Origin: Desulfosediminicola ganghwensis
GTDB lineage: Bacteria; Desulfobacterota; Desulfobulbia; Desulfobulbales; Desulfocapsaceae
Length of the DNA stretch: 64,000 nucleotides
Reading direction: 5' to 3'
Assembly: GCF_005116675.2 (NCBI RefSeq)
Contig: NZ_CP050699.1
Coordinates: forward strand, 744,001-808,000
The notes below the pieces were generated by a model. It searched no databases and had not been told where the DNA came from. It saw only the letters and a list, made by a program, of their open reading frames with translations. Both the position numbers and the translations under genes were made by a program. This document shows positions 1-64,000 of this stretch, one piece after another (position 1 is the stretch's first letter; each line of letters opens with the position of its first letter).

Positions 1-174
1 CAGCCTCAACATTGTAATGCCCATCACATGACCCATGGAGGAAGGGATGAGAGGACCTGCCTGTATGACAAATGTGAAAAGTCTGCCTTAACCTTGGTGT
101 TGTTTCCTGATGATGTTAAGGGGCGGGACAGGAGAATGTCGATACTTCAATGACAAGGAGTTTGCTCAAGAGGT

Positions 175-211
175 CAAAAAAATACCTCCAGCCGATTATT
201 GGCTGGAGGCA
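175..211 (-). terminator. Rho-independent terminator of the ZraP-like gene
   Basis: A perfect 9-bp stem (185-193 with 201-209) and 7-nt loop is followed, reading the minus strand, by TATTTTTTT. It lies about 40 nt downstream of the stop codon at 249. I see no gene in positions 1-174. Confidence 0.8.
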
Positions 212-248
212 TAGAAAGGAGAGGGTAAAATTTAAAATCAGGGGTCTA

Positions 249-728
249 TCAGATTTGATCGGCTGAATTCTGCTGCATCACAGGCATGTTTTGCTGAAGG
301 TTCGGGTTACCTTTGCCGTGGCCACCGTGTCCTTTGCCATGGCCTTTACCGTGACCTTTCATCCCTGAACCATGGCGTTTGCCATGCCCGACATATTGCT
401 CAACGCCGGCCTCTTTGGCTTTATTGGTCATGCTGGTATGCAGATCGAAAATCTCACCGCTAAGCTGGCCCACAGCGGCAGGATCGGGGTTGGTCCCTTT
501 CATCATGGCTCTTTTCTCTGCCTGCTTTACCACCATTTGTTTCCGCAGATCCTGAGTATCCTTACGAAACTGATCGATCTTTGCCAAAGTTTCCTGGTCG
601 AGTTGTTGATATTGAGAATATCTGCAACCGGCCTGTTGATTTGCTCCCCCCATACCCTGGTAGGCGAATGCTGCGGTTGAGATAGTAAGTCCTGAGATGA
701 GTGTTGCGGCGATGATTGCTTTCTTCAT
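249..728 (-). CDS. Spy/CpxP/ZraP-like periplasmic metal-stress protein
   Basis: The 159-residue product has a signal peptide (residues 1-22, ending AAFA) and a helical Gln/Lys-rich middle. Its C-terminal tail, about residues 115-143, is made of repeated HGKGHG units that look suited to binding zinc, nickel or copper. Size, export signal and helical core fit the Spy/CpxP/ZraP group of periplasmic chaperones induced by metal or envelope stress. The start follows AGGAG at a normal distance. It is a single gene with its own terminator and a possible sigma-54 promoter. The exact metal cannot be read from sequence. Confidence 0.75.
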   Translation of the reverse strand: MKKAIIAATLISGLTISTAAFAYQGMGGANQQAGCRYSQYQQLDQETLAKIDQFRKDTQDLRKQMVVKQAEKRAMMKGTNPDPAAVGQLSGEIFDLHTSMTNKAKEAGVEQYVGHGKRHGSGMKGHGKGHGKGHGGHGKGNPNLQQNMPVMQQNSADQI

Positions 729-783
729 TATAACTGCTCCTATGTAAAAGTAGGCTTCCTGCCCTTGATAAAGAGCGATTGTG

Positions 784-803
784 GAAGCGGTCTATTTGCC
801 AAT
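784..803 (-). promoter_or_regulatory. Possible sigma-54 promoter of the ZraP-like gene
   Basis: On the minus strand TTGGCA is followed by a GC dinucleotide exactly 10 nt after the GG, the -24/-12 spacing of sigma-54 promoters, although the -12 half (ACCGCT) is imperfect. It sits about 55-75 nt upstream of the start at 728. E. coli zraP is sigma-54 dependent, which makes the match more plausible. rpoN is encoded in this window at 26898-28358. Confidence 0.35.
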
Positions 804-885
804 TCGGCTTCTTGCAGTTTTTAAAGCAAGGGGCGTGCCATGAACTGGTAAATAAACGTATGTCTATGAACTAAGCACTTTTTAG

Positions 886-914
886 CCTTGTGACAAAACC
901 AAACAGTCACAAGG
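886..914. other. Stem-loop downstream of the bat operon
   Basis: A perfect 9-bp stem (886-894 with 906-914) with an 11-nt loop lies about 130 nt beyond the end of the bat operon. Neither side carries a clear T-run, so a terminator role is uncertain. The rest of 804-1040 shows nothing I can identify. Confidence 0.3.
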
Positions 915-1040
915 CCGGGTGGTCATCTGAGGAAATTTTACCCAGTGTTCTGCAAAAGGTGGGTAATTATGATGGTTGCAGCAGTTGTATGGTGGCGGGG
1001 TCTGCAGATCGGTACAAAAAATGAAATGATCGCGATTGAC

Positions 1041-1778
1041 TCAAAGTTTCGGAACAACAGGCTGAACATCTGATGTCAGAAGCCAGCCGGTGCGTCCTGT
1101 CTCACTCACGACATATACATAGCTTCCATGAAAATTTTGTGGAAATACGCGACGGCCTTCCCTGGCTGTACCGACTTTTGCGGCTCCTTCGAAGGGGGAG
1201 ATCAGTAATGGAGAGGATGTTATCATGATCGAGCAGAACCAGTTCTTGCGCACGCTGATCGTAGATATACCGGAGAGCAATATCAACAGCGCAGAACCGA
1301 TGCAGACTGAGGTCATAACCCTTCTGGAAATACGTAGGTAGAGCGAGCCGACAACAGTTGCGGAGACAGCGGTGAGAGCGACCAGAATCAGCATGCCCCA
1401 CTGGTTGATGCCGAGACTGTTGGCAATCCTGCTGCCTAAGGATTTGTCCCTGGTGAACAATCCGTTTTCGCTCTGAACTTTTTCGAGATTGCCAAGTATA
1501 TCGGAATTGCCGGGGCTCAACCTGAGTGCCCGCTCATAGCTGAGTATAGCCCGGCCAGGGTAGCCAACCTGGGCGTAGCTGTTTCCAAGGTTGTACAGTA
1601 CCCCTGGAGAGTAGCCATGTTCAGCAATAAGTGATTCGTAGAGGGTGATTGCAGTGGTAAAATCACCTTTGCTGTAAAAGCTGTTCGCTTCCTGAAACTT
1701 CTGGTTCTGAGAACTTGCGGTGGCAAATTGGGGAAGCAGGATCAGGGTGAGGAGGAGAAAGAGAGTGCGTGTGATCAT
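1041..1778 (-). CDS. BatE-like TPR/SH3 membrane protein
   Basis: This is the last gene of the MoxR/Bat operon. The 245-residue product has a signal peptide (residues 1-21), two TPR units around residues 25-100 (for example GVLYNLGNSYAQVGYPGRA), two membrane segments near 130-170, and a C-terminal bacterial SH3-like segment (about 195-242). This matches BatE-type proteins thought to scaffold periplasmic assemblies. The start overlaps the batD stop by four bases (ATGA), indicating translational coupling. Confidence 0.75.
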   Translation of the reverse strand: MITRTLFLLLTLILLPQFATASSQNQKFQEANSFYSKGDFTTAITLYESLIAEHGYSPGVLYNLGNSYAQVGYPGRAILSYERALRLSPGNSDILGNLEKVQSENGLFTRDKSLGSRIANSLGINQWGMLILVALTAVSATVVGSLYLRISRRVMTSVCIGSALLILLSGISTISVRKNWFCSIMITSSPLLISPFEGAAKVGTAREGRRVFPQNFHGSYVYVVSETGRTGWLLTSDVQPVVPKL

Positions 1779-3691
1779 AGGAGATTCTCCAGTTCCCTTT
1801 TAACGGTTTGAGTAGTCTCCGCCATCTCTTCACAACTCAAAACAGCACCGCTGTAGACTGCATGCTCGGCACGTTTAAGAACTTCGGCAAGAGGTGAGCC
1901 CTGAGGCAATCTGGAGGTTGCGCTGGCGCTGGTAATCGCCGCGGGTTCGCATTGCCAGAGATAACCAAGGTGTTGTTGAATGACGGCTCTGCATTGGTTG
2001 AGATATGCGCTGCAGTCACCTGATTCCGCTTGCTTCAGGTTGGCGATGCTGCTGTTGAGCAGGCTTTTTCGTTTTCTGCGGCGCTGTTCTTCAGGGGTTC
2101 CCCGGGCCTGAAGTTGCCGAACTTTCAATATCGCCGCGATGACGGTGAGCAGAACGCAAGCCAAAGCATAGAGTTGAAAGGGGAGTTTGTCATAAACTGG
2201 TCGTATTGTCCGGGAAATAGCGCCGGTTTCAAGATGCAGCGGTGCAAGACCGCTGACAGCGGGTACGGTGGTATCGGCCTCTGTATCTTTTGCCGGAGTT
2301 GTTTGCCGGGCGGGGACATTTCCCTGTTGCGATACACTCGGCTGCACTGTGGGAGCAGACGCCTGGGGGATGTCCGTGGGGCTCTTGATTATCTGGATTG
2401 GCACTGGTCTTGTCTCGGTGCTCACGTAAACACCCCGGTCCGGATCGAAATATGTGAAAGACAAGGCCGGAATCTCTGTGATATCAGAATTTCTGGCCAC
2501 CACGGCCTGTTCAAATATTTTTTCACCCGTAAGACCGCTGTCATCTGCCGGATGAAACGTTGATCCTGGAGAATAAATCCGCCAGATTCCGCGTGAATTA
2601 TCTGGAAAAGAAGGCGGCCCAACCCTGTCGAAGTTACCCTGGCCACGAACCGAGATTGTGAGCGTCATCGGCTCCCCCAGTTCTACGGTGTCAGGCTCGG
2701 CGTAGGCATGAACATGGAATTTCCCGATGGCGCCGCTGAAATCTTCAGGGAGGCCTTCTTCAGGCAGGGGCAGCACTGTAAGCGAGCGTTTTTTAGAGGC
2801 CAGCTTCATTGGACGCTGAGTGTAGCCACCGAGCATGGAGTCGAAAAAGTCGTCGTCGAAAGGGGATTGACGGCCAAAGAACGAGGTGGACATCCTTTTC
2901 TGTGGAACGTGTTCGACAGCTTGCAATTCAAGGCGAAAAGGGTGATCGCCAACTTTTATGGTGGAGAGATTGGTCCTCCAGGTGAGCACATTATATACTA
3001 TTCCGTCAACAGTCTCCTGGGTCTGGGCGGGTTTGTCGGTGAGCTGGGTCATCACCAGGCCGTCACCGGCAAGCTCTGGCAGGGATGTAAGGTTGGCTCG
3101 AATACCTCGCTTAAAGAACGCTTTTATTTCAATCGGAAACAGTTCGCCGATGTATGCTGTATCCTTTGGTAGTGTTACAGCCATAAAAGCCGGCCTGCTG
3201 GTGTCGTCGGCTACAGATCTGGTGGCGGGAGATGCGCCTGAACCACCAGTTGATGCTTCACCCGTCACTGTGAAAGGAATGGACGTTGTGGCTATGGTCC
3301 GTCCCTCAGCTTCGATGGTGATGGGTGATATGTTGTAGTTGCCGGGCCTGAGGGCTCGTACCAGACAGGTGAAAGTGATCGAGGACGAGTATTGTCCGTT
3401 TATCAGGTTAAACTGTTTTGAGCTGCCACGTTGAATCAGCTCAAAACCATCCGTTTCCGGAAGTGTTATTTCGGCGGAGCGGGTGCCGTTTACGGTAATA
3501 GTGAGAAGGGCTGCGTTATCAACGCTGAAGGAGCTGGTGTTTAAGGTGGCACTGGCCGTGATTGAATCCTGGGCCATGCCATTCGCAGCGCTCAGAACGA
3601 ACAGGCATAGAGTCAGAGCAAAGGCGTTTTTGCACACCACTATGGATTGCAGTGTTCGCCTGATTGCCACCATGTCTATGACAGCTGCCAT
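1775..3691 (-). CDS. BatD family protein
   Basis: The 638-residue product has an N-terminal export segment (about residues 20-42). A long beta-rich periplasmic region follows, with repeated Ig-like strands such as SVDNAALLTITVNG and VELGEPMTLTISVRGQGN. One membrane helix lies near residue 505-525, with a basic cytoplasmic tail. Order and length match BatD (oxygen tolerance family), the non-VWA partner of BatA and BatB. It is coupled to the upstream BatB/C gene (shared base 3691) and the downstream BatE-like gene. The mechanism is unknown; roles in stress tolerance are reported for the family. Confidence 0.8.
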   Translation of the reverse strand: MAAVIDMVAIRRTLQSIVVCKNAFALTLCLFVLSAANGMAQDSITASATLNTSSFSVDNAALLTITVNGTRSAEITLPETDGFELIQRGSSKQFNLINGQYSSSITFTCLVRALRPGNYNISPITIEAEGRTIATTSIPFTVTGEASTGGSGASPATRSVADDTSRPAFMAVTLPKDTAYIGELFPIEIKAFFKRGIRANLTSLPELAGDGLVMTQLTDKPAQTQETVDGIVYNVLTWRTNLSTIKVGDHPFRLELQAVEHVPQKRMSTSFFGRQSPFDDDFFDSMLGGYTQRPMKLASKKRSLTVLPLPEEGLPEDFSGAIGKFHVHAYAEPDTVELGEPMTLTISVRGQGNFDRVGPPSFPDNSRGIWRIYSPGSTFHPADDSGLTGEKIFEQAVVARNSDITEIPALSFTYFDPDRGVYVSTETRPVPIQIIKSPTDIPQASAPTVQPSVSQQGNVPARQTTPAKDTEADTTVPAVSGLAPLHLETGAISRTIRPVYDKLPFQLYALACVLLTVIAAILKVRQLQARGTPEEQRRRKRKSLLNSSIANLKQAESGDCSAYLNQCRAVIQQHLGYLWQCEPAAITSASATSRLPQGSPLAEVLKRAEHAVYSGAVLSCEEMAETTQTVKRELENLL

Positions 3692-5652
3692 TACCAGTCC
3701 CTCCCTGAGCTGTTATCGGTCGTGCCCTGATAGCCGGGAACGAAGTTCAAATCACCTTCCTCGCTTTTTAACTCGTTTAACAGGTTTTCGGCCTCTTCCC
3801 GAGTCATTTTCCCAAGCTCTCTGCGTTCAAGATCGCGTTGTGCGTCAGCCTGCTGGTCATTTTTACCGGTCTCTTTAGTTGCCTGCTCATCAGTTGGTTC
3901 AGGTGTGGATGCGTTGGCTGAATCGTCACCGGGGGTGTCATCTTTGTGTTCCCCTTCAGGTTGTTGCTGTTCACCTGAGTCAGACTGCTGAGGGTTCTGC
4001 TCCTGCGGGGTTTGCTTGTTCCCGTCAGTCTGTTCCTGTGGGCCTTGTTGACTTTCCGGCTGCTGTTCGTTGCTGGAGTCACCGTCCTGCTGTTCCGGTT
4101 GATCCTGGTTTTGCTGCTGTTGATCCTGCTGTTGCTTCAGCTGGTCTTGGAGTTCTTCTATCTTCTTTTCAACATAGGCATGGTTTTCAGACGCAGCCCG
4201 GTCTTCACTGTTGAGCTGCAGGGCTGCGTCATAGGCGTCCAGGGCTTGCTGCCATTTTTTCATCGCAGCCCGGGGGTTCGCCTGCTGCTGCTCTTCACCT
4301 TGCCTGTACAGGGAGTTGCCGAGATTGAAATACGCTTTTTGTTGCAGCTGGAGGTCGGCTGAGTTGAGGGCTTCTGTAAAAGAGGCTGTAGCCTGATCGA
4401 AGAGGTTGTTTTTATACGCAGTTGTGCCGAAATTATAATTCAGTACCGGGTCGCGGGGGTTGTCTTTGAGAGCCTCCCGGTAATGCTCGGAAGCTTTCAG
4501 GTAGTCCTCACGGGCGTACGCCTCTTCACCTTCGCCGGCGGTAACCTGCGGTGGGGCAAAGCCAAGAGTGGCGAAACAGACAGCGAGAAATATGGTCACC
4601 AGGGTATCTTTCCTGAACCTTCTGCCGGCCGTTGTAATGACGGCCGGTTTCAGGGAGCCATTTCCTTTTCTCTCAGGAATAAGATAATCGATTATGAGCA
4701 GCATGATCGCGGCAACAAGCGGCCAGCTGAACCGCTCGACAGGAACTTTGTGTCTGCGTTCGGCCAGCTCTTCTTTGGGAATAAGCTGGAGTTTCTGCTG
4801 ATAAATAGTTTCAAGTCCTTCACCACCTCTGCCAAGGGGGGCATAGATGCCGCCGGTTGCACCCGCGATTTCCCTAAGCGTACTTTCATCAAGGCGGGAG
4901 GTTACAAATTTGCTGTCAGCATCTTTGACAAAACCTCCCTGGGGGCCGGGCAGTGGGATCAGCTCACCATCGGCGGTTCCCACACCGACGGTATAGATTG
5001 TCATGCCTTTTTCTCCGGCCTTTTGGGCAGCCTCTATAACCTTGCCCTCCAGGTCTTCGCCGTCGGTAATGAGCACCAGCACTTTATGATTGGAGTCGTT
5101 ACTCAAGACCCGTTCGGCAGAACGGATGACCTCGCTGAGATTGGTGCCGCCTAGAGGGATAATATCGGTGGAGAGAGTACCGAGTGAGGCAGAAAAAGAA
5201 TCGTAATCCAGAGTGAGTGGGCACATCAGGTAGCTCGAGCCTGCAAAGGGCATGAGGCCGATCCGGTCACCCTCCAGCTTGTCGATGAAATCGAGGATAC
5301 CGAACTTGGCGCGTTGCAGGCGGTTGGGTCTGGTATCTTCTGCCAGCATGGATTTTGAAGTGTCGAGCGCGAACAGGATATCGATGCCCTTTCTCTTGAC
5401 CTCGACCCACTTAAAACCGTATTGAGGACGGGCAAGGGCTACAAAGAGCAGGAAAACGGCGAGCACAAGCAGACTGTTTTTGAGCTTTCGTCTCCCGGGC
5501 GAGATGTGACGGGTGAGTCTGCCAAGCAGCTGCGCACTGGCGAATTGCTCTAAGCTTTCAAGCCTGCGCTTCTGCATCTTGTGTAGAGCAATCGCAAGAA
5601 ATGCGCAGATAACAAGTCCGGCGAATATCCAGGGTGTTTGGGCAAACTGCAT
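3691..5652 (-). CDS. BatB-BatC fusion: VWA domain plus TPR and Gln-rich tail
   Basis: The 653-residue product starts with two membrane helices, then a VWA domain with the metal-site motif FALDTSKSM and a distal ITDGED. A third membrane segment (about 310-365) leads to a periplasmic TPR region (about 370-500). It ends in a low-complexity Gln/Glu/Asp/Pro-rich segment (about 505-610) and a short conserved tail. The first half is BatB and the second BatC, encoded separately in some genomes. The VWA domain probably binds BatA or BatD. Confidence 0.85.
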   Translation of the reverse strand: MQFAQTPWIFAGLVICAFLAIALHKMQKRRLESLEQFASAQLLGRLTRHISPGRRKLKNSLLVLAVFLLFVALARPQYGFKWVEVKRKGIDILFALDTSKSMLAEDTRPNRLQRAKFGILDFIDKLEGDRIGLMPFAGSSYLMCPLTLDYDSFSASLGTLSTDIIPLGGTNLSEVIRSAERVLSNDSNHKVLVLITDGEDLEGKVIEAAQKAGEKGMTIYTVGVGTADGELIPLPGPQGGFVKDADSKFVTSRLDESTLREIAGATGGIYAPLGRGGEGLETIYQQKLQLIPKEELAERRHKVPVERFSWPLVAAIMLLIIDYLIPERKGNGSLKPAVITTAGRRFRKDTLVTIFLAVCFATLGFAPPQVTAGEGEEAYAREDYLKASEHYREALKDNPRDPVLNYNFGTTAYKNNLFDQATASFTEALNSADLQLQQKAYFNLGNSLYRQGEEQQQANPRAAMKKWQQALDAYDAALQLNSEDRAASENHAYVEKKIEELQDQLKQQQDQQQQNQDQPEQQDGDSSNEQQPESQQGPQEQTDGNKQTPQEQNPQQSDSGEQQQPEGEHKDDTPGDDSANASTPEPTDEQATKETGKNDQQADAQRDLERRELGKMTREEAENLLNELKSEEGDLNFVPGYQGTTDNSSGRDW

Positions 5653-5666
5653 AGGCGTATACAGGT

Positions 5667-6653
5667 TCAGGGGAGCTTTTTACGTGAAATTCCCAGCTCT
5701 ATCACAAGCAGCATGAGCGCGCAGAAAACCAGATATGGAAAGAGCTCCCTGTAGTTTTCAAATTTTTTGATGGTCCGGGTTGTTGTCTCCATAGCATCGA
5801 TCTCACCATAGATCCTGGCAAGTGATGAACTATTCGTGGCACGAAAATATCGTGCGCCGGTCAATTCTGCAACTTCGGAGAGCATTTTATCGTCTATATC
5901 GACCCTTGCCATGCGAATGCGCTGCCGGCCGAAGCTGTCAACAACAGGAATAGGTGCTTCACCGCGGCTTCCTGCGCCGATGGTATAAACCTTGATATCA
6001 AGGGTCTCGGCTGCTTCAGCGGCCACCAGAGGCGGTATCCTGCCGGCGTTGTTGATGCCGTCAGTCAGGAGGATCATGATCCGCGATTTAGAATCCTGTT
6101 CTCTCAGCCGATTGGTGCCGCTGCCGATGGCGCTGCCGATGGCGGTGCCATCCTCAACCATGCCGATCTCCAATGAGTCAAGGCGCTTGCGGAGCCACTG
6201 GTGATCAAGGGTAAGCGGGCAGACCAGATAGGGGCGACCGGCGAAAGCAATCAGGCCGATACGGTCGTTGGGGCGTTGGTCGATAAACTGATCAACCACC
6301 CGCTTTACCACAGCCAGTCTGTTGGCAGGCTGGTCATCCAGAGTGAAGTCCATGGCTTCCATGGATCCTGAAACGTCTACTGCCAGCATTATGTCAATGC
6401 CGCTTGCCTGAATTTCGGTGGTGGTATTGCCAAGCTGAGGTCTCGCTGCAGCCAGAATCAGTAGAGCCAGTGCCCCAAGTTTGAGGGCTGGTATCAGGGC
6501 GGCTGGTCGGGTTCGTTTAGCCTTGGCAAGAGAGGCGGCCACGCTGGTCGAGGAAAAAATAAGCGCAGGCGCAGCACCGGCCCGCCCTTTCAGGACCGCG
6601 AGAAGGGGCAAAAGCAACAACAGCCAGAGCAGGTGAGGATAAAGAAAACGCAT
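5667..6653 (-). CDS. BatA-type VWA membrane protein
   Basis: The 328-residue product has membrane helices near residues 1-20 and 55-75. Its VWA domain carries an intact MIDAS (AVDVSGSM, plus the distal LTDGINNAG), and it ends in a membrane helix (about 305-325). This is the family's usual length and layout. Its ATG overlaps the stop of the upstream DUF4381 gene (TAATG). It is expected to form a membrane complex with BatB and BatD, regulated by MoxR. Confidence 0.85.
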   Translation of the reverse strand: MRFLYPHLLWLLLLLPLLAVLKGRAGAAPALIFSSTSVAASLAKAKRTRPAALIPALKLGALALLILAAARPQLGNTTTEIQASGIDIMLAVDVSGSMEAMDFTLDDQPANRLAVVKRVVDQFIDQRPNDRIGLIAFAGRPYLVCPLTLDHQWLRKRLDSLEIGMVEDGTAIGSAIGSGTNRLREQDSKSRIMILLTDGINNAGRIPPLVAAEAAETLDIKVYTIGAGSRGEAPIPVVDSFGRQRIRMARVDIDDKMLSEVAELTGARYFRATNSSSLARIYGEIDAMETTTRTIKKFENYRELFPYLVFCALMLLVIELGISRKKLP

Positions 6654-7372
6654 TATCTTCGATCCCCCCGAACTTCAGTCTGCCATGCTTCATCGGCCGG
6701 TCTTTCGGTTCGGTTGATGAAACGTAAGACACTGTCCTCCATCTCCTGCAACCCCTCAATTGTTCGAGAGCAGTGGGCGAACTTCGCCATATCGCATTGT
6801 TCAAGGCAACTTTTCAGATCGTCACCATAGCGCTTCAGGTCTGAATGTTTGCTGCTGCCCCGGGCAATGGTTGAAAAAAATTCACGGGTTGTCTGGCGGG
6901 TGGTGGGCAGCTGAAAACGTTGTTCAAGGTAATTTCTCAATATGCTGGAAATCACCTCCATATAACGGAGCTGCAGTTCAGGGGTCATCATCTCCCTGGC
7001 GCGCATGAGCTCGTCCCGTGCCTTGACACTGGGGGGGATTGCGGCAGGGGTGGGCTTCGCTCTCCTGGTGAACCACCACCAGATCCCGGCCAGAATGCCG
7101 ATCGCCAGTAAAGCGATAAGCCCGTAAAACAACCAGGGTACAGGCTCTGCAGTCTGGAGCGGTCCATGAATGTCATGTAAGCTGGCTGGAACGTTGGCAG
7201 AAGTGGTTGAGGCGGGAGCGCCAGAGGAGGGGGCGCTCCCGCCAGATCCACCAGGCTCAAGAAGCCTTAGGGGTTGCTCTGCTTGTGCCGGCAGAAGGGT
7301 TGGGGCACAGAGCGGGGAGAGGAGGGCTGCCAAAAGAAAGGAAAAATGTGTTTTCTTTCCTCGTGGTCTCAT
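6653..7372 (-). CDS. DUF4381-type membrane protein of the bat operon
   Basis: I start this gene at 7372 because that ATG overlaps the upstream DUF58 stop as ATGA. A 31-residue upstream extension lacks that coupling. The 239-residue product has a signal peptide (1-31), a Gly/Ser/Pro linker, one membrane helix (about 87-110), and a helical cytoplasmic domain containing YMEVISSILRNYLEQRF. This is typical of DUF4381 proteins that sit between DUF58 and BatA. The function is not known. Confidence 0.7.
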   Translation of the reverse strand: MRPRGKKTHFSFLLAALLSPLCAPTLLPAQAEQPLRLLEPGGSGGSAPSSGAPASTTSANVPASLHDIHGPLQTAEPVPWLFYGLIALLAIGILAGIWWWFTRRAKPTPAAIPPSVKARDELMRAREMMTPELQLRYMEVISSILRNYLEQRFQLPTTRQTTREFFSTIARGSSKHSDLKRYGDDLKSCLEQCDMAKFAHCSRTIEGLQEMEDSVLRFINRTERPADEAWQTEVRGDRR

Positions 7373-8283
7373 CGTACAGCTCTCCTCATTCTGGTTTGAA
7401 AAAAACCAAGTAGCGGGGGCATATATGGACTGTCGGTGTTGAGTTCGAGCAGATCGACGCCACATGATCGAATGGCCCGGTTGGTCAAATCTTTTCGCTC
7501 TTGAGCAAGCTGGGCATATTCGTTACGAACCTGGGCATCAGAGGTGTTAAGGTCAACCTGCTGACCGCTTTCTGCATCTTCCAGAGTGATCCAGCCGACG
7601 TCGGGAAGTTCTGACTCTCTTGGGTCAGAAATGATGAGTGAGATAAGGTCGTGGCGCCGGTTAGTTACCCTCAGCGCCGGAAGTACATCCTGCAGGGAAT
7701 CATTAAATGAGCCAGGCAGGCAGAAATCAGATATAAGGAAGGCCACGCATTTGCGTTTAGCCACACGGTTTACGAAATCCAGAGGGACCTTGAGGTCAGT
7801 CAAGGTCCCTCTGGGTGTAAAAAAGAGTATCTCGCGAATAACTCTCAGTATATGTGAACGCCCTTTCTTGGGCGGTATGTAAAGTTCAACGAAGTCGGTG
7901 TAGAGTATCAAGCCAACCTTGTCGTTGTTGCGAACAGCTGAAAAGGCGAGCACAGAGCCAATCTCGGCCATGATCTCACGCTTCGATGAGTCGGAAGAAC
8001 CAAACTCTCCGGAGCTGCTGATGTCGATCATCAGCATAATCGTCAGCTCACGCTCTTCGGTGAACTTTTTTATATGTGGTATACCGGTTCTGGCGGTGAC
8101 ATTCCAGTCAATGGCACGCACATCGTCGCCTGGTACGTATTCCCGCACCTCGTCGAAGTTCATGCCGCGCCCCTTAAAGACAGAATTATAGCTGCCCGCC
8201 AGGCTGTCATTAACCAGCCTGTTGGTGCGGACTTCAATCTGCCTCACCTTTTTTAATATGTCCCTGGTAAGTTGTGTTTCCAT
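7369..8283 (-). CDS. DUF58 domain protein
   Basis: The 304-residue soluble protein carries the DUF58 hallmark YVPGDDVRAIDWNVTAR (about residues 48-64), followed by a VWA-like region (LMIDISSSGEFG). It is the usual second gene of MoxR operons, between the AAA+ ATPase and the VWA proteins. It may be a client or adaptor of MoxR, but that is inference from conserved neighbourhood. AGGTG precedes the ATG. Confidence 0.85.
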   Translation of the reverse strand: METQLTRDILKKVRQIEVRTNRLVNDSLAGSYNSVFKGRGMNFDEVREYVPGDDVRAIDWNVTARTGIPHIKKFTEERELTIMLMIDISSSGEFGSSDSSKREIMAEIGSVLAFSAVRNNDKVGLILYTDFVELYIPPKKGRSHILRVIREILFFTPRGTLTDLKVPLDFVNRVAKRKCVAFLISDFCLPGSFNDSLQDVLPALRVTNRRHDLISLIISDPRESELPDVGWITLEDAESGQQVDLNTSDAQVRNEYAQLAQERKDLTNRAIRSCGVDLLELNTDSPYMPPLLGFFQTRMRRAVR

Positions 8284-8315
8284 AATGGCACCTAGGCAAG
8301 TCGCACAACTGTGGA

Positions 8316-9413
8316 TTAGGGGACCGGTACAGTATCAAGAATCTTGCGGATTATGTCTTCACTGGCGACACCCTCTGCTTCAGCTTCGTAGCTGATGCGG
8401 ATGCGATGGCGCATGACGTCCATGGCGGCGTCTTTCACATCATCCGGTGTTACATAGCCTCGGCCTGCAAGAAAGGCGAGGCTGCGGGCAACCAGTTTAA
8501 GGTTGATAGTTGCCCGCGGGGAAGCGCCTGTATCTATGTATTCCTGAAGATCCAGGCTGAAACTTTGGGGGTCACGGGTCGAGTAAACCAGGGAAACAAT
8601 GTAATCCCTGATCTTTTCGTCCATGTAGATTGTATTTATAACCTCGCGGGAGGCGATGATGTCCTCGACTGTTGCGACTGGCATAACATTAACGTCTGCC
8701 TCGGTATTATCCATGGCGTCGAGGATCTGTCGTTCCTGCTCGATGGTGGGGTAGTCAACGACGACTTTGAGCATGAAGCGGTCAACCTGGGCTTCAGGCA
8801 GAGGGTACGTACCCTCCTGCTCGATCGGGTTCTGGGTGGCCAGTACTAGAAAAAGTTCGGGCAGCGGAAAGCTCTGATCGCCTATTGTTACCTGCTTTTC
8901 CTGCATAGCTTCAAGGAGGGCAGACTGCACCTTGGCCGGAGCACGGTTAATCTCGTCTGCGAGAACCAGAGACGAAAATATGGGGCCTTGCTTGACCTCG
9001 AAAGAGGTTTGTTGCGGGTTGTATATTTCAGTGCCGATAATATCGGCAGGCAGCATATCCGGAGTAAACTGGATACGTTTGAAATCAGTCTGGATTGCTT
9101 TTGCCAGGGTTTTCACTGCCAGGGTTTTGGCGAGGCCGGGCAATCCTTCGAGAAGGATATGCCCACCAGTAAGGACACCAACCAGCAGCCTTTCCACAAG
9201 ATGCTCTTGTCCTACGATCATCTTGCCAATCTCCCGGCGGAGGGGAGGGAGCCAGGCTGATTGGGCGGCTACTGTTTCATTTACCTTCTGAATAGATCGA
9301 TAAATGTCATCCCCGGACAGTTGGGAGGGTGGAGATGCTGAATGTGATGGAGAGAAGTTCATGCTGTCCGGATTTGTTGATGTAGTAGCTGGCTGCTGGT
9401 TCTGTCCAAACAT
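8316..9413 (-). CDS. MoxR family AAA+ ATPase
   Basis: This is the first gene of the bat operon. The product has a Walker A motif (LLEGLPGLAKT), Walker B (LVLADEINRAP), sensor 1 (LATQNP) and arginine-finger region (PLPEAQVDRF), as in MoxR ATPases that act as chaperones for VWA proteins. I place the start at the ATG at 9413, preceded by AGAGG; an in-frame TTG at 9428 adds five residues. An unusual Ser/Pro/Gln-rich leader of about 30 residues precedes the conserved domain. Confidence 0.9.
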   Translation of the reverse strand: MFGQNQQPATTSTNPDSMNFSPSHSASPPSQLSGDDIYRSIQKVNETVAAQSAWLPPLRREIGKMIVGQEHLVERLLVGVLTGGHILLEGLPGLAKTLAVKTLAKAIQTDFKRIQFTPDMLPADIIGTEIYNPQQTSFEVKQGPIFSSLVLADEINRAPAKVQSALLEAMQEKQVTIGDQSFPLPELFLVLATQNPIEQEGTYPLPEAQVDRFMLKVVVDYPTIEQERQILDAMDNTEADVNVMPVATVEDIIASREVINTIYMDEKIRDYIVSLVYSTRDPQSFSLDLQEYIDTGASPRATINLKLVARSLAFLAGRGYVTPDDVKDAAMDVMRHRIRISYEAEAEGVASEDIIRKILDTVPVP

Positions 9414-9728
9414 GGTTGCCTCTGTCAAATTGGACCCGGGCAGCTGGGGACTGACCCGGGTCGGGGTATTCTGAAAAGCTGTTCTATCTTATGGAGAAGA
9501 AGAGATGTTCAGCAATAGTGTAAACAATGTACATTACCATGGCCTTTCGGTTCCATTACATTGCTGTAATGTAAGCAGTTGAAAGGTTAGAGGAAAGGGG
9601 GGTGGCAGGTGAGATTTTGCGAAAGGTTTAACACTTAGAAGGGATTGCAAAAATTACCTGTGGGGCGCGAGCATGTCTATTTCATGGAGCCTTTCCTGCG
9701 CCCCTGATAAGGGATGGTGGTCGGAATT
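9414..9728. promoter_or_regulatory. Intergenic region carrying the bat operon promoter
   Basis: About 315 nt without a gene separate moxR from the HAD gene. It must hold the promoter of the minus-strand bat operon. The only clear structure is a palindrome, CATTACA-TTGC-TGTAATG at 9554-9571, which could be an operator. No regulator can be assigned. Confidence 0.35.
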
Positions 9729-10376
9729 TTACCTTTCGGTGAGAGGTGCCGTGAGTTGGCTCATAGTGTCAATGGTCCAGGTTGGTGCTTCCGGCAACTC
9801 CCCGGCTGTGGTGTGGCTCCAGTTGACAAAAACCGTGTCGACACCGGCACTGTTGCCGCTGCAGACATCCCACTTGGCATCGCCTATAAAAACTGTGGCA
9901 GGTTTGGAGGCACCGAGCAGTTCAATCGCTTTCAGCGCGGGTTCCGGATTTGGTTTATGCAATTCGGTGTCTTCAGGGGTGACAAGTGCGTCAAAGTAGT
10001 CATGTATACCTGTTGTCTTGAGAAAAACGTCCAGGCTGTAACGCTTTCGTGAAGTGACTATCGCCAGTTTCTTGTTACTTTCTTTCAGGGTCTTGAGGGT
10101 TTCCTGCACCTTTGGGAAGAGCGTAAGGCTGTGCTCCATGGCCTTCAGTTGATATTGCAGATAATCATCGAGGATAGTCTCGATGTCGAGATCTGCTCCC
10201 AGATGCTCGATGATCTGGGGGCGGAGCGGTGAGCCTATGGCCTGGATAATTACCTGGCGGTCAATCTGTTTATTGGCATGTTTTTCAGCTACATACTGAA
10301 AGCACTCACAAATAAGCTCTGTGGTGTCAAAGAGGGTGCCGTCGGCATCGAAGAGATAGTAGTCGTAAACTTTCAT
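9729..10376 (-). CDS. HAD superfamily phosphatase, phosphoglycolate-phosphatase-like
   Basis: The 215-residue product begins almost directly with HAD motif I (DADGTLFDT), has a helical cap, motif II (AIVTSRK) and motif IV (FIGDAKWD). This is the Gph/PgmB-like subgroup. The first aspartate is followed by Ala-Asp rather than Val-Asp or Leu-Asp, but both catalytic Asp are present. I use the ATG at 10376, preceded by AGGAG; a 31-residue upstream extension has no support. The substrate cannot be assigned. Confidence 0.8.
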   Translation of the reverse strand: MKVYDYYLFDADGTLFDTTELICECFQYVAEKHANKQIDRQVIIQAIGSPLRPQIIEHLGADLDIETILDDYLQYQLKAMEHSLTLFPKVQETLKTLKESNKKLAIVTSRKRYSLDVFLKTTGIHDYFDALVTPEDTELHKPNPEPALKAIELLGASKPATVFIGDAKWDVCSGNSAGVDTVFVNWSHTTAGELPEAPTWTIDTMSQLTAPLTER

Positions 10377-10521
10377 TGTGGTGACTCCTGAGACTGGCAG
10401 CATGTGGCGCCAGCGGAATGAGAAAAATGAGCAAACCGAAAGCATACAATAAACACCATCTCCAGGCAAACAGAGGTCACGGCTTAAAGAGTGAAAAATT
10501 TGGTGGCTACAGGGAATCTAC

Positions 10522-10860
10522 TTATTTTCCCAACTCATCAAGAAGCCTGAGAACCCGCAGCGATTCAGCGATCCCGGTAGTGCCACTCATAGACATATTT
10601 ACTGAGATTGCCTCAAGTATCTCTTGCCGGGTGGCACCAGCCTCAAGAGATCGCATGGTTTGACCAACGACACAGTGAGTGCAGCCAGCTCTGAGGGCCA
10701 CGGCCAAAGCCATCAACCTCTTTACTTTGCTGCTGAGTGCTCCATCCTTATAGACAGTATCCCACTTGGCCTTCTCATGTTCCATAACCTCCGGAAGGGC
10801 CTGGTTGAGTTGAGCAAGATATTTCAACCTGTCTTCGTTTATATCAATCTGACTTTGCAT
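10522..10860 (-). CDS. Carboxymuconolactone decarboxylase/AhpD-like protein
   Basis: The 112-residue product has the AhpD-type active-site region GCTHCVVGQTM with a CxxC pair and the following helix (SLEAGATRQEILEAI). Such small helical proteins act as peroxidase-linked reductases or as decarboxylases; the CxxC favours a redox role. The ATG at 10860 has GGAGGG in front and is preferred to the longer ORF start. It is the third gene of a minus-strand operon with a NIPSNAP protein and a cysteine-rich redox protein. Confidence 0.8.
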   Translation of the reverse strand: MQSQIDINEDRLKYLAQLNQALPEVMEHEKAKWDTVYKDGALSSKVKRLMALAVALRAGCTHCVVGQTMRSLEAGATRQEILEAISVNMSMSGTTGIAESLRVLRLLDELGK

Positions 10861-10891
10861 TGTGCCCTCCATAGCTGAGCCAATATGGTTT

Positions 10892-11197
10892 CTAGTCAAA
10901 AACAGGTTTCATAAAGCTGCGCTCAAAGCTGATAATACATCGTGTTTTCTCTGCATGTTCGAATGCTTTCAAACAGTCTTTATCTGTTGTGATCTGTAGT
11001 CTGTACTCTTCATAAGCCGCCAGACTTGGGAAGCTGAAAAGAGCGTAGGCTATATTATTGGCACCCTCATGGGGCAGGAAGTAACCGTGGTGATTTCCAC
11101 CGAATTTATTGACCAGCGGAATCCACATCCTGGCATATTGCTCAAATGCTTCAACCTGGTACGGATCGATAAGGTATTTCAAATAGCAGGTGATCAT
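10892..11197 (-). CDS. NIPSNAP family protein
   Basis: The 101-residue product is a dimeric alpha/beta-barrel type protein of the NIPSNAP family, shown by the N-terminal strand ITCYLKYLIDPYQVEAFEQY and the GGNHHGYFLPHEG loop. It lies 31 nt upstream of the AhpD-like start and 42 nt downstream of the C_GCAxxG gene. Function is not established for bacterial members; the neighbours suggest a role in handling a reactive small molecule. Confidence 0.75.
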   Translation of the reverse strand: MITCYLKYLIDPYQVEAFEQYARMWIPLVNKFGGNHHGYFLPHEGANNIAYALFSFPSLAAYEEYRLQITTDKDCLKAFEHAEKTRCIISFERSFMKPVFD

Positions 11198-11239
11198 TTC
11201 TTTTACCCTGAAGTTTTTGATCTATTATTCTTTCTCCGT

Positions 11240-11671
11240 TCACCCGTTTTTCATTCTGGCCACAAACTCGACACTGGTAGTGATTGCATCAACTGTCAGT
11301 TGTTCGCAGAGGTGAGGCGGGTCATCCGCCTGAAAGCCGCCGGGGCGAAGGATCTCGCATCGCAAACTAGTGAACTTTTCTTCAAACTCCCTGGCAAAGT
11401 CGTAGCACTGTTCGGCAATCAGTGGATCGGGCAGGTTATGGCGGCGGCCATAAATGCCGATGAACAGTAAGGCTCCTTCCACCAGCCCGCACTGGGCACC
11501 ATAGTTACCGGCGCCATGCATGCCCACGGCAGAGTCAATGACCTGTGCTGAAAGCTCGACACGGTAAATCTCAGACAAGATTTTCAGGTTCGTGGCGGCA
11601 CAGTTGAGGGCCTCGGTATGGTAATACTGTCTAACGCGTTTTTTGATCAGTTCATCCTGTTGCATTGGCAC
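11240..11671 (-). CDS. C_GCAxxG_C_C family redox protein
   Basis: The 143-residue product shows the spaced cysteines of this family: NCAATNLKIL, GAQCGLVEGAL, EQCYDFAREFEEKF and LRCEILRPGG. Members occur mainly in anaerobes, bind a metal or cofactor through the conserved cysteines, and often sit beside redox enzymes. It is the first gene of a three-gene operon divergent from a LysR regulator, which probably controls it. Confidence 0.75.
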   Translation of the reverse strand: MPMQQDELIKKRVRQYYHTEALNCAATNLKILSEIYRVELSAQVIDSAVGMHGAGNYGAQCGLVEGALLFIGIYGRRHNLPDPLIAEQCYDFAREFEEKFTSLRCEILRPGGFQADDPPHLCEQLTVDAITTSVEFVARMKNG

Positions 11672-11803
11672 ATTCCCTTAATATTGTTCGTATTAAATGT
11701 GATAATTTCTCTAAAAAAAAATTTTCCCCTTTGGACATGCAAATGATACTTGAGATGAGTTGAAGTAGCTCATTGGAGTTTTGAATGGGGAGCTTCGGAT
11801 AAC

Positions 11804-11816
11804 TTGATCAGATCAA
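11804..11816. promoter_or_regulatory. Candidate LysR-type operator
   Basis: TTGAT-CAG-ATCAA is a perfect dyad matching the T-N11-A rule for LysR-type regulators. It lies between the divergent redox operon and the lysR-type gene, 105 nt upstream of the latter's start. A second weak dyad (ATGAG...CTCAT) lies near 11755-11772. Confidence 0.45.
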
Positions 11817-11920
11817 AAAGAGAAAAATCGATTATATTTGTGTGAAATTGAAAGGCAGAAGTGGCAGATGCGGTCGCTTGAGCTGTGCTACCTTATGTTC
11901 AAAATCAACCCTCATATTTT

Positions 11921-12817
11921 ATGGAACTCTATCAGCTGAAAACATTCGTAATGGTGGCCGGGGAGGAGCATTTGACCAGGGCTGCGCGGCGTCTTCATGC
12001 AAGTCAGCCAACAGTGAGCGGGCATATAAAAGCGCTTGAGGATGAACTCGGGGTGAATCTGTTTCTCAGAACTCCGAAAGGGATGATCCTCACCCAGGAT
12101 GGCCGGGCGTTGCAGGCTCATGCCGAGCAGGTGCTCGAGGCGGCTACCGGTATGGCCAGAGCAGCCGAACTGATGCGCGGCAGTGTCCGGGGAGATCTCA
12201 GAATCGGTATAAACACTGAGCCCGAATCTCTTTATATTCCGGAATTATTTGATGAAATGGCCAGGAACCACTCACAGGTTACTATGCATATCCTGCAGGC
12301 GATGTCCGCCGAGGTTCCTGAGCGGCTGGAAAAAGGTGTTCTGGATTGCGCCTTTGTCTATGGGCCGGTTGTTTCAGACAGGTTGTTTGCGGTTGAGCTG
12401 GCGAGGTTTCGGGTGGTGGTGGCGGGCCCGGGTCGGTGGCGGGAGAAGATGTTGAAGAGTGGGGCGGCCGGGCTTGGTGAACTGCCCTGGATAATGACTC
12501 CGGATGATTGTCCGTTTCACCAGCTGGCTGAAAACTTCTTCAAAACAAATAATATACAACCACAGCAAGTCGCCCTGGTGGATAAGGAGACCGTTATCCG
12601 CACCATGATACAGGCGGGGGCTGGACTGTCCATGATGCTGGAGCGTGATCTTCTTCAAAGGGCGTCGGCCGAAGACGAGGCGTCGGGCTTGACCGTCTGG
12701 GCAGAGCAGGAGATGTATCTGCCACTTTCAATCGTTTGTCTTCAAAGCAGAAAAGCTGAAGTGCTCCAGCAGACACTTTTCGCCACCATGACAAGAATAT
12801 TTCATGAAAGATCCTGA
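11921..12817 (+). CDS. LysR family transcriptional regulator
   Basis: The 298-residue product has a classic N-terminal winged HTH (MELYQLKTFVMVAGEEHLTRAA, then ASQPTVSGHIKALEDELG) and a periplasmic-binding-like effector domain. I choose the ATG at 11921 because LysR proteins start this close to the HTH; the ORF runs 12 codons further upstream. It is divergent from the C_GCAxxG/NIPSNAP/AhpD operon and convergent with the sortase-system kinase. Confidence 0.9.
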   Translation: MELYQLKTFVMVAGEEHLTRAARRLHASQPTVSGHIKALEDELGVNLFLRTPKGMILTQDGRALQAHAEQVLEAATGMARAAELMRGSVRGDLRIGINTEPESLYIPELFDEMARNHSQVTMHILQAMSAEVPERLEKGVLDCAFVYGPVVSDRLFAVELARFRVVVAGPGRWREKMLKSGAAGLGELPWIMTPDDCPFHQLAENFFKTNNIQPQQVALVDKETVIRTMIQAGAGLSMMLERDLLQRASAEDEASGLTVWAEQEMYLPLSIVCLQSRKAEVLQQTLFATMTRIFHERS

Positions 12818-12927
12818 ATGTTCCTGAAGGAAAAAGATGATGGAGTTCGATAGCCTCCCGGCCGGCAGAAGTTGATATGCGTTACCTGTGGGCACGAAGC
12901 TCTGCAGCTGCAGGGCTTCGCGCACCG

Positions 12928-15084
12928 TTATTGTACCAATGGCAGTTGGATGGTGAACACTACGCCCGTACGACCATCCGTCAGGTTATTCACACTGATC
13001 GTTCCTCCGTGATGCACCGTAATTGTGCGGGCTACATAGAGGCCAAGTCCCAGATGTGGCTTGGTATCGCTCTTGGCCCGGCGTGATACCATGGTGTTAA
13101 AGATCTGACCCCGCATCTCTTCGGCTATGGTGGGTCCTTGATTGGCAACGGTGAGAATGACCTCTTTTTCGCTGATACTCAGGCCCAACCCGATCTCAAT
13201 TGCCGTTCCCTCGGCGTGAAAGCTCACCCCGTTTTCGATGAGTTTGTCGAGGAGCTGCCTGATATGCCCCGGGTCACCGAGCACCATAATATCCTGGCCA
13301 TGATGCTGGTAGATAAATTCAGTCTCAGGAAAAGCCGGTCGCCAGCTGTGCTCAAGCCAGACCTGCATCCCCTGATGGAGGTTGAATACCTCGTGGGTAT
13401 CGCGATTGAGCGCTTCCTGCAGGCTGGTGGCATCACGAATGGCACCGAGCAGCTGCTCCAGCCGCATTACGTCACTTAGGGCCCATTCCAGGTAATTACG
13501 TATCCTCTCCGGCGGGTTTTCGATTTCACCACTGATGTTTTTCAAAGAAGCCGAGATACCGGCAAGTGGCGTGCGCATCTCGTGCTCAAGGTTATCGGCC
13601 ATGGTTTCCCGGTAGTCGCTCTGCTCTTTGAGCTGGTGGAGCATTGAGTTGAGGGTACGGGAGAGATCACCTATTTCATCACGGGCACGGCTTGGCTGGA
13701 GAGTGTTGTTGATCTGCCCGGTATCGGTAATGGCACCGGCCGCCTGGTTTCTAAGAAGCCTGATTCTGGAAGAGAGCCGCGAGGCGAAAAAGAGCAGGCC
13801 GAATCCGCCGATACAAAATGCCAGAATGGAAAAGCTGAGCGACTCCTCGATGACTTTGTTCTGGAGCGCCAGGATGGAGTTTGTGGTTTGTTCCACCACG
13901 ACCGCACCGACTATTTTCCGGTCTTCGGTGAGTGGTGCAATGGCAGCCATTATTTCAACCTGACCTTCGGCGATCCGGTATCTGCTGATGCTCTCTTTTC
14001 CCTGCAGTGCCTCTTTTACCCCGCTGATATCGAGAGTGGTAGGCATTGCCACCGGTGTCTTGAATTCGTCGGTGAATGGGGTGGTAAAGAGTTTATAGAG
14101 TGGCTCGAGTACGGCGAAGATACCATCACTCACCCTGCCTATCAGGTTGCTGTTTTTAATGTCGGGTTGTTCAGCTTCAGGGTTGAGGTTGCCGTGACTG
14201 GCACGTACCCGCTGGTTGCTATCCACGATAAGGATGCGCGATTGAGGGCGGTCGAGGGAGCTCAGGATTGATTCAATGGTTTTCGAGGGAGAGAGAAGCC
14301 AACCGAGCTTTTCTGGGCTCTCCGGGTTTGCGGTACCGATCAGGGTGGTTACTTCGCGGCTTACCGGATCATCCACGTCGGCGATTGCGAAGGCGAACCG
14401 GTCACCGATAAGGTCGCGGGGGATACGCAACTCTATCACGTAGCCATCAAGCGTTTCGGCCCACACACCCTGGATTCGGCGTTCGAGTTTTATCGGCAGG
14501 GAGTCGGCGGGGTTTTCCGGCATCAGGTAGCCGTTCACCCAGCCTGGTTTGGTGGTGGAAACCACATAGCGGTGAAGTTTTCCGTTTTGATCTTCAATGC
14601 CTATCTGCAAATGGTCGGCCCTGGCGATACCCAGAGAGTGCGGAGGCCTGTAGATGACCTTGTCATCGGTGACAATAAAGATGGCATAGACGTATTCGCC
14701 GCGAACGCCGAGCATATGTTTGAAGTGCAGTGAATCATAGCGATAGGGGACCGTAGAGCGAAGCAGATGCTCTTCGGCAAATGCTTCAGCCTCAAGCAGT
14801 TGAGGCATCCAGTCATCGCTCTTGCCATTGAGGCGGATGGGGTTGGTGAGCTGGAAGAGATAGAGATCGCGGCTCTGGTTCAGCGAGTGAAACAGCTCTT
14901 GATCCAGCAGGCCGGTACGACCGGCGAGAGCGGAGGCCACCGAACGCGCGGAAAAGAGCAATGTCTCCTCCCGACTTTCTACCAGATCACGGGTAATGAT
15001 CTCGGAAAAGCGAAAACCGATCAGGGGAATGATGAGCAGCAATAAAGCCACTAAAGTCAGTTTGATCCGCAACGAAAAGCGCAT
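12928..15084 (-). CDS. Dedicated sortase system histidine kinase
   Basis: The 718-residue membrane kinase has TM1 at residues 8-25, a very long periplasmic domain (about 30-410), TM2 near 415-435, a HAMP segment, a HisKA domain with phospho-acceptor His501 (NLEHEMRTP) and a HATPase domain with N box (LLDKLIENGVSF) and a G2 box (HLGLGLYVA). The size, large sensor domain and location beside the matching regulator, target and sortase identify the kinase of the proteobacterial dedicated sortase system. It is about 100 nt downstream of its response regulator. Confidence 0.85.
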   Translation of the reverse strand: MRFSLRIKLTLVALLLLIIPLIGFRFSEIITRDLVESREETLLFSARSVASALAGRTGLLDQELFHSLNQSRDLYLFQLTNPIRLNGKSDDWMPQLLEAEAFAEEHLLRSTVPYRYDSLHFKHMLGVRGEYVYAIFIVTDDKVIYRPPHSLGIARADHLQIGIEDQNGKLHRYVVSTTKPGWVNGYLMPENPADSLPIKLERRIQGVWAETLDGYVIELRIPRDLIGDRFAFAIADVDDPVSREVTTLIGTANPESPEKLGWLLSPSKTIESILSSLDRPQSRILIVDSNQRVRASHGNLNPEAEQPDIKNSNLIGRVSDGIFAVLEPLYKLFTTPFTDEFKTPVAMPTTLDISGVKEALQGKESISRYRIAEGQVEIMAAIAPLTEDRKIVGAVVVEQTTNSILALQNKVIEESLSFSILAFCIGGFGLLFFASRLSSRIRLLRNQAAGAITDTGQINNTLQPSRARDEIGDLSRTLNSMLHQLKEQSDYRETMADNLEHEMRTPLAGISASLKNISGEIENPPERIRNYLEWALSDVMRLEQLLGAIRDATSLQEALNRDTHEVFNLHQGMQVWLEHSWRPAFPETEFIYQHHGQDIMVLGDPGHIRQLLDKLIENGVSFHAEGTAIEIGLGLSISEKEVILTVANQGPTIAEEMRGQIFNTMVSRRAKSDTKPHLGLGLYVARTITVHHGGTISVNNLTDGRTGVVFTIQLPLVQ

Positions 15085-15182
15085 GATGATCTCGATAATG
15101 GTGTGAAAAAGGTTCTGCAGGGACCAGCCAGAGCGTCAGATGAGCACTCTCCCGGTTTGGAAAAACGCTCAGGAAAAATAGG

Positions 15183-15878
15183 CTATACCTGCCAGCGATA
15201 CCCCATGCCATACTCCGTGCGAATGGCATCGAAATCGCCATCGACCTCCTGGAATTTATCGCGGATGCGGCGAATATGGGCGGTAATCGCGTTGTTGGTG
15301 ACAACCACATTGGCGGCTTCCATCAGCTGGTCATGGGACTTCACGTGCCCGGGGCGTCTGGCGAGCGACAGCAGCAACCAGTATTCGGTGAGGGTGAGGT
15401 TCAGTTGCTGATCTCTCCAGAATACCTGTTTGCGTTCTTCAACGATGCGCAGTTCGCCGGTCTGCACCACAGACTCCTGCACGTTCATGGTTGATTGCAG
15501 TGAGTCAACCATTTTGAAAAGAGATGAGATCCGTACCGGCAGAAAGTCGAGAGTGGTGGTGTTTTTGGTCAGATAATCCCAGGCCCCGAGCCTGAGTCCG
15601 GAAACCCTGTCCAGATCTGAATCACGGGCGGTGAGGAAGATTATGGGGATAGTGGGGGAGAGCTGGCGGAGCTGCCTGCAGAGTTCGAAGCCACCTTCCT
15701 TCTCGTCATGCAGCATTACATCGAGGATGGCCATGTCCGGGAGCTGACTGTTGAAGGCGGTTTCCGCCTCAGGTCTGCTTGCGTAGCTTACTACTTGGTA
15801 GCCTTCACGTTCCAGTGCCTGGGTATAGTTGGCCCTGAGCATATTGTCGTCTTCTACGAGTGCGATGGTTAACGCCAT
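15183..15878 (-). CDS. Dedicated sortase system response regulator (OmpR-like)
   Basis: The 231-residue product has a receiver domain (acidic pocket ED at 10-11, phospho-Asp53 in ILDVML, Thr in FLTARDSD, Lys in DYLTKNT) and a C-terminal OmpR/PhoB-type winged helix (LTEYWLLLSLARRPG, TAHIRRIRDKFQ). It is divergent from the sortase target gene. The probable binding site is the 19-bp inverted repeat at 15962-16079. Confidence 0.88.
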   Translation of the reverse strand: MALTIALVEDDNMLRANYTQALEREGYQVVSYASRPEAETAFNSQLPDMAILDVMLHDEKEGGFELCRQLRQLSPTIPIIFLTARDSDLDRVSGLRLGAWDYLTKNTTTLDFLPVRISSLFKMVDSLQSTMNVQESVVQTGELRIVEERKQVFWRDQQLNLTLTEYWLLLSLARRPGHVKSHDQLMEAANVVVTNNAITAHIRRIRDKFQEVDGDFDAIRTEYGMGYRWQV

Positions 15879-15961
15879 GAACGTCCCTCTTGTCGAAATA
15901 AAAATATGTAAAAAAAATCAATTGATCAGTTGCCCGGTGAGAACGGATTCTTGCTTTTCTA

Positions 15962-16079
15962 AAACGTACCATTTGACCAAGATCGAGGCGCGTATCGGAT
16001 TTTTACCGGAGGCATATGAATGATATCCCGAGGATAAAAATTTGATATGCAACGCTGAGATTGGTCAAATGGTACGTTT
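15962..16079. repeat. 19-bp inverted repeat in the divergent sortase-system promoter region
   Basis: 15962-15980 reads aaacgtaccatttgaccaa, and 16061-16079 is its exact reverse complement, with 80 nt between. The pair lies in the 403-nt region between the response regulator (minus) and the VIT/VWA target (plus). Arm centres are 99 nt apart, close to a whole number of helical turns. Paired operators or a looping site for the adjacent OmpR-like regulator is the simplest reading. Confidence 0.7.
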
Positions 16080-16281
16080 CAGGATGGAAACTAACGAGTT
16101 TTCTACTTTTTAGCCAGATTAAGATCCATTTGTCATAATCTGTCATTTTTCCTTCTCCATATGTCACGATTGCTTCAGCTCTCTATCACTTTTTCTGTGT
16201 TCAGTGTCAGCATGAAAAATTGAAGCGGCCGACATTGGCAGCCACCCAGACCGGGAAAAAGCGCGAGCAAGGAGCAATGAA

Positions 16282-18510
16282 ATGAAAAGAAAAGGACCGA
16301 CACTGACACAAAAAGAAATTGAAAACGCGGTAACAGACCCGGGCAATCTGATGTTGCTGGTGTATACCGTATTGATTGGGCTGATCCTGCTTGGCAGTGG
16401 CTTTCTCTACGCCGGGGAGGCGCGGTCTGCCGAATCACAGGAGGGGCAGGGGAGCGAGTTCAATCTGGAGGAAATCAGCGAGGGAAAGCTCCTGGTGCCG
16501 GGGCAGGATGGCAATGTAGTCTCGGCACTGAAACTGAGCCAGAAGGTGATAATCAGTATCAGCGGTGTTGCCTCAAGGGTGACGGTGATTCAGGAGTTCG
16601 TCAACAACAGCCCTGACTGGGTGGAGGGTGTTTATGTCTTTCCATTGCCGGCGGAGAGTGCTGTTGACCATTTGAAAATGGTAATCGGAGAACGAGAGGT
16701 CGTTGGCGAAATAAAGGAGAAGGAGCAGGCCCGAAAAATCTATGAAAAAGCGAAAGGTGAGGGACGAAAGACCTCGCTTTTGTCTCAGAACAGACCAAAT
16801 ATCTTCACCACCCGGCTGGCCAATATCGGCCCGGGTGAGAAGATTGTGATTGAAATAGAATACCAGCAGACAGTGCAGTATCGTGACCAGACTTTCTCCA
16901 TCAGGTTTCCAATGGCCATGACTCCCCGTTACATCCCCGGCAAACCTGTGAACCGGGAAGAGGCTTCAGAAATCGGTTTTTCAGAAGAAGGCTGGGCGGT
17001 CAATACAGATCAGGTGCCGGACGCTCTTGAGATCACCCCGCCAATGGTTGTGGCAGGTGTGGAAGGGCAACAGGAGTTTATCCCGACTGTTGAGCTGGAG
17101 GTAGATCTTGCAAGCGGCTTCCCTCTCTCCCGGGTGGAGAGTCTTTACCATGAGATGTACGATGTCGAGTTGGCCGAAAATCATCATATGCTCTCATTTA
17201 CCGGAATCGTTTTTGCTGATCATGACTTTGTGCTCGAGTGGCAACCGGCAAAAGCCGCGGATGCGACTGCAGCGCTGTTGACAGAAAGGCCGGAGGGTGA
17301 TGAGAACAGCTTTATGCTGTTGATGCTGATGCCGCCCGAAAACCTGAAATCAGCCGGTGAGACCAGACATGTTCCACGTGAAGCGGTCTATATCCTTGAT
17401 GTTTCGGGGTCGATGTCCGGGCCTCCAATCCGCCAGGCTAAAGTGGCACTCGCCAGGGCCCTGGATAAGCTGCAACCCAAAGACCGCTTTAACATCATCA
17501 GCTTTAACAATACGGCCAGAAAGCTTTTCACTGATTCAGTGGCAGCAAACTCCGGTAATATCACCATTGCCAAAGAGTACCTGAACACTCTGCGGGCCGA
17601 TGGCGGCACCGAGATGAAACTTGCCCTGGAAATGGCATTGAACGTTGGCGATTCGGCTGGCAGGGGAGATCGGGTTCGCCAGGTGATCTTTATGACAGAT
17701 GGAGCCATCGGCAATGAGTCTGAACTGTTTGCGCTGATCAATTCAGAGCTGGGTAGGTCGCGTCTTTTCACGGTGGGCATCGGTTCAGCACCGAACAGCC
17801 ACTTCATGACCCGGGCGGCTAAAATCGGGCGCGGGAGCTACACCTATATCGGCAATCTCGGTGAGGTCGGCCAGCGCATCGACGAGTTGTTCATAAGGCT
17901 TGAAAACCCGGTATTAACCAATATCACCATAGAACCACTGGATGAAAAAGGTAATTCCGTTGAAGCAGTTGAGTTTCTGAGTTACCCGCATCCAGTGCCG
18001 GATCTCTACCTTGGTGAACCGCTGCAGGTGGCGATGCGTATGGATAGTGACTGGAAAAAGATACGGGTTTCCGGAACCCGGCTTGGAGAACGGTGGCAGT
18101 ATGTGATCGATGTGAGCAGGGGGGCAGGCAGGGCAGGAATTGCTACCCTCTGGGCCAGAAAGAAGATCGCCGACGAGATGGAATCGCTTGCGCTGGGAAA
18201 AGATGAAAATGAGGTCAGGCAGGCAATTCTCGAAACAGCTCTCGAGCACCATCTGGTCTCAAAGTACACCAGCCTGGTGGCAGTGGATAAAGAGATCTCA
18301 CGCCCCCGGCATGAGGTGCTGAAAAAAGAAGCTGTACCAACTCCGGCACCGAAAACCTTTCAATTCGCCGGTAACCAGTATGGTGACGCTGTTTTTGCGG
18401 GAAGTGCAAAAACAGGGACTGCTTCAAACCTGCACCTGCTGGTTGGTTTCCTGTTGATGCTGATTGCCGCGGGAGTGCACATCATTCGGAGGAGGATATG
18501 GGTAAAATGA
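16282..18510 (+). CDS. Marine proteobacterial-type sortase target protein (VIT + VWA)
   Basis: The 742-residue product has an N-terminal membrane/export segment (about residues 25-48), a VIT domain (about 85-215; VYVFPLPAESAVDHLKM) and a VWA domain with an intact MIDAS (DVSGSMSG near 372; MTDGAIGNE). The C-terminus has the sortase-substrate layout: a TG-containing motif (SAKTG), a hydrophobic stretch, then RRR. This is the dedicated substrate of the adjacent sortase. The motif departs from LPxTG. AAGGAG precedes the ATG and the end overlaps the sortase gene by 13 nt. Confidence 0.9.
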   Translation: MKRKGPTLTQKEIENAVTDPGNLMLLVYTVLIGLILLGSGFLYAGEARSAESQEGQGSEFNLEEISEGKLLVPGQDGNVVSALKLSQKVIISISGVASRVTVIQEFVNNSPDWVEGVYVFPLPAESAVDHLKMVIGEREVVGEIKEKEQARKIYEKAKGEGRKTSLLSQNRPNIFTTRLANIGPGEKIVIEIEYQQTVQYRDQTFSIRFPMAMTPRYIPGKPVNREEASEIGFSEEGWAVNTDQVPDALEITPPMVVAGVEGQQEFIPTVELEVDLASGFPLSRVESLYHEMYDVELAENHHMLSFTGIVFADHDFVLEWQPAKAADATAALLTERPEGDENSFMLLMLMPPENLKSAGETRHVPREAVYILDVSGSMSGPPIRQAKVALARALDKLQPKDRFNIISFNNTARKLFTDSVAANSGNITIAKEYLNTLRADGGTEMKLALEMALNVGDSAGRGDRVRQVIFMTDGAIGNESELFALINSELGRSRLFTVGIGSAPNSHFMTRAAKIGRGSYTYIGNLGEVGQRIDELFIRLENPVLTNITIEPLDEKGNSVEAVEFLSYPHPVPDLYLGEPLQVAMRMDSDWKKIRVSGTRLGERWQYVIDVSRGAGRAGIATLWARKKIADEMESLALGKDENEVRQAILETALEHHLVSKYTSLVAVDKEISRPRHEVLKKEAVPTPAPKTFQFAGNQYGDAVFAGSAKTGTASNLHLLVGFLLMLIAAGVHIIRRRIWVK

Positions 18511-19151
18511 TTCTGCAGGTTACAACCTATCTGCTCCTGGTGGGCGGAGGTTTATTGATATGCGATGGGATGTGGCTGAGAGCCAAGGCACTGCTTGCCC
18601 AGAAGATGTTACAGCATGCCTGGGAAGAAACAGTACGTACCGGGGTTGCCGTGAAACCGTGGCCCTGGGCGGACAGCTGGCCAGTGGCGCGGCTCAAGGT
18701 CGAGCGGCTGGGAGTCGATCACATCGTTCTGGAGGGAGACAGTGGCGAAGTGCTGGCTTTTGGCCCCGGCCGGCTCACTGCCAGCAGTTTGCCGGGGAGC
18801 GGGGGCAATTGTATTTTATCAGGTCACCGGGATACCAGCTTCGCGTTCCTGCAGGAGCTGAAAGAAGGCGATGTGGTGGTAATGGACTCAATGAGGGGTG
18901 AGCAGTACCGCTTCGAGGTTCTGTCGGCAAGGGTTGAAGAGGCGGTTGGTTTGTATCTGGAGAGACCGGAGGAGCCGTGGCTGACCATGATTACCTGCTA
19001 CCCGTTCGATGCCATTGAGCCGGGAACCAACCAGCGTTATGTGGTTTTCGCCCGGCTGATAAAGAGTGAACCTGCTGAATTACCTGCAAAAACAGCAATG
19101 CAGCCCGATGCGTACCCGGCAATGAAGGCGGCGGCGTTTCATTTGGCATAG
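18498..19151 (+). CDS. Class GN (Gram-negative) sortase
   Basis: The 217-residue transpeptidase has one N-terminal membrane helix (about residues 5-24) and the full catalytic set: His110 (LSGHRDTSF), Cys167 (TMITCYPF) and Arg180 (NQRYVVFARL). It probably cleaves the C-terminal motif of the neighbouring VIT/VWA protein and fixes it in the envelope. Its start lies inside the target gene, so the two are translationally coupled. Confidence 0.92.
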   Translation: MGKMILQVTTYLLLVGGGLLICDGMWLRAKALLAQKMLQHAWEETVRTGVAVKPWPWADSWPVARLKVERLGVDHIVLEGDSGEVLAFGPGRLTASSLPGSGGNCILSGHRDTSFAFLQELKEGDVVVMDSMRGEQYRFEVLSARVEEAVGLYLERPEEPWLTMITCYPFDAIEPGTNQRYVVFARLIKSEPAELPAKTAMQPDAYPAMKAAAFHLA

Positions 19152-19392
19152 TGCGGGGAAAAATGAAACAAACCTTGATCCGGGCCAGAAGGTATATGAG
19201 AAAAAGAGAGTAGCTGATATGTTTGAGTCAATAACTCGAACAATCACTCTTCGCTTTCAAGGTAGGAGTGATAGGGCGACAGGTAAATTTTGAGACAGGT
19301 GATAGATAAAGACCTTTAATTGTAATCGTCGCTTTATGGCTCTGCGCAACCCTCCTGTCACCTAACTCCTTACTCTAACCGGGAGACTCAGC

Positions 19393-20565
19393 ATGTCCCT
19401 GCTATTAATACTCGCCTGTGCCATATTTCTGGTGCAGCTGTTCACCTTCGTCCACATCACACTGGGGCTGAGGACAATGGAACAGCTGCACCGGATGGTT
19501 CTGTTAAAAAATTACAACTCTTTATCGGCTCCAAAGGTTTCGGTTATTGTGCCGGCATGTAATGAGGCTGAAACGATCAGGCCGGCCTTGAAACGCTTGC
19601 TGGCCCAGCAATATCAAAACCTCGAGATTATCGTGGTTAATGATCGCTCAACCGACAGGACCTCTGAAATTGTAAGGGAAATTCAAAAGGAGTGCAGGCG
19701 TGACTTCGAGCTGTTGGAGATAACGGAACTTCCGGATGGCTGGCTGGGTAAGGCCAATGCGTTGCAGGTCGGTGCAGAAAAGGCCAGTGGGGAGATACTG
19801 CTGTTCACAGATGCCGATGTTGAAATGGAGCCGACAACCATCGCCAGGGCCGTGCAGGTGCTGGAGTCCCGTAAGATTGATCATCTGAGTTTAATTTTCC
19901 AGCATATTGGCGGCAATTGGCTGCTCAACGCCTTGATTCTCGATTCGGCCTGCGGCCTGCTGGCGATGTTCAAGCCGTGGAAAGCAGGTGATAGGTCGAG
20001 CAGCTTTGGCTTTGGAGTGGGGGCGTTCAATATGGTACGTTCCACCGCCTACCGCGCTGTGGGCGGGCATAGCCGGATACGCATGCAGCCGATTGATGAT
20101 CTCATGCTCGGCAAGGAGTTGAAAGCGAATGGTTTCAGGCAACTTTGTATGCTTGGCCGGCAACAGGTCATGGTTTGCTGGTACCCTTCGGTAAAGGCTA
20201 TGGTCGATGGTTTAATGAAGAATGTCTTTTCTGTACTCCACTATCGGGCCTGGCTGGCTGTAGTTGTTGCGGTCCTGATCTTCGTTGGCACTCTATTGCC
20301 TGTTGCGGCCATTTTCTTTACTTCCGGAGTGGTGCAACTGGTTTTCACGGCTGCCGTCCTCACCCGTATTATCGGGCTGCTTGTTACAGCGGGAATGTAT
20401 AACATGGGGCCGGGAGTCGCCCTTGGTGGTCTGATTTCACCGTTTCTGAGTATCTATATTGTCCTCAGAGCCATGGTGCTGGTAACCAGGGACTCCGGGA
20501 TTTATTGGCGAAACAGTTATTATCCCCTGGATGAATTGAAAAAAAGCAAACCCGTTATTTTCTAA
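19393..20565 (+). CDS. Family 2 glycosyltransferase, membrane type
   Basis: The 390-residue product has an N-terminal membrane helix, a GT2 catalytic domain (VIVPACNEAETI, VNDRSTDRT, FTDADVEM, DDLMLGKELK) and three to four C-terminal helices (about 285-375). This layout fits processive or lipid-linked sugar transferases such as hopanoid HpnB-like or carotenoid glycosyltransferases. The substrate is not determinable. It starts after GGGAG, 240 nt beyond the sortase gene, and is likely a separate unit. Confidence 0.8.
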   Translation: MSLLLILACAIFLVQLFTFVHITLGLRTMEQLHRMVLLKNYNSLSAPKVSVIVPACNEAETIRPALKRLLAQQYQNLEIIVVNDRSTDRTSEIVREIQKECRRDFELLEITELPDGWLGKANALQVGAEKASGEILLFTDADVEMEPTTIARAVQVLESRKIDHLSLIFQHIGGNWLLNALILDSACGLLAMFKPWKAGDRSSSFGFGVGAFNMVRSTAYRAVGGHSRIRMQPIDDLMLGKELKANGFRQLCMLGRQQVMVCWYPSVKAMVDGLMKNVFSVLHYRAWLAVVVAVLIFVGTLLPVAAIFFTSGVVQLVFTAAVLTRIIGLLVTAGMYNMGPGVALGGLISPFLSIYIVLRAMVLVTRDSGIYWRNSYYPLDELKKSKPVIF

Positions 20566-20741
20566 TTGGGTCACCGGTTTCTGCGGCCATCTAATTGTCC
20601 GAATATATGACAGTTGTCTATTCTGTCCTTGAAAAAACAGCTGATCGTGGTAGACAGGGCGCTTGTGAATTCACAGTATATATTTTGAAATAGCCTGTAA
20701 TAACCTCGATAAAATCGTGGCATGATATCCATGGAGGACGT

Positions 20742-21275
20742 ATGCCGGAAACTGGAATTAAAGATGTACTTGTCTCAGAAGAGCAGATTCAGGAAATCGT
20801 GCAGCGTCTTGGCGCTGAAGTTACTGAGCGTTATAAAGATTCAGAGCGTGAGCTGGTTGTAGTGGGCCTGCTTCGTGGCTCGTTTATTTTCATGGCGGAC
20901 CTGGTTCGTCATGTCAAGTTGCCGCTGGTGGTGGACTTCCTGACGGTGTCCAGTTATGGCGATGGAACGGTGTCCAGTGGTGATGTGAAGATCATAATGG
21001 ACCTTGATACGTCCATTGAGAATCGTGATGTGCTGCTGGTGGAAGATATTGTCGATACTGGCAACACCTTCAGCAAAGTCATTCGCATGCTGGAGAACCG
21101 CAAGCCGCGCTCTCTCTCAATCTGCACCTTCCTGAGCAAGCCAGAGTGCAGAAAGGTGGAGGTGGATATCGACTTTTGCGGCATGGATATCCCCAATGAG
21201 TTCGTTGTTGGTTATGGGCTCGATTATGCCCAGAAATACCGAAACCTTCCCTATGTCGGCATCATGGGTGAATAA
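20742..21275 (+). CDS. hpt: Hypoxanthine phosphoribosyltransferase
   Basis: The 177-residue enzyme carries the PRPP-binding motif LLVEDIVDTGNTF, the flexible-loop region TVSSYGDGTVSSGDVKI and the C-terminal base-binding part EFVVGYGLDYAQKYRNLPYVG. It salvages hypoxanthine/guanine to IMP/GMP. Length is normal. GGAGG precedes the ATG and a strong terminator follows. Confidence 0.93.
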   Translation: MPETGIKDVLVSEEQIQEIVQRLGAEVTERYKDSERELVVVGLLRGSFIFMADLVRHVKLPLVVDFLTVSSYGDGTVSSGDVKIIMDLDTSIENRDVLLVEDIVDTGNTFSKVIRMLENRKPRSLSICTFLSKPECRKVEVDIDFCGMDIPNEFVVGYGLDYAQKYRNLPYVGIMGE

Positions 21276-21305
21276 CAACCCGGACGGACGGTCTCGAAAA
21301 AAAGC

Positions 21306-21343
21306 AAAAAGCCCGGTGCATTTTATAATGCACCGGGCTTTTT
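21306..21343. terminator. Bidirectional Rho-independent terminator
   Basis: A perfect stem of about 17 bp (21306-21322 with 21327-21343) with a TATA-type loop is flanked by A-runs and T-runs. It separates the convergent hpt gene and TRAP transporter operon and should stop transcription from both sides. Confidence 0.93.
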
Positions 21344-21382
21344 TGTTTTCTATTTTGACCCAATGTTCATGAAAAATCCGGG

Positions 21383-22645
21383 TCAGCCGAATATCTCGAT
21401 CAGCACACTACTGAGCCACGGGAAATAGGTGATGATCACCAGGGTTATCAGCAACAGCCCCAGGAAAGGCATGGTCGAGCGGTACAGTTCGACGATGGGT
21501 TTATCGAAGCGGTACGAGGCGAGGAAAAGATTCAGGCCGACAGGTGGAGTGCAGTAGCCGATCTGCAGGTTGGTGAGAAAGATAATGCCCAGATGGATCG
21601 GGTCTATACCATATGCTTCGGCGATGGGCAGAATCAGCGGCACCACCAGTACCAGTGCCGAGAAGATATCGAGCATTGCCCCCACAATCAGCAGGAACAC
21701 ATTGAGCAGCAGCAGGAAGGTATATTTACTGTCTATGTAACCGCTTATGAATTCGAAAATTCTATTCGGGACCTCCTGGTCTATCAGGTAGTTGGTGGAG
21801 GCCATGGAGGCGGCGAGAATAACCAGGATGCCGCCAAACAGCACCATCGACTTTGCCATGATGCGCGGCAACTCTTTGACGACGATATCACGGTAAATGA
21901 GCACCTCCACAATCAGCACGTAAAGGCAGGTGACCGCTGCAGCTTCACTGGCGACAAAGAATCCGCCGTAAATTCCACCGAGAATTATAAAGGGCAGGGG
22001 CAGTTCCCAGGCGGCGGTGCGCAGCACATGCAGCGCCTCTTTACGGGAGAAACTCTGGCTCTTGTTGTGCTTTGGTCCCTTGTAGACCGAGTAGGTCATG
22101 AGCAGAACCAGCATGAGCAGGCCGGGGAGAATGCCGGCCAGAAAGAGATGATCGATCCGGGTCTCTGACACCACGCCATAGATGATAATAGGCAGGCTCG
22201 GTGGAAAGAGCAGGCCAAGACTGCCTGACGACGTGATGAGGCCCATGGAGAAGCGCTCGTTATAGCCATCCTTTACCAGGGCAGGCAGCAGTAAGCCGCC
22301 AAGTGCGAAGATTGTTACGCCGGAAGCACCTGTAAAAGCGGTAAAAATCGCACAGACAGCGAGCGAGACAACCGCAAGACCGCCGGGCAGCCAGCCCAGA
22401 AATACGCGGGACAGCATCAGGATGCGTTCCGGGGCACGGCTCTCGGAGAGCAGGGTGCCGGCGAAAATAAACAGGGGCAGGGAGAGCAGCAGTGGTGTCT
22501 CCGCCAGCCGTGACATTTCGATCACCACCACTGAAAGGTCGATATCGACGCTGTGAAAGGAGATGAGGGCCAGAGCCGAGATAACGAGGAACAGTGGTGC
22601 ACCGAGAATGGCGAGCGAAAACGAGATGATCTTGAGTGCGTTCAT
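21383..22645 (-). CDS. dctM: TRAP transporter large permease (DctM family)
   Basis: The 420-residue protein has about 12 hydrophobic segments and typical DctM motifs (LLSLPLFIFAGTLLSES, FTGASGVTIFALGGLLLPALVKDGY, TNLQIGYCTPPVGLNLFLASYRF). It is the sodium-coupled translocation subunit for an organic acid or similar solute. It follows dctQ by 15 nt in a dctP-Q-M order. Confidence 0.93.
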   Translation of the reverse strand: MNALKIISFSLAILGAPLFLVISALALISFHSVDIDLSVVVIEMSRLAETPLLLSLPLFIFAGTLLSESRAPERILMLSRVFLGWLPGGLAVVSLAVCAIFTAFTGASGVTIFALGGLLLPALVKDGYNERFSMGLITSSGSLGLLFPPSLPIIIYGVVSETRIDHLFLAGILPGLLMLVLLMTYSVYKGPKHNKSQSFSRKEALHVLRTAAWELPLPFIILGGIYGGFFVASEAAAVTCLYVLIVEVLIYRDIVVKELPRIMAKSMVLFGGILVILAASMASTNYLIDQEVPNRIFEFISGYIDSKYTFLLLLNVFLLIVGAMLDIFSALVLVVPLILPIAEAYGIDPIHLGIIFLTNLQIGYCTPPVGLNLFLASYRFDKPIVELYRSTMPFLGLLLITLVIITYFPWLSSVLIEIFG

Positions 22646-22660
22646 TGAGTAAGCTGCTCC

Positions 22661-23224
22661 CTATAGTCGTGGTTGATCTGCTTTACTCAGGTTCGATACC
22701 TTCCCAGGTCGAAACAAGGCAGCCACGGATGAGCAGAAGAGCAGGGTATATCGAAGGCAGATTAAGCCGAATGCCAGAGGGAAGATTACGTTCAAGTACC
22801 AGCTTGGCAGTCCGAAAAGTGAAGGACTGCCGTATTCGATCTCGCTTTGGATGAAAAGAAAGGCTGCCCAGGTAAGAAAACCGGATGTGACAGCACAAAA
22901 GAGATTGCAGAGCACCTTGACCAACGGTTGCAGCTTGAGTGGCACGATATGCTCTGCCAGGTCTATAGCGATATGTTCTCCCCGGGAGGTCGCCAGGACA
23001 GCACCCAGCAGGCCGCTCCAGAGGACCAGGTAACGCAATAGCGGGTCGGCCCAGACAAGACCGCTGGAAAACACAGAGCGCAGGAGTATCTGCAGGCAGG
23101 CCAGCAGAATCATTGAAGAGAGTAAAAGGCAGAGTACGAGTTCCTCGAAATGATGCGTATATTTGAGAAATCGACTCTGCCTTTCGGGCTGGGATGCCTG
23201 TGGATCGGGTTCAGTGGGGGTCAC
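22661..23224 (-). CDS. dctQ: TRAP transporter small permease (DctQ family)
   Basis: The 187-residue product has four membrane helices and a DctQ core (SGLVWADPLLRYLVLWSGLLGA, TSRGEHIAIDL). It pairs with DctM in the membrane. It lies 10 nt downstream of dctP. Confidence 0.88.
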   Translation of the reverse strand: MTPTEPDPQASQPERQSRFLKYTHHFEELVLCLLLSSMILLACLQILLRSVFSSGLVWADPLLRYLVLWSGLLGAVLATSRGEHIAIDLAEHIVPLKLQPLVKVLCNLFCAVTSGFLTWAAFLFIQSEIEYGSPSLFGLPSWYLNVIFPLAFGLICLRYTLLFCSSVAALFRPGKVSNLSKADQPRL

Positions 23225-23234
23225 GATTGATTTC

Positions 23235-24245
23235 TTATTGGTTCGCCCTGTAGTCAGACAGCACTTTCAGGGTCTTCTGGTAAATTCTGTCTGAAAAGGA
23301 GTTATCTTTCAGCTGGTCGATGATCAGGTTGTGCTGGTTCTTGAGGCTTTGCAAGGTTTCAGGCTCGACCTCGACAAATTTCACACCCCTGGAGCTCATC
23401 ACTGAGCGTGAATCTGAGTTGGATTTCCTGGTCGCGTCAATCAGGTCGGAAAAATGCCTGTCGGCGGATTCCTGGATTATGTTCTGATACTCTTTGGGTA
23501 ATGTATCGAATTTTTTCTTATCAAGCAGAAAACAGCCATAGGCGTAGGCGAACGGTGCATCAGTCACATATCTGGCCTTGGTAAACCACTGCAACACGAT
23601 TGAGCCGTACAGGGAGTTATAGACGGTGTCGATAAGGCCTGTCTGCAGCGAGGAAAGCACGTCTGGAATAGTCAGTTGGACCGGGGTAATATCAAGGCTG
23701 TTCAGAAAAGCAGAAGCAAGCGGGTCACCTGAAGGAATCCAGCTGGTCGACTGCTGGAGTTCGCTGACCGTGGTAATAGGTTTGGTGGACATGGTATAGA
23801 TAAAGCCCACTTCGGTCATGGCGATGAGCTCAAGCCCTTTCTTTTCAAACTCCTCCCTGAAGTCCGGCATCAGGCTGGTGCGGACGGCGTCCGTCTCTGC
23901 ATAGGAGTTGAACAGGAACGGTACCGACATAACGGTAAAGTCAGGCACCACCGATGCCATGCCGGTCATGGTGAAGCCGCCGCCTTGCAGCTGGCCGACG
24001 CGCATTTTGCGGTACATGGCCATATCGTCGCCCATGACACCACCGGGATAGACCCGAAATCCCACCTCACCGCCGGTCTTCTCGCTCACTTCTTTGGTAA
24101 AATCCTCAAACTTGGTTACCCAGATTGATCCATCCGGGGCGAGGCTGGCAATTTTAAAGAGGTGTTTGGCTTTTGCCTGGGCATGGTCAACTGTAAGGCC
24201 AAACCCTATCAATATAGTGAAACATACAACTGTGAGCAGTCTCAT
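23235..24245 (-). CDS. dctP: TRAP transporter substrate-binding protein (DctP family)
   Basis: The 336-residue product has a signal peptide (1-24), then the DctP domain (FKIASLAPDGSIWVTKFEDF, VYPGGVMGDD, the conserved Arg-containing MRVGQLQGG). It captures the solute in the periplasm and hands it to DctQM. A TatT lipoprotein gene lies 46 nt upstream. This predicts a TatPT-type complex, possibly for hydrophobic ligands as described for Treponema Tp0956/Tp0957. Confidence 0.92.
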   Translation of the reverse strand: MRLLTVVCFTILIGFGLTVDHAQAKAKHLFKIASLAPDGSIWVTKFEDFTKEVSEKTGGEVGFRVYPGGVMGDDMAMYRKMRVGQLQGGGFTMTGMASVVPDFTVMSVPFLFNSYAETDAVRTSLMPDFREEFEKKGLELIAMTEVGFIYTMSTKPITTVSELQQSTSWIPSGDPLASAFLNSLDITPVQLTIPDVLSSLQTGLIDTVYNSLYGSIVLQWFTKARYVTDAPFAYAYGCFLLDKKKFDTLPKEYQNIIQESADRHFSDLIDATRKSNSDSRSVMSSRGVKFVEVEPETLQSLKNQHNLIIDQLKDNSFSDRIYQKTLKVLSDYRANQ

Positions 24246-24291
24246 GTAATTCTCCGGTCAAATAACTATTTAAAACTACGATGTTTTGGTT

Positions 24292-25170
24292 CTATTCAGC
24301 AAAGAAATCCTCGTCAAGGAGTCTTCTTGCCTTTTTCTTGGCAATCTGGTTGCTGAGCGCATATTCCGGCGCTTCGTCCAGGGGGAAATCCAGTACCTCC
24401 TGGAGCAGCCGGTCATGCAGGATCTGGTTGAAACTCTGGCGGGCGTATGTCTCAGCGTAGGTGGTCTGGGTCAGCAGGAACCTGCGGTCACCAATTTGCA
24501 GAGCCCGCTCGAAGTGTCTTCTGCTCTTTTTGGGGTCTCCTCCAAACATTTCGGGTTTGGTCGCATCATATGCACCAAAAAAAACATGAACCGCGCCTGA
24601 CTGGTACTCGTCGTCCAGTTCCAGCAAACGTTCCATCAGCTTCTCAACAGTGACCAGATCGGCCATCGAGGCTGGAGATCCCTGCTGGGTCTGAATCCAG
24701 CTCAACCAGGCCATCGTTCCCCAGAACAGGTCAGGTACTCTTGACTCTCCGAGCCGGTCGAGCTTTTGGTCGAAGGTGTCAGGATCAGTACCCGGTTCCA
24801 TTGGGAGCAGCTCTGCGAGCAGGCGAGTGCCGTACTGTCGAGCCTTTTCGGCAACAGTGTCAAGCCGTTCCCCGGAGATTGCGCATTCGGGAATAGCGGA
24901 GAGATAACCGATGTATGCCTGGGAGCCGACCCGCAGCAGGTCTTTGTTTGCGGGCTTGGAGGTGATCATTGAATCGATCATCAACAGGTATGCCGCCGAA
25001 CCTTCACAGACCAGGTCGAGATCGGTTTGATACTGCATGTTGTCCACTGTTGGTTCAATCAAGGTGTTGGTTACAAGCTTGGCGCAGGAACTGAGCATGG
25101 GAAAGGTGATGAGTAATCCCAGCATTATAGTCCTGGTGAACGCGCGGCTTGGATTGAGCGGAGTTTTCAT
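24292..25170 (-). CDS. TRAP-associated TatT family lipoprotein
   Basis: The 292-residue lipoprotein has a lipobox at LSSC (about residues 26-29) and a helical TPR-like body (GSAAYLLMIDSM, FGAYDATKPEMFGG, QTTYAETYARQSFNQIL). It matches the TatT component (Tp0956 type), which trimerises and binds the TRAP receptor. It is the first gene of the TRAP operon. Confidence 0.82.
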   Translation of the reverse strand: MKTPLNPSRAFTRTIMLGLLITFPMLSSCAKLVTNTLIEPTVDNMQYQTDLDLVCEGSAAYLLMIDSMITSKPANKDLLRVGSQAYIGYLSAIPECAISGERLDTVAEKARQYGTRLLAELLPMEPGTDPDTFDQKLDRLGESRVPDLFWGTMAWLSWIQTQQGSPASMADLVTVEKLMERLLELDDEYQSGAVHVFFGAYDATKPEMFGGDPKKSRRHFERALQIGDRRFLLTQTTYAETYARQSFNQILHDRLLQEVLDFPLDEAPEYALSNQIAKKKARRLLDEDFFAE

Positions 25171-25279
25171 TATTGTTTTGGGATGGTGGTTTGTGAGTGT
25201 GGACCATTGAACTGCAGAAGGCCAGAAAGATGGTTTGATAAATAAATGTGGATTTCCATATGGAAGTGGGGTTTTTGTC

Positions 25280-25732
25280 TCATTTGCAGACTTGTTTATC
25301 TATCTGAAAAGATCCAATCTGTATATCATCTTTTCCAAAATATTCGTAGATATATACGCCGCCATAGAGCAGAGTTGCTTTAATTTGCTCGTTATTGCAG
25401 GCATTTTCTTTCACAGCGGGTATCAGTTCTGACGCGATTATGTCGGGGTCTACCTCTTTTGATGCAAACTCAGTAAGCGTATAGCGGTACGTAATTCGGG
25501 CCCCTGGGCCTACTGTGGCGCCGTCCAGTCGGGTGTATTCATCTACAGTGAGAGGCGCGATCTCATTAATACTGGTAGCGGTGACTGTAAACCCTTCGAT
25601 AAGCTGAGCCTCTATCATTTCCGGAGAAAGCGTATGCTTACTCAGCCCCGGTTCGTGTCGCAGACTTCTCCAGAGACTTCCGGAAATTATGGCAGCGAAT
25701 AGCAGTGTGGTCAGTATGAGAGCTTTTTTCAT
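25280..25732 (-). CDS. Small secreted protein, two C-terminal cysteines
   Basis: The 150-residue product has an N-terminal membrane/signal segment (1-18). Its C-terminal module carries cysteines about 34 residues apart, between which run GGVYIYEYFGKDD and IGSFQIDKQVC. I use the ATG at 25732 (GGAG seven bases before); the ORF extends 19 codons upstream. The C-terminal half resembles the genomic-island protein at 50697-51152. Function unknown. Confidence 0.65.
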   Translation of the reverse strand: MKKALILTTLLFAAIISGSLWRSLRHEPGLSKHTLSPEMIEAQLIEGFTVTATSINEIAPLTVDEYTRLDGATVGPGARITYRYTLTEFASKEVDPDIIASELIPAVKENACNNEQIKATLLYGGVYIYEYFGKDDIQIGSFQIDKQVCK

Positions 25733-25925
25733 AAAAGTCTCCGGGGCATCCAATGGCTGCGGTAGCCCTGGAGCAGGGCAGGCCGGCACATTGATACAGT
25801 AAGTCTAACAACCAGCAATAACGGCTGTCAAACTTTCTGTGAGAACAAACAGAATATTAATGGTATCGAGCTATTGCGTGCGTTTTTGCTGAAGAAAGCG
25901 TCTTGGATGGAGAGTGAGTGCAGGG

Positions 25926-26891
25926 CTATATTGGGAGGGATTGAGTGTCGGGGTCGAGGTAGAGCTTGCTCATGGCAGCGATTTCACCAGCAACCTTTTC
26001 TTTGAGCATGGTTGGCGAGATGACCCGGGCCATTGGTCCGTATTGCAGTATTTTCATTGTAATTTCACGATAATCGCTTATGGGAAGCTGGAGTAAAATT
26101 CCACCTTCGATATTTTCTATCTGCTGACTGTCATGCCAGTGCTGGTGTCTGATAAGGTCTGCGGCCGTGCCGGTAAAGTGGATAACGGCGTTTTCTGTTG
26201 CTTCGCCTTTGAATATGCCAAATGACGGCAACAGATAGTTTTTATCAAGATCTTCAATTACGGAGATCGCCTCGCTGGTCAGTGCAGCAGTGGTGATACG
26301 TGCAACATGAAACATGCGAAGTTCCTGGCGCATGCGACAGAAGGCCAGCAGGTACCATCGCCCCTGGTAATTGCAGAGACGCTGTGGTTCGACACATCGC
26401 TTCGAGACTGCTCCGGATGCTCCGGCACCGGCATAGCTGACGTGTATGGCTTTACGGTTCACAACTGCCTCGATAATGGCAGAGAACACCTTGGTATCAA
26501 TTGATTCCACCTCTATCCACTCGCAGTAAAGAGACTGCAGCAGAGTCGCGTGATCGGTGGAAAGCATGGATGACAGTTTACTCTGCAACTGCTGCACTTC
26601 TTCAAGTTCGCTCAGGCCCGCTTCTTCAGCAAACTTGTTGAGTATGCCAAGCATCAGGGTGATCTTGGGGCTCTGGCCGAAGGGCAGGGCGAAACCTTCT
26701 TCTGTGTAGTAAAAGCCGTTTCTGGCCTGGTCGAAGGCGAGCGGTGCGAGCAGTCTGTCTCTCAGGTAATTGATGTCTCTTTTTGCGGTTGCCCGGGAGA
26801 TTTCAAACTGTTCGACGAGGGTGGTGGTGTTGGGATACGCCCCTCGAAGAATATCCTGATGAAAAGAGTAGACACGTTCGAGAAGGCTCAT
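25926..26891 (-). CDS. WYL-domain transcriptional regulator
   Basis: The 321-residue product has an N-terminal HTH (TTTLVEQFEISRATAKRDINYLRDRL) and a WYL domain (about 140-220; KAIHVSYAGAGAS, GRWYLLAFCR, MFHVARI) with a C-terminal extension. WYL regulators sense ligands or single-stranded nucleic acid. It begins 6 nt after rpoN and so belongs to the lptA-lptB-rpoN transcription unit, an unusual place where hpf or ptsN is often found. Confidence 0.85.
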   Translation of the reverse strand: MSLLERVYSFHQDILRGAYPNTTTLVEQFEISRATAKRDINYLRDRLLAPLAFDQARNGFYYTEEGFALPFGQSPKITLMLGILNKFAEEAGLSELEEVQQLQSKLSSMLSTDHATLLQSLYCEWIEVESIDTKVFSAIIEAVVNRKAIHVSYAGAGASGAVSKRCVEPQRLCNYQGRWYLLAFCRMRQELRMFHVARITTAALTSEAISVIEDLDKNYLLPSFGIFKGEATENAVIHFTGTAADLIRHQHWHDSQQIENIEGGILLQLPISDYREITMKILQYGPMARVISPTMLKEKVAGEIAAMSKLYLDPDTQSLPI

Positions 26892-26897
26892 AAGACT

Positions 26898-28358
26898 TTA
26901 CCTGGACTGCCGACGGTGCTTCACCGGCAAAATTTTCATCTGCTCGCGGTATTTGGCGACAGTACGGCGGGCGAGCTGGATATTATTGTCGGCCAGCTTT
27001 TCTGCGATAGCATTATCGCTGAGGGGCTTGGCCTTATCTTCCTCCTGGATCATCTTGCGAATCCGGGTCTTGATCGATTCGGCAGCCAGTGCTTCCCGGC
27101 CTTCACGGGGAATGGCGGTGGAGAAGAAGTATTTCAGCTCGTAAATTCCCTGGGGGGTGTGGGTGTATTTGTTGGAGGTAACACGGCTGATGGTTGATTC
27201 GTGCATCTCAATATCTTCGGCAACATCACGGAGGATAAGCGGCTTCAGATATTGGGGGCCACGCTCAAAGAAATCATGCTGAAACTTCAGGATCGACTCC
27301 ATAACCCGGTAAATGGTGCGTTGTCGCTGGTAGAGCGACTTGATAAACCATTCGGCATTCTTTACCTTGTCGACGATGTAGCTGCGTTGCCCCTTTCCAA
27401 GCTTTTTGGCACCGTTTTCCAGCATCGCCAGGTATTCTTCAGAAAGCTTGAGGTTGGGCATGTCATCGTCATTCAGGCGGATCTCATATTCACCATCCAC
27501 CTTCACCACATAGACGTCCGGCACGATATAGTTGGTGTCTTCCTTGGTATATGGAAGACCGGGGTACGGCGTAAGCTCGGAGGTGATAAAATCGATGGCA
27601 CGTATGATGTCGTTACGCTTTTTGCAGGTGGCCTTCATCAACTCTTTGTAATTGCGAACCTCAAGCAGGTGCAGATAGTCTCGGACTATGATTGCGGCCA
27701 GGCTGTCACCTTTGCCCATTCGTTCAAGCTGAAGGTACAGTGACTCGCTCACGTCGCGGGCTGCGATACCTGGCGGGTCAAGATCCTGAATAAGCTCAAG
27801 AACATATTCTACCTCGTCGGTGTAGCTGCCCACTGCTTCGATAATGTCCTCGATTTCAACTTCGAGAAAACCGTAGCGGTTGAGATTGCCGATAATGAAG
27901 ATGGCAACGTCCATTTCCGCCTCATCAAGCTCGCTGTGAGCGAGTTGCCACTGGAGATAGGCAGAAAGACCTGGCTTTTCGCTGATAAAGTCAAACTGTG
28001 AAGGCGCGTCGGCAGGTGGAGTCTCTTTGGCAAAAGAAAAGTTGCTGTCGAAATTGTTGGAGTAGTCCTCCCAGTTTACCTCGCCGAGGCTCTCGGTTGT
28101 TGCGCCAAGCTTTTCGGTGAAGTCACTTTCCTTGCCTGGCTCGGTGACTTCTATGGATGCCTTCAGTTCGGGGGGAAGCTCGATGGTATCGTTTTGGGAA
28201 AAATCTTCTTCAAGGGCTGGGTTTTGTTCGAGTTCAGCCTGCAGGGCACCGGCCAGCTCTAACCTATTGAGCTGCAGAAGTTTGATGGCTTGACGCAGTT
28301 GTGGCGTCATGACCAGTTTCTGGGCGAGCTTGAGCTGTTGCCTGAGTTCCAATGCCAT
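26898..28358 (-). CDS. rpoN: RNA polymerase sigma-54 factor
   Basis: The 486-residue product has a Gln-rich activator-binding N-terminus (LRQQLKLAQKLVMTPQLRQAIKLL), an acidic linker, the core-binding domain (about 110-300) and the C-terminal RpoN box ARRTVAKYREQMKI. It directs -24/-12 promoters with enhancer-binding proteins. Full length. It lies 14 nt downstream of lptB. Confidence 0.96.
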   Translation of the reverse strand: MALELRQQLKLAQKLVMTPQLRQAIKLLQLNRLELAGALQAELEQNPALEEDFSQNDTIELPPELKASIEVTEPGKESDFTEKLGATTESLGEVNWEDYSNNFDSNFSFAKETPPADAPSQFDFISEKPGLSAYLQWQLAHSELDEAEMDVAIFIIGNLNRYGFLEVEIEDIIEAVGSYTDEVEYVLELIQDLDPPGIAARDVSESLYLQLERMGKGDSLAAIIVRDYLHLLEVRNYKELMKATCKKRNDIIRAIDFITSELTPYPGLPYTKEDTNYIVPDVYVVKVDGEYEIRLNDDDMPNLKLSEEYLAMLENGAKKLGKGQRSYIVDKVKNAEWFIKSLYQRQRTIYRVMESILKFQHDFFERGPQYLKPLILRDVAEDIEMHESTISRVTSNKYTHTPQGIYELKYFFSTAIPREGREALAAESIKTRIRKMIQEEDKAKPLSDNAIAEKLADNNIQLARRTVAKYREQMKILPVKHRRQSR

Positions 28359-28372
28359 AATAACCGCCTGTG

Positions 28373-29095
28373 CTACATGCTGAAATTTTCGCCAAGGTAC
28401 ATTTTCCTTGCAACTTCGCTTTCAATGATGTCGTTGGCGACACCGCTGGTGAGGATCTGGCCGGCATTCATGATGTAGGCAAAATCGCATACCTGCAGCG
28501 TTTCCCTGACGTTGTGATCTGAGATCAGTACCCCGAGGCCCAGATCTTTGAGGCTGTAGATGAGCTTTTGCAGATCATTTACGGCCAATGGGTCAATCCC
28601 GGCGAATGGTTCATCGAGCAGGATGAACTGGGGGCGTGTAGCAAGGGCCCGCATGATTTCAACCCTGCGACGCTCACCACCCGAGAGTGCATGACCAAGA
28701 TTATTACGAAGATACCCTATCTTCAGGGTTTCCAGCAACTCTTCAATACGATTTTTAATTTCGTTTTTACTTAAACCCAACGGTTCGAGGACAATACGGA
28801 CATTTTCCTCGACAGTGAGTTTTTTAAACACCGAAGGCTCCTGGGCCAGATAGGAGATACCTTTGAGGGCCCGTTTATGAATGGGCAGATGGGTGATCAC
28901 TTCACCGTTTAAGACGATATTGCCGCTGTTGGGGCGGATGAAGCCGGCCATCGAGTAAAACGAGGTGGTCTTGCCGGCACCGTTCGGCCCGAGCAGGCCG
29001 ACCACAACTCCGGTGTTCACCTGCAGACTGACCCCGTTGACTACGGTGCGGCTGCCATATTTTTTGACGATGTTTCGCGTTTCAAGGAGTGCCAT
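28373..29095 (-). CDS. lptB: LPS export ABC transporter ATP-binding protein LptB
   Basis: The 240-residue ATPase has Walker A (GLLGPNGAGKTTSFY), Q-loop, signature motif LSGGERRRVEIMRALA, Walker B (FILLDEPFAGIDPLAV) and H-loop (ISDHNVRETL). The sequence FAGIDPLAV and the rpoN neighbour identify LptB. It powers LPS extraction with LptFG, not seen in this window. Confidence 0.95.
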   Translation of the reverse strand: MALLETRNIVKKYGSRTVVNGVSLQVNTGVVVGLLGPNGAGKTTSFYSMAGFIRPNSGNIVLNGEVITHLPIHKRALKGISYLAQEPSVFKKLTVEENVRIVLEPLGLSKNEIKNRIEELLETLKIGYLRNNLGHALSGGERRRVEIMRALATRPQFILLDEPFAGIDPLAVNDLQKLIYSLKDLGLGVLISDHNVRETLQVCDFAYIMNAGQILTSGVANDIIESEVARKMYLGENFSM

Positions 29096-29189
29096 GTTTA
29101 TCCGGTTGTATCCTTTTGCTGGGAAGAAATTGAGTTTCTACCCGCATTGCTGCGTATACTGCTTCGCGGCCCTTGGGTTGTAGTCGCTG

Positions 29190-29741
29190 TTACTGTTCGA
29201 GAATGGTCATATTGACCCTGCCGGGCTTCTTGTCTTTGCCTTCACCGTTTTCACCCACAACGGCTTTAGTACGCTTGGCGACAACTTCAGAACGGCCTTC
29301 ATCGATGTAATAGATGATTTCATCGCCGCTTACCATGTTTTCGCCTTGCCAGGCCTTGGCGCTGCCGATGAGGCGAAACTTGCGCTCTGCAGCCAGGTAG
29401 ATCATCTTCTGGGAGGTGCCCAGCCAATCGCCACGGGTAATTTCCACATTGCCGTCAGACTGGATTTTTTCCACCTTCTGACCAAGCCGTGCGCCACTGT
29501 TGTTCTTGGCCTGCTGGGTGTAATAGACGGTCATCTTGTCGGAACGGATGCGTACATCTTCCTGTCTCGCATCAACATTTCCGATAAAAATCACGGAGCT
29601 TTCCTTTTCAAGCGAGGACATGCGGTCAGCCTCGATCCGGATAGGGGGATCTTTCTTTTCAGCATAACTTGTCACGCTGAGGCTCAAGGTTATGAGCAGT
29701 GATACCGCTAGAATGCGTATAATGCTGGAACGCTTAATCAT
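29190..29741 (-). CDS. lptA: LPS transport periplasmic protein LptA
   Basis: The 183-residue product has a signal peptide (1-27) and the OstA/LptA beta-jellyroll (IRIEADRMSSLEKESSVIFIGNV, IRSDKMTVYY, GNVEITRGD). It bridges the periplasm for LPS. It is first in the lptA-lptB-rpoN unit. lptC, often just upstream, is absent here; the upstream region has no ORF. Confidence 0.88.
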   Translation of the reverse strand: MIKRSSIIRILAVSLLITLSLSVTSYAEKKDPPIRIEADRMSSLEKESSVIFIGNVDARQEDVRIRSDKMTVYYTQQAKNNSGARLGQKVEKIQSDGNVEITRGDWLGTSQKMIYLAAERKFRLIGSAKAWQGENMVSGDEIIYYIDEGRSEVVAKRTKAVVGENGEGKDKKPGRVNMTILEQ

Positions 29742-30622
29742 AGAATTTCTCCAAAAATCTCCTTTACGGAACGTGTCCTATGCAATTACCAGGCCCATGT
29801 TAGCGCATAGCATAAAAAAAGTAAAGCACAGCTATGCGTGTTGCACGGCGGATATTGAAATATTATAATTTTTTTAGCTGGTGTAGCCGGGCATGTGGTG
29901 GTTCGTGAATAGTGTTTTTGCTGCAATATCCCGGGTCGCGATCAATAGATTTCTCACATAATGGTTGGGAAAAACTAGAATGTATACCCTCTGTTGCGAC
30001 AAGTTACAAGCTGTCTGGTGGCAGTCGAAGTGATTCACTCACACATTTTAATACAATTGTCTCAATCTGGTATTAAAGCAAATTCGCTCCGGCTCCAATC
30101 CTTAATTTTCAATTAGCCCGGATAATCCATCCATCAGTTCCAGGCAGATACCATGGGTGAAAGATATGGTTTTCAAGGGTGGCCGTTACGTAGCGTTTTT
30201 TCTGGTTACTGCTGATCTTCAGCTTGTCGGGGGGATGAGATAGAGATGCTGGGTGAGGTGTGACAGACTGGCCAGCGACCTAGCCTCGCAATTATAATGC
30301 ATATGTGCTTGTAGGGAGGAGTTTTTCAGCTTCAAGCTGCTCCCTCCTGTCACCTTGCTCCTCACGCCTCACTGTCTCCGGTTGAGCCTCGTTATTTTAA
30401 AGATTGTCTTTTGAAGGGCTTCCCCTCAATGATCCTGTGAAATTGGGGCTTCGCTCTCTACAGGGAGCGTGGCACATAACACGCTGTAAGGTCATGGGGA
30501 CGGTCCCATGAGAAGATTCTTTACTTGGTCTGAGCGAATTTGTACAATGCTTGCCTGTTTTAAAGAATCTTCTCTCGTCAACCCGTTTATTTCACTGAAT
30601 TTCAACAACAGGCTGATGTGCT
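29742..30622. other. 880-nt gene-free region between lptA and argB
   Basis: No credible coding frame or RNA gene is visible on either strand. It must hold the divergent promoters for lptA (minus) and argB (plus). Near 30318-30370 a short stretch (CTCCTGTCACCT) also occurs near 19350-19365, suggesting a small dispersed intergenic element. Structured sequence directly upstream of argB is listed separately. Confidence 0.5.
30493..30574 (+). repeat. Hairpin and 14-bp inverted repeat upstream of argB
   Basis: An imperfect hairpin of the GGGGAC-GTCCC type (30493-30510) is followed by GAGAAGATTCTTTA (30510-30523), whose exact reverse complement lies at 30561-30574. The spacer of 37 nt could form the loop. 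It ends about 75 nt before the argB start, so it may be an argB leader structure or a remnant of a mobile repeat. Confidence 0.5.
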
Positions 30623-30649
30623 TTGCCAGCAGCAGCCGCGGATAAGCCA

Positions 30650-31540
30650 ATGAAGGAAAGTATTGAAAGGGCCAAGGTCCTTATAGAGTCGTTGCCGTAT
30701 ATGCAGGAGTTCAGGCACAAAACGGTGGTAATCAAATATGGCGGACACGCCATGGTGGACGAGCATCTCAAAAAACAGTTCGCCCTCGATGTCATTCTGC
30801 TTAAGCAGATAGGGATCAACCCTGTCATCGTCCACGGCGGTGGGCCACAGATCAACCGTTTTCTCGACAAGCTCGATATCAAGCCAAGTTATGTGCAGGG
30901 CATGCGTGTGACTGACGGCGAGACCATGGATGTGGTCGAGATGGTTCTAGTGGGCAAGGTCAACAAGGAAATAGTAGGCCTGATTAACCACTGTGGCGGG
31001 AAGGCGGTGGGACTCTCCGGTCGCGACGGTGACCTGGTCTGTGCCCAGAAACTGAAAATGTGCGCGAAAAGTGATAAGGAAGAGCTTGAGAACAAGCCGC
31101 CGGAGTTGATTGATCTCGGGCGGGTTGGCCAGGTGACGAAAATAAATGCCGGCGTTCTCGAAAGTCTCTACCAGGGGGATTTTATCCCGGTCATTGCTCC
31201 GGTTGGAGTTGGTGAAGATGGGCAGGCATACAATATCAACGCCGATCTGGTGGCTGGCGCTATTGCCGGTGAACTCTCTGCCGAGAAACTGATTTTGCTC
31301 ACCGATGTTCCAGGCGTAAAAGATAAGGAAGGCAACCTCATCCAGACCCTCGAACGGGGCAGGCTGGAAGGGTTGATTGATGACGGCACCATAGCCGGCG
31401 GCATGATTCCTAAAGTCCGCTGTTGTGAAGACGCGTTAAAACGCGGGGTGTCGAAAACGTATATTGTAGACGGCAGGCTGGAACACTCCATCCTGCTCGA
31501 AATGTTTACCCGGGAGGGTGTAGGATCGGAGATTTACTGA
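30650..31540 (+). CDS. argB: Acetylglutamate kinase
   Basis: The enzyme phosphorylates N-acetylglutamate, the second step to arginine. Motifs visible are [10 protein letters not shown] (ATP/phosphate Gly), [20 protein letters not shown] and the C-terminal [14 protein letters not shown]. From the ATG at 30650 it has 296 residues; an in-frame TTG at 30623 would add MPAAAADKP, and neither has a strong RBS. Its stop overlaps argD (TGATG). Confidence 0.93.
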
Positions 31541-32739
31541 TGGAAACGCAAAATGAATTGTTGAAAGCAAAAGGCGATCAGGTATTTGTAGGTACCTATG
31601 CGCGCTACCCTGTGGCGATGGTCAAGGGTGAGGGGACACGGCTTTACGATGCCGACGGTCGCGAGTATCTTGATTTTCTCGGCGGTATCGCCGTGGCAGC
31701 GCTTGGACACTGCCACCCCCGTGTTACCGAGGCAATCTGCCGCCAGGCCGGGGAGCTGGTCCACGTTTCCAATCTCTATTATACCCGCCCGCAGACTGAG
31801 CTTGCCGAGTTGCTGGTAGCCAACACTTTCGCCGACAGGGTCTTTATGGCCAACAGCGGTGCAGAGGCGAACGAGGCTGCCATGAAACTGGCACGAATCG
31901 CCAGTCCGGAGGGCAAGTACGGGATCATAACCCTGGAAGGTTCATTCCATGGGCGTACCCTTGCTGCGGTTGCGGCAACCGGCCAGTCGAAGTTCCACCA
32001 GGGATTCGAGCCGATGCCGGAAGGTTTTCGCCATGCGCCTTTTGGTGATCTCGCAGCGCTTGAGGCGATGATCGACGACACCACCTGTGCCATCATGTGT
32101 GAACCGATCCAGGGCGAGAGCGGCGTTCGCCCCCTTGAGGTTGAGTACCTGAAAGCGATCCGTGCCCTCTGTGATGCACGTGGCTTGCTGCTGATCTTCG
32201 ATGAAGTGCAGACAGGCGTGGGGCGTACCGGTTCTCTCTATGCGTACCAACAGCTCGGTGTGGTGCCGGATATCATGACTTCCGCCAAGGGGCTTGGCAA
32301 CGGCATGCCCATTGGCGCTATGTTGACCACTGAGAAACTTGCGGCCAAAATGGTGCCGGGAACCCACGCTTCAACCTTCGGCGGTAATCCTGTCGCCTGC
32401 GCGGCGGCGGTTGCAACCCTGACGGTGATGTTGGAGGAGTCATTCTTTTCGGCGGTGAATGCCAACAGCACGCATTTCCAGGCTGGGCTGGCCAAAATGG
32501 TCGGGAAATATCCTGCGCTGGTCACCCAGGTGCGTGGCAGCGGTATGATGCTTGGCCTGGTGCTGACCGAAACGGGGAAAGAGCATGGTACGCCAATTGT
32601 TAACGCCCTGCTTGAAAAGGGTTTTATTATAAACTTCGCTGGTGGTACGGCGCTGCGTTTTGTGCCGCCGCTGACCGTGACCAGGGAGGAGATCGACCAG
32701 CTCCTTACAGCTCTCGATGTGACTCTCGCCGAGCTTTAA
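31540..32739 (+). CDS. argD: Acetylornithine aminotransferase
   Basis: The 399-residue class III PLP aminotransferase shows the family signature LLIFDEVQTGVGRTGSLYAY and the PLP-lysine in SAKGLGNGMPIG. It converts acetylglutamate semialdehyde to acetylornithine and often doubles as succinyldiaminopimelate aminotransferase, so it may serve the lysine genes downstream too. Coupled to argB by TGATG. Confidence 0.93.
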   Translation: METQNELLKAKGDQVFVGTYARYPVAMVKGEGTRLYDADGREYLDFLGGIAVAALGHCHPRVTEAICRQAGELVHVSNLYYTRPQTELAELLVANTFADRVFMANSGAEANEAAMKLARIASPEGKYGIITLEGSFHGRTLAAVAATGQSKFHQGFEPMPEGFRHAPFGDLAALEAMIDDTTCAIMCEPIQGESGVRPLEVEYLKAIRALCDARGLLLIFDEVQTGVGRTGSLYAYQQLGVVPDIMTSAKGLGNGMPIGAMLTTEKLAAKMVPGTHASTFGGNPVACAAAVATLTVMLEESFFSAVNANSTHFQAGLAKMVGKYPALVTQVRGSGMMLGLVLTETGKEHGTPIVNALLEKGFIINFAGGTALRFVPPLTVTREEIDQLLTALDVTLAEL

Positions 32740-32879
32740 TAGCCTGTAGAATGGAGTTCCTATGGCTTTTATGACAGCAGGCAACTGAGGGCGAATCGCT
32801 TCATTCCCGAACGGGCCGCTCGCTGCAGCTGATGTTGTCAGGCTATGAGGAGTTTGATTTAACGGGGAAAATGCTTTGC

Positions 32880-32915
32880 AAAGAGTATCATTTTTATGTA
32901 ATGATACTCTTTTTC
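32880..32915 (+). terminator. Terminator or attenuator between argD and argF
   Basis: A stem of about 12 bp (AAGAGTATCATT at 32881-32892 with its complement near 32901-32912) ends in a T-run (TTTTT). It lies in the 300-nt gap after argD and should end most argBD transcription, implying a separate promoter or read-through for argF. The rest of 32740-33039 shows no gene. Confidence 0.8.
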
Positions 32916-33039
32916 TTCCCGCTAAGGAGACTGTGTAGAGTGGGGAGAGGATTTCCCGCACAGCAGGAGCCGGACTACACAATCGGAGCTGTTCCCAGAT
33001 CTCCTGTCCATGTATTCCAGATGATCCACAGGTGATATC

Positions 33040-33954
33040 ATGCCAAAACATTTACGAGCATTACAGTATTTTACCAAGGAAGAGTTACTCGCTTTCATTA
33101 ACCGGGCAATTGTTCTGAAAAAAGAGAAGGCGGAAGGTGTCATCCATCAGCACATGGTGGGAAAGACCGTTGCGCTTATATTTGAGAAACCCTCCACAAG
33201 AACCCGTGTCTCCTTTGAATCGGCCATGTACGGCCTCGGCGGCCAGGTTCTGTTTCTTTCAGGTCGCGACACCCAGCTCTCCCGCTCAGAGCCGCTCAAG
33301 GATACTGCCCGTGTTATGGCACGCTATGTAGACGGCATGGTGGTACGAACCTTCGGCCAGGAAGTGGTCGAAGAGCTTGCCGAATATTCCGATGTACCGG
33401 TGATCAATGCCCTGACAGATTTACACCACCCCTGCCAGATTCTCAGTGACTGCATGACAGTGATTGAAAAGAAGGGTGATATCGATAAATTGCACATCGC
33501 CTGGGTGGGTGACGGCAACAACATGGCCAACTCCTGGATTCAGGCAGCCGGTAAACTTGGATTTTCCCTGACTCTCGCTTGCCCGGAAGGTTTTGAGCCG
33601 GACCAGGAAATTCTTGCAGAAGCGAGAAAGGAAGCTGCGAAGGAGATCAAGGTGGTCCGCGACCCGGCAGAGGCTGTAAAAGGTGCCGACGTGATTAACG
33701 TTGATGTCTGGGCGTCCATGGGCCAGGAAGAAGAGCAGGATGAGCGTCTGAAGCTTTTTGAGGCGTACCAGCTCAACAGTGAACTCCTGCAGAAAGCACC
33801 GGCCGATGCGATCGTTCTGCACTGCCTGCCCGCACACCGCGAGGAAGAGATTACCGAAGAGGTACTTGAGGGTGAGCAGAGTGTGGTCTGGGATCAGGCT
33901 GAGAATAAGATGCATATTCACAAGGCTATATTAGAGATAATGCTCTCGAAATAG
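33040..33954 (+). CDS. argF: Ornithine carbamoyltransferase
   Basis: The 304-residue enzyme has the carbamoyl-phosphate motif EKPSTRTRVSFE, the DLHHPCQILSD motif and the ornithine-binding HCLPAHR. It forms citrulline. The length is that of a standard anabolic OTCase. Confidence 0.95.
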   Translation: MPKHLRALQYFTKEELLAFINRAIVLKKEKAEGVIHQHMVGKTVALIFEKPSTRTRVSFESAMYGLGGQVLFLSGRDTQLSRSEPLKDTARVMARYVDGMVVRTFGQEVVEELAEYSDVPVINALTDLHHPCQILSDCMTVIEKKGDIDKLHIAWVGDGNNMANSWIQAAGKLGFSLTLACPEGFEPDQEILAEARKEAAKEIKVVRDPAEAVKGADVINVDVWASMGQEEEQDERLKLFEAYQLNSELLQKAPADAIVLHCLPAHREEEITEEVLEGEQSVVWDQAENKMHIHKAILEIMLSK

Positions 33955-33989
33955 GGGACTTTCCTGATGCTGCTCAACTGCCTGCGATC

Positions 33990-34112
33990 GCACTGTTCCG
34001 CATAGCTTTACTATGGCGGAACAGCACGCTTGCAGCTATTTGAACCACCTCAGAAAAGCCGGCTGAGGGGAAGGCTACGGTAGAAAAAACCGTGATTTGG
34101 AGACCTTCCCTT
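33990..34112 (+). other. Structured leader between argF and argG
   Basis: A long hairpin (GTTCCGC...GCGGAAC, about 33994-34023) is followed by a second fold. In that fold GGGGAAGG (near 34068) can pair with CCTTCCC (near 34104), enclosing ACGGT...ACCGT. These could end argF transcripts or shape the argG leader. No T-run follows immediately, so the role is open. Confidence 0.4.
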
Positions 34113-34172
34113 ATTTGTGAATTGAAAGAGATTTAGTAATTTTATTATATACCTATTGATTGAGGTTATGTG

Positions 34173-35369
34173 ATGGATGTGAAAAAGATTGTGCTTGCCT
34201 ACTCCGGTGGGCTTGATACTTCAGTAATTCTGAAGTGGCTGGCTGAGGAATATGATGCTCCCGTTATTGCCTACTCCGCCGATATCGGCCAGGAAGAGGA
34301 CTGGGATGCGGTTCGCGAAAAAGGTATGGCAACCGGTGCGGAGAAGGTTATCATCTCCGATCTGAAGAAAGAGTTCGTGGAGGACTACATCTTCCCGGCT
34401 TTCCGTGCCAACGCCATCTACGAGGGTTCCTACCTGCTTGGTACCTCCATTGCCCGTCCGTTGATTGCCAAGGAGCAGATCCGCATTGCCCGGGAAGAGG
34501 GTGCTGATGCGGTGAGTCACGGTGCCACCGGTAAAGGCAACGATCAGGTTCGTTTCGAGCTGGGTTACATCGGTCTCGATCCGAGTATCAAGATCATCGC
34601 CCCGTGGCGTACCTGGGATCTCACCTCTCGTACCAAGCTGGTTGAGTTCGCCAAGAAGCATAACATCCCGATTCCGACCACCAAGAAGAACCCGTACAGC
34701 TGCGACGAGAACCTGCTGCACATCTCTTACGAAGGCGGTATCCTTGAAGATCCGTGGAACGAGCCTGATGAGGACATGTTCAAGATGACTGTCTCTCCGG
34801 AGAATGCACCGGACAAAGCAACCTACATCGAGATCGAGTTCAAAAAAGGTGATCCGGTGGCCATTGACGGTCAGGCTATGGAGCCCCTGGCGCTCTTTAC
34901 CATGCTGAACAAGGTTGCCGGTGCCAACGGTATCGGTCGTCTCGATCTGGTCGAGAACCGTTTCGTCGGCATGAAGTCTCACGGTGTGTATGAGACCCCG
35001 GGCGGCACCCTGATGCGTGAGGCGCATCGTGCGCTGGAGGCAATAACTCTCGACCGTGAGGTTATGAAAGTTCGCGACTCCCTCATGCCGCGTTACGCTG
35101 AGCTGATCTACAATGGTTTCTGGTTCTCACCCGAGCGTGAGTTGTTGCAGCTAACCATGGATGAGGCCCAGAAAACCGTAAACGGCACCGTACGCATGAA
35201 GCTGTATAAGGGAAATTGTATGCCGGTTGGCCGTAAGTCCGAGCAGTCTCTCTACCAGGAGAGCTTTGCCACTTTCGAGGAAGATACTGTCTACGACCAG
35301 GGTGACGCCACCGGTTTCATCCGTCTGAACGGTCTGCGACTCAGAATTCAGGCCTTGCAGAATAAGTAA
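34173..35369 (+). CDS. argG: Argininosuccinate synthase
   Basis: The product begins with the PP-loop ([17 protein letters not shown]) and contains [14 protein letters not shown], the conserved citrulline/aspartate-binding segment. It joins citrulline and aspartate using ATP. I choose the ATG at 34173 (TGAGG eight bases before) over a GTG one codon upstream. The codon pattern suggests high expression. Confidence 0.96.
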
Positions 35370-35373
35370 CGTT

Positions 35374-36774
35374 ATGACACAACAAAAAAAAGAAGGTTCG
35401 GATAAGCTCTGGGGCGGCAGGTTCGCCGAGGGCACAGCCGCTTCGGTGGAGGCGTTTACCGCCTCCATCCACTATGACTCAAGGCTGTATAAATACGATA
35501 TCGCCGGCTCCAAAGCCCACGCCGCTATGTTGGCTGATAGCGGTATCATTGCTGTCGACGAGCTGAAGCTGATTGTCGAGGGGCTCTCCTCCATCGAAAA
35601 GGATATCGAAGAGGGCAATTTCGAGTTCCGCCGTGAACTGGAAGATATTCACATGAATATCGAAAAGGCGCTGGTGGATCGCATCGGCCCTGCCGGTGCC
35701 AAGCTGCATAGTGCCCGTTCCCGTAACGATCAGATTGCGCTGGACTTCAAGATGTACCTGCGGGATCAGTGCGATATCCTCGCCGATCTGCTGCAGAGCA
35801 TCCGCCGTGCGTTTGTGCTGTTGGCCAGGAAGTATCTCGGTCAGGTGATGCCGGGGTATACCCATCTGCAACGAGCGCAACCGGTGCAGATCGCCCATCA
35901 CATGCTGGCCTACTACGAGATGTTCGGTCGAGATCGTGAGCGTATTCTCGACTGCCGAAAGCGTATCAACCTCTCGCCGCTGGGTTGTGCGGCCATGGCC
36001 GGCACCGGCTTGCCTATCAATCGGGAGCAGGTGGCAGAGGCACTCGGTTTTGACGGGGTGACCGCGAACTCCATGGATACCTCAGGTGATCGTGACTACG
36101 CCATCGAGTTCGTGAGCACCTGTACCATGATCCAGCTGCATCTCTCGAGACTTTCCGAGGAGCTGGTGCTCTGGTCTTCTTCCGAGTTCAACTTTGTGGA
36201 AATTTCCGATAAGTTCTGTACCGGCTCGTCGATTATGCCACAGAAGAAAAACCCGGATATCCCTGAGCTGATCCGTGGTAAATCCGGCAGGGTAACCGGT
36301 AGCCTGATGAGCCTGATAACCCTGGTGAAAGGGTTGCCGCTCACCTATAACCGTGACCTGCAGGAAGACAAGGAGCCGGTGTTCGATACCGTAGATACTG
36401 TCACAGCCTCTGTGGCGATTATGGCGGAATTGCTTGAAAATCTTAAATTCCGCACCGATAATATGGTGGAGGCCACCAGAACAGGTTTTATCACCGCCAC
36501 CGATCTTGCGGATTACCTGGTCATGAAAAATGTACCTTTCCGCGAGGCTCATGGTATTGTTGGTGGTGCGGTGGCCTACTGTCTTGACAAGGGTTGTGAG
36601 CTGTATGACCTCTCCATCGAAGAGATGAAGCAGTTTTCCGAGGCGATTGAAGAGGATGTTTTTGCGGTATTGAGTGTTGAGGGCTCGGTGAATAGCCGTG
36701 TTTCAACAGGAGGAACGGGGCTCTCCCGCGTGGAAGAGGCCGTTGTTAATGCTGAAAAACAAATGGGGATATAA
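35374..36774 (+). CDS. argH: Argininosuccinate lyase
   Basis: The 466-residue enzyme has the N-terminal DKLWGGRFAEGTAASVEAF, the HSARSRNDQIALDF segment and the fumarase-family signature SSIMPQKKNPDIPE. It splits argininosuccinate to arginine and fumarate. It begins 4 nt after argG and so is cotranscribed. Confidence 0.96.
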   Translation: MTQQKKEGSDKLWGGRFAEGTAASVEAFTASIHYDSRLYKYDIAGSKAHAAMLADSGIIAVDELKLIVEGLSSIEKDIEEGNFEFRRELEDIHMNIEKALVDRIGPAGAKLHSARSRNDQIALDFKMYLRDQCDILADLLQSIRRAFVLLARKYLGQVMPGYTHLQRAQPVQIAHHMLAYYEMFGRDRERILDCRKRINLSPLGCAAMAGTGLPINREQVAEALGFDGVTANSMDTSGDRDYAIEFVSTCTMIQLHLSRLSEELVLWSSSEFNFVEISDKFCTGSSIMPQKKNPDIPELIRGKSGRVTGSLMSLITLVKGLPLTYNRDLQEDKEPVFDTVDTVTASVAIMAELLENLKFRTDNMVEATRTGFITATDLADYLVMKNVPFREAHGIVGGAVAYCLDKGCELYDLSIEEMKQFSEAIEEDVFAVLSVEGSVNSRVSTGGTGLSRVEEAVVNAEKQMGI

Positions 36775-36776
36775 GG

Positions 36777-37838
36777 ATGAGATCAGGGCGCGGAGCAAAA
36801 GTTGCAGGGACTTTGGTCCTGGGGACTGCTTTACTGGTTGCCGGGGGATGCGGTTTTAAAAACCAGCCGGTGCCACCGGATACAGTAGTGCCTGAAGCAA
36901 TTCGGGATCTGCGCTATACCATTGAAGACAATGGTGCTCAACTGTCCTGGACATATCCTGTAGAAACCATCGCAAGAGAAAATATAGAGGCGATCTCCAC
37001 CTTCGAACTGTTCACGGCGGAGATCCCCCTCGACGATTATTGTGCAGGCTGCCCCGTTCCTTACGGGCGAATCATAGAGATTGACGGCGGCCAGTCGATG
37101 CTGAACAACGTTCCAAGGGTTGCCAGCTACCAGTATGGGCCCCTGAAAAATGCGTATAAGTATTTCTTCAAAGTTCAATCCCGTACCAGTTGGCTTGCTG
37201 CCAGTGATGATTCCAATACCATTACCTTCGTATACCACATACCTGCGGCTCCCCCCGAGGGGCTTCAGGCCGCGGCGGTTGACTCCAGCGTCAAGCTGAG
37301 TTGGCAGCCTGTGAGTACCACCGTGGAAGGCAAGGTTATTGTAAATCCGATTAAATATCAGGTTTTTCGTCGAACCGGTGAGGTTGAGTTTGCCAGGGTT
37401 GGCGGCATAACGAGTGAGACCAGCTATACCGACAAAGCTGTGGTCAATGGCCAGACCTATGACTATGCCGTACAGGCCCTGATGGTCTTTGACGAAGACC
37501 TCACTCCGGGTAAGCGCAGTGCCCATATTTCCGCCACCCCGATTGATATCACCCCGCCGCCCGTTCCTACCGGGGTGATGGTTGTGGCAACCGGAGAAGG
37601 CAACAGGATAATCTGGGATCCACCTGATGAGGACGATACCGCGAGCTATAAAATTTATCGCCGGGATGATAGCCGTGACAGCCTGACTGCGGTGGGAGAG
37701 GCCACTGTGCCGAGCACGACGTTTATCGATTCTTCAGCGGAAGAAGAACGAGTGTATTATTATAGCGTCACGGCCTTGGACAGCCAGCAGCCACCGAACG
37801 AAAGTGAAAGGTCGGAGGAGGCAACCCTGAGGCATTAA
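36777..37838 (+). CDS. Lipoprotein with fibronectin type III domains
   Basis: The 353-residue product has a lipoprotein signal peptide (lipobox VAGGC near residue 26), then three FN3-like units ending near residues 145, 255 and 350. Typical strands are AAPPEGLQAAAVDSSVKLSWQ and IYRRDD. It starts 2 nt after argH, so it is coexpressed with arginine genes, although no metabolic role is evident; such proteins often follow argH in this lineage's neighbourhoods. A terminator follows. Confidence 0.75.
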   Translation: MRSGRGAKVAGTLVLGTALLVAGGCGFKNQPVPPDTVVPEAIRDLRYTIEDNGAQLSWTYPVETIARENIEAISTFELFTAEIPLDDYCAGCPVPYGRIIEIDGGQSMLNNVPRVASYQYGPLKNAYKYFFKVQSRTSWLAASDDSNTITFVYHIPAAPPEGLQAAAVDSSVKLSWQPVSTTVEGKVIVNPIKYQVFRRTGEVEFARVGGITSETSYTDKAVVNGQTYDYAVQALMVFDEDLTPGKRSAHISATPIDITPPPVPTGVMVVATGEGNRIIWDPPDEDDTASYKIYRRDDSRDSLTAVGEATVPSTTFIDSSAEEERVYYYSVTALDSQQPPNESERSEEATLRH

Positions 37839-37880
37839 AGGCGTGTTGTACCAACAGGTCTGTGCCCGATGTAATTTAAT

Positions 37881-37921
37881 GGCCCTTCAGTCCACCCGTA
37901 ATGGCTGAAGGGCTTGTTTTA
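37881..37921 (+). terminator. Rho-independent terminator after the FN3 lipoprotein gene
   Basis: GCCCTTCAG (37882-37890) pairs with CTGAAGGGC (37905-37913), followed by TTGTTTT. It closes the argGH-lipoprotein unit just before dapF. Confidence 0.85.
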
Positions 37922-37952
37922 TGTAAAGTATAATCAGTTAAGGAGTATGGCG

Positions 37953-38789
37953 ATGGCGGTGCAGTTTCCGGTAGCCTTTGAAAAATTAAGTGGGACGGGC
38001 AATGATTTTGTGGTCATCGACAACAGGGATGGTCGCGTAGCACATGAAGAGCAGCCGGAATTTGCCAGAAAGGTCTGCCGCCGCATGTTCTCGGTGGGTG
38101 CTGATGGAATGTTTTTGATAGAACATTCGTCAAAGGCAGATTTTCGCTGGCAGTTTTACAATGCAGATGGCTCAGTCGCCGAGATGTGCGGCAACGGCGC
38201 GCGTTGTGTTGCCCGTTTTGCCTACAGTCACGGTATCGCAGAGCGGAAGATGCGCTTTGAGACCCTGGCCGGCATCATCGAAGCTGAAATTATTGGCGAA
38301 GCTGAAGATGTTCGGGTATTGCTTACTGAGCCTTACGATTACCGCTTTGACCTCAAAATCGCCATTGATGGCACCGATCATTCTGCCAGTTTTGTGAATA
38401 CCGGTGTGCCCCATGCGGTTCTTTTTGTCGAAGATGAGCAGGCACCTGTGAAAAAATGGGGCAGGGACGTTCGTTTTCACGATCTTTTCGCACCGGCAGG
38501 AACAAACGCAAACTTCGTTCGGGTGCTCGGCCAAAACAGAATAGAGTGCCGCACATATGAGCGTGGTGTGGAGGATGAAACCCGGGCCTGTGGCACGGGT
38601 GCCACCGCCGCTGCCATTATGGCCGCAATCGAAAAGAATATGTCTTCGCCAGTGGAGGTCCTTACTTCCGGAGGTGATACTCTGTTGATCTCCTTTGACA
38701 AAGAGGGCACAGAAGTGAAAAATGTGTATCTGCAGGGCCCGGCGCGAAGAATATACACCGGTAACCTTACTGCAGAGTCTTTGCTGTAG
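37953..38789 (+). CDS. dapF: Diaminopimelate epimerase
   Basis: The enzyme interconverts LL- and meso-diaminopimelate. Both catalytic cysteines are present in AEMCGNGARCVARFA and ETRACGTGATAAA. The start is the ATG at 37953, seven bases after AAGGAG; a closer ATG at 37947 and the longer ORF start fit the RBS less well. It heads a lysine/peptidoglycan set with dapA and dapB. Confidence 0.94.
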   Translation: MAVQFPVAFEKLSGTGNDFVVIDNRDGRVAHEEQPEFARKVCRRMFSVGADGMFLIEHSSKADFRWQFYNADGSVAEMCGNGARCVARFAYSHGIAERKMRFETLAGIIEAEIIGEAEDVRVLLTEPYDYRFDLKIAIDGTDHSASFVNTGVPHAVLFVEDEQAPVKKWGRDVRFHDLFAPAGTNANFVRVLGQNRIECRTYERGVEDETRACGTGATAAAIMAAIEKNMSSPVEVLTSGGDTLLISFDKEGTEVKNVYLQGPARRIYTGNLTAESLL

Positions 38790-38906
38790 AAAAGTAGTTT
38801 AAAAACATACGACTGAATTGAACAGTAGTTCAGGCAAGCAGGAGCGTGCAACCCGGTTAACCAGGCTGTACAACTCTGCAGTCTTATCGAAATACCAGGA
38901 GGAGTC

Positions 38907-39788
38907 ATGGAAAGATTTCACGGAGCAATTACCGCAATAATAACCCCGTTCACTGACGGTAAAGTTGATGAGCAGGCATTTGTGGACCTGATTGAATATC
39001 AGATTGCCAACGGTATTCACGGTATCGTGCCTTGCGGCACCACCGGTGAATCGGCAACTCTCGGGTTCGACGAGCATAAACGGGTTATTGAAATTGCGGT
39101 GAAAACTGTAGCCGGTCGCGTTCCGGTTATCGCCGGTACCGGTGCCAACAATACCCTTGAGGCGATCGAGTTCACCGAGAGTGCCAAGGAAAGTGGTGCA
39201 GATGCGGTCCTTTCCGTGGCTCCTTATTATAACAAGCCAAGTCAGGAAGGTATCTACCAGCATTTCAAGACGGTCTGTGAGGCTGTTGATATCCCGACGT
39301 TTCTTTACAATGTCCCAGGCCGCACCGTGGTCAATATTGAGCCGGACACTGTAGCGCGCCTGGCGGAGATCGATAACATTATCGGTATCAAGGAAGCCTG
39401 TGGTTCCCTGGAGCAGATCAGCGACGTTATCAGAAAATGTCCTGAAGACTTTATCCTGCTCTCCGGTGATGACTTCACCTCCATGCCGACAGTTTATGTC
39501 GGCGGCAAGGGCGTTATTTCGGTGGCATCCAATATTTACCCGAAGGGCATGGCAGAGTTGATGGAAGCTGCTTTGGCAGGCGATGTCAAGCGTTCCCGGG
39601 AGCTGCATTACAAACTGTATGATCTGATGAAGTGTATGTTTTCCTGCCCGAGTCCGGCTCCCGCCAAGAAAGGGCTGGAGATGATCGGCAAGATTCCGAG
39701 CGCTGAAGTGCGGTTACCGATCACACCGGTGGATGAGCCGACCCAGACCAGGTTAACAGCAGTTTTGCAGCAACTTGAAATGATTTAA
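38907..39788 (+). CDS. dapA: 4-Hydroxy-tetrahydrodipicolinate synthase
   Basis: The 293-residue TIM-barrel aldolase has the pyruvate-binding GTTGESATL, the Tyr of SVAPYYNKPSQEG and the Schiff-base lysine in IIGIKEACGSLEQ. It condenses pyruvate and aspartate semialdehyde. AGGAGG precedes the ATG. Confidence 0.95.
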   Translation: MERFHGAITAIITPFTDGKVDEQAFVDLIEYQIANGIHGIVPCGTTGESATLGFDEHKRVIEIAVKTVAGRVPVIAGTGANNTLEAIEFTESAKESGADAVLSVAPYYNKPSQEGIYQHFKTVCEAVDIPTFLYNVPGRTVVNIEPDTVARLAEIDNIIGIKEACGSLEQISDVIRKCPEDFILLSGDDFTSMPTVYVGGKGVISVASNIYPKGMAELMEAALAGDVKRSRELHYKLYDLMKCMFSCPSPAPAKKGLEMIGKIPSAEVRLPITPVDEPTQTRLTAVLQQLEMI

Positions 39789-39797
39789 ACCACGAGC

Positions 39798-39820
39798 GCG
39801 GGCTCTTTCCCTGAGCCCGC
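39798..39820 (+). other. Intercistronic hairpin between dapA and dapB
   Basis: GCGGGCTC (39798-39805) pairs with GAGCCCGC (39813-39820) around a 7-nt loop. There is no T-run, so this is probably an mRNA-stabilising or processing element rather than a terminator. The dapB RBS (GGAGAG) follows. Confidence 0.55.
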
Positions 39821-39836
39821 ACCATGGAGAGAGAAA

Positions 39837-40646
39837 ATGATAAATGTGATTATAGCCGGCGCGGCGGGCAGAATGGGCCAGCGTATCGCCCATATGGTGC
39901 AGGCGCATCCACAACTCAATTACGCCGGAGCTTTCGAGGCAGAAGGCAGCCCGAATATTGGAAAAGATGCCGGCCAGCTCGTTTTTGGAGAAGCCAACGG
40001 GGTGATTATCGGTGAAGGGCTTGAGTCCGTAATCGAACAGGGAGATGTCATCATCGACTTCACCTTTCATGCCGCCACCATGAGTTTTGCCCGCATCGCT
40101 GCCAAACATAACCGCGCCATGGTCATCGGGACCACCGGTCTCACCGATGAAAACCTTGCAGAACTGGCTGAACTTGCCGGGAACTTTCCATGTGTGCAGG
40201 CGCCGAACATGTCGGTCTGTGTCAACGTGCTATTCAAGCTGGTAAAAAAGACCGCAGCCCTGTTGGGCGATGATTACGATATTGAAATAATCGAGGCCCA
40301 TCACAACAAGAAAAAGGATGCCCCCAGCGGCACAGCCTTAAAGCTTGGTGAGATGGCTGCCGAGGGCGTTGAGCGGAAGCTCTCCGAGGTAGGAGTGTTT
40401 GAGCGAAATGGCATTATTGGCGAGCGCAAGCCCGAAGAGATTGGTATCTCCACCATCAGGGCTGCGGATATCGTCGGTGAGCATACCGTCTATTTTGCTG
40501 GTCCTGGCGAGCGTATTGAGCTCACCCACAGGGCGCACAGCCGTGACCATTTTGCCAAAGGCGCTGCAAGAGCGGCGGCCTGGGTTGTCGGTAAAGAGAA
40601 CGGTATGTACAACATGTTCGATGTGCTGGGCCTGCAGGACCTCTAA
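39837..40646 (+). CDS. dapB: 4-Hydroxy-tetrahydrodipicolinate reductase
   Basis: The 269-residue enzyme has a Rossmann N-terminus (VIIAGAAGRMGQRIAHMV), the GTTGLTDENL loop, the dihydrodipicolinate-reductase signature EIIEAHHNKKKDAPSGTAL and the C-terminal GERIELTHRAHSRDHFAKGA. It acts directly after DapA. Confidence 0.95.
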   Translation: MINVIIAGAAGRMGQRIAHMVQAHPQLNYAGAFEAEGSPNIGKDAGQLVFGEANGVIIGEGLESVIEQGDVIIDFTFHAATMSFARIAAKHNRAMVIGTTGLTDENLAELAELAGNFPCVQAPNMSVCVNVLFKLVKKTAALLGDDYDIEIIEAHHNKKKDAPSGTALKLGEMAAEGVERKLSEVGVFERNGIIGERKPEEIGISTIRAADIVGEHTVYFAGPGERIELTHRAHSRDHFAKGAARAAAWVVGKENGMYNMFDVLGLQDL

Positions 40647-40784
40647 GCAAGAAGGAGTCGGCCTTAATTCCGGGATACCCCTGATATTCTGATAATTGAC
40701 TGAAAAGGTACATTTTCAAGATATCTCAGAGGGTAAATGAATTGTTGCAGAACGATGAGCAAACCAGAGTAGTGGAGTAGCACC

Positions 40785-41342
40785 ATGGGTGCTAAAAAGA
40801 GTGCGGTGGAAGAAATTCGCGTTTTTATCGGTATGGGTTCAAACCTGGGCAACAGCAAGGAGACCCTGCTGGCAGCCTGGCAGGAGCTAAGTAGTTATCC
40901 GGATATCGAATGCGTACGGCTCTCCAGGCCCTATGTATCGGCACCTGTGGATATGAAGAGTCAGCACTGGTTCACCAACGCGGTTGGCGAACTGCGCACC
41001 ACCCTCGGACCCAGACAGTTGTTGCGACGGTTGCTGGAGGTGGAGAATAGCCTGGGCCGCGTGCGACGGGAAGGTGTTTTTGGTTATCAGGACAGGGAGA
41101 TAGATCTCGATCTGCTCTACTACGGTGATACCCTGATGGATGAACCGGAGCTGGTGCTTCCCCACCCCCATCTGCAGAACAGGCGTTTTGTGCTTGAGCC
41201 GATGGCGGAGATAGCCGGGGAGTTTCTGGACTGCAAGCAGAACAGGACGGTTGCGGAGCTTACAGCACGACTGATGGAACGGATCGCAGAGGGCAATGAG
41301 GATAAGCAGGAGATCAGCCCCTCGACCTGGCCGGAGCAGTAA
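40785..41342 (+). CDS. folK: 2-Amino-4-hydroxy-6-hydroxymethyldihydropteridine diphosphokinase
   Basis: The 185-residue product has the HPPK start (VFIGMGSNLGNSKETLLAA), FTNAVGEL, and the signature DREIDLDLLYYGD followed by LPHPHLQNRRFVLEPM. It pyrophosphorylates the pterin for folate synthesis. It lies 138 nt after dapB. Confidence 0.93.
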   Translation: MGAKKSAVEEIRVFIGMGSNLGNSKETLLAAWQELSSYPDIECVRLSRPYVSAPVDMKSQHWFTNAVGELRTTLGPRQLLRRLLEVENSLGRVRREGVFGYQDREIDLDLLYYGDTLMDEPELVLPHPHLQNRRFVLEPMAEIAGEFLDCKQNRTVAELTARLMERIAEGNEDKQEISPSTWPEQ

Positions 41343-41691
41343 ATGTGAATGTTCAGATTATATGTGTTCTAACAGCTTGAGCTTTATGGGTAATTGGGAC
41401 ATATATAACGGAAGCGCTTCTGTTTTGGGGGATTGTTGATTCCATACTCAGGGTATCAGTTATCACCATGTGCAAAATGACAATATAGGTTTAAGATTTG
41501 GTAATATATTGAAAAAAAGAAGTGTTTTCGGTTTTTATGGAATACCTGGTTGAGTTGTAAAGTGGATAGGCAGTAATTAAGGTAATGAACGAATTTAACT
41601 TAAGACTGTTGCGTATTTTTTTGAATCTGGTACATAGCAGATCAAGTTTTCATCGGGGCTAAGCCCGGTTGCGCAGCGAAGGAGAGGTAGA
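41343..41691. other. Gene-free AT-rich region after folK
   Basis: About 350 nt, more AT-rich than its neighbours, with no credible ORF, RNA or repeat that I can support. It probably holds the promoter of the YHS-like/transaldolase pair; GGAGAGG lies at its right end. Confidence 0.4.
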
Positions 41692-41970
41692 TTGAGTCCT
41701 CTACGAATTTTGGTGCTGGCCGTGCTGCTGTACATCGGGTATCGATTGGTGCGGAGCACCCTGACTGGAGACCGTGACAAAAAGACTACAACAAAGGATT
41801 CGGAGACTGAATCAGGCACGCCGGTTGAGGATGTGCTGATGGAGGATCCGGTATGCCACAGCCTTGTTCCGAAACAGCAGGCAATACGTCTACAACATCG
41901 TGGATCGACTGTCTATTTCTGTAGTGAAAAGTGCTGTAACACATTTATTGCTCAACAAGGAGAAGACTGA
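41692..41970 (+). CDS. Small membrane-anchored YHS/TRASH-like metal-binding protein
   Basis: The 92-residue product starts at TTG (GGAGAGG just upstream). It has one N-terminal membrane helix (2-20), a charged linker, and a C-terminal module [15 protein letters not shown]...[13 protein letters not shown] with the C-x(n)-CxxxC pattern of YHS/TRASH metal-binding domains. It shares base 41970 with the next gene, so they are coupled. A metal-sensing or shuttling role is inference. Confidence 0.7.
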
Positions 41971-42614
41971 TGAAATTTTTCATCGATACAGCCAACATAG
42001 ATGAAATCAAGAAAGGCGTTGAGATGGGTATGGTTGATGGTGTTACCACCAACCCTTCCCTGATCGCCAAAGAGTCCAAGCCTTTCGAGGAGATCATCAA
42101 AGAGATCTGCTCAGTGGTAGACGGTCCGGTAAGTGCCGAGGTTGTAAGCCTCGATGCTCCCGGTATGGTCGCTGAGGCAAAAGAGCTCGCCAAGATCGGT
42201 GACAACATCGTCATCAAGGTGCCGATGATCATCGAAGGCATCAAGGCTGTCAAGCAGCTTACCGCAGAAGGCATTAAAACCAACGTCACCCTCGTTTTCT
42301 CCTGTGCGCAGGCCCTGCTTGCCGCTAAGGCCGGAGCGAGCTTTGTGAGCCCGTTTGTGGGCCGTCTCGACGACATTGGTGCACCGGGCATGGAGTTGAT
42401 TGGCGACATCGCCACCATGTACGACAACTACGGTTACACCAGTGAGATCATCGTAGCATCCGTACGCAGCCCTCAGCACGTTGTAGATTCAGCGCTGATC
42501 GGTGCTGACATCGCCACCATTCCCCTGAAGGTTATCGAGCAGCTGGCAAAGCATCCGCTGACCGATAAGGGTATGGAGCAGTTCCTGGCCGATTGGGAGA
42601 AGCGTGCCAAGTAA
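41970..42614 (+). CDS. Transaldolase/fructose-6-phosphate aldolase family protein
   Basis: The 214-residue single-domain TIM barrel begins [16 protein letters not shown] and has [12 protein letters not shown] and the Schiff-base lysine in [16 protein letters not shown]. This is the short TalB/Fsa (MipB) subfamily. Whether it works as transaldolase or as F6P aldolase needs assay. A strong terminator follows. Confidence 0.9.
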
Positions 42615-42630
42615 GCTTTACTGATACCCG

Positions 42631-42664
42631 GGCGGCATGGTACTCCATGCCGCCTGTTTTTTTC
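42631..42664 (+). terminator. Rho-independent terminator after the transaldolase gene
   Basis: A perfect 10-bp GC-rich stem (42631-42640 with 42645-42654), TACT loop, then TGTTTTTTT. Confidence 0.93.
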
Positions 42665-42803
42665 TACCCGAACCGTTAGTCCGCCATTCTTGAGGTGCAG
42701 AAAAAGTACCAGTTCAAGCTGATGGCAGCGGGACTATCCCTGGTTTTCTCAAGAGAAGAGATGAGCAATCCGGGCAGAACAGGACTCAGGCAATAGGAGC
42801 CCC

Positions 42804-43385
42804 ATGATCGCAGTAGCGGTTGTTTTTCTGTTACTGTTGCATTCTGCCGACTGTCAGGCCGAAGTATACGCCTGCCGGGATAGCAACGGGTCCGTCTACT
42901 TCACCAACATCATTCCCGAAGAGGGGTGCAACCCCTTCTACCAGGAAGTAAAATCCAAAAAACGTAATCAAAAGAAATCTTACGATACTGTAGTCTATGA
43001 CGACGATATCTGGGCCACTGGCGTCCGGTATAATGTCGATCCCTATCTCATAAAGGCAGTCATTCGGACCGAGTCAGCTTTTAATCACCGGGCCGTCTCG
43101 AAGAAAGGGGCGCAGGGGTTGATGCAGCTTATGCCGGAGACCGCGCGCCAACTCGGCGTACCAGACCCGTTCAATCCCCGGCAGAATATCGATGGCGGCA
43201 CCCGCTACCTCAAACAGCTTCTCGATACCTTTCATGGTGATCTCAGGCTTTCAATTGCGGCATACAATGCCGGGCCCGGTGCAGTGAAAAGGGCTGGGGG
43301 CATACCGAAATTCCCTGAGACCATCAATTATGTGTCGAGGGTCATGAAACACTACAAGGGATACAAGACCCGCGGCAGGGGCTAG
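42804..43385 (+). CDS. Lytic transglycosylase (SLT domain) with DUF4124
   Basis: The 193-residue secreted enzyme has a signal peptide (1-19), a DUF4124-like segment (EVYACRDSNGSVYFTN), and a C-terminal goose-lysozyme-like SLT domain with the catalytic Glu in AVIRTESAFNHRAVSKKGAQGLMQLMP and the AAYNAGPGAV motif. It cleaves peptidoglycan to 1,6-anhydro products. Stands alone. Confidence 0.9.
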   Translation: MIAVAVVFLLLLHSADCQAEVYACRDSNGSVYFTNIIPEEGCNPFYQEVKSKKRNQKKSYDTVVYDDDIWATGVRYNVDPYLIKAVIRTESAFNHRAVSKKGAQGLMQLMPETARQLGVPDPFNPRQNIDGGTRYLKQLLDTFHGDLRLSIAAYNAGPGAVKRAGGIPKFPETINYVSRVMKHYKGYKTRGRG

Positions 43386-43730
43386 TAAAAATTGCCGAGA
43401 GGCGAATCTGGTAGCTCTACGGATTTCGTCAACAACAAGCTGTCAGGCATGGCAGCTATTCAGAACATCAAGACATCGTGTGTTCTGAATAGAATGAAAA
43501 ATAATACAAACTTCACGTAGCCGGTCTGACCCAAATATTTTTCCCTATTGAAATACTTTCTAAAAGACACATACTTTTATCTTATTAAACCAAAAGTCTG
43601 ATCTTCTGATATTTTTGGGGCCGTAATGATAGGGGTGAAGACGGATATTTCCCTTGCTATTTACCGCCACACTCTTTACGATGCCGCTCCCTTAAAAGTT
43701 ATATAAGAAAAATCGAAGTAAAAAAATCGC
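43386..43730. other. Gene-free region before the SulP gene
   Basis: No coding frame is credible. A hairpin (TATTCAGAACA near 43458 with TGTTCTGAATA near 43481) could end the transglycosylase transcript, but has no T-run. The remainder is AT-rich and should carry the SulP promoter. Confidence 0.45.
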
Positions 43731-43770
43731 AAGCGGGCATGCACCTGGTTTAGGTGCATGCCCGCTTTTG
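43731..43770 (+). terminator. Strong stem-loop with T-run directly upstream of the SulP gene
   Basis: A perfect 16-bp stem (43731-43746 with 43752-43767), 5-nt loop and TTTT lies only about 25 nt before the SulP ATG at 43794. It could terminate upstream transcription, act as an attenuator in the SulP leader, or hold the RBS region; only transcript mapping would tell. Confidence 0.75.
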
Positions 43771-43793
43771 GTTGTAATGCACAGGAAGAAAGT

Positions 43794-45410
43794 ATGATGT
43801 TTGGATTGAAAGCTGGTTCGGTAGATGTAAAGAATGAAATAACCTCTGGAATCACAGTGGCACTGGCACTGGTTCCAGAAGCGGTGGCCTTTGCCTTTGT
43901 GGCGGGTGTCGACCCCTTGGTTGGCCTGTATGCGGCATTTATGGTCGGTCTCGTAACCTCGATCATGGGTGGTCGTCCCGGCATGATTTCGGGCGCTACC
44001 GGAGCACTGGCGGTGGTAATGGTATCGCTGGTGAAAGAGGGTAATGAGAGGGGGCTTGCCATGGCGGAGCCTATCGCGAATATGGGGCTGCAATACCTTT
44101 TCGCCACTGTAATTGCCATGGGCCTGATTCAGGCGCTGGCCGGCTACTTTCAGCTTGGTAAGTTTATCAGGCTGGTACCGCATCCGGTGATGCTGGGCTT
44201 TGTAAATGGCCTGGCAATTGTTATTTTTCTTTCCCAGCTCAGCATGTTCAAATCGACAGGGGTCGATGGCCTCAGCTGGTTGCAGGGAACGAATTTAGCT
44301 GTCATGGCCGCGTTGGTGCTGCTGACAATGGCTATCATGTTCTTTCTGCCGAAAATAACGAAAAAGGTGCCGGCCGGGCTTACTGCAATCCTCGTGGTTA
44401 CGGCCATCACCCTGGTCTTAAAGCTCGATGTTGCCACTGTTGGTTCCTTCATCCGTGATGGTGGCGGCGAGGGGCTGAAGGGCGGTTTACCTACCTTTCA
44501 AACCGAGATATTCACCCAGCTACCCTGGAACTGGGAGACGCTCTCCTTCATCCTGCCCTATGCCTTTATCCTGGCAATGATCGGTCTGATAGAGTCGCTT
44601 TTGACCTTAAACCTGATCGATGAGATTACAGAGACCCGGGGCAACAGCAACAAGGAATGTCTGGCTCAGGGTGCAGCAAACATCGTTACCGGTCTGTTCG
44701 GCGGAATGGGCGGCTGCGCAATGATCGGCCAGTCGATGATCAATGTGAACTCTGGCGCACGGGCAAGGTTATCCGGCATCGTGGCGGCGCTCGGTTTGCT
44801 CTTTTTCGTGCTCTTTGGCTCAGCATATATCGAAATCGTACCCATTGCGGCATTGACGGGTATCATGTTCATGGTGGTGATTGGTACCTTTGCCTGGAGT
44901 AGCCTTAGAATTATGCACAAGATCCCTAAATCGGATGCCCTGGTGCTGGTCACCGTATCTGCGCTAACGGTGATTTTTGATCTGGCTGTGGCGGTTCTGG
45001 TCGGTGTAATAATGTCTGCACTGGTGTTTTCATGGGAGAGTGCAATTCGCATTCGCGCCAGAAAGGGAGCCAAGGCCGATGGCACCAAGGTCTACGAGAT
45101 CTGGGGGCCGCTCTTTTTTGGTTCGACTGCAATGTTTGCCTCCAAGTTTGATTTCAAAGGGGACCCTGAGAAAATCGAGATTGATTTCATAGAATCAAGA
45201 GTTTCAGATCATTCAGGTGTTGAGGCGATCTCCAACATCGTCAGCAGATACCAGAAAGAGGGCAAGAGTGTGGCCTTGAAGCACCTTAGCGACGATAGTA
45301 AAAAACTGCTTAGGAAAATCGACCCGAAATATGAGAGAATAATTGTGGAAGAGGTTGATGACCCACGCTACCATGTAGTGGCAGACCCAACCCTCTTCGA
45401 CAGACCCTAA
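43794..45410 (+). CDS. SulP family inorganic anion transporter with STAS domain
   Basis: The product has 10-12 membrane helices with SulP motifs (ALALVPEAVAFAFVAGVDPLVGLYAAF, NSNKECLAQGAANIVTGLFGGMGGCAMIGQ, split here in reading) and a short C-terminal STAS domain (about the last 100 residues). The usual substrates are sulfate, bicarbonate or similar anions. The start is the ATG at 43794 after AGGAAG; the ORF extends 12 codons upstream into the terminator hairpin, which is not a plausible start. Confidence 0.9.
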   Translation: MMFGLKAGSVDVKNEITSGITVALALVPEAVAFAFVAGVDPLVGLYAAFMVGLVTSIMGGRPGMISGATGALAVVMVSLVKEGNERGLAMAEPIANMGLQYLFATVIAMGLIQALAGYFQLGKFIRLVPHPVMLGFVNGLAIVIFLSQLSMFKSTGVDGLSWLQGTNLAVMAALVLLTMAIMFFLPKITKKVPAGLTAILVVTAITLVLKLDVATVGSFIRDGGGEGLKGGLPTFQTEIFTQLPWNWETLSFILPYAFILAMIGLIESLLTLNLIDEITETRGNSNKECLAQGAANIVTGLFGGMGGCAMIGQSMINVNSGARARLSGIVAALGLLFFVLFGSAYIEIVPIAALTGIMFMVVIGTFAWSSLRIMHKIPKSDALVLVTVSALTVIFDLAVAVLVGVIMSALVFSWESAIRIRARKGAKADGTKVYEIWGPLFFGSTAMFASKFDFKGDPEKIEIDFIESRVSDHSGVEAISNIVSRYQKEGKSVALKHLSDDSKKLLRKIDPKYERIIVEEVDDPRYHVVADPTLFDRP

Positions 45411-45476
45411 GATATGTGAGATAGAGAGTCAGCAGTTCTGAAGGTATCGGGCATTCAATGGTAGCGAGGTTTATGC

Positions 45477-45506
45477 TTGACTCGTATCGGGGTAATGCGG
45501 TATAAA
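45477..45506 (+). promoter_or_regulatory. Sigma-70 promoter of tRNA-Leu
   Basis: TTGACT (45477-45482) and TATAAA (45501-45506) are separated by 18 nt. The tRNA begins 10 nt after the -10 box. Confidence 0.75.
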
Positions 45507-45516
45507 ATGCTGCTAC

Positions 45517-45603
45517 GCCGGAGTGGTGAAACTGGTAGACGCACTGGACTCAAAATCCAGCGGGGGCAACCCCGTGTCGGTTCGATTCCGACCTCCGGCA
45601 CCA
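45517..45603 (+). tRNA. tRNA-Leu (anticodon CAA)
   Basis: The 87-nt class II tRNA has a complete acceptor stem (GCCGGAG with CTCCGGC), an encoded CCA, a long variable arm, a T-loop TTCGATTC, and an anticodon loop CTCAAAA giving CAA at 45551-45553. Its 3' part (from 45535) is repeated at 54554-54623, so it is the integration site of the downstream island. Confidence 0.95.
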
Positions 45604-45604
45604 A
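45535..45604 (+). repeat. attL: left 70-bp direct repeat in tRNA-Leu
   Basis: This segment from the D-arm to just past CCA recurs at 54554-54623 with one difference (GGCAACC here, GGCGACC there). The integrase gene begins 142 nt downstream, the usual order for tRNA-targeting islands. Confidence 0.9.
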
Positions 45605-45610
45605 GGTGAA

Positions 45611-45652
45611 CAAGGCGATATCATTAGGTTATCTAGTGGTATCGCCTTTGTT
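45611..45652 (+). terminator. Terminator-like hairpin supplied by the island after tRNA-Leu
   Basis: AAGGCGATA (45612-45620) pairs with TATCGCCTT (45640-45648), followed by TGTTGTT. The tRNA's presumed original terminator now lies at the island's right end (54629-54669). Confidence 0.55.
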
Positions 45653-45695
45653 GTTCCTAGTGCTATCTACGTTCTTTTAGGCCCCAGATATCCTC

Positions 45696-45731
45696 ATCAT
45701 TGTCATTCCGAATCTACTAGAAATCTACCAG
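45696..45731. promoter_or_regulatory. Candidate integrase arm-binding sites, left end
   Basis: ATCATTGTCATTCC (45696-45709) occurs in exact inverted form at 54522-54535 near the other end. Just beyond it AATCTACTAG and AATCTACCAG form a direct repeat, and AATCTACCAG recurs near 54472. Such end-located repeats are typical arm sites of tyrosine integrases. Confidence 0.5.
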
Positions 45732-45745
45732 TAGAGAGGAATGAA

Positions 45746-46882
45746 ATGCCCAACATTACAAACAGATCACTACAATCCGTACGTCCAAAGTCTAAACCGC
45801 TCTTCATCAGAGATACAAAGGTGAAGGGCTTTGCAGCTAAGGTAAACCCATCAGGGTCTATCAAGCTGATTGCTGAAGTCCGCCACGAGAAACGGACAGT
45901 TAGAAAGACGATAGGGGAGTATCCCGGCATCAGCCTACAAGATGCTAGAGCCCAAACCATCACATTTATCCAACAAGTTAGAACTGGGAAGCATAGGGAA
46001 GTAACGAAGAAAGAGGTGCCTTTGTACGACCTCTTCCAGAGGTACCTTCTGACTGTGGATCTCAAGCAGAACACAAGAAAGAATTACAGGCAGGTAATCG
46101 GGTTCTATCTTCAGGACTGGTTAGAGATACCTGTTTCATCCATAAGCCGTGAGATGGTTGAGAAGCGTTTCTACAAGATCAGAGACAAGGGTATCGCAGG
46201 GGGGAAGCCTACCTATTCTCAAGCAACCAAAGTCATGAGGATACTCTCAGCCCTCATGAACTATGCTATAGGGGATGAACAGATAGAGAGCAACCCTGTT
46301 GATGTGCTTAGGCTTAAAAAGGTAGATAGGAGCACAAGGAAACGAACAAGTTACCTAAAGGCCTCAGAGGCCCATCATCTCTTGAAACGAACAGAGGGAG
46401 ATAACCACCCAGTTACGCAAGCTATCCGCCTTATGCTCTATACGGGCATGAGGAAGAATGAGGCTTTAAGGCTTAGGTGGTCCGATCTTGTAGATGCTGA
46501 GGGTATCTCCTGCCTTCTCATAAGAGATCCAAAGAATGGGCGAGACCATTATGTTCCTGTGTCTTCCCATGTCAATGAGGTCCTCCAGAAAGCGAAGAAC
46601 AGTACAGAACACATCTTCCCCTCTACACAGAAGAAAGGTGCTTGTATAAGCGACGTGAGGCCCACACTGAGCCGTTTGCATGATCTGACAGGCTTAACCT
46701 TTAGGTGCCATGATCTACGCAGGACATTCGCTACAAGAGCCACAGAAGTGGGCATAGATTATCTCATGGTCAAGAGACTCCTGAACCACAAGAGCAATGA
46801 CATTACCGCTCAGTACATCCAGTGGCACTCAAGAGAAAACCTGCTGATGATGAGGGAATCTCTAGAAAGAATAACCTATTAA
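45746..46882 (+). CDS. Tyrosine recombinase (tRNA-site integrase)
   Basis: The 378-residue product has an N-terminal arm-binding region of the DUF4102 type (DTKVKGFAAKVNPSGSIK), a core-binding helical domain (about 95-185) and a catalytic domain with Arg (MLYTGMRKNEALRLRW), HxLR (FRCHDLRRTFATRA), His (LLNHKSND) and the Tyr nucleophile (ITAQYIQW). It catalyses integration and excision of the island at tRNA-Leu. AGAGAGGA precedes the ATG. Confidence 0.93.
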   Translation: MPNITNRSLQSVRPKSKPLFIRDTKVKGFAAKVNPSGSIKLIAEVRHEKRTVRKTIGEYPGISLQDARAQTITFIQQVRTGKHREVTKKEVPLYDLFQRYLLTVDLKQNTRKNYRQVIGFYLQDWLEIPVSSISREMVEKRFYKIRDKGIAGGKPTYSQATKVMRILSALMNYAIGDEQIESNPVDVLRLKKVDRSTRKRTSYLKASEAHHLLKRTEGDNHPVTQAIRLMLYTGMRKNEALRLRWSDLVDAEGISCLLIRDPKNGRDHYVPVSSHVNEVLQKAKNSTEHIFPSTQKKGACISDVRPTLSRLHDLTGLTFRCHDLRRTFATRATEVGIDYLMVKRLLNHKSNDITAQYIQWHSRENLLMMRESLERITY

Positions 46883-46891
46883 GGTAAGAGA

Positions 46892-46931
46892 GGGGGATGC
46901 AGGTGGAAGGTCACCTCTCTGCATCCCTTTA
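46892..46931 (+). terminator. Terminator after the integrase gene
   Basis: GGGATGCAG (46894-46902) pairs with CTGCATCCC (46919-46927), extended by GGTG/CACC inside, followed by TTTA. It separates the integrase from the polymerase-like gene. The remaining sequence to 47131 is AT-rich, including a TTATTATAATAA palindrome near 47080. Confidence 0.65.
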
Positions 46932-47131
46932 TCCATGGAGGATAGCATGGGACACTATTGAGAGGGTCGATAAGGATCTGTTCTGCTCTCAAGACCCATT
47001 CTAACTCTTCAAGTAACTATCTCTTCCTGTCCTTATCCATCTGTCCTCCCCTCCCTAGCGGGACAAATCGCTCTATCTTGTTATTATAATAATAGAAGCT
47101 ATTAGATTGTTTAGTAAAAAGGAGAGAGGTG

Positions 47132-48322
47132 ATGGCATATGAGGGACAGGAGGAGTTAGAGAGTTTATTCCAGTGTTGTGAGAATACAGATGATAAGAAA
47201 GAGGAACCTCTAGTAGAAGAGGATTGGGTAACTGAGGAAGAGAGGTACTGTAAGTTCAATGTATGGATAACATCCTCTGATACTGACTGGATAGAGGATC
47301 TTTACAATACATTGTATCCACTCCCTGGCTCTATGAGACACAGAGAGACCTTCCAGATAATCCTACTTAATATGGCCATGAGGAGGGACTGCATATACTT
47401 AGATCTCCATAAGAGTAGATACACTGGCACGAATCTACCAGTTTCTTTCCTCCCATCTAAGGTCTCTGAGATCTGTGGGATGCTAGAGAGGAATCGATAC
47501 CTAGAGATTGATAAGGGATACAATGTATCTGGTGGAATGAAGAAGGCCACTCTGGTAGCTCCATCCTCCTCACTACTAGATCTTATCCCGTCAGAAATAA
47601 CCTTCTCATATCAAAGAGATGGTCTCATTGTGACTAAGGATTTTACTCCCTCCTCTTATCCTCCTGATGTGGTAGAGAGGCAAGAGGCACTTGAGGCATA
47701 CAATAAGACCGTTGAACCACAGAACATGTTGTATGCCACATATAAGGGTTCCTTCGCTGTAGATGGGCGATTCACAGGCTCCTCGGTCATTTCAATGAGT
47801 AAGGAGAGGAGGCGCCATATAGCAATACAGGGGGAAAAGACTGTTGAGATAGATGTCAGTAACTGTATCCCCTTCCTTCTCTACGCTAAACATCTGTCCC
47901 AACCTGTACCCTGTGATGTGTACAGAATAGATGAATTACCTAGAGGCCTAGTCAAGAAGGCGGTGTTGATGGCTGTTAACTGTGAGAGTAGGGAAGAGGC
48001 ACGGAAGGCCATTCAGTCAGAGTTAAACCTCGGAAAGCATGGGGAGGTTAAGCAATCGGCATCATATATCCTTCAGCAGATAGAGACGATGAATCCAGAT
48101 ATCCTGGAGTATCTCTATGTGGGAGAGGGGAGGAGGCTTATGAATCTGGAGTCTTGCTGCATGACAATGTTCATGAAGATCATGCTATCAATGACTATCC
48201 CATTCTATCCAATCTATGATTCCGTCAGGGTGCCAGAGTCCTATAGAAAGGTGGCGGAAAAGGTGCTTAAAGAGGCCTTCACCGTTAATGGTGTTATGCC
48301 TGGCACCCATGTAGTTTCTTAA
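47132..48322 (+). CDS. Putative replication protein with a family-A-polymerase-like palm
   Basis: I do not recognise a named family with certainty. In the 397-residue numbering (GTG start 47129) residues 75-145 look like a winged-helix region. The second half has polymerase-like features: GRFTGSSVI then VEIDVSN (239-245, motif-A-like), LVKKAVLMAVNCESREEA (274-291, finger-helix-like) and PIYDSVRVP (361-369, motif-C-like). This order resembles single-subunit polymerases and related replication proteins of small mobile elements. I place the start at the ATG at 47132 after GGAGAG. Replication initiation or priming of the island is inference. Confidence 0.5.
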   Translation: MAYEGQEELESLFQCCENTDDKKEEPLVEEDWVTEEERYCKFNVWITSSDTDWIEDLYNTLYPLPGSMRHRETFQIILLNMAMRRDCIYLDLHKSRYTGTNLPVSFLPSKVSEICGMLERNRYLEIDKGYNVSGGMKKATLVAPSSSLLDLIPSEITFSYQRDGLIVTKDFTPSSYPPDVVERQEALEAYNKTVEPQNMLYATYKGSFAVDGRFTGSSVISMSKERRRHIAIQGEKTVEIDVSNCIPFLLYAKHLSQPVPCDVYRIDELPRGLVKKAVLMAVNCESREEARKAIQSELNLGKHGEVKQSASYILQQIETMNPDILEYLYVGEGRRLMNLESCCMTMFMKIMLSMTIPFYPIYDSVRVPESYRKVAEKVLKEAFTVNGVMPGTHVVS

Positions 48323-48399
48323 TGTATCAAGGCGGTTGAATGGTGTTGTGAGTGCATGTAAAAGAAAAGGCTTATGAACAGAGTGAAGAGGAGAGTGCG

Positions 48400-48618
48400 A
48401 TGAGCGAGCAGAGAATGGAATGCGTCATATTGATGGAATCTGGTGAGATTTATGAGTGTGGTGTTAATGATCGTGACATTATGCAAGGGTATGCATTAGA
48501 GCATGAGGAGGTCCTGAAAGTCTATTACAGCGATAGTTCAGGAGAAGTTGTTGAGGTGACAGGTGATGAAGTAGCTGTTATCTTGAACGATTTAATAGAA
48601 GAGAAGTGGTTAAACTGA
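48400..48618 (+). CDS. Small acidic hypothetical protein
   Basis: The 72-residue product (MSEQRMECVILMESGEIYEC...) is acidic, with no export signal and no motif I recognise. The ATG at 48400 has GAGGAG in front; a longer GTG start at 48352 lacks an RBS. It lies between the polymerase-like gene and the HNH-HIT gene on the same strand. Confidence 0.55.
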   Translation: MSEQRMECVILMESGEIYECGVNDRDIMQGYALEHEEVLKVYYSDSSGEVVEVTGDEVAVILNDLIEEKWLN

Positions 48619-48677
48619 GGAGCTCGTAAGGTTAGACTCACTGCTAAAACCATTGATTATGGACCTAAGGAAACGGC

Positions 48678-49685
48678 ATGAACTTCGGTGACATTTATTC
48701 ATTCATTACTGAGAAAATGAGGATGTCCCATATATATCAACCTGTCATGCTGATGGAGCTTCTGGAGCGTCGTGGAACTTGTCATCAAGCCGATATAGCT
48801 AAGGCAATCCTTAACCATGATGAGAGTCAGATAGAGTACTATACAAAGATAACCAATCAGATGGTTGGCAAGGTACTCAGGAAACATCAGATCGTGAAGA
48901 AGGATGGCCCCATATATTCCATAAATGGCTATTCTTCTCTTTCCCCTTTAGAGGTAGAAAAGATCATTCTTGCTTGCCAGGAGCGTATCATTCAGTTCAT
49001 AGAGAAGAGGCAGGATTCAGTCTGGGAGCACAGGAGAAGGGGACGTGAAGCCATAAGTGGAACCATCAGATATGAGGTCTACAAGAGAGCGAAGTTTCGT
49101 TGTGAATTGTGTGGTACCTCGGCAGATGAGAAAGCGCTGGAGATAGACCATATTATTCCTAGCATTAAGGGAGGGCCTGATGATATATCCAACTATCAGG
49201 CCCTTTGCTATAGTTGTAATGCGATGAAGAGGGATCGTGATGATACGGACTTCAGAGGTATCAGGGAATCCTATAAGAGGAGAGAGGAAGGATGTCTCTT
49301 CTGCTCACCAAAGGATATCATTGATGAGAATCGACTCTGCTATGCAATGAGGGATGGCTATCCAGTTACCCCCTTACACACTCTTATAATCCCAAAGAGA
49401 CACATATCCTCATACTTCGATTTGGGTCAAGCTGAGATGAATGCTATTACAGATCTCATTAAGAAGCAGAAAGTGTCTCTAGAGACACTAGATGAGACGA
49501 TCACGGGCTTTAATGTAGGAATTAATGATGGTACCTCTGCTGGCCAGACTATTTTCCACTGCCATATCCATCTGATACCTAGAAGAGATGGGGATGTGGA
49601 GAGTCCAAGGGGAGGAGTAAGACACACCATACCGGGCAAAGGGGATTACCCCGGTGTCTCTAGAGACACAAGAGGAGATTTATAG
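48678..49685 (+). CDS. HNH endonuclease-HIT domain fusion protein
   Basis: Three parts are visible in 335 residues: a helical, winged-helix-like N-terminus (about 1-85); an HNH nuclease (about 130-190) with zinc cysteines 142, 145, 177 and 180 and the catalytic DH at 157-158; and a HIT nucleotide-hydrolase domain (about 205-320) with the histidine triad at 294, 296 and 298 (FHCHIHLIP). All key residues are intact. The fusion is known from many genomes but its role is unclear; nuclease plus nucleotide-processing domain on an island suggests phage or plasmid defence. Confidence 0.85.
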   Translation: MNFGDIYSFITEKMRMSHIYQPVMLMELLERRGTCHQADIAKAILNHDESQIEYYTKITNQMVGKVLRKHQIVKKDGPIYSINGYSSLSPLEVEKIILACQERIIQFIEKRQDSVWEHRRRGREAISGTIRYEVYKRAKFRCELCGTSADEKALEIDHIIPSIKGGPDDISNYQALCYSCNAMKRDRDDTDFRGIRESYKRREEGCLFCSPKDIIDENRLCYAMRDGYPVTPLHTLIIPKRHISSYFDLGQAEMNAITDLIKKQKVSLETLDETITGFNVGINDGTSAGQTIFHCHIHLIPRRDGDVESPRGGVRHTIPGKGDYPGVSRDTRGDL

Positions 49686-50500
49686 ATGCAGCCACCACCA
49701 CGCTTCCCATTAGATTATCAGTTTATGAAGTGGTTTGATGGTCTCTCAATGCCACGTTCCTTAAAGGGTAGAGGGAAGATATTCTACATGACCTTAGAGG
49801 ACAATGTGATCAACTATCCGTTCTTTCAAGAGGAAGAACCAGATATCGTAGATATTCTTGAAGAGAAGATGATGTGGGATAGAGATGCTATTAAGGCCGT
49901 ACTGCTCTTCTTCTACATTATTGGTACCTTCAAGACTGTTAAGATGCATCCTGGGTATTTTGGATACGAGACTCGCTGGGCTTTTACTTACGAAATGGAT
50001 GACTTCTCCTCATACTCCAAGGACTATGAGGAGAGGCCAGAGTTTTATGAGGATATCCTTGCTGGTCGATTGACTCTGGAGGATCTGCAGGAGGCGAACA
50101 GGGTTGTGAGGAGGCATTAATATTTAGTGGTAATGATAACAAATGACCTCTCTCACCAGGGTGATTGTATCGACTACGAGTCACTCTCAGACATACGTTT
50201 GGTTCTGTAGTACATGTAGATGGCAACAAGCACAGGCAAACCATCGATCATCATTGTTGTCAATGCAGATATAACAGGATCCGTTGGTCCTCTTGCCCCA
50301 GCCTCTATCAATACGTACTTAATTGTTTCGATGATTGTCAGTATTATAAGGACTGATCCTATGATGAGGGTCCATCTTTGGACTGGGCCGCCTTCCTCCT
50401 CCACAATTGTAGAATCTGCTGTAACGGATGAATCAAGATGCTCATTGGAGGAGGCATTCCGCTGTCTATCTCCATCTTTAACTGGTGTCTCCAGAGACAC
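49473..50500. repeat. Recurring 16-bp palindrome GTGTCTCTAGAGACAC
   Basis: Perfect copies occur at 49473-49488 and 49654-49669, a one-mismatch copy at 50485-50500, and weaker partial copies near 51174, 51863 and 52352, all inside the island. The first two sit in different reading frames of the HNH-HIT gene, so protein repetition does not explain them. Confidence 0.6.
49686..50120 (+). CDS. Hypothetical protein coupled to the HNH-HIT gene
   Basis: The 144-residue acidic, aromatic-rich protein starts immediately after the HNH-HIT stop, so the two are translationally coupled. A central helical part (DIVDILEEKMMWDRDAIKAVLLFFYIIGTF) resembles a helix-turn-helix or a docking helix pair. No family recognised. 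The coupling suggests it is a partner, inhibitor or adaptor of the nuclease. Confidence 0.6.
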   Translation: MQPPPRFPLDYQFMKWFDGLSMPRSLKGRGKIFYMTLEDNVINYPFFQEEEPDIVDILEEKMMWDRDAIKAVLLFFYIIGTFKTVKMHPGYFGYETRWAFTYEMDDFSSYSKDYEERPEFYEDILAGRLTLEDLQEANRVVRRH

Positions 50501-50686
50501 TTGAATCTCACCAAAGGGATCAGGGTCACCACACTCTGGACAGACTTCAGCATCCTTTGGGATCATGTTCTGACAGATACTACAAGTCGCCTCTTGAGAT
50601 GCACCACACTTGGGGCACTTCTCAGCTCTCTTGGAGTATGGGTGATTGCATTTGGTACATTCGATTAGTAGGGACTCTGTGCTCAT
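50174..50686 (-). CDS. Double zinc-ribbon membrane protein
   Basis: The 170-residue product has two four-cysteine zinc-ribbon-like units at the N-terminus (CTKCNHPYSKRAEKCPKCG, then CSICQNMIPKDAEVCPECG), a polar linker, and two membrane helices (about 102-122 and 138-158). Cytoplasmic ribbon plus membrane hairpin suggests a membrane-tethered nucleic-acid or protein-binding adaptor. An RBS (AAAGGAC) precedes the ATG. Confidence 0.75.
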   Translation of the reverse strand: MSTESLLIECTKCNHPYSKRAEKCPKCGASQEATCSICQNMIPKDAEVCPECGDPDPFGEIQVSLETPVKDGDRQRNASSNEHLDSSVTADSTIVEEEGGPVQRWTLIIGSVLIILTIIETIKYVLIEAGARGPTDPVISALTTMMIDGLPVLVAIYMYYRTKRMSESDS

Positions 50687-50696
50687 TGCTTGTCCT

Positions 50697-51152
50697 TTAT
50701 GGATACTGGTAGCCTGCCTTCAGGCAGTCGCTCTTATCTATAATAAGGTGACCTATTAGCTGTCCTGTAGAGTGCTGGTAAACGATCCGTACAGGCACAT
50801 TCGCGATGAATAGGAACTGCTTGTATGTATCGTTGGCACAGGTGGTGTGAGTGTTCCGGTTCTTAAACTTCCTCATAACTGAGGGGGTGAGGTCCTTGTC
50901 TATATCCTCATAGGGAATGTTTGTGGAGTAGACAAAGTATATGCCACCAAGAACAGGGTGATCTTTAACAAAATACATGCTTTGCCATGTGATTGTATCA
51001 TTCAGCTTTACAGGGAGAACCTTGGTGATCTCATCAACAGTATCTTGGATCGCTCGATACTGTTTCTCCAATGACATCTCTTCTACCTTGTTGTCTGCGT
51101 TGGCTATAAAGGGAAGGCAGAGTAGAAGGAGCACTAATATCTTGCATATCAT
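50697..51152 (-). CDS. Small secreted protein, two C-terminal cysteines
   Basis: The 151-residue product has a signal peptide (1-19, ANA-D). In its C-terminal module two cysteines flank PVRIVYQHSTGQLIGHLIIDKSDC. The layout parallels the chromosomal protein at 25280-25732 (ID-K-x-x-C ending, IG turn, aromatic Y-x-Y strand). It lies 10 nt downstream in a head-to-tail series of exported proteins. Function unknown. Confidence 0.65.
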   Translation of the reverse strand: MICKILVLLLLCLPFIANADNKVEEMSLEKQYRAIQDTVDEITKVLPVKLNDTITWQSMYFVKDHPVLGGIYFVYSTNIPYEDIDKDLTPSVMRKFKNRNTHTTCANDTYKQFLFIANVPVRIVYQHSTGQLIGHLIIDKSDCLKAGYQYP

Positions 51153-51261
51153 ATACCAGATATCCTCTGTGATTGTGTCTCTACAGTTAGTTCATGTATA
51201 CCATTCACGATCAACTCTCATCCTCGACATCCTGAAGCATCATTGGGATTTTCTAAACATT

Positions 51262-51729
51262 CTATAACTTGTTAATGCTTAAGTATTTAGCTGAGAAGGT
51301 ATCCAATTTATCGTAAAGGCCCCCCATGATATACTCCTTACTATTGGCATGGGCACCTACTGTATTATCCGTCCATACAGTAGCGTACTTTACATATTCC
51401 TTCCCCTTGACCCGGTAGGTTATTTTTCGCCTGAACTCAAGACCTGTACTAAACGCTGTCTTAGTTGCTACCACTTTAACAAATAGATAATATGGATCAT
51501 CTTCAGTTGTAACGGGTGTAAGCCCGTTTCTTCTTAAGCGGAGTTCTACCTTTGATTGCAGAAGTTCTCGAGTCAAACCGATTGATTTGCAATCATCATC
51601 CAATGTTCCGTAAAACATCTCGACTGTTATATCCCCATTGGTTTCTAGCCCACTACCCTCTTTGCTCAACACATTCACAGGAGTGGAGATCATTATAAGT
51701 GCGATAACAACCTTTAAAACGTAAGTCAT
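51262..51729 (-). CDS. Secreted hypothetical protein
   Basis: From the ATG at 51729 (GGAG 10 bases before; an ATG three codons upstream is too close to it) the product has 155 residues. It has a signal peptide ending near VLSK and a beta-rich body with LTRELLQSKVELRLRRNGL, which recalls periplasmic proteins with a YbbD/LysM-like lipoprotein fold, though I cannot name a family. It sits in the island's exported-protein cluster. Confidence 0.55.
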   Translation of the reverse strand: MTYVLKVVIALIMISTPVNVLSKEGSGLETNGDITVEMFYGTLDDDCKSIGLTRELLQSKVELRLRRNGLTPVTTEDDPYYLFVKVVATKTAFSTGLEFRRKITYRVKGKEYVKYATVWTDNTVGAHANSKEYIMGGLYDKLDTFSAKYLSINKL

Positions 51730-51883
51730 ATCTAACATTCTCCAATTCTTAGTCCAGCACTCTTGATTAGTATTTATATCCCTGGTGAGGCAATCCCTTT
51801 AGTCAACACTCCAAGCAAACATTCTCTGTCCAGATATATGGGGTTTCCTCGAGGGGAGAGAGATGTCCATAGAGACACAAGGC

Positions 51884-52426
51884 TCAATTAGCCTTCATGA
51901 CCTTCCTTACCTTCTTCCAATCTATGGGAGCCGCCTCTGCCACATTCAGTTCTCGCAACTCACCATAGAAAAGCACATAGAATGCCTCACCCTCTCCTGA
52001 TGGGCAGCAAGAGGGGTCCCAAGTCCCATCCTCTCTTATAGTGCTGAAGCGAGTATCGAAGGTTATCACTCCATTCTCTATTGACTTGAAGGAGAGAGAA
52101 CGAGATGACTTGCCACCCACGAGGATATCTGAGGAGAACTTGAGTCCTTCTTCTGTTCGGAGAAAGACTGCAAGGAAGGAGGAGTAGTTGTTGCCACCAC
52201 CTCCTATACCTTCAAGGGTATAGAGTATGGCTAGGTCGTCTATACCGTCTTGGTCAAGATCACCTGTCATGAAGCTACGTGCGTTCAAATACTCTGAAGC
52301 TTTAAGTTGAACCTCCTGCCTATCAATGTATGATTGAATAGTGAGGCTATCAGTATCTCTAGAGAAAGTTAAAGAACTGGTGAACACGATTGCAGTAACG
52401 ACGATGGCAGAGATTAAGTGATTCAT
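51884..52426 (-). CDS. Secreted protein with a VCBS/FG-GAP-like segment
   Basis: The 180-residue product has a signal peptide (1-22). The segment FMTGDLDQDGIDDLAILYTLEG (23 residues long, residues about 52-73) has the Asp-rich calcium loop of FG-GAP/VCBS-type repeats. A single such unit is present. Function unknown; it is part of the exported-protein cluster. Confidence 0.6.
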   Translation of the reverse strand: MNHLISAIVVTAIVFTSSLTFSRDTDSLTIQSYIDRQEVQLKASEYLNARSFMTGDLDQDGIDDLAILYTLEGIGGGGNNYSSFLAVFLRTEEGLKFSSDILVGGKSSRSLSFKSIENGVITFDTRFSTIREDGTWDPSCCPSGEGEAFYVLFYGELRELNVAEAAPIDWKKVRKVMKAN

Positions 52427-52501
52427 TGATTGTTTGACGGTTGCACGTCTAGTAACCTAGGGTTGGTGGTAAGTTTTTTCTCTGAGAGAACTTTCTTGTG
52501 T

Positions 52502-52939
52502 TTAGTTAACCGCCTTGGTGTACTGCTTGATTAAGTTCTGGCAGACGACCTCCTTGTCCATAAGACCTTGACTGAAGAGCATTATCGTCAGGTTGTCAGA
52601 TGTACTTTGTACCTTGCTGCCTATCGCCATACCCCCCAGTGCTGTCGTTATCGTATCGTCACCCCACTCGTAGTCGGCAAGTGAGACAGCCAACTCCCCT
52701 GCAACCTTTTCTGAGTAGTGATTCTTTATATCCGTGTACCCACAGCTGAGGGCGGAGCCAGCCAACATGACATCTCGCCCTATCGCCTCACTCTCAGCCA
52801 TCTCTTGCAGTATCTTAGTGGATCTGTACTTGTAAGGATTCTCTGCAATTGCGTTGGTGCACCCGATGGTCAATCCGAGCATAAGTGCTGCTACAATTCT
52901 TTTACTCAGTTCACTCTGGTTCTGTCGGTATGTGATCAT
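52502..52939 (-). CDS. Exported hypothetical protein
   Basis: The 145-residue product has an N-terminal hydrophobic segment with LTIGC (about residues 23-27), which could be a lipobox, or a signal peptide cleaved after AIA. The body is helical with two cysteines (SCGY and VCQN) that could pair. No family recognised. Confidence 0.55.
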   Translation of the reverse strand: MITYRQNQSELSKRIVAALMLGLTIGCTNAIAENPYKYRSTKILQEMAESEAIGRDVMLAGSALSCGYTDIKNHYSEKVAGELAVSLADYEWGDDTITTALGGMAIGSKVQSTSDNLTIMLFSQGLMDKEVVCQNLIKQYTKAVN

Positions 52940-52988
52940 TCTTATAGCCTTAGAAGCTGTGCTGCTTGTACCGTGAGTATGTTAAGCG

Positions 52989-53297
52989 TTATCGTTTAAG
53001 ACAAACCCCTTCAATACTTCCAGAACTCTTTACACACTCAGAACCAGGGCCACAATCGGTGTCGAAGCTACAGGTATCACCATAGGTTCCATTAATATCT
53101 CTTGGAGAATATACTGGCTTATCATCATTCTTGTTGCCTGGCGAGATACCACCAGTGCATACACCATACAGTGACCCGCTTGCTTTGAGGCACTTGCTTC
53201 CTGGGCTACAGTCTGTATCAAATTGGCAAGCTGAGGCAAGTGAGCAACTGAGGGCGATAGTGGTGATGGCAACGGTGATGATTAATGCTCTGGACAT
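52989..53297 (-). CDS. Secreted cysteine-rich protein with two Dickkopf-like repeats
   Basis: From the ATG at 53297 (GGAGAC before it) the product has 102 residues: a signal peptide (about 1-22) and two copies of C-x-FDTDC-x-PGS-x-C-x-K-x-SGS-x-x-GVC separated by a 25-residue linker. Each unit has four spaced cysteines, as in small disulfide-stabilised domains. The duplication is recent enough to be obvious. Function unknown. Confidence 0.65.
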   Translation of the reverse strand: MSRALIITVAITTIALSCSLASACQFDTDCSPGSKCLKASGSLYGVCTGGISPGNKNDDKPVYSPRDINGTYGDTCSFDTDCGPGSECVKSSGSIEGVCLKR

Positions 53298-53424
53298 GGT
53301 ATGTCTCCTTTTGTGAATCATAACGAGCGAATGGCGCATAATGCTTACGTAAAGTTATTTGGTATAGCACTTGTCCCACAGAGTTGCAATGCCACTGAGT
53401 GGTAGCTTGTTTCTAGGTACACCT

Positions 53425-54003
53425 CTACACCTTTAAGTTCTCTAACTCCTCTCTAAATCTCTTCGCCCACCACTCGAGATAATGCTGGTTACAGCAGAAC
53501 GACTTCTCTACCTTAACAGAGATGGAACGCCTAGAGCGTTGTCCACATATCGAACACTCAGCATTCTTCTGTTGGATCTTAGGTTTCACAGTGCCGTAAA
53601 GGGGAATCCTCATATACGTGTTGTTCTCATAGAGGCCTGTCGTGAACTTGACGCCCTTATACTCTGAGATGCCATGTGTCTCAGTGGCTAGGATGTGCCT
53701 AAAGTTGTTAGGACTTGAAGGATTACGTTCTCTGTTAAAGCTAGGGCACTTGGCCATCGGTAAAGCAGCCTTCATGTCACCTTTGTGTTCCCTCAGGTAG
53801 AAGCGCTTGAGCATACCAGTCGAGCAGTATTTGTATCCTATCTTGATGGTTTCAATAGACTCGCCTTTGATCTCCCCCTCCTTTATATACCTCCGGAGAT
53901 ATCCAGGCGTTATAGGGGTACTGATTGATGCATTCCATGCATCCAAGAGTTCATGGTAAGTAAGTTCTTCGCACTTCCAGTTACAGCATTCATCACAAGA
54001 CAA
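53425..54003 (-). CDS. Zinc-finger/HTH-like protein near the island's right end
   Basis: The 192-residue product begins with a Cys cluster (MSCDECCNWKC). It then has a helix-turn-helix-like stretch (ITPGYLRRYIKEGEIKG) and a basic middle, and ends with a treble-clef-like pair (CSICGQRSRRS and FCCNQHYLEWW). Position near attR and a small DNA-binding look fit an excision or regulatory factor, but I cannot assign a family. Confidence 0.5.
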   Translation of the reverse strand: MSCDECCNWKCEELTYHELLDAWNASISTPITPGYLRRYIKEGEIKGESIETIKIGYKYCSTGMLKRFYLREHKGDMKAALPMAKCPSFNRERNPSSPNNFRHILATETHGISEYKGVKFTTGLYENNTYMRIPLYGTVKPKIQQKNAECSICGQRSRRSISVKVEKSFCCNQHYLEWWAKRFREELENLKV

Positions 54004-54534
54004 TAGCGATTCCTCCTGTTAGCCTGAGATTGGATCTACACGACCTCTACGATCTGACTGAGTTTAGGCGCTGGTTCACTACATCAGCGGCTTGTGTCTT
54101 TCTGCAGGACGCACTTCACCCTTAGGCCTAGTCATAGTGGCTTGTCCTTTATGTAGTGGTATCAGATGATTGGTAGCTTAGAGAGGCCTCTCGTAGCAGG
54201 GGGTAACTGTATACCAGAGGTCGTGAGGAATGTCAACTCGAGGCATATGCACGAATCGTGCCAGATGCCATTTGAAGCGCAAGGAGAGTCTGCCAGATAG
54301 GGAGGGGGGTTCATATGTGACAAGAGGGGTGGCCCCTGAAGAAGACCCCCTACCCCTTTCATTCTACCAAGAACTCAAAATACCTTAAGGAGAGGACTAT
54401 TGTGGTATGTACAGAAGTGCAGGTCAGAGGTGAGTTTAGCTCTGAACTCAGCATTGGCTGAGAATCTACCAGGAATCTATTCTAAGATTGGAACTGATAG
54501 ACTCAACCTTGTTAACTAACTGGAATGACAATGA
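54004..54534. other. Right-end region of the island, including a short ORF with RBS
   Basis: No normal-size gene is visible. On the minus strand an 18-residue ORF (54135 down to 54079, starting MTRPKGEVRP) is preceded by AAAGGACAAG, the same RBS block that precedes the zinc-ribbon gene at 50686. It may be a leader peptide or a decayed gene. The right part holds the AATCTACCAG repeat (near 54472) and the inverted ATCATTGTCATTCC element (54522-54535). Confidence 0.4.
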
Positions 54535-54622
54535 TCCGGAGTGGTGGTTGTTCGTAGACGCACTGGACTCAAAATCCAGCGGGGGCGACCCCGTGTCGGT
54601 TCGATTCCGACCTCCGGCACCA
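54535..54622 (+). pseudogene. Decayed tRNA-Leu copy overlapping attR
   Basis: From the acceptor stem (CCGGAG) through CCA this copies the tRNA-Leu at 45517-45603, but the D-arm is replaced (GTGGTTGTTC instead of GTGAAACTG), the first base is T instead of G, and the variable arm has one change. It should not fold as a functional tRNA. The 70-bp attR repeat is 54554-54623. Confidence 0.8.
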
Positions 54623-54628
54623 AATTAG

Positions 54629-54669
54629 AAAAGCCGCAATCTCAATTAATTGAGATTGCGGCTTTTTTT
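54629..54669 (+). terminator. Original tRNA-Leu terminator displaced to attR
   Basis: A perfect palindromic stem of 19 bp (54629-54647 with 54648-54666) ends in TTTTTTT. It follows the attR repeat immediately, as expected for the chromosomal tRNA terminator pushed away by the island's insertion. Confidence 0.9.
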
Positions 54670-54731
54670 GTTTTTACAAGGAGTGGGTAGAGAGAACAGA
54701 GCATTCATCGCCCCTTCAAGGCCGCCGGGTT

Positions 54732-55742
54732 TTGGTTGTTGACGGCACTGGAATTTCAATGCCCGACACAGAGGCTAACCAGGAGGCATGGCCTCAATCA
54801 GCAAGTCAAAAACCAGGATGCGGTTTCCCGTCGGGGCGTATCTGTGCCTGCTTTTCATTGGAGACAGGCGCTTTATTGAGTTACGCAGTTGGGAATAAGA
54901 AGAGCAGTGAACTCCCTTTATTCCGTACACAATGGGCTACGTTTGCCAAAGGCGATATCTTCATGGGGGATAAAGGGTTTTGCAGCTATTATGATATTGC
55001 AAAACTGAAGGAACGCGGAGTTGATTCTGTCGTCACACTTGCTCGCAGAAAACCTGCCAATTCGCACACCTCAATCAAAGTGTTTGCACCAGATGATCTG
55101 CTTATTGCCTGGCCACGCCCTAAATATAACCCAGGATTGTCCTATGATCGTGAAACCCTACAAAAGCTCCCGGAGCAGTTGTTTCTCCGACAGATCAAGG
55201 TACAAGTTAAGCAACCTGGCTTCAGGGCAAAAGAATTCTACATTGTCACGACTCTGACAGATCCTGCCAGGTACACAAAATCGGAAATAGCTGAACTTTA
55301 CCTAAGACGATGGTTAGTGGGACTTTTCTTCAGAGATATTAAAACAACAATGGGTTTTGACATTCTCAGGTGTCAGACACCAGAGATGGTTCGTAAAGAA
55401 ATTCTCATGTATTTCATAGCTTACAACTGTATTCGGCGGCTGATGTTTCAGGCTTCTGAATCCGCAAAAGTGAAGCTTCGATCTATCAGTTTTAAAGGAA
55501 GTTTGCAGGCAATTCGCAATTGGGCACCAAGACTGACTACCGCCAACTTGAGCAAGAGCGAGAAACGTTCGATGTTGGCAGATTTAATGATTGCCGTTGC
55601 AAGCAGCAAAGTTTTCCATCGCCCAGGTAGAAGTGAGCCCAGGTGTCTCAAGCGACGATTAAAACCTTACCAGTTGCTCACTAAACCAAGGGGCGAAATG
55701 ATAGAAATTCAACATCGGAGCAGGTATGAAAAAAGGGCTTAA
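54732..55742 (+). pseudogene. IS4-family transposase, 5'-truncated
   Basis: The 336-residue frame holds the IS4 DDE core: first Asp in VVDGTGISMPDT, second in FMGDKGF, then YLRRWLVGLFFRDIK (Y-x2-R-x3-E-like region with Phe where Glu is usual). The frame stays open upstream to about 54672, directly abutting the tRNA terminator, so the N-terminal region and the left IS end are missing. The usual catalytic Glu appears changed (LFFRDIK rather than xxxExDIK). Both points argue that it is dead. Confidence 0.75.
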
Positions 55743-55852
55743 GTTAGCGCCATTCTGGTCTGTCTCGGATTGTTCCATTCCAATTGCTTGTCTCTCATAT
55801 TGGTATTCGTAGGTAAATTCAGGTGAGAGAAACGCTTTAATATTAGTAAAGA

Positions 55853-56344
55853 TTAAATAATAAATTTTGAAATAAATTTTGCAGTAAAATCATATACGGC
55901 CTTCCACGCTTTCTTCACGTAGCTTGGCAGATTGGCACAATCATGCTGAGTACTCTTTTTAGGCGGCAAGTCGTAGTCAACTTTTCTACGATTTACCTCG
56001 TCAAAAAATAGCTCCCTTCGATATCGATCACGAGCACGGTTTCGCTCAACTTTTCTTTGACTCATGCTACCTGCCCATATGACTTGGTTCCGCTCAATCC
56101 AATAATGTGACCGACACTTATAACTCCAGTTTCCAATCGAAGGATACAGTGTGACCTTGCCCCCGGCCAACTGTAGAGACCAATCAGCCGGATTCAGAGG
56201 TGTAACGACTTCTTCTCCACAACCACAACAGCATTTATGAACAGCAGTTTTATATCGTTGTGAAATGTAAAGAGTACCATCATCGATTTGCTCAGGTACG
56301 GTTTCAACAAATCGATGTGCTATCCTGTTTCGCCGAATTCCCAT
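55853..56344 (-). CDS. DUF6527 family protein of a ubiquitin-like operon
   Basis: The 163-residue product has a cysteine cluster (KCCCGCGEE, residues 37-45), W-S-L in PADWSLQL, the motif YPSIGNW and CRSHYWI (Cys77, His80), a probable zinc site. I recognise the pattern as DUF6527, whose genes recur next to ThiF/E1 and multiubiquitin genes. Its start overlaps the E1 stop (TAATG), so it is coupled. Biochemical role unknown. Confidence 0.75.
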   Translation of the reverse strand: MGIRRNRIAHRFVETVPEQIDDGTLYISQRYKTAVHKCCCGCGEEVVTPLNPADWSLQLAGGKVTLYPSIGNWSYKCRSHYWIERNQVIWAGSMSQRKVERNRARDRYRRELFFDEVNRRKVDYDLPPKKSTQHDCANLPSYVKKAWKAVYDFTAKFISKFII

Positions 56345-57534
56345 TACACGCCTAACATTTCATCACGAGTAAGCTGATGCGTGTTAATCACATAAGCTGA
56401 TTGGTGTTCTTGGTAATTATCCTGGTAATAGCCACAGTATTTTTTCCACTTCACAACGGCCATACTTGCAATTAACGAATTCATATCTGCCACCTGAATA
56501 TTACTCCCATATAGGTCGTCAGCATCATCTCCATGAAGAGACACGTGGTCTGCAAAATGCGCTGATTTTTCAGGTGTACTCATTGTGACCCTCCCGGTAC
56601 CGACTATGCACAGCTGTTCCTCGACCAGCTCAAGCTCCATACCAACATCAATAAAAGGTATACTGCAACCATTAAGAAAATCAGACACAAGTTTACGAAC
56701 CACAGGCTTATCGACGCATAGGAATACAAAGTCAAAATCAGATAGATCGTCCACGTTACCGTCATCGATGTAGTATGGATGCGGAACAATACCTCTACGC
56801 ATTTCTTTATACATTTCAGAAAAGTACTCCACTTTCAGTAGTTTTCGTTTCAAACAACTTATTGAAGCAGCTCCAGGGGCACGAAAAGCATTATGCTGTA
56901 AAAAATCGTCTCCATCAAATAAGTGGATTTCTCGGACGTGAGTTTTAGCTACGAGGTCAAGTACATAAGACCCACTTCCGCCCAATCCAACGAGAGCAAC
57001 CCTTTCCACAGCTAACTTTTTAGCCAAACCCCCTATTCCAACACGGCTCGACGCGGAGTCACGATAACAGAATACGGAATCCTCTTCGCTTGCGAGAACT
57101 GGTTTAAATGTTCGTGCCGTAACTGTGGCGTCAATCGCTCTGGCTTGAGCAGAGATTATCTCTTCATACCTCGTCATCTTCTCAAAATAGTCTTCATAAT
57201 AACCAACCGGAGGTTTACATGAAAATCTGTGATGAACGACGAGACCATCGCATAATGTTTGCGTTGCGGTAGTGTGCCGAATGGCCGAAATAATTGAACC
57301 GTCCTTCTTACATGGATGCTCTCCCACAAACCAGACCTGATGATTTCCCGGTCGTGTAGTGCGATCATTGTTCAGAGTCAAATCCGTCACAAGAGCTCCA
57401 TAGGTTATCTCGCTTTTCGAATTAACATATGGAACTGAGTGTAGGATCAAGAAGCACTCTTTCACCTCCACCTCGTATCCTTCATCCACCAGTTTCCGCA
57501 AATCAGAATTAAGATCGATCAGTTTTGTTGACAT
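56344..57534 (-). CDS. ThiF/E1-like adenylyltransferase with E2-like N-terminal region
   Basis: From the ATG at 57534 it has 396 residues. Residues 1-145 match the E2-like DUF6791-type region (LVDEGYEVEV, SVPYV, CKPPVGYYEDYFEKM). Residues 165-390 form a ThiF adenylation domain: nucleotide loop GLGGSGS (183-189), DGDD (207-210), Asn215, Arg218 and FLCVDK (271-276). It should activate the C-terminus of the adjacent ubiquitin-like protein. The start overlaps the multiubiquitin gene's end by 26 nt. Which cysteine carries the thioester is not clear (106, 290 and 309 are candidates). Confidence 0.85.
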   Translation of the reverse strand: MSTKLIDLNSDLRKLVDEGYEVEVKECFLILHSVPYVNSKSEITYGALVTDLTLNNDRTTRPGNHQVWFVGEHPCKKDGSIISAIRHTTATQTLCDGLVVHHRFSCKPPVGYYEDYFEKMTRYEEIISAQARAIDATVTARTFKPVLASEEDSVFCYRDSASSRVGIGGLAKKLAVERVALVGLGGSGSYVLDLVAKTHVREIHLFDGDDFLQHNAFRAPGAASISCLKRKLLKVEYFSEMYKEMRRGIVPHPYYIDDGNVDDLSDFDFVFLCVDKPVVRKLVSDFLNGCSIPFIDVGMELELVEEQLCIVGTGRVTMSTPEKSAHFADHVSLHGDDADDLYGSNIQVADMNSLIASMAVVKWKKYCGYYQDNYQEHQSAYVINTHQLTRDEMLGV

Positions 57535-57778
57535 TGAATATAGTCCCATTTTTGATAGTAACTTTTTGACCTTCGACCAGGGAGCCGTCGCGACCATGCT
57601 GGTTAGAATAAGTAACTGTAAATACGACCCTTTCTGCTGGAGTTTCGCTAGGATACGCCAACTGAACAACTTGCAAGTAAGTCAGATGATGTTCTGTGAC
57701 CTCTCTCGGTCTACCGTTTACGATGATTGAGTAAGTTTTGTTGTGATCATGACACGAACCAGAATTCTTCCCGTTCAT
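57509..57778 (-). CDS. Multiubiquitin-type ubiquitin-like protein (single domain)
   Basis: The 89-residue product holds one beta-grasp unit of the multiubiquitin kind: YSIIVNGRPREV, LTYLQVVQLAYP, VVFTVTYSN, and the terminal GSLVEGQKVTIKNGTIFNV. It ends in NKTDRS with no Gly-Gly. I use the ATG at 57778 with AGAGG seven bases upstream; a TTG precedes it by one codon. It is the presumed modifier for the adjacent E1-like enzyme. Confidence 0.82.
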   Translation of the reverse strand: MNGKNSGSCHDHNKTYSIIVNGRPREVTEHHLTYLQVVQLAYPSETPAERVVFTVTYSNQHGRDGSLVEGQKVTIKNGTIFNVNKTDRS

Positions 57779-57792
57779 CAATGCACCTCTTT

Positions 57793-58489
57793 CTGCTTAA
57801 GTTAACCTGTTTAATCAGGCAGTTTAAAAAAAGACCGCTTATGCGATCTGTCCTTAAGCTACACCAACACTCTGCTTAACGCAAGCAGTTTAATCAGATT
57901 TCCCCAAATTTATTTGATGGCGCGATAAACGTATTCAATTCCACCCGATTCAGCTGCCTCTTTAGCTCCAAGCACAATTCCTTGAAGCAACATTTTTTTG
58001 AGCTTACTACTCGCATTTTGTGCAGATATATTAAACTTCTCAGCTACTTGTGACGTCGTCGTAGTGCCAACTTCCATAATATACGACAAAAGGTCTTTCG
58101 CACTGGCATTCAAAGCAGGACCAATCACTTCATAACTACCTTGACTCAATACGATAATCGGCTGCCCCTTAGCAATAGCAGCATAATTCCAGTTATCTAA
58201 GAGGTCGGTAGACACAAAGTCCTGTAAGAAAAAACCTATTTCTCCTTTTTTAGCTTTGATTAGAGAGACAACACTTTCTCTTGGAAACGACGCATCGGTT
58301 GCTCGAACTCCAGCGAGAGAGATACCGAAAATATTCTCTCCAGGATACTTGTCCAGCTCAGCCATGAGTTTAACATAAACTTCTCGACCTTCCTGGTTAC
58401 CAATAGCGATATCAGAACCAATAAGGTCAAAGAGCTTTATAAGTACTTGTTTTTTAGAGTCCATCTGCTTAAGTTAACCTGCTTAATCA
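57793..58489 (-). repeat. Three copies of a 25-nt intergenic repeat
   Basis: Copies lie at 57793-57817, 57872-57896 and 58465-58489. The first and third differ at one base; the second shares both ends (CTGCTTAA...TTTAATCA) but differs in the centre. Each sits between operon genes: one touches the STAS-like ORF start, one lies just upstream of the multiubiquitin RBS, and one follows the STAS-like gene's stop. The core contains the palindrome GTTAAC. Confidence 0.75.
57910..58464 (-). CDS. STAS-like/winged-helix protein
   Basis: The 184-residue product begins with a STAS-like fold similar to the DUF4325 group (IFGISLAGVRATDASFPRESVVSLI) and ends with a winged helix (about 120-182; TTTTSQVAEKFNISAQNASSKLKKMLLQGIV). 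Paired with a GHKL ATPase gene directly upstream, it resembles anti-sigma/STAS switch pairs, here with a DNA-binding end. It may regulate the operon or act as sensor in the ubiquitin-like system; this is inference. Confidence 0.65.
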   Translation of the reverse strand: MDSKKQVLIKLFDLIGSDIAIGNQEGREVYVKLMAELDKYPGENIFGISLAGVRATDASFPRESVVSLIKAKKGEIGFFLQDFVSTDLLDNWNYAAIAKGQPIIVLSQGSYEVIGPALNASAKDLLSYIMEVGTTTTSQVAEKFNISAQNASSKLKKMLLQGIVLGAKEAAESGGIEYVYRAIK

Positions 58490-59419
58490 CTCTGGGTCAA
58501 CAAAAAAATCAAAACAAAAATGAGATCCTAGTATTCTTGGCAGATCTAGTACAGGCGTCACTCTCACTAGTTCACCTTCTTTATATTCGAAGTTTAGACA
58601 AAATCGTTCTTGTCGTACAGTCAACTCAGCATCAAACTTCATAGCTTGTTTACGGCTACTTTCAAACCCTAAACCACGCCCAGAGCCAAATCTACTAATA
58701 CCACCTTCAGTTAATGCTGTTTGAACAAGTCCGACGTCTGATTCAAGACTCTCTTCTTTATAACGTTTATAGAGTTTTGGGTGATGCTTTTGCAGCGATG
58801 GTCTCAAAGTTCTCGCTATTCCGAGGCCACTATCAGAAACAACAGTCTGAATATGCTTCCTTCGCCCCACATACCTCTGCAACGAGGCAAAACCAAAAAT
58901 CGGTGATTCGCTATGTTCGAAAACATTCCCAATCAATTCTCCAAAAACAGTAAGTGCTGCTATTTCATACCGAGCATCAGACTGTTGAACAAAGCGCTGT
59001 TGCAGTTGAACCACTAGATCCTTGTTCTCTTCATTCGGATCAATCGCACCGAACTCTACAAGAGCATCACTATTCCCCTTATACCTCGCGGCACCTGAAA
59101 ACCGAGGTCTATCAGGAACAACCTGTACTTGATCATCGAGATGATCGAAAAATCCCGCACGACTTAGGAACAATTTCGTGCTGGCACACTCGGTCAAATC
59201 AACTGTAACTTTTTTACCGATATAAATTAGTTGATTTAGCAACGCTAATAACCTAGCCGCCACAATCAATAATATTTTGCAGCCATTAGGAATTACAACC
59301 AAAACAGAAGAGCAGTTACTGTCAATCAAGCAACCAGACTGAGATAAACTCTTCTCAAAAGATTCTCGCGTGACCCAGCAATCAGCCTCCAAGATTAACT
59401 TCTGCTCATTGGGTTCCAC
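58487..59419 (-). pseudogene. GHKL ATPase, 3' part of a gene split by IS66
   Basis: The 310-residue open part has a STAS/DUF-like N-terminal segment and a GHKL ATPase fold: N box ELIGNVFEHS (161-170), G1 DSGLGIA (196-202) and G2 FGSGRGLGFESS (244-255), without a histidine phospho-acceptor. The apparent GTG start at 59419 lies inside the target duplication; the true start and first 52 codons are on the far side of the IS66 (61839-61994). Intact, the protein would have 362 residues and would be the first gene of the ubiquitin-like operon. Confidence 0.85.
59412..59419. repeat. 8-bp target duplication of IS66, left
   Basis: GGTTCCAC here is repeated exactly at 61831-61838, directly outside both IS ends. 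Eight bases is the size made by IS66 elements. Confidence 0.95.
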
Positions 59420-59430
59420 GTAAGCGGTAA

Positions 59431-61002
59431 TTAAACCCCACTCACATTTCCAGCTATTCGTAGATCGTCAGCTTTTAAATTCATCGGCAAAAGTTTCAAC
59501 AGCTCTGAACGAGATTCTGCAAACGGTAATTTTTCAAATAGATATCGAAGGTAGTTATACGGTTCCAAATTATTGGCCTTGGCTGTTTCAACCAGGCTAT
59601 AGATCACGGCGCTCGCCTTAGCACCTTCCTGTGTTCCTGCAAACAGCCAGTTTTTTCTGCCAACGACAAATGGGCGTATTGCGTTCTCAGCGGCATTATT
59701 GTCCGGCGTCATTTCAGGAATATCGAGGTAGACCAATAAGCGTTTCCACTGGTTGAGGGTATAATTCACCGCAGATCCAAGCAAACTCTTCGGTGTCACT
59801 TGGCTAGACTTTTTGCTCAGCCAAAGGAAGAAATCTTCCAGAATCGGCCGAGCCTTTTTTCGACGCAAGGCAAGCAGGTCTTCATCTGCAAGACCTTGTT
59901 TAGCTGCCTCTTTTTCAATTGCATAAATTTGTCGAATATAGTTCAGCGCTACATCGGTGCTGCCCGCCTTTTTGGTTTTGCCACGACCTTTTTGTGCATC
60001 AACAAATTTACGGCGAACATGAGCCCAACAGCCAGCGTGGGCAATATTCGGTTGCGTATCAAGAAAGTCGTACCCAGCGTAACCATCTGATTGCACGGCT
60101 CCACGATATCCCGCAAGCAGCTCCCTTGCAATTTTGGCTGAACGACTTGGAGCATAATGATAGATCAGGCCGGGATGATGTGGATCACCACCGCGACATA
60201 TCCACATATACGATTTAGTTGTTGGTGACCGCCCCGGTTCAGCCAGAACCTGAACCGAGGTTTCATCGATATTGATTAACGGACCGGAATGAATCTCTCG
60301 CCACAGCAGTTCAAGAAGTGGTGTGCAGGCACCGGCAGCTTTCATTGCCCAATTAGCCATGGTTGCCCTGGGTATTTCAGCTCCCAGCCGGGAAAATTGT
60401 CTTTCCTGCCGGTAAAATGGCAGTGCATCACAGAATTTTGCAGTAAGTATATGGGCGAGTAAGCCCGCGGTAGCAATTCCCTTGCTGATAATCTGCTTTG
60501 GCGGTGGTGCAATTTTCACCACTGGCCCTTCAGACTCCAATCCTTCACAGGCTTTACAAGCATATTTAGGGCGAATATGACGCACAACCCGTATAATAGC
60601 TGGGACGATATCCAACTTTTCGGAAATATCCTCACCTATACGATCCAGCTCCGCCCCACAATTGCAGACTTTATCATCTTCGGGAATGTCATGTACGATT
60701 TCGACCCTGGGCAGGTTAGCCGGTAACGGCTTGCGGCCTCGTTTCGCTCGAGTATGTTCAGGGACTTCAACAACCTCGGCAACTGGCTCAACCTCAGGTT
60801 CAGGCATGTCAAAGAGAGGCAGTTGCATCACGCCTGCTTCGGCTCCTCCTTTTTCACTTTTTTTGCCAAACAGTTTGGCATAGAGTAGACGAACCTGCTC
60901 TCGTAAAAGCTCGGTTTCCCGCTCGTAACGACGTTGGGTTTCAACGAGAAGTCGTTTGAGTTCTGCCGGGTCATCAGGAAGGTTTGCTGTATCGAAATTC
61001 AT
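59431..61002 (-). CDS. tnpC: IS66 transposase TnpC
   Basis: From the ATG at 61002 the product has 523 residues: an N-terminal coiled coil/leucine-rich helix (ELKRLLVETQRRYERETELLREQVRLLYAKLFGKK; positions 12-46), a zinc-binding region (CNCGAEL, CKACEG), and the IS66 DDE domain (NIDETSVQV, QSDGYAGYD, PDNNAAENAIRPFVVGRKNW). Intact. The ORF reads 19 codons further upstream, without conserved sequence. Confidence 0.95.
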   Translation of the reverse strand: MNFDTANLPDDPAELKRLLVETQRRYERETELLREQVRLLYAKLFGKKSEKGGAEAGVMQLPLFDMPEPEVEPVAEVVEVPEHTRAKRGRKPLPANLPRVEIVHDIPEDDKVCNCGAELDRIGEDISEKLDIVPAIIRVVRHIRPKYACKACEGLESEGPVVKIAPPPKQIISKGIATAGLLAHILTAKFCDALPFYRQERQFSRLGAEIPRATMANWAMKAAGACTPLLELLWREIHSGPLINIDETSVQVLAEPGRSPTTKSYMWICRGGDPHHPGLIYHYAPSRSAKIARELLAGYRGAVQSDGYAGYDFLDTQPNIAHAGCWAHVRRKFVDAQKGRGKTKKAGSTDVALNYIRQIYAIEKEAAKQGLADEDLLALRRKKARPILEDFFLWLSKKSSQVTPKSLLGSAVNYTLNQWKRLLVYLDIPEMTPDNNAAENAIRPFVVGRKNWLFAGTQEGAKASAVIYSLVETAKANNLEPYNYLRYLFEKLPFAESRSELLKLLPMNLKADDLRIAGNVSGV

Positions 61003-61064
61003 GTGTGCAATATACCACATAAACATTGCCATAACAGCTAGTTCAAGCAATATTTCCATAAATA

Positions 61065-61412
61065 TTATGATACTGAATTGTAGCTAAGTTGCATGTGAGC
61101 CTGTTGCACATCAAGCCCATGTAAAAGCCACTGCAAAGCAGTTTCATGGACTTCAATTACCTCTTCTTCTGATTCCGGCCAACGAAAGACATCTGCCTCA
61201 AGTCGTTTTTGCCAGATGCAAAAACCATTTTGATACCAGTAAAGGATCTTGACCATATCCCTTTTCCTATTACAGAAAGCGAACAGACTGCCCGAGAAAA
61301 GATCGAGGTCAAACTGATCTTCAACAAGAAGAGACAAACCGTTTATTGACTTGCGCATATCGGTAACCCCGAGAGCAATGTAGACTCGGACATTTGCTGG
61401 AGTGGGAATCAT
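61065..61412 (-). CDS. tnpB: IS66 accessory protein TnpB
   Basis: The 115-residue product is the IS66 Orf2 type: YIALGVTDMRKSINGLSLLVED, FAFCNRKRDMVKILYWYQNGFCIWQKRLE. It is needed for IS66 transposition. Overlaps the tnpA stop by four bases. Confidence 0.95.
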   Translation of the reverse strand: MIPTPANVRVYIALGVTDMRKSINGLSLLVEDQFDLDLFSGSLFAFCNRKRDMVKILYWYQNGFCIWQKRLEADVFRWPESEEEVIEVHETALQWLLHGLDVQQAHMQLSYNSVS

Positions 61413-61747
61413 GTTAGCTGCTCCAGGGTCTTCACAGCTTTTTTCAATTGTTCGGCGCAGAAGTCACTCTGAATTTCGAGCTTAAATCGATTGACATGTA
61501 CTGCGATGCTAGCAGGAGAAGCCGTAACAGGATTATCTGGAAGTGTTGCTGGTACAGTAAGTGGGTAAAACGCAACCTGCCTATCATTCAGGTTTTTTAG
61601 TTTGCGCTTCCAGTAGCCAAATGTCGCCAGAGCAATGCCGTGCGATTGACAATAGGTTTTCTGACTCAGATTACTTGATTGCCAAGCAGTGATATGTTTT
61701 TGCCAGTATTCCTGCTTCTGCTGTAGTTTCGAGATTGTGCCGTTCAC
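61409..61747 (-). CDS. tnpA: IS66 accessory protein TnpA
   Basis: The 112-residue product is the small basic DNA-binding Orf1: WQKHITAWQSSNLSQKTYCQSHGIALATFGYWKRK, spanning an HTH at about residues 15-50. It is the first gene of the IS66 tnpABC operon; GGAGG precedes the ATG. Confidence 0.92.
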   Translation of the reverse strand: MNGTISKLQQKQEYWQKHITAWQSSNLSQKTYCQSHGIALATFGYWKRKLKNLNDRQVAFYPLTVPATLPDNPVTASPASIAVHVNRFKLEIQSDFCAEQLKKAVKTLEQLT

Positions 61748-61826
61748 GATGTATACCTCCTTGGTTATGGTGAGGCATACTGGAACATGAATTTATAGGA
61801 CTGAAAAGATGGGGTTTATTGGTCGC

Positions 61827-61994
61827 TTACGGTTCCACAAGATACCAACAGTATTGGTCGTCTTGCTTAAAGACATCCTTGTTTTGGTGCAGGATCGAAT
61901 TTACCCTTTTCCGTTCCACATCAAGTATTTTTGCTATTTTTTTAGCTTTTATACCCGGTGTATCGTTAAGAATATTTTTTATCTTTTTCTTCAT
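61827..61994 (-). pseudogene. 5' part of the split GHKL ATPase gene, with HTH-like domain
   Basis: An ATG at 61994, preceded by AGGGA, opens a frame of 52 codons before the target duplication; inside the IS it stops after three more. The peptide (DTPGIKAKKIAKILDVERKR at 11-30, then VNSILHQNKDVF...DDQYCWYL) is a compact HTH of the kind that ends in a W-x-L strand. Joined at GGTTCCAC, codon 52 (CTT) continues in frame into GTG-GAA-CCC of the 58487-59419 part. Confidence 0.85.
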
Positions 61995-62444
61995 TTATCC
62001 CTGCACTAAAAAGATACTTGATGCAAACACCTTTGTCCTAGAGCAAACTTGTAAGTATATATAAACATATACATTTTTTCTACAGCAATATAAATTTAAA
62101 TTCAGAGAAAGCGAAATAGGGGACATCCATGATAGTTGTATAGTTAATATCTCGGAGTCTCGTCCCTCGCTTACCGGAGGATAATTTTTCGAATTTAACG
62201 AAGATATGGGGGGAAAGGGCATTCTCGGACAGCCTCCTAGCGGAAAGCTGCCTCTTTCTGCATTTATGGACATACTACTACGCTACCCCTCTACAATCTC
62301 CTGTCAGACTGCCTGACCGGCCGTAGAACGGCCCACGAAAGACATCTGAGCGTCACCTGTTGATGAGATATAAAAGATAATAATTCTGAATAATTTTGAA
62401 TCGTGCTTATATTTTAAACTTTACAACTGACAAAGGAGTAAATT
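61995..62444. other. Gene-free region upstream of the split operon
   Basis: About 450 nt without a credible ORF. The left, very AT-rich part should carry the promoter of the minus-strand ubiquitin-like operon. A strong RBS (AAAGGAG) for the next gene lies at its right end. I see no terminator or RNA gene. Confidence 0.4.
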
Positions 62445-62723
62445 ATGCAAAAAGGAGACAATGTTATCACTGACCACCCCGATAGCAGGTCAAGGGAGTT
62501 TGTTCGATCTTACGGTATCGTTCACGAGATCACAAAAGTGGGTGGTGTAATCATCCAAATGGCAGATGGTTCAAGGATCAAGCGGGAGTTCAACTCAGTT
62601 GCGGTATACACCCATTCGCCATCAAACTGGGATGAATTATTCAAGCAACAAAAAATCGTATTTCCCCAGCCAAAGCAGCAGATGATGACTCGCAGATCAT
62701 CTCAGAATAAACGGCATATTTGA
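62445..62723 (+). CDS. Small basic hypothetical protein
   Basis: The 92-residue product has AAAGGAG in front and a beta-rich N-terminal half (GDNVITDHPDSRSREFVRSYG, read as residues 4-24 with gaps in conservation unknown; YGIVHEITKVGGVIIQMADG) resembling a small SH3/KOW-like barrel. Its tail is basic (QMMTRRSSQNKRH). No family recognised; nucleic-acid binding would fit but is a guess. Confidence 0.5.
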   Translation: MQKGDNVITDHPDSRSREFVRSYGIVHEITKVGGVIIQMADGSRIKREFNSVAVYTHSPSNWDELFKQQKIVFPQPKQQMMTRRSSQNKRHI

Positions 62724-62854
62724 TAGCAGACAAAACAAACCTCTAACGATTCACACTCGTTCCAAGGTCCTTACTGATAAGTGTATTTGAAGTATTATTT
62801 GTGACAATGTGAGATTGAACATATTCATTCTGCCACAGTAGAATTTGTGAAGAA

Positions 62855-63073
62855 CTAGAAAACGTGGCCTGTCCCGAATTGATTTCTACGCAACAGATCC
62901 TCTCGCTCAAGCCGCTCCACAATCCTGGGCTGATGCAACTCGGCCTGCCTGGCCTGAAGCTCTGGTTCGTCCAGAAGCGCTTGAAAGGTTTTGGTGAGCC
63001 GACTGTCCCGGACCGGAATCTGAATACCAACCTCCTGAAGACTCGCCGGTATACTCTGGTCATAAAGAATCAT
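62855..63073 (-). pseudogene. Truncated histone-deacetylase-family protein
   Basis: The 72-residue frame from the ATG at 63073 resembles only the N-terminal end of bacterial histone-deacetylase-family proteins (MILYDQSIPASLQEVGIQIP, then VRDSRLTKTF and REDLLR). Similarity stops at REDLLR, where the family continues into the catalytic domain; here the frame ends 10 codons later. The main domain is lost, so this is a remnant at a rearrangement point. Confidence 0.5.
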
Positions 63074-63106
63074 TGGATACATCTCTTTTGAACTTGGAAT
63101 ACATAA

Positions 63107-63152
63107 ACAGTAGATCAACCGCTTCTTTCTATAGAAGCGGTTGATCTACTGT
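63107..63152. repeat. Perfect 20-bp hairpin
   Basis: 63107-63126 pairs exactly with 63133-63152 around a TTCTAT loop. It lies downstream of the large FN3/Ig-like gene (ends 63210). Read on the minus strand it is followed by TTTATG, so it may act as a terminator without a strong T-run. Confidence 0.7.
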
Positions 63153-63209
63153 CATCGTTATTGTCGATTGGTACCGATCCTTTGCTCTCAGTCAGGGACC
63201 ATTCCTTTT

Positions 63210-64000
63210 CTAGTTAATCGTGAAAGACACTGCATTTGCCATGCCGTCCCAGGTGTAATCGGTTGCCGTTACCCCGGATACGGAAACGTTATAACTGCCT
63301 GTCGGAGTACCTCCTACACCTTTCTTGTTGGGAGCCTCAGTGGCCCATGACACAGAGCTGATACCATCCACATCGGTGGGGCCACTGGTCAGGGAAACGG
63401 TTACCGGCCCCACCACCGAAATATCCACCGTTGCCCCCTCTATGGGAACGCCATCGGCGTCGCTGACCGTTACATAAATCATGATCTCATCGCCCTGGAG
63501 AAAAGTCGTGGTTTCAACAAAAGTGATCTGGGTATTTTTGCCTTTGCCCGTCACCTCCAAGCGACCGATCGGTCCAAGGACAGCACTGCTGTCAAAACTC
63601 TGTCCCGGCGAAAGCGGGGCTGCACAGAGGACGTTGCTGAATTGGGACTCGCAACCCACGGTATACGAAGTGACCTTGTAACAATAGGTCTGTCCGTTGA
63701 TCAGGTTCATATCCGTGAACGTGGTCGCCTTGCCGGTATCAGCGATAAACAGCTCCTTGCCCACCTGGTCGTAATACAGATTGTACCCACTATCGGGATC
63801 ATTGGGGTCGAGTGCGGATGACCAGCCCAACTCCACCTGGTTGCTGGCCGCAACCGCCTGGACAAGCACCGGTATCGGAGCATCACAGGGCAGGGGCGGC
63901 ACACCTACGGAAGCTGCAGTCATCTGATAGGGTGCCGCGGACTTAAGATTCATATTCTGTTTCCAGAGCTGCCAAATGGTATTACCCCAACCGGCAAGGT
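63210..64000 (-). CDS. Fibronectin/Ig-like surface protein, 3' part (runs off the window)
   Basis: The frame is open from the stop at 63210 to the window edge; codons upstream of the first ATG (63953) continue without a stop (GWGNTIWQLWKQN). The visible part has one FN3 unit (about 90 residues; VELGWSSALDPNDPDSGYNL, TYCYKVTSY) and one Ig-like/Big unit (ITFVETTTFLQGDEIMIYVT, DGVPIEGATVDISV). It looks like the C-terminal end of a large secreted or surface protein. Start and full length are outside the window. Confidence 0.7.
   Translation of the reverse strand, partial: LAGWGNTIWQLWKQNMNLKSAAPYQMTAASVGVPPLPCDAPIPVLVQAVAASNQVELGWSSALDPNDPDSGYNLYYDQVGKELFIADTGKATTFTDMNLINGQTYCYKVTSYTVGCESQFSNVLCAAPLSPGQSFDSSAVLGPIGRLEVTGKGKNTQITFVETTTFLQGDEIMIYVTVSDADGVPIEGATVDISVVGPVTVSLTSGPTDVDGISSVSWATEAPNKKGVGGTPTGSYNVSVSGVTATDYTWDGMANAVSFTIN

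What the first reader, a model, noticed from the sequence alone, without database searches (positions are those of the whole stretch)
56344..61994. Ubiquitin-like conjugation operon with a GHKL/STAS-HTH front end
Seen: a multiubiquitin-type protein, a ThiF/E1-like enzyme with an E2-like N-terminus and a DUF6527 protein in overlapping genes, preceded on the same strand by a STAS-like/winged-helix protein and an HTH-GHKL ATPase. Known: bacterial E1/E2/ubiquitin-like operons (Bil, Bub and related) defend against phage. Inference: here a nucleotide-dependent GHKL/STAS switch may sense a trigger and control conjugation or expression. I do not know this five-gene order as a described system.
Basis: partly seen in the sequence, partly recalled or inferred. 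Interest (0 to 1): 0.85.

Follow-up and report, generated by a model that had tools for sequence, protein, structure and literature searches.

The report
CapK/CapS-controlled Bub operon, IS66-split kinase
This is a recently described DNA-damage switch (a kinase and the repressor it removes) sitting in front of a bacterial ubiquitin-like operon, here with a mobile element inserted between two domains of the kinase; it is a new member of a known kind, with some detail in its control region that I did not find reported.

Summary
The minus strand carries a GHKL kinase gene, a STAS-winged-helix gene, a single-domain multiubiquitin protein, a DUF6791-ThiF E1 and a DUF6527 protein. An IS66 element (59420-61830, 8-bp target duplication) splits the kinase's N-terminal HTH from its STAS-GHKL body. 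The order recurs elsewhere, so the stated refuter fails. It is also in print: the front end is CapK+CapS (PMC13373217, June 2026), where ssDNA-activated CapK phosphorylates the repressor CapS; 231 of 443 published capK genes precede Bub operons. Tested CapK, CapS and operator features are met, except the split. Published CapK tolerates loss of its HTH, so the surviving 310-aa ORF could still work. Beyond the text I read: the CapS operator is longer (TCTGnTTAA-N10-TTAAnCAGA); 29 of 32 non-redundant loci carry two copies before the effector operon, 14 of 32 also a terminator-like hairpin. The only three sites with at most 3 mismatches in 64 kb lie here. The core lacks the JAB and Prok-E2_E domains of solved Citrobacter Bub but keeps a tyrosine aligning with BubD Y370. 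Side lead: a conserved 57-aa protein (phrog_12550), absent here, accompanies CapKS, WYL and HTH-peptidase regulators.

The parts
61831..61994 (-). 5' piece of capK: N-terminal HTH domain, cut off by the IS66 element
   Evidence: BLASTP to N-terminus of Citrobacter CapK E 7e-15 and of V. gigantis CapK 7e-14
59420..61830 (-). IS66-family element (three transposase-type ORFs within 61747-59431, same direction as capK)
   Evidence: Pfam DDE_Tnp_IS66 E 3e-97 for the third ORF (the two short ORFs named by position only); 8-bp duplication GTGGAACC on both sides; six ~100% copies in genome, this one included
58487..59419 (-). capK body: STAS-GHKL kinase ORF, 310 aa from GTG, 11 nt after the transposase stop
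   Evidence: 45-48% identical to Enterobacter, Citrobacter and one Vibrio homologue; W68 and N218 of E. roggenkampii CapK align with W15 and N165
58464..58491 (-). CapS operator between capK and capS (2 mismatches to consensus; contains TTAAcTTAA)
57910..58464 (-). capS: STAS-winged-helix repressor; phosphoacceptor Ser59
   Evidence: PDB 9z72 E 2.3e-58; S59 aligns with E. roggenkampii S54; DNA-contact residues N, K, G, G kept
57871..57898 (-). CapS operator 1 after the capS stop (0 mismatches)
57826..57849 (-). terminator-like hairpin plus T run between the two operators
57792..57819 (-). CapS operator 2 (1 mismatch; contains TTAAcTTAA), before the Ubl gene
57509..57781 (-). BubA-like single ubiquitin-like protein, 90 aa from TTG or 89 aa from ATG, ends TDRS
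   Evidence: Pfam Multi_ubiq E 4e-18; PDB 9cd2 E 2.8e-8; T-x-x-S end invariant in 8 of 8 aligned
56344..57534 (-). DUF6791-E1 (BubD-like ThiF domain)
   Evidence: Pfam; NCBIfam PRK06153.1-4 E 6.5e-158; model's best PDB matches are Citrobacter BubCD; Y342 aligns with BubCD Y370
55853..56344 (-). DUF6527 protein with conserved Cys/His residues
   Evidence: Pfam E 2e-25; alignment of 14

Best explanation
A Bub-type ubiquitin-like conjugation operon controlled by the CapK+CapS DNA-damage switch. In unstressed cells a CapS dimer sits on operators around the promoter of the Bub genes and on its own promoter. When ssDNA appears (damage, phage), CapK is activated and phosphorylates CapS at Ser59; the dimer falls apart and the Bub operon is expressed. 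The terminator-like hairpin between the two operators would keep capS transcripts from leaking into the Bub genes. In this genome a recent IS66 insertion has cut capK between its HTH and its STAS-GHKL body; the body remains an open frame and may well still work if transcription from the IS and the GTG start give enough protein. Otherwise CapS would hold the operon off. Shown here: gene order, family membership, conserved residues, operators, insertion. Shown by others for a relative: ssDNA activation, phosphorylation, derepression, dispensable HTH. Inferred: that this copy does the same, the hairpin's role, and the fate of the split gene.
For: Five-gene order on Enterobacter IncHI2 and Citrobacter plasmids; the Enterobacter CapS accession WP_001567865.1 is the protein characterised in PMC13373217. 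Of 44 genome loci found with CapK, 39 have a complete capS; 18 of 39 have Bub-like genes, 15 SAVED-type CBASS, 6 other. CapS solved structures match. Critical residues kept. Two extended operators after capS in 29 of 32 non-redundant loci against 0.4-0.8% in controls; hairpin in 14 of 32 against 3-5%. The only three sites with at most 3 mismatches in the 64-kb window are in this operon. Published HTH-deleted CapK works normally.
Against: CapK is split here and may be silent: no promoter or ribosome site was shown for the remaining ORF. K237 and K239, predicted ssDNA contacts, are not conserved (V184, R186), though they vary across the 7 aligned. The window's own hairpin is not above chance taken alone (4 terminator-like sites found in the region, 3.1 expected), and no sigma-70-like promoter passed the scan in the capS-Ubl gap. 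The operator consensus was read partly from these loci, so the counts lean towards it. Phage defence by Bub is unproven.
Confidence: 0.85

Rival explanations
1. The locus is a locked-off relic: the IS66 insertion abolished CapK, so CapS represses the Bub operon permanently and the genes are decaying. (This shares the CapK/CapS/Bub identity with the best explanation and differs in the present state of the copy.)
For: Insertion splits capK; six near-identical IS copies point to recent transposition; the promoter scan found nothing directly before the remaining ORF.
Against: All downstream frames are open with conserved key residues; the insertion leaves STAS-GHKL intact in an orientation where IS transcription can continue into it; HTH deletion is harmless in the published system.
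Confidence: 0.35
2. The GHKL/STAS pair is a partner-switching regulator of a sigma factor (SpoIIAB/SpoIIAA type) and not a direct repressor system.
For: Same domain pair; the paper reports structural similarity to SpoIIAB/SpoIIAA.
Against: CapS has its own winged helix with conserved DNA-contact residues and matching operators at the expected places; published capS deletion derepresses directly.
Confidence: 0.03
3. The neighbourhood is a chance juxtaposition in a defence island and the pair does not control the Bub genes.
For: The pair also stands before CBASS and other genes, and a Bub trio also stands behind an HTH plus M78-peptidase pair.
Against: The swaps keep the same geometry, and two operators lie in the promoter gap in 29 of 32 loci.
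Confidence: 0.03

Closest known systems
CapK+CapS controllers of immune operons (Chambers et al., EMBO J 2026, PMC13373217)
   Same: HTH-STAS-GHKL kinase then STAS-wHTH repressor, then a Bub operon; key residues and operators kept
   Different: capK split by IS66 between HTH and STAS; two extended operators and a hairpin in the gap where the text I read describes one wide palindrome
Citrobacter Bub (PDB 9ea4, 9ea5, 9ea8, 9eae, 9eav)
   Same: Ubl, E1 of BubD type with aligned tyrosine (Y342/Y370); the related Citrobacter plasmid operon also has DUF6527
   Different: One Ubl not fused to an E2; DUF6791 in place of the JAB domain BubC; no Prok-E2_E (BubB) domain found
CapH+CapP and CapW/BrxR controllers
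   Same: Same role before the same kinds of operon (as told in PMC13373217); L087 has a DUF6791-type Bub trio behind an HTH plus M78-peptidase pair
   Different: Different sensor and repressor proteins

Membership tests
CapK | STAS-GHKL kinase with catalytic Asn (N218) and ssDNA Trp (W68) | tested here: met
   N165 and W15, invariant in 7 of 7 aligned; numbering from PMC13373217
CapK | N-terminal HTH in the same protein | tested here: not met
   HTH present at 61994-61836 but separated by IS66; the published kinase works without it
CapK | activation by ssDNA | not testable with these tools
   biochemistry needed
CapS | STAS-wHTH protein directly after capK with phosphoacceptor Ser | tested here: met
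   22-bp gap; S59; PDB 9z72
CapS | TTAA palindromes in the capK-capS gap and the capS-operon gap | tested here: met
Bub (Citrobacter type) | Ubl plus BubD-type E1 | tested here: met
Bub (Citrobacter type) | BubC JAB domain | tested here: not met
   No JAB hit in the window E1; the Leclercia homologue has it
Bub (Citrobacter type) | BubB Prok-E2_E domain | tested here: not met
   No hit in the window's three core proteins; present in L043 (Leclercia), L026, L028, L031 and L048
Bub | E2-like nature of DUF6791 | tested here: inconclusive
   hhalign E 0.29-0.37; whole-protein model dominated by ThiF matches
Bub (authors' own operon definition and types) | criteria of Gong 2025 and Ye 2026 | not tested
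   neither paper is held

The most novel reading that the evidence does not exclude
The DUF6791-type core is a minimal Bub pathway that conjugates a ready-made Ubl (conserved T-x-x-S end) without a JAB protease, a Prok-E2_E domain or any conserved cysteine in its E1: E1 tyrosine 342 acts as the acceptor and DUF6791 replaces the E2. In this genome it is run by a naturally HTH-less CapK expressed from an IS66 element.
Probability: 0.3. Interest if true: 0.6.

Novelty: new member of a known kind. Interest (0 to 1): 0.4.

Why it matters
It adds a case to the picture that one DNA-damage switch is plugged in front of unrelated effector operons, and shows the reverse too: related effector operons behind different switches. 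The insertion is a natural test of whether CapK needs its HTH. The extended two-operator layout gives a sharper sequence signature for finding CapS-controlled operons, and the JAB-less core asks how such systems transfer a ubiquitin-like protein without an obvious cysteine.

Tried and rejected
Rejected: that the order is undescribed; that the refuter holds. DUF6527 has no recognisable solved relative (model pLDDT 83, best PDB match E 1.6; sequence searches gave nothing below E 0.2). DUF6791 as an E2 fold: left open. Phage records: one weak CapK-like hit among 50,697 records (E 3e-3); viral contigs: one locus, L023, with both genes in part. In the window's phylum, CapK-like matches at E 1e-5 occur in 8 of 297 genomes, its own included; the stretches held for the other seven (3.0-3.7 kb) show no Bub genes, and one of them (L005) has a weak capS-like match (24%). 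DUF6791 occurs in 2 of 395 genomes of the phylum, its own included.

Rows dropped: of 44 genome loci, 5 were left out of the downstream count: in L024, L025, L040 and L055 the contig ends in or before capS; in L061 a large ORF that reads like a transposase (my reading, not scanned) follows capK and the contig then ends. Of 47 capKS loci (window, 39 genome, 7 plasmid), 32 were kept after removing capS DNA at least 80% identical. The three of 32 without two operators in the gap are L013 (IS in the gap, no site), L019 (42-bp gap, one weak site) and L062 (one site). L051 and L063 have a third weak site, and the spacings given are for their outer two. On one IncHI2 plasmid (L014) capK is present but the annotation after it is empty and I did not scan it.
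Full report
What is there. The window is bases 744001-808000 of a 5.65-Mb single-contig genome. On the minus strand, downstream of an IS66 element, lie a GHKL kinase gene (59419-58487), a STAS-winged-helix gene (58464-57910), a 128-bp gap, and three overlapping genes: a 90-aa multiubiquitin protein (57781-57509), a DUF6791-ThiF E1 (57534-56344) and a DUF6527 protein (56344-55853). The operon is poorer in GC (0.42) than the first 45 kb of the window (0.52).

The split gene. Upstream of the IS66, 61994-61836 encodes an HTH domain that matches the N-terminus of the Citrobacter and Vibrio homologues of the kinase (BLASTP 7e-15 and 7e-14). The element is flanked by the 8-bp duplication GTGGAACC (61831-61838 and 59412-59419) and has related ends. 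Six copies at about 100% identity, this one included, lie in the genome, so it moved recently. It separates the HTH from the STAS-GHKL body. The body stays an open frame of 310 aa whose GTG start lies 11 nt after the transposase stop, in the same direction.

Recurrence. A protein search found the kinase in 39 of 72,556 plasmid records. An Enterobacter IncHI2 plasmid and a Citrobacter koseri plasmid have the same five genes in the same order. Vibrio gigantis p1 has the same pair before SAVED/nucleotidyltransferase CBASS genes; in a second V. gigantis strain it precedes other genes and a type I restriction system. Sphingobium and Acinetobacter have the pair with ubiquitin-like genes, in Acinetobacter interrupted by IS elements. 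A scan of bacterial and archaeal genomes gave 44 loci. Of the 39 with a complete capS, 18 have Bub-like genes (tblastn E at most 1e-4), 15 SAVED-type CBASS, and 6 something else: L033 CD-NTase, L045 SIR2/STALD, L051 DUF4747, L053 DUF1508, L058 ThiF, L063 caspase-like. Ten of the 18 have an E1 close to the window's type (nine aligned; L060 at 49%). The stated refuter therefore fails.

It is known. A text search found PMC13373217 (EMBO J, 9 June 2026; I read parts 1-6 of 12 of its main text, and searched the rest for terms; supplements and figures not seen). It names the pair CapK and CapS, reports 443 capK genes, 231 of them with Bub operons, and shows that ssDNA-activated CapK phosphorylates CapS at Ser54, which breaks the repressor dimer. 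The CapS studied there, WP_001567865.1, is the one on the Enterobacter plasmid. A further search listed 8 of 59 papers; only this one holds the word CapK among those listed.

Membership. Window CapS matches the solved structures 9z72 and 9z71 (E 2.3e-58 and 1.1e-42); that these are the paper's V. cholerae and E. roggenkampii proteins is my inference from chain counts. Ser54 is Ser59 here, and the DNA-contact residues N145, K151, G169 and G170 are kept. In CapK, W68 and N218 are W15 and N165; K237 and K239 are V184 and R186, and vary in the 7 aligned. In the CapS alignment, the STAS-winged-helix proteins of five large plasmids (L017, L018, L020, L021, L022) have T, C or A at the phosphoacceptor position. 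The kinase search gave no match at E 0.01 in any Pseudomonas plasmid and in only one Acinetobacter plasmid, pXBB1-8, so these five appear to lack capK on the same record.

Operators. The paper reports a TTAA half-site, one narrow palindrome before capS and one wide palindrome before the operon. Reading 47 loci (window, 39 genome, 7 plasmid), I find a longer palindrome, TCTGnTTAA-N10-TTAAnCAGA. After removing loci with capS DNA at least 80% identical, 29 of 32 have two copies (at most 5 mismatches in 16 positions) in the 152 bases from the capS end, 67-85 bp apart; dinucleotide shuffles give 0.8% and random stretches of the same loci 0.4%. A hairpin followed by a T run is found in 14 of 32 of these stretches, against 3% and 5%; in all 14 it lies between the two operators, while its sequence varies. 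In the window the sites are 57871-57898 (0 mismatches), 57792-57819 (1) and 58464-58491 (2); no other site in 64 kb has 3 or fewer, and four have 4, one of these overlapping the capK-capS site. The consensus was read partly from these loci, so the shuffles and the window scan are the fair controls. The window's hairpin alone is not above chance, and no sigma-70-like promoter passed the scan in this gap. Whether the paper's sequence logos show the longer palindrome I could not see.

The effector core. Solved Citrobacter Bub proteins (PDB names and titles) give the parts: BubA, the multi-Ubl; BubB, which covers the Prok-E2_E domain; and BubCD, in which a JAB domain (Leclercia homologue) precedes the E1. 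The window differs: one Ubl ending in TDRS (T-x-x-S in 8 of 8 aligned), DUF6791 instead of JAB, and no Prok-E2_E. The E1 model (pLDDT 79.6, pTM 0.57) best matches BubCD (E 1.5e-13). Tyr370 of BubCD, mutated in entry 9eav, is seen directly as the Y-to-F change at chain residue 372. It aligns with Tyr342 of the window, invariant in 12 of 12 E1s of both types although the JAB-type E1s are only 16-19% identical to the window's. No cysteine is invariant in the 10 DUF6791-E1s aligned. A cysteine-free transfer is thus possible but only inferred; the role of Tyr370 I know only from the entry title. In 395 genomes of the phylum, DUF6791 occurs in 2; the other (L087) has the same kind of trio behind an XRE-HTH plus M78-peptidase pair, like CapH+CapP.

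Mechanism and status. The best reading is a Bub operon held off by CapS and released by CapK when ssDNA appears. The published HTH deletion had no effect, so this insertion may be tolerated; if the body is not expressed, CapS would keep the operon off. I cannot decide between these from sequence.

Side lead. In 25 of the 39 genome loci the tblastn map shows, directly after capS, a gene for a 57-aa protein: all 15 SAVED-CBASS loci (at least nine of them near-identical to one another), 7 of 18 Bub loci and 3 others. Across 18 copies it is on average 80% identical in protein and 70% in DNA, with two thirds of the differences at third codon positions. It has no Pfam or NCBIfam family and is phrog_12550, of unknown function. 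In a separate sample (369 genomes of one class; 10 with a match, one of them the CapKS locus I chose as centre), the other nine loci have next to it a WYL regulator (6: L090, L091, L093, L094, L095, L098) or an HTH-M78 peptidase (2: L096, L097); the ninth (L092) has a transposase and a holin-like gene nearby and no recognised regulator. The copy in L098 has a stop inside. Against a strict link: of 75 plasmid records with a match I looked at six; two have capKS, two WYL, one Hymenobacter plasmid has it after arsenic-resistance genes and one Phocaeicola plasmid after TIR/SIR2 genes. Eight viral-contig loci gave no match to the WYL or CapS references; in one, L080, it lies before a LexA-like gene. 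It was not found in the window's genome. In PMC13373217 'small protein' has no occurrence and YegP two; in L053 the gene after the 57-aa one is DUF1508, which I recall to be the YegP family, so the two genes are distinct. One literature search returned nothing relevant in its 4 papers.

Noticed in passing
L010:9603-9776 and relatives (not in the window): A strongly conserved 57-aa protein (phrog_12550, no Pfam) directly follows capS in 25 of 39 genome loci with different effector cores, and lies beside WYL (6) or HTH-M78 peptidase (2) regulators in 8 of 9 separately sampled loci: a possible common product of DNA-damage-controlled operons.
   Followed up: partly
L017, L018, L020, L021, L022: STAS-winged-helix CapS-like proteins on large Acinetobacter and Pseudomonas plasmids have T, C or A at the phosphoacceptor serine, and no kinase match was found on those records.
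   Followed up: partly
L087:5644-8668: A DUF6791-type Bub trio in another genome of the phylum sits behind an XRE-HTH plus M78-peptidase pair (CapH/CapP-like) and a tyrosine integrase.
   Followed up: partly
45517-54641: Two tRNA-Leu(CAA) copies, 90% alike over 88 nt, bracket a stretch with a tyrosine integrase immediately before the Bub region.
   Followed up: partly
48678-49685: Protein with HNH-nuclease-like and HIT-like halves in one chain (NCBIfam and PADLOC partial matches), inside the tRNA-Leu island.
   Followed up: no
49474, 49655, 50486, 51864: Four copies of a palindrome like GTGTCTCTAGAGACAC spread over the same island, operator-like.
   Followed up: no
54732-55742: DDE transposase gene (DDE_Tnp_1) just downstream of the Bub operon on the other strand.
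   Followed up: no
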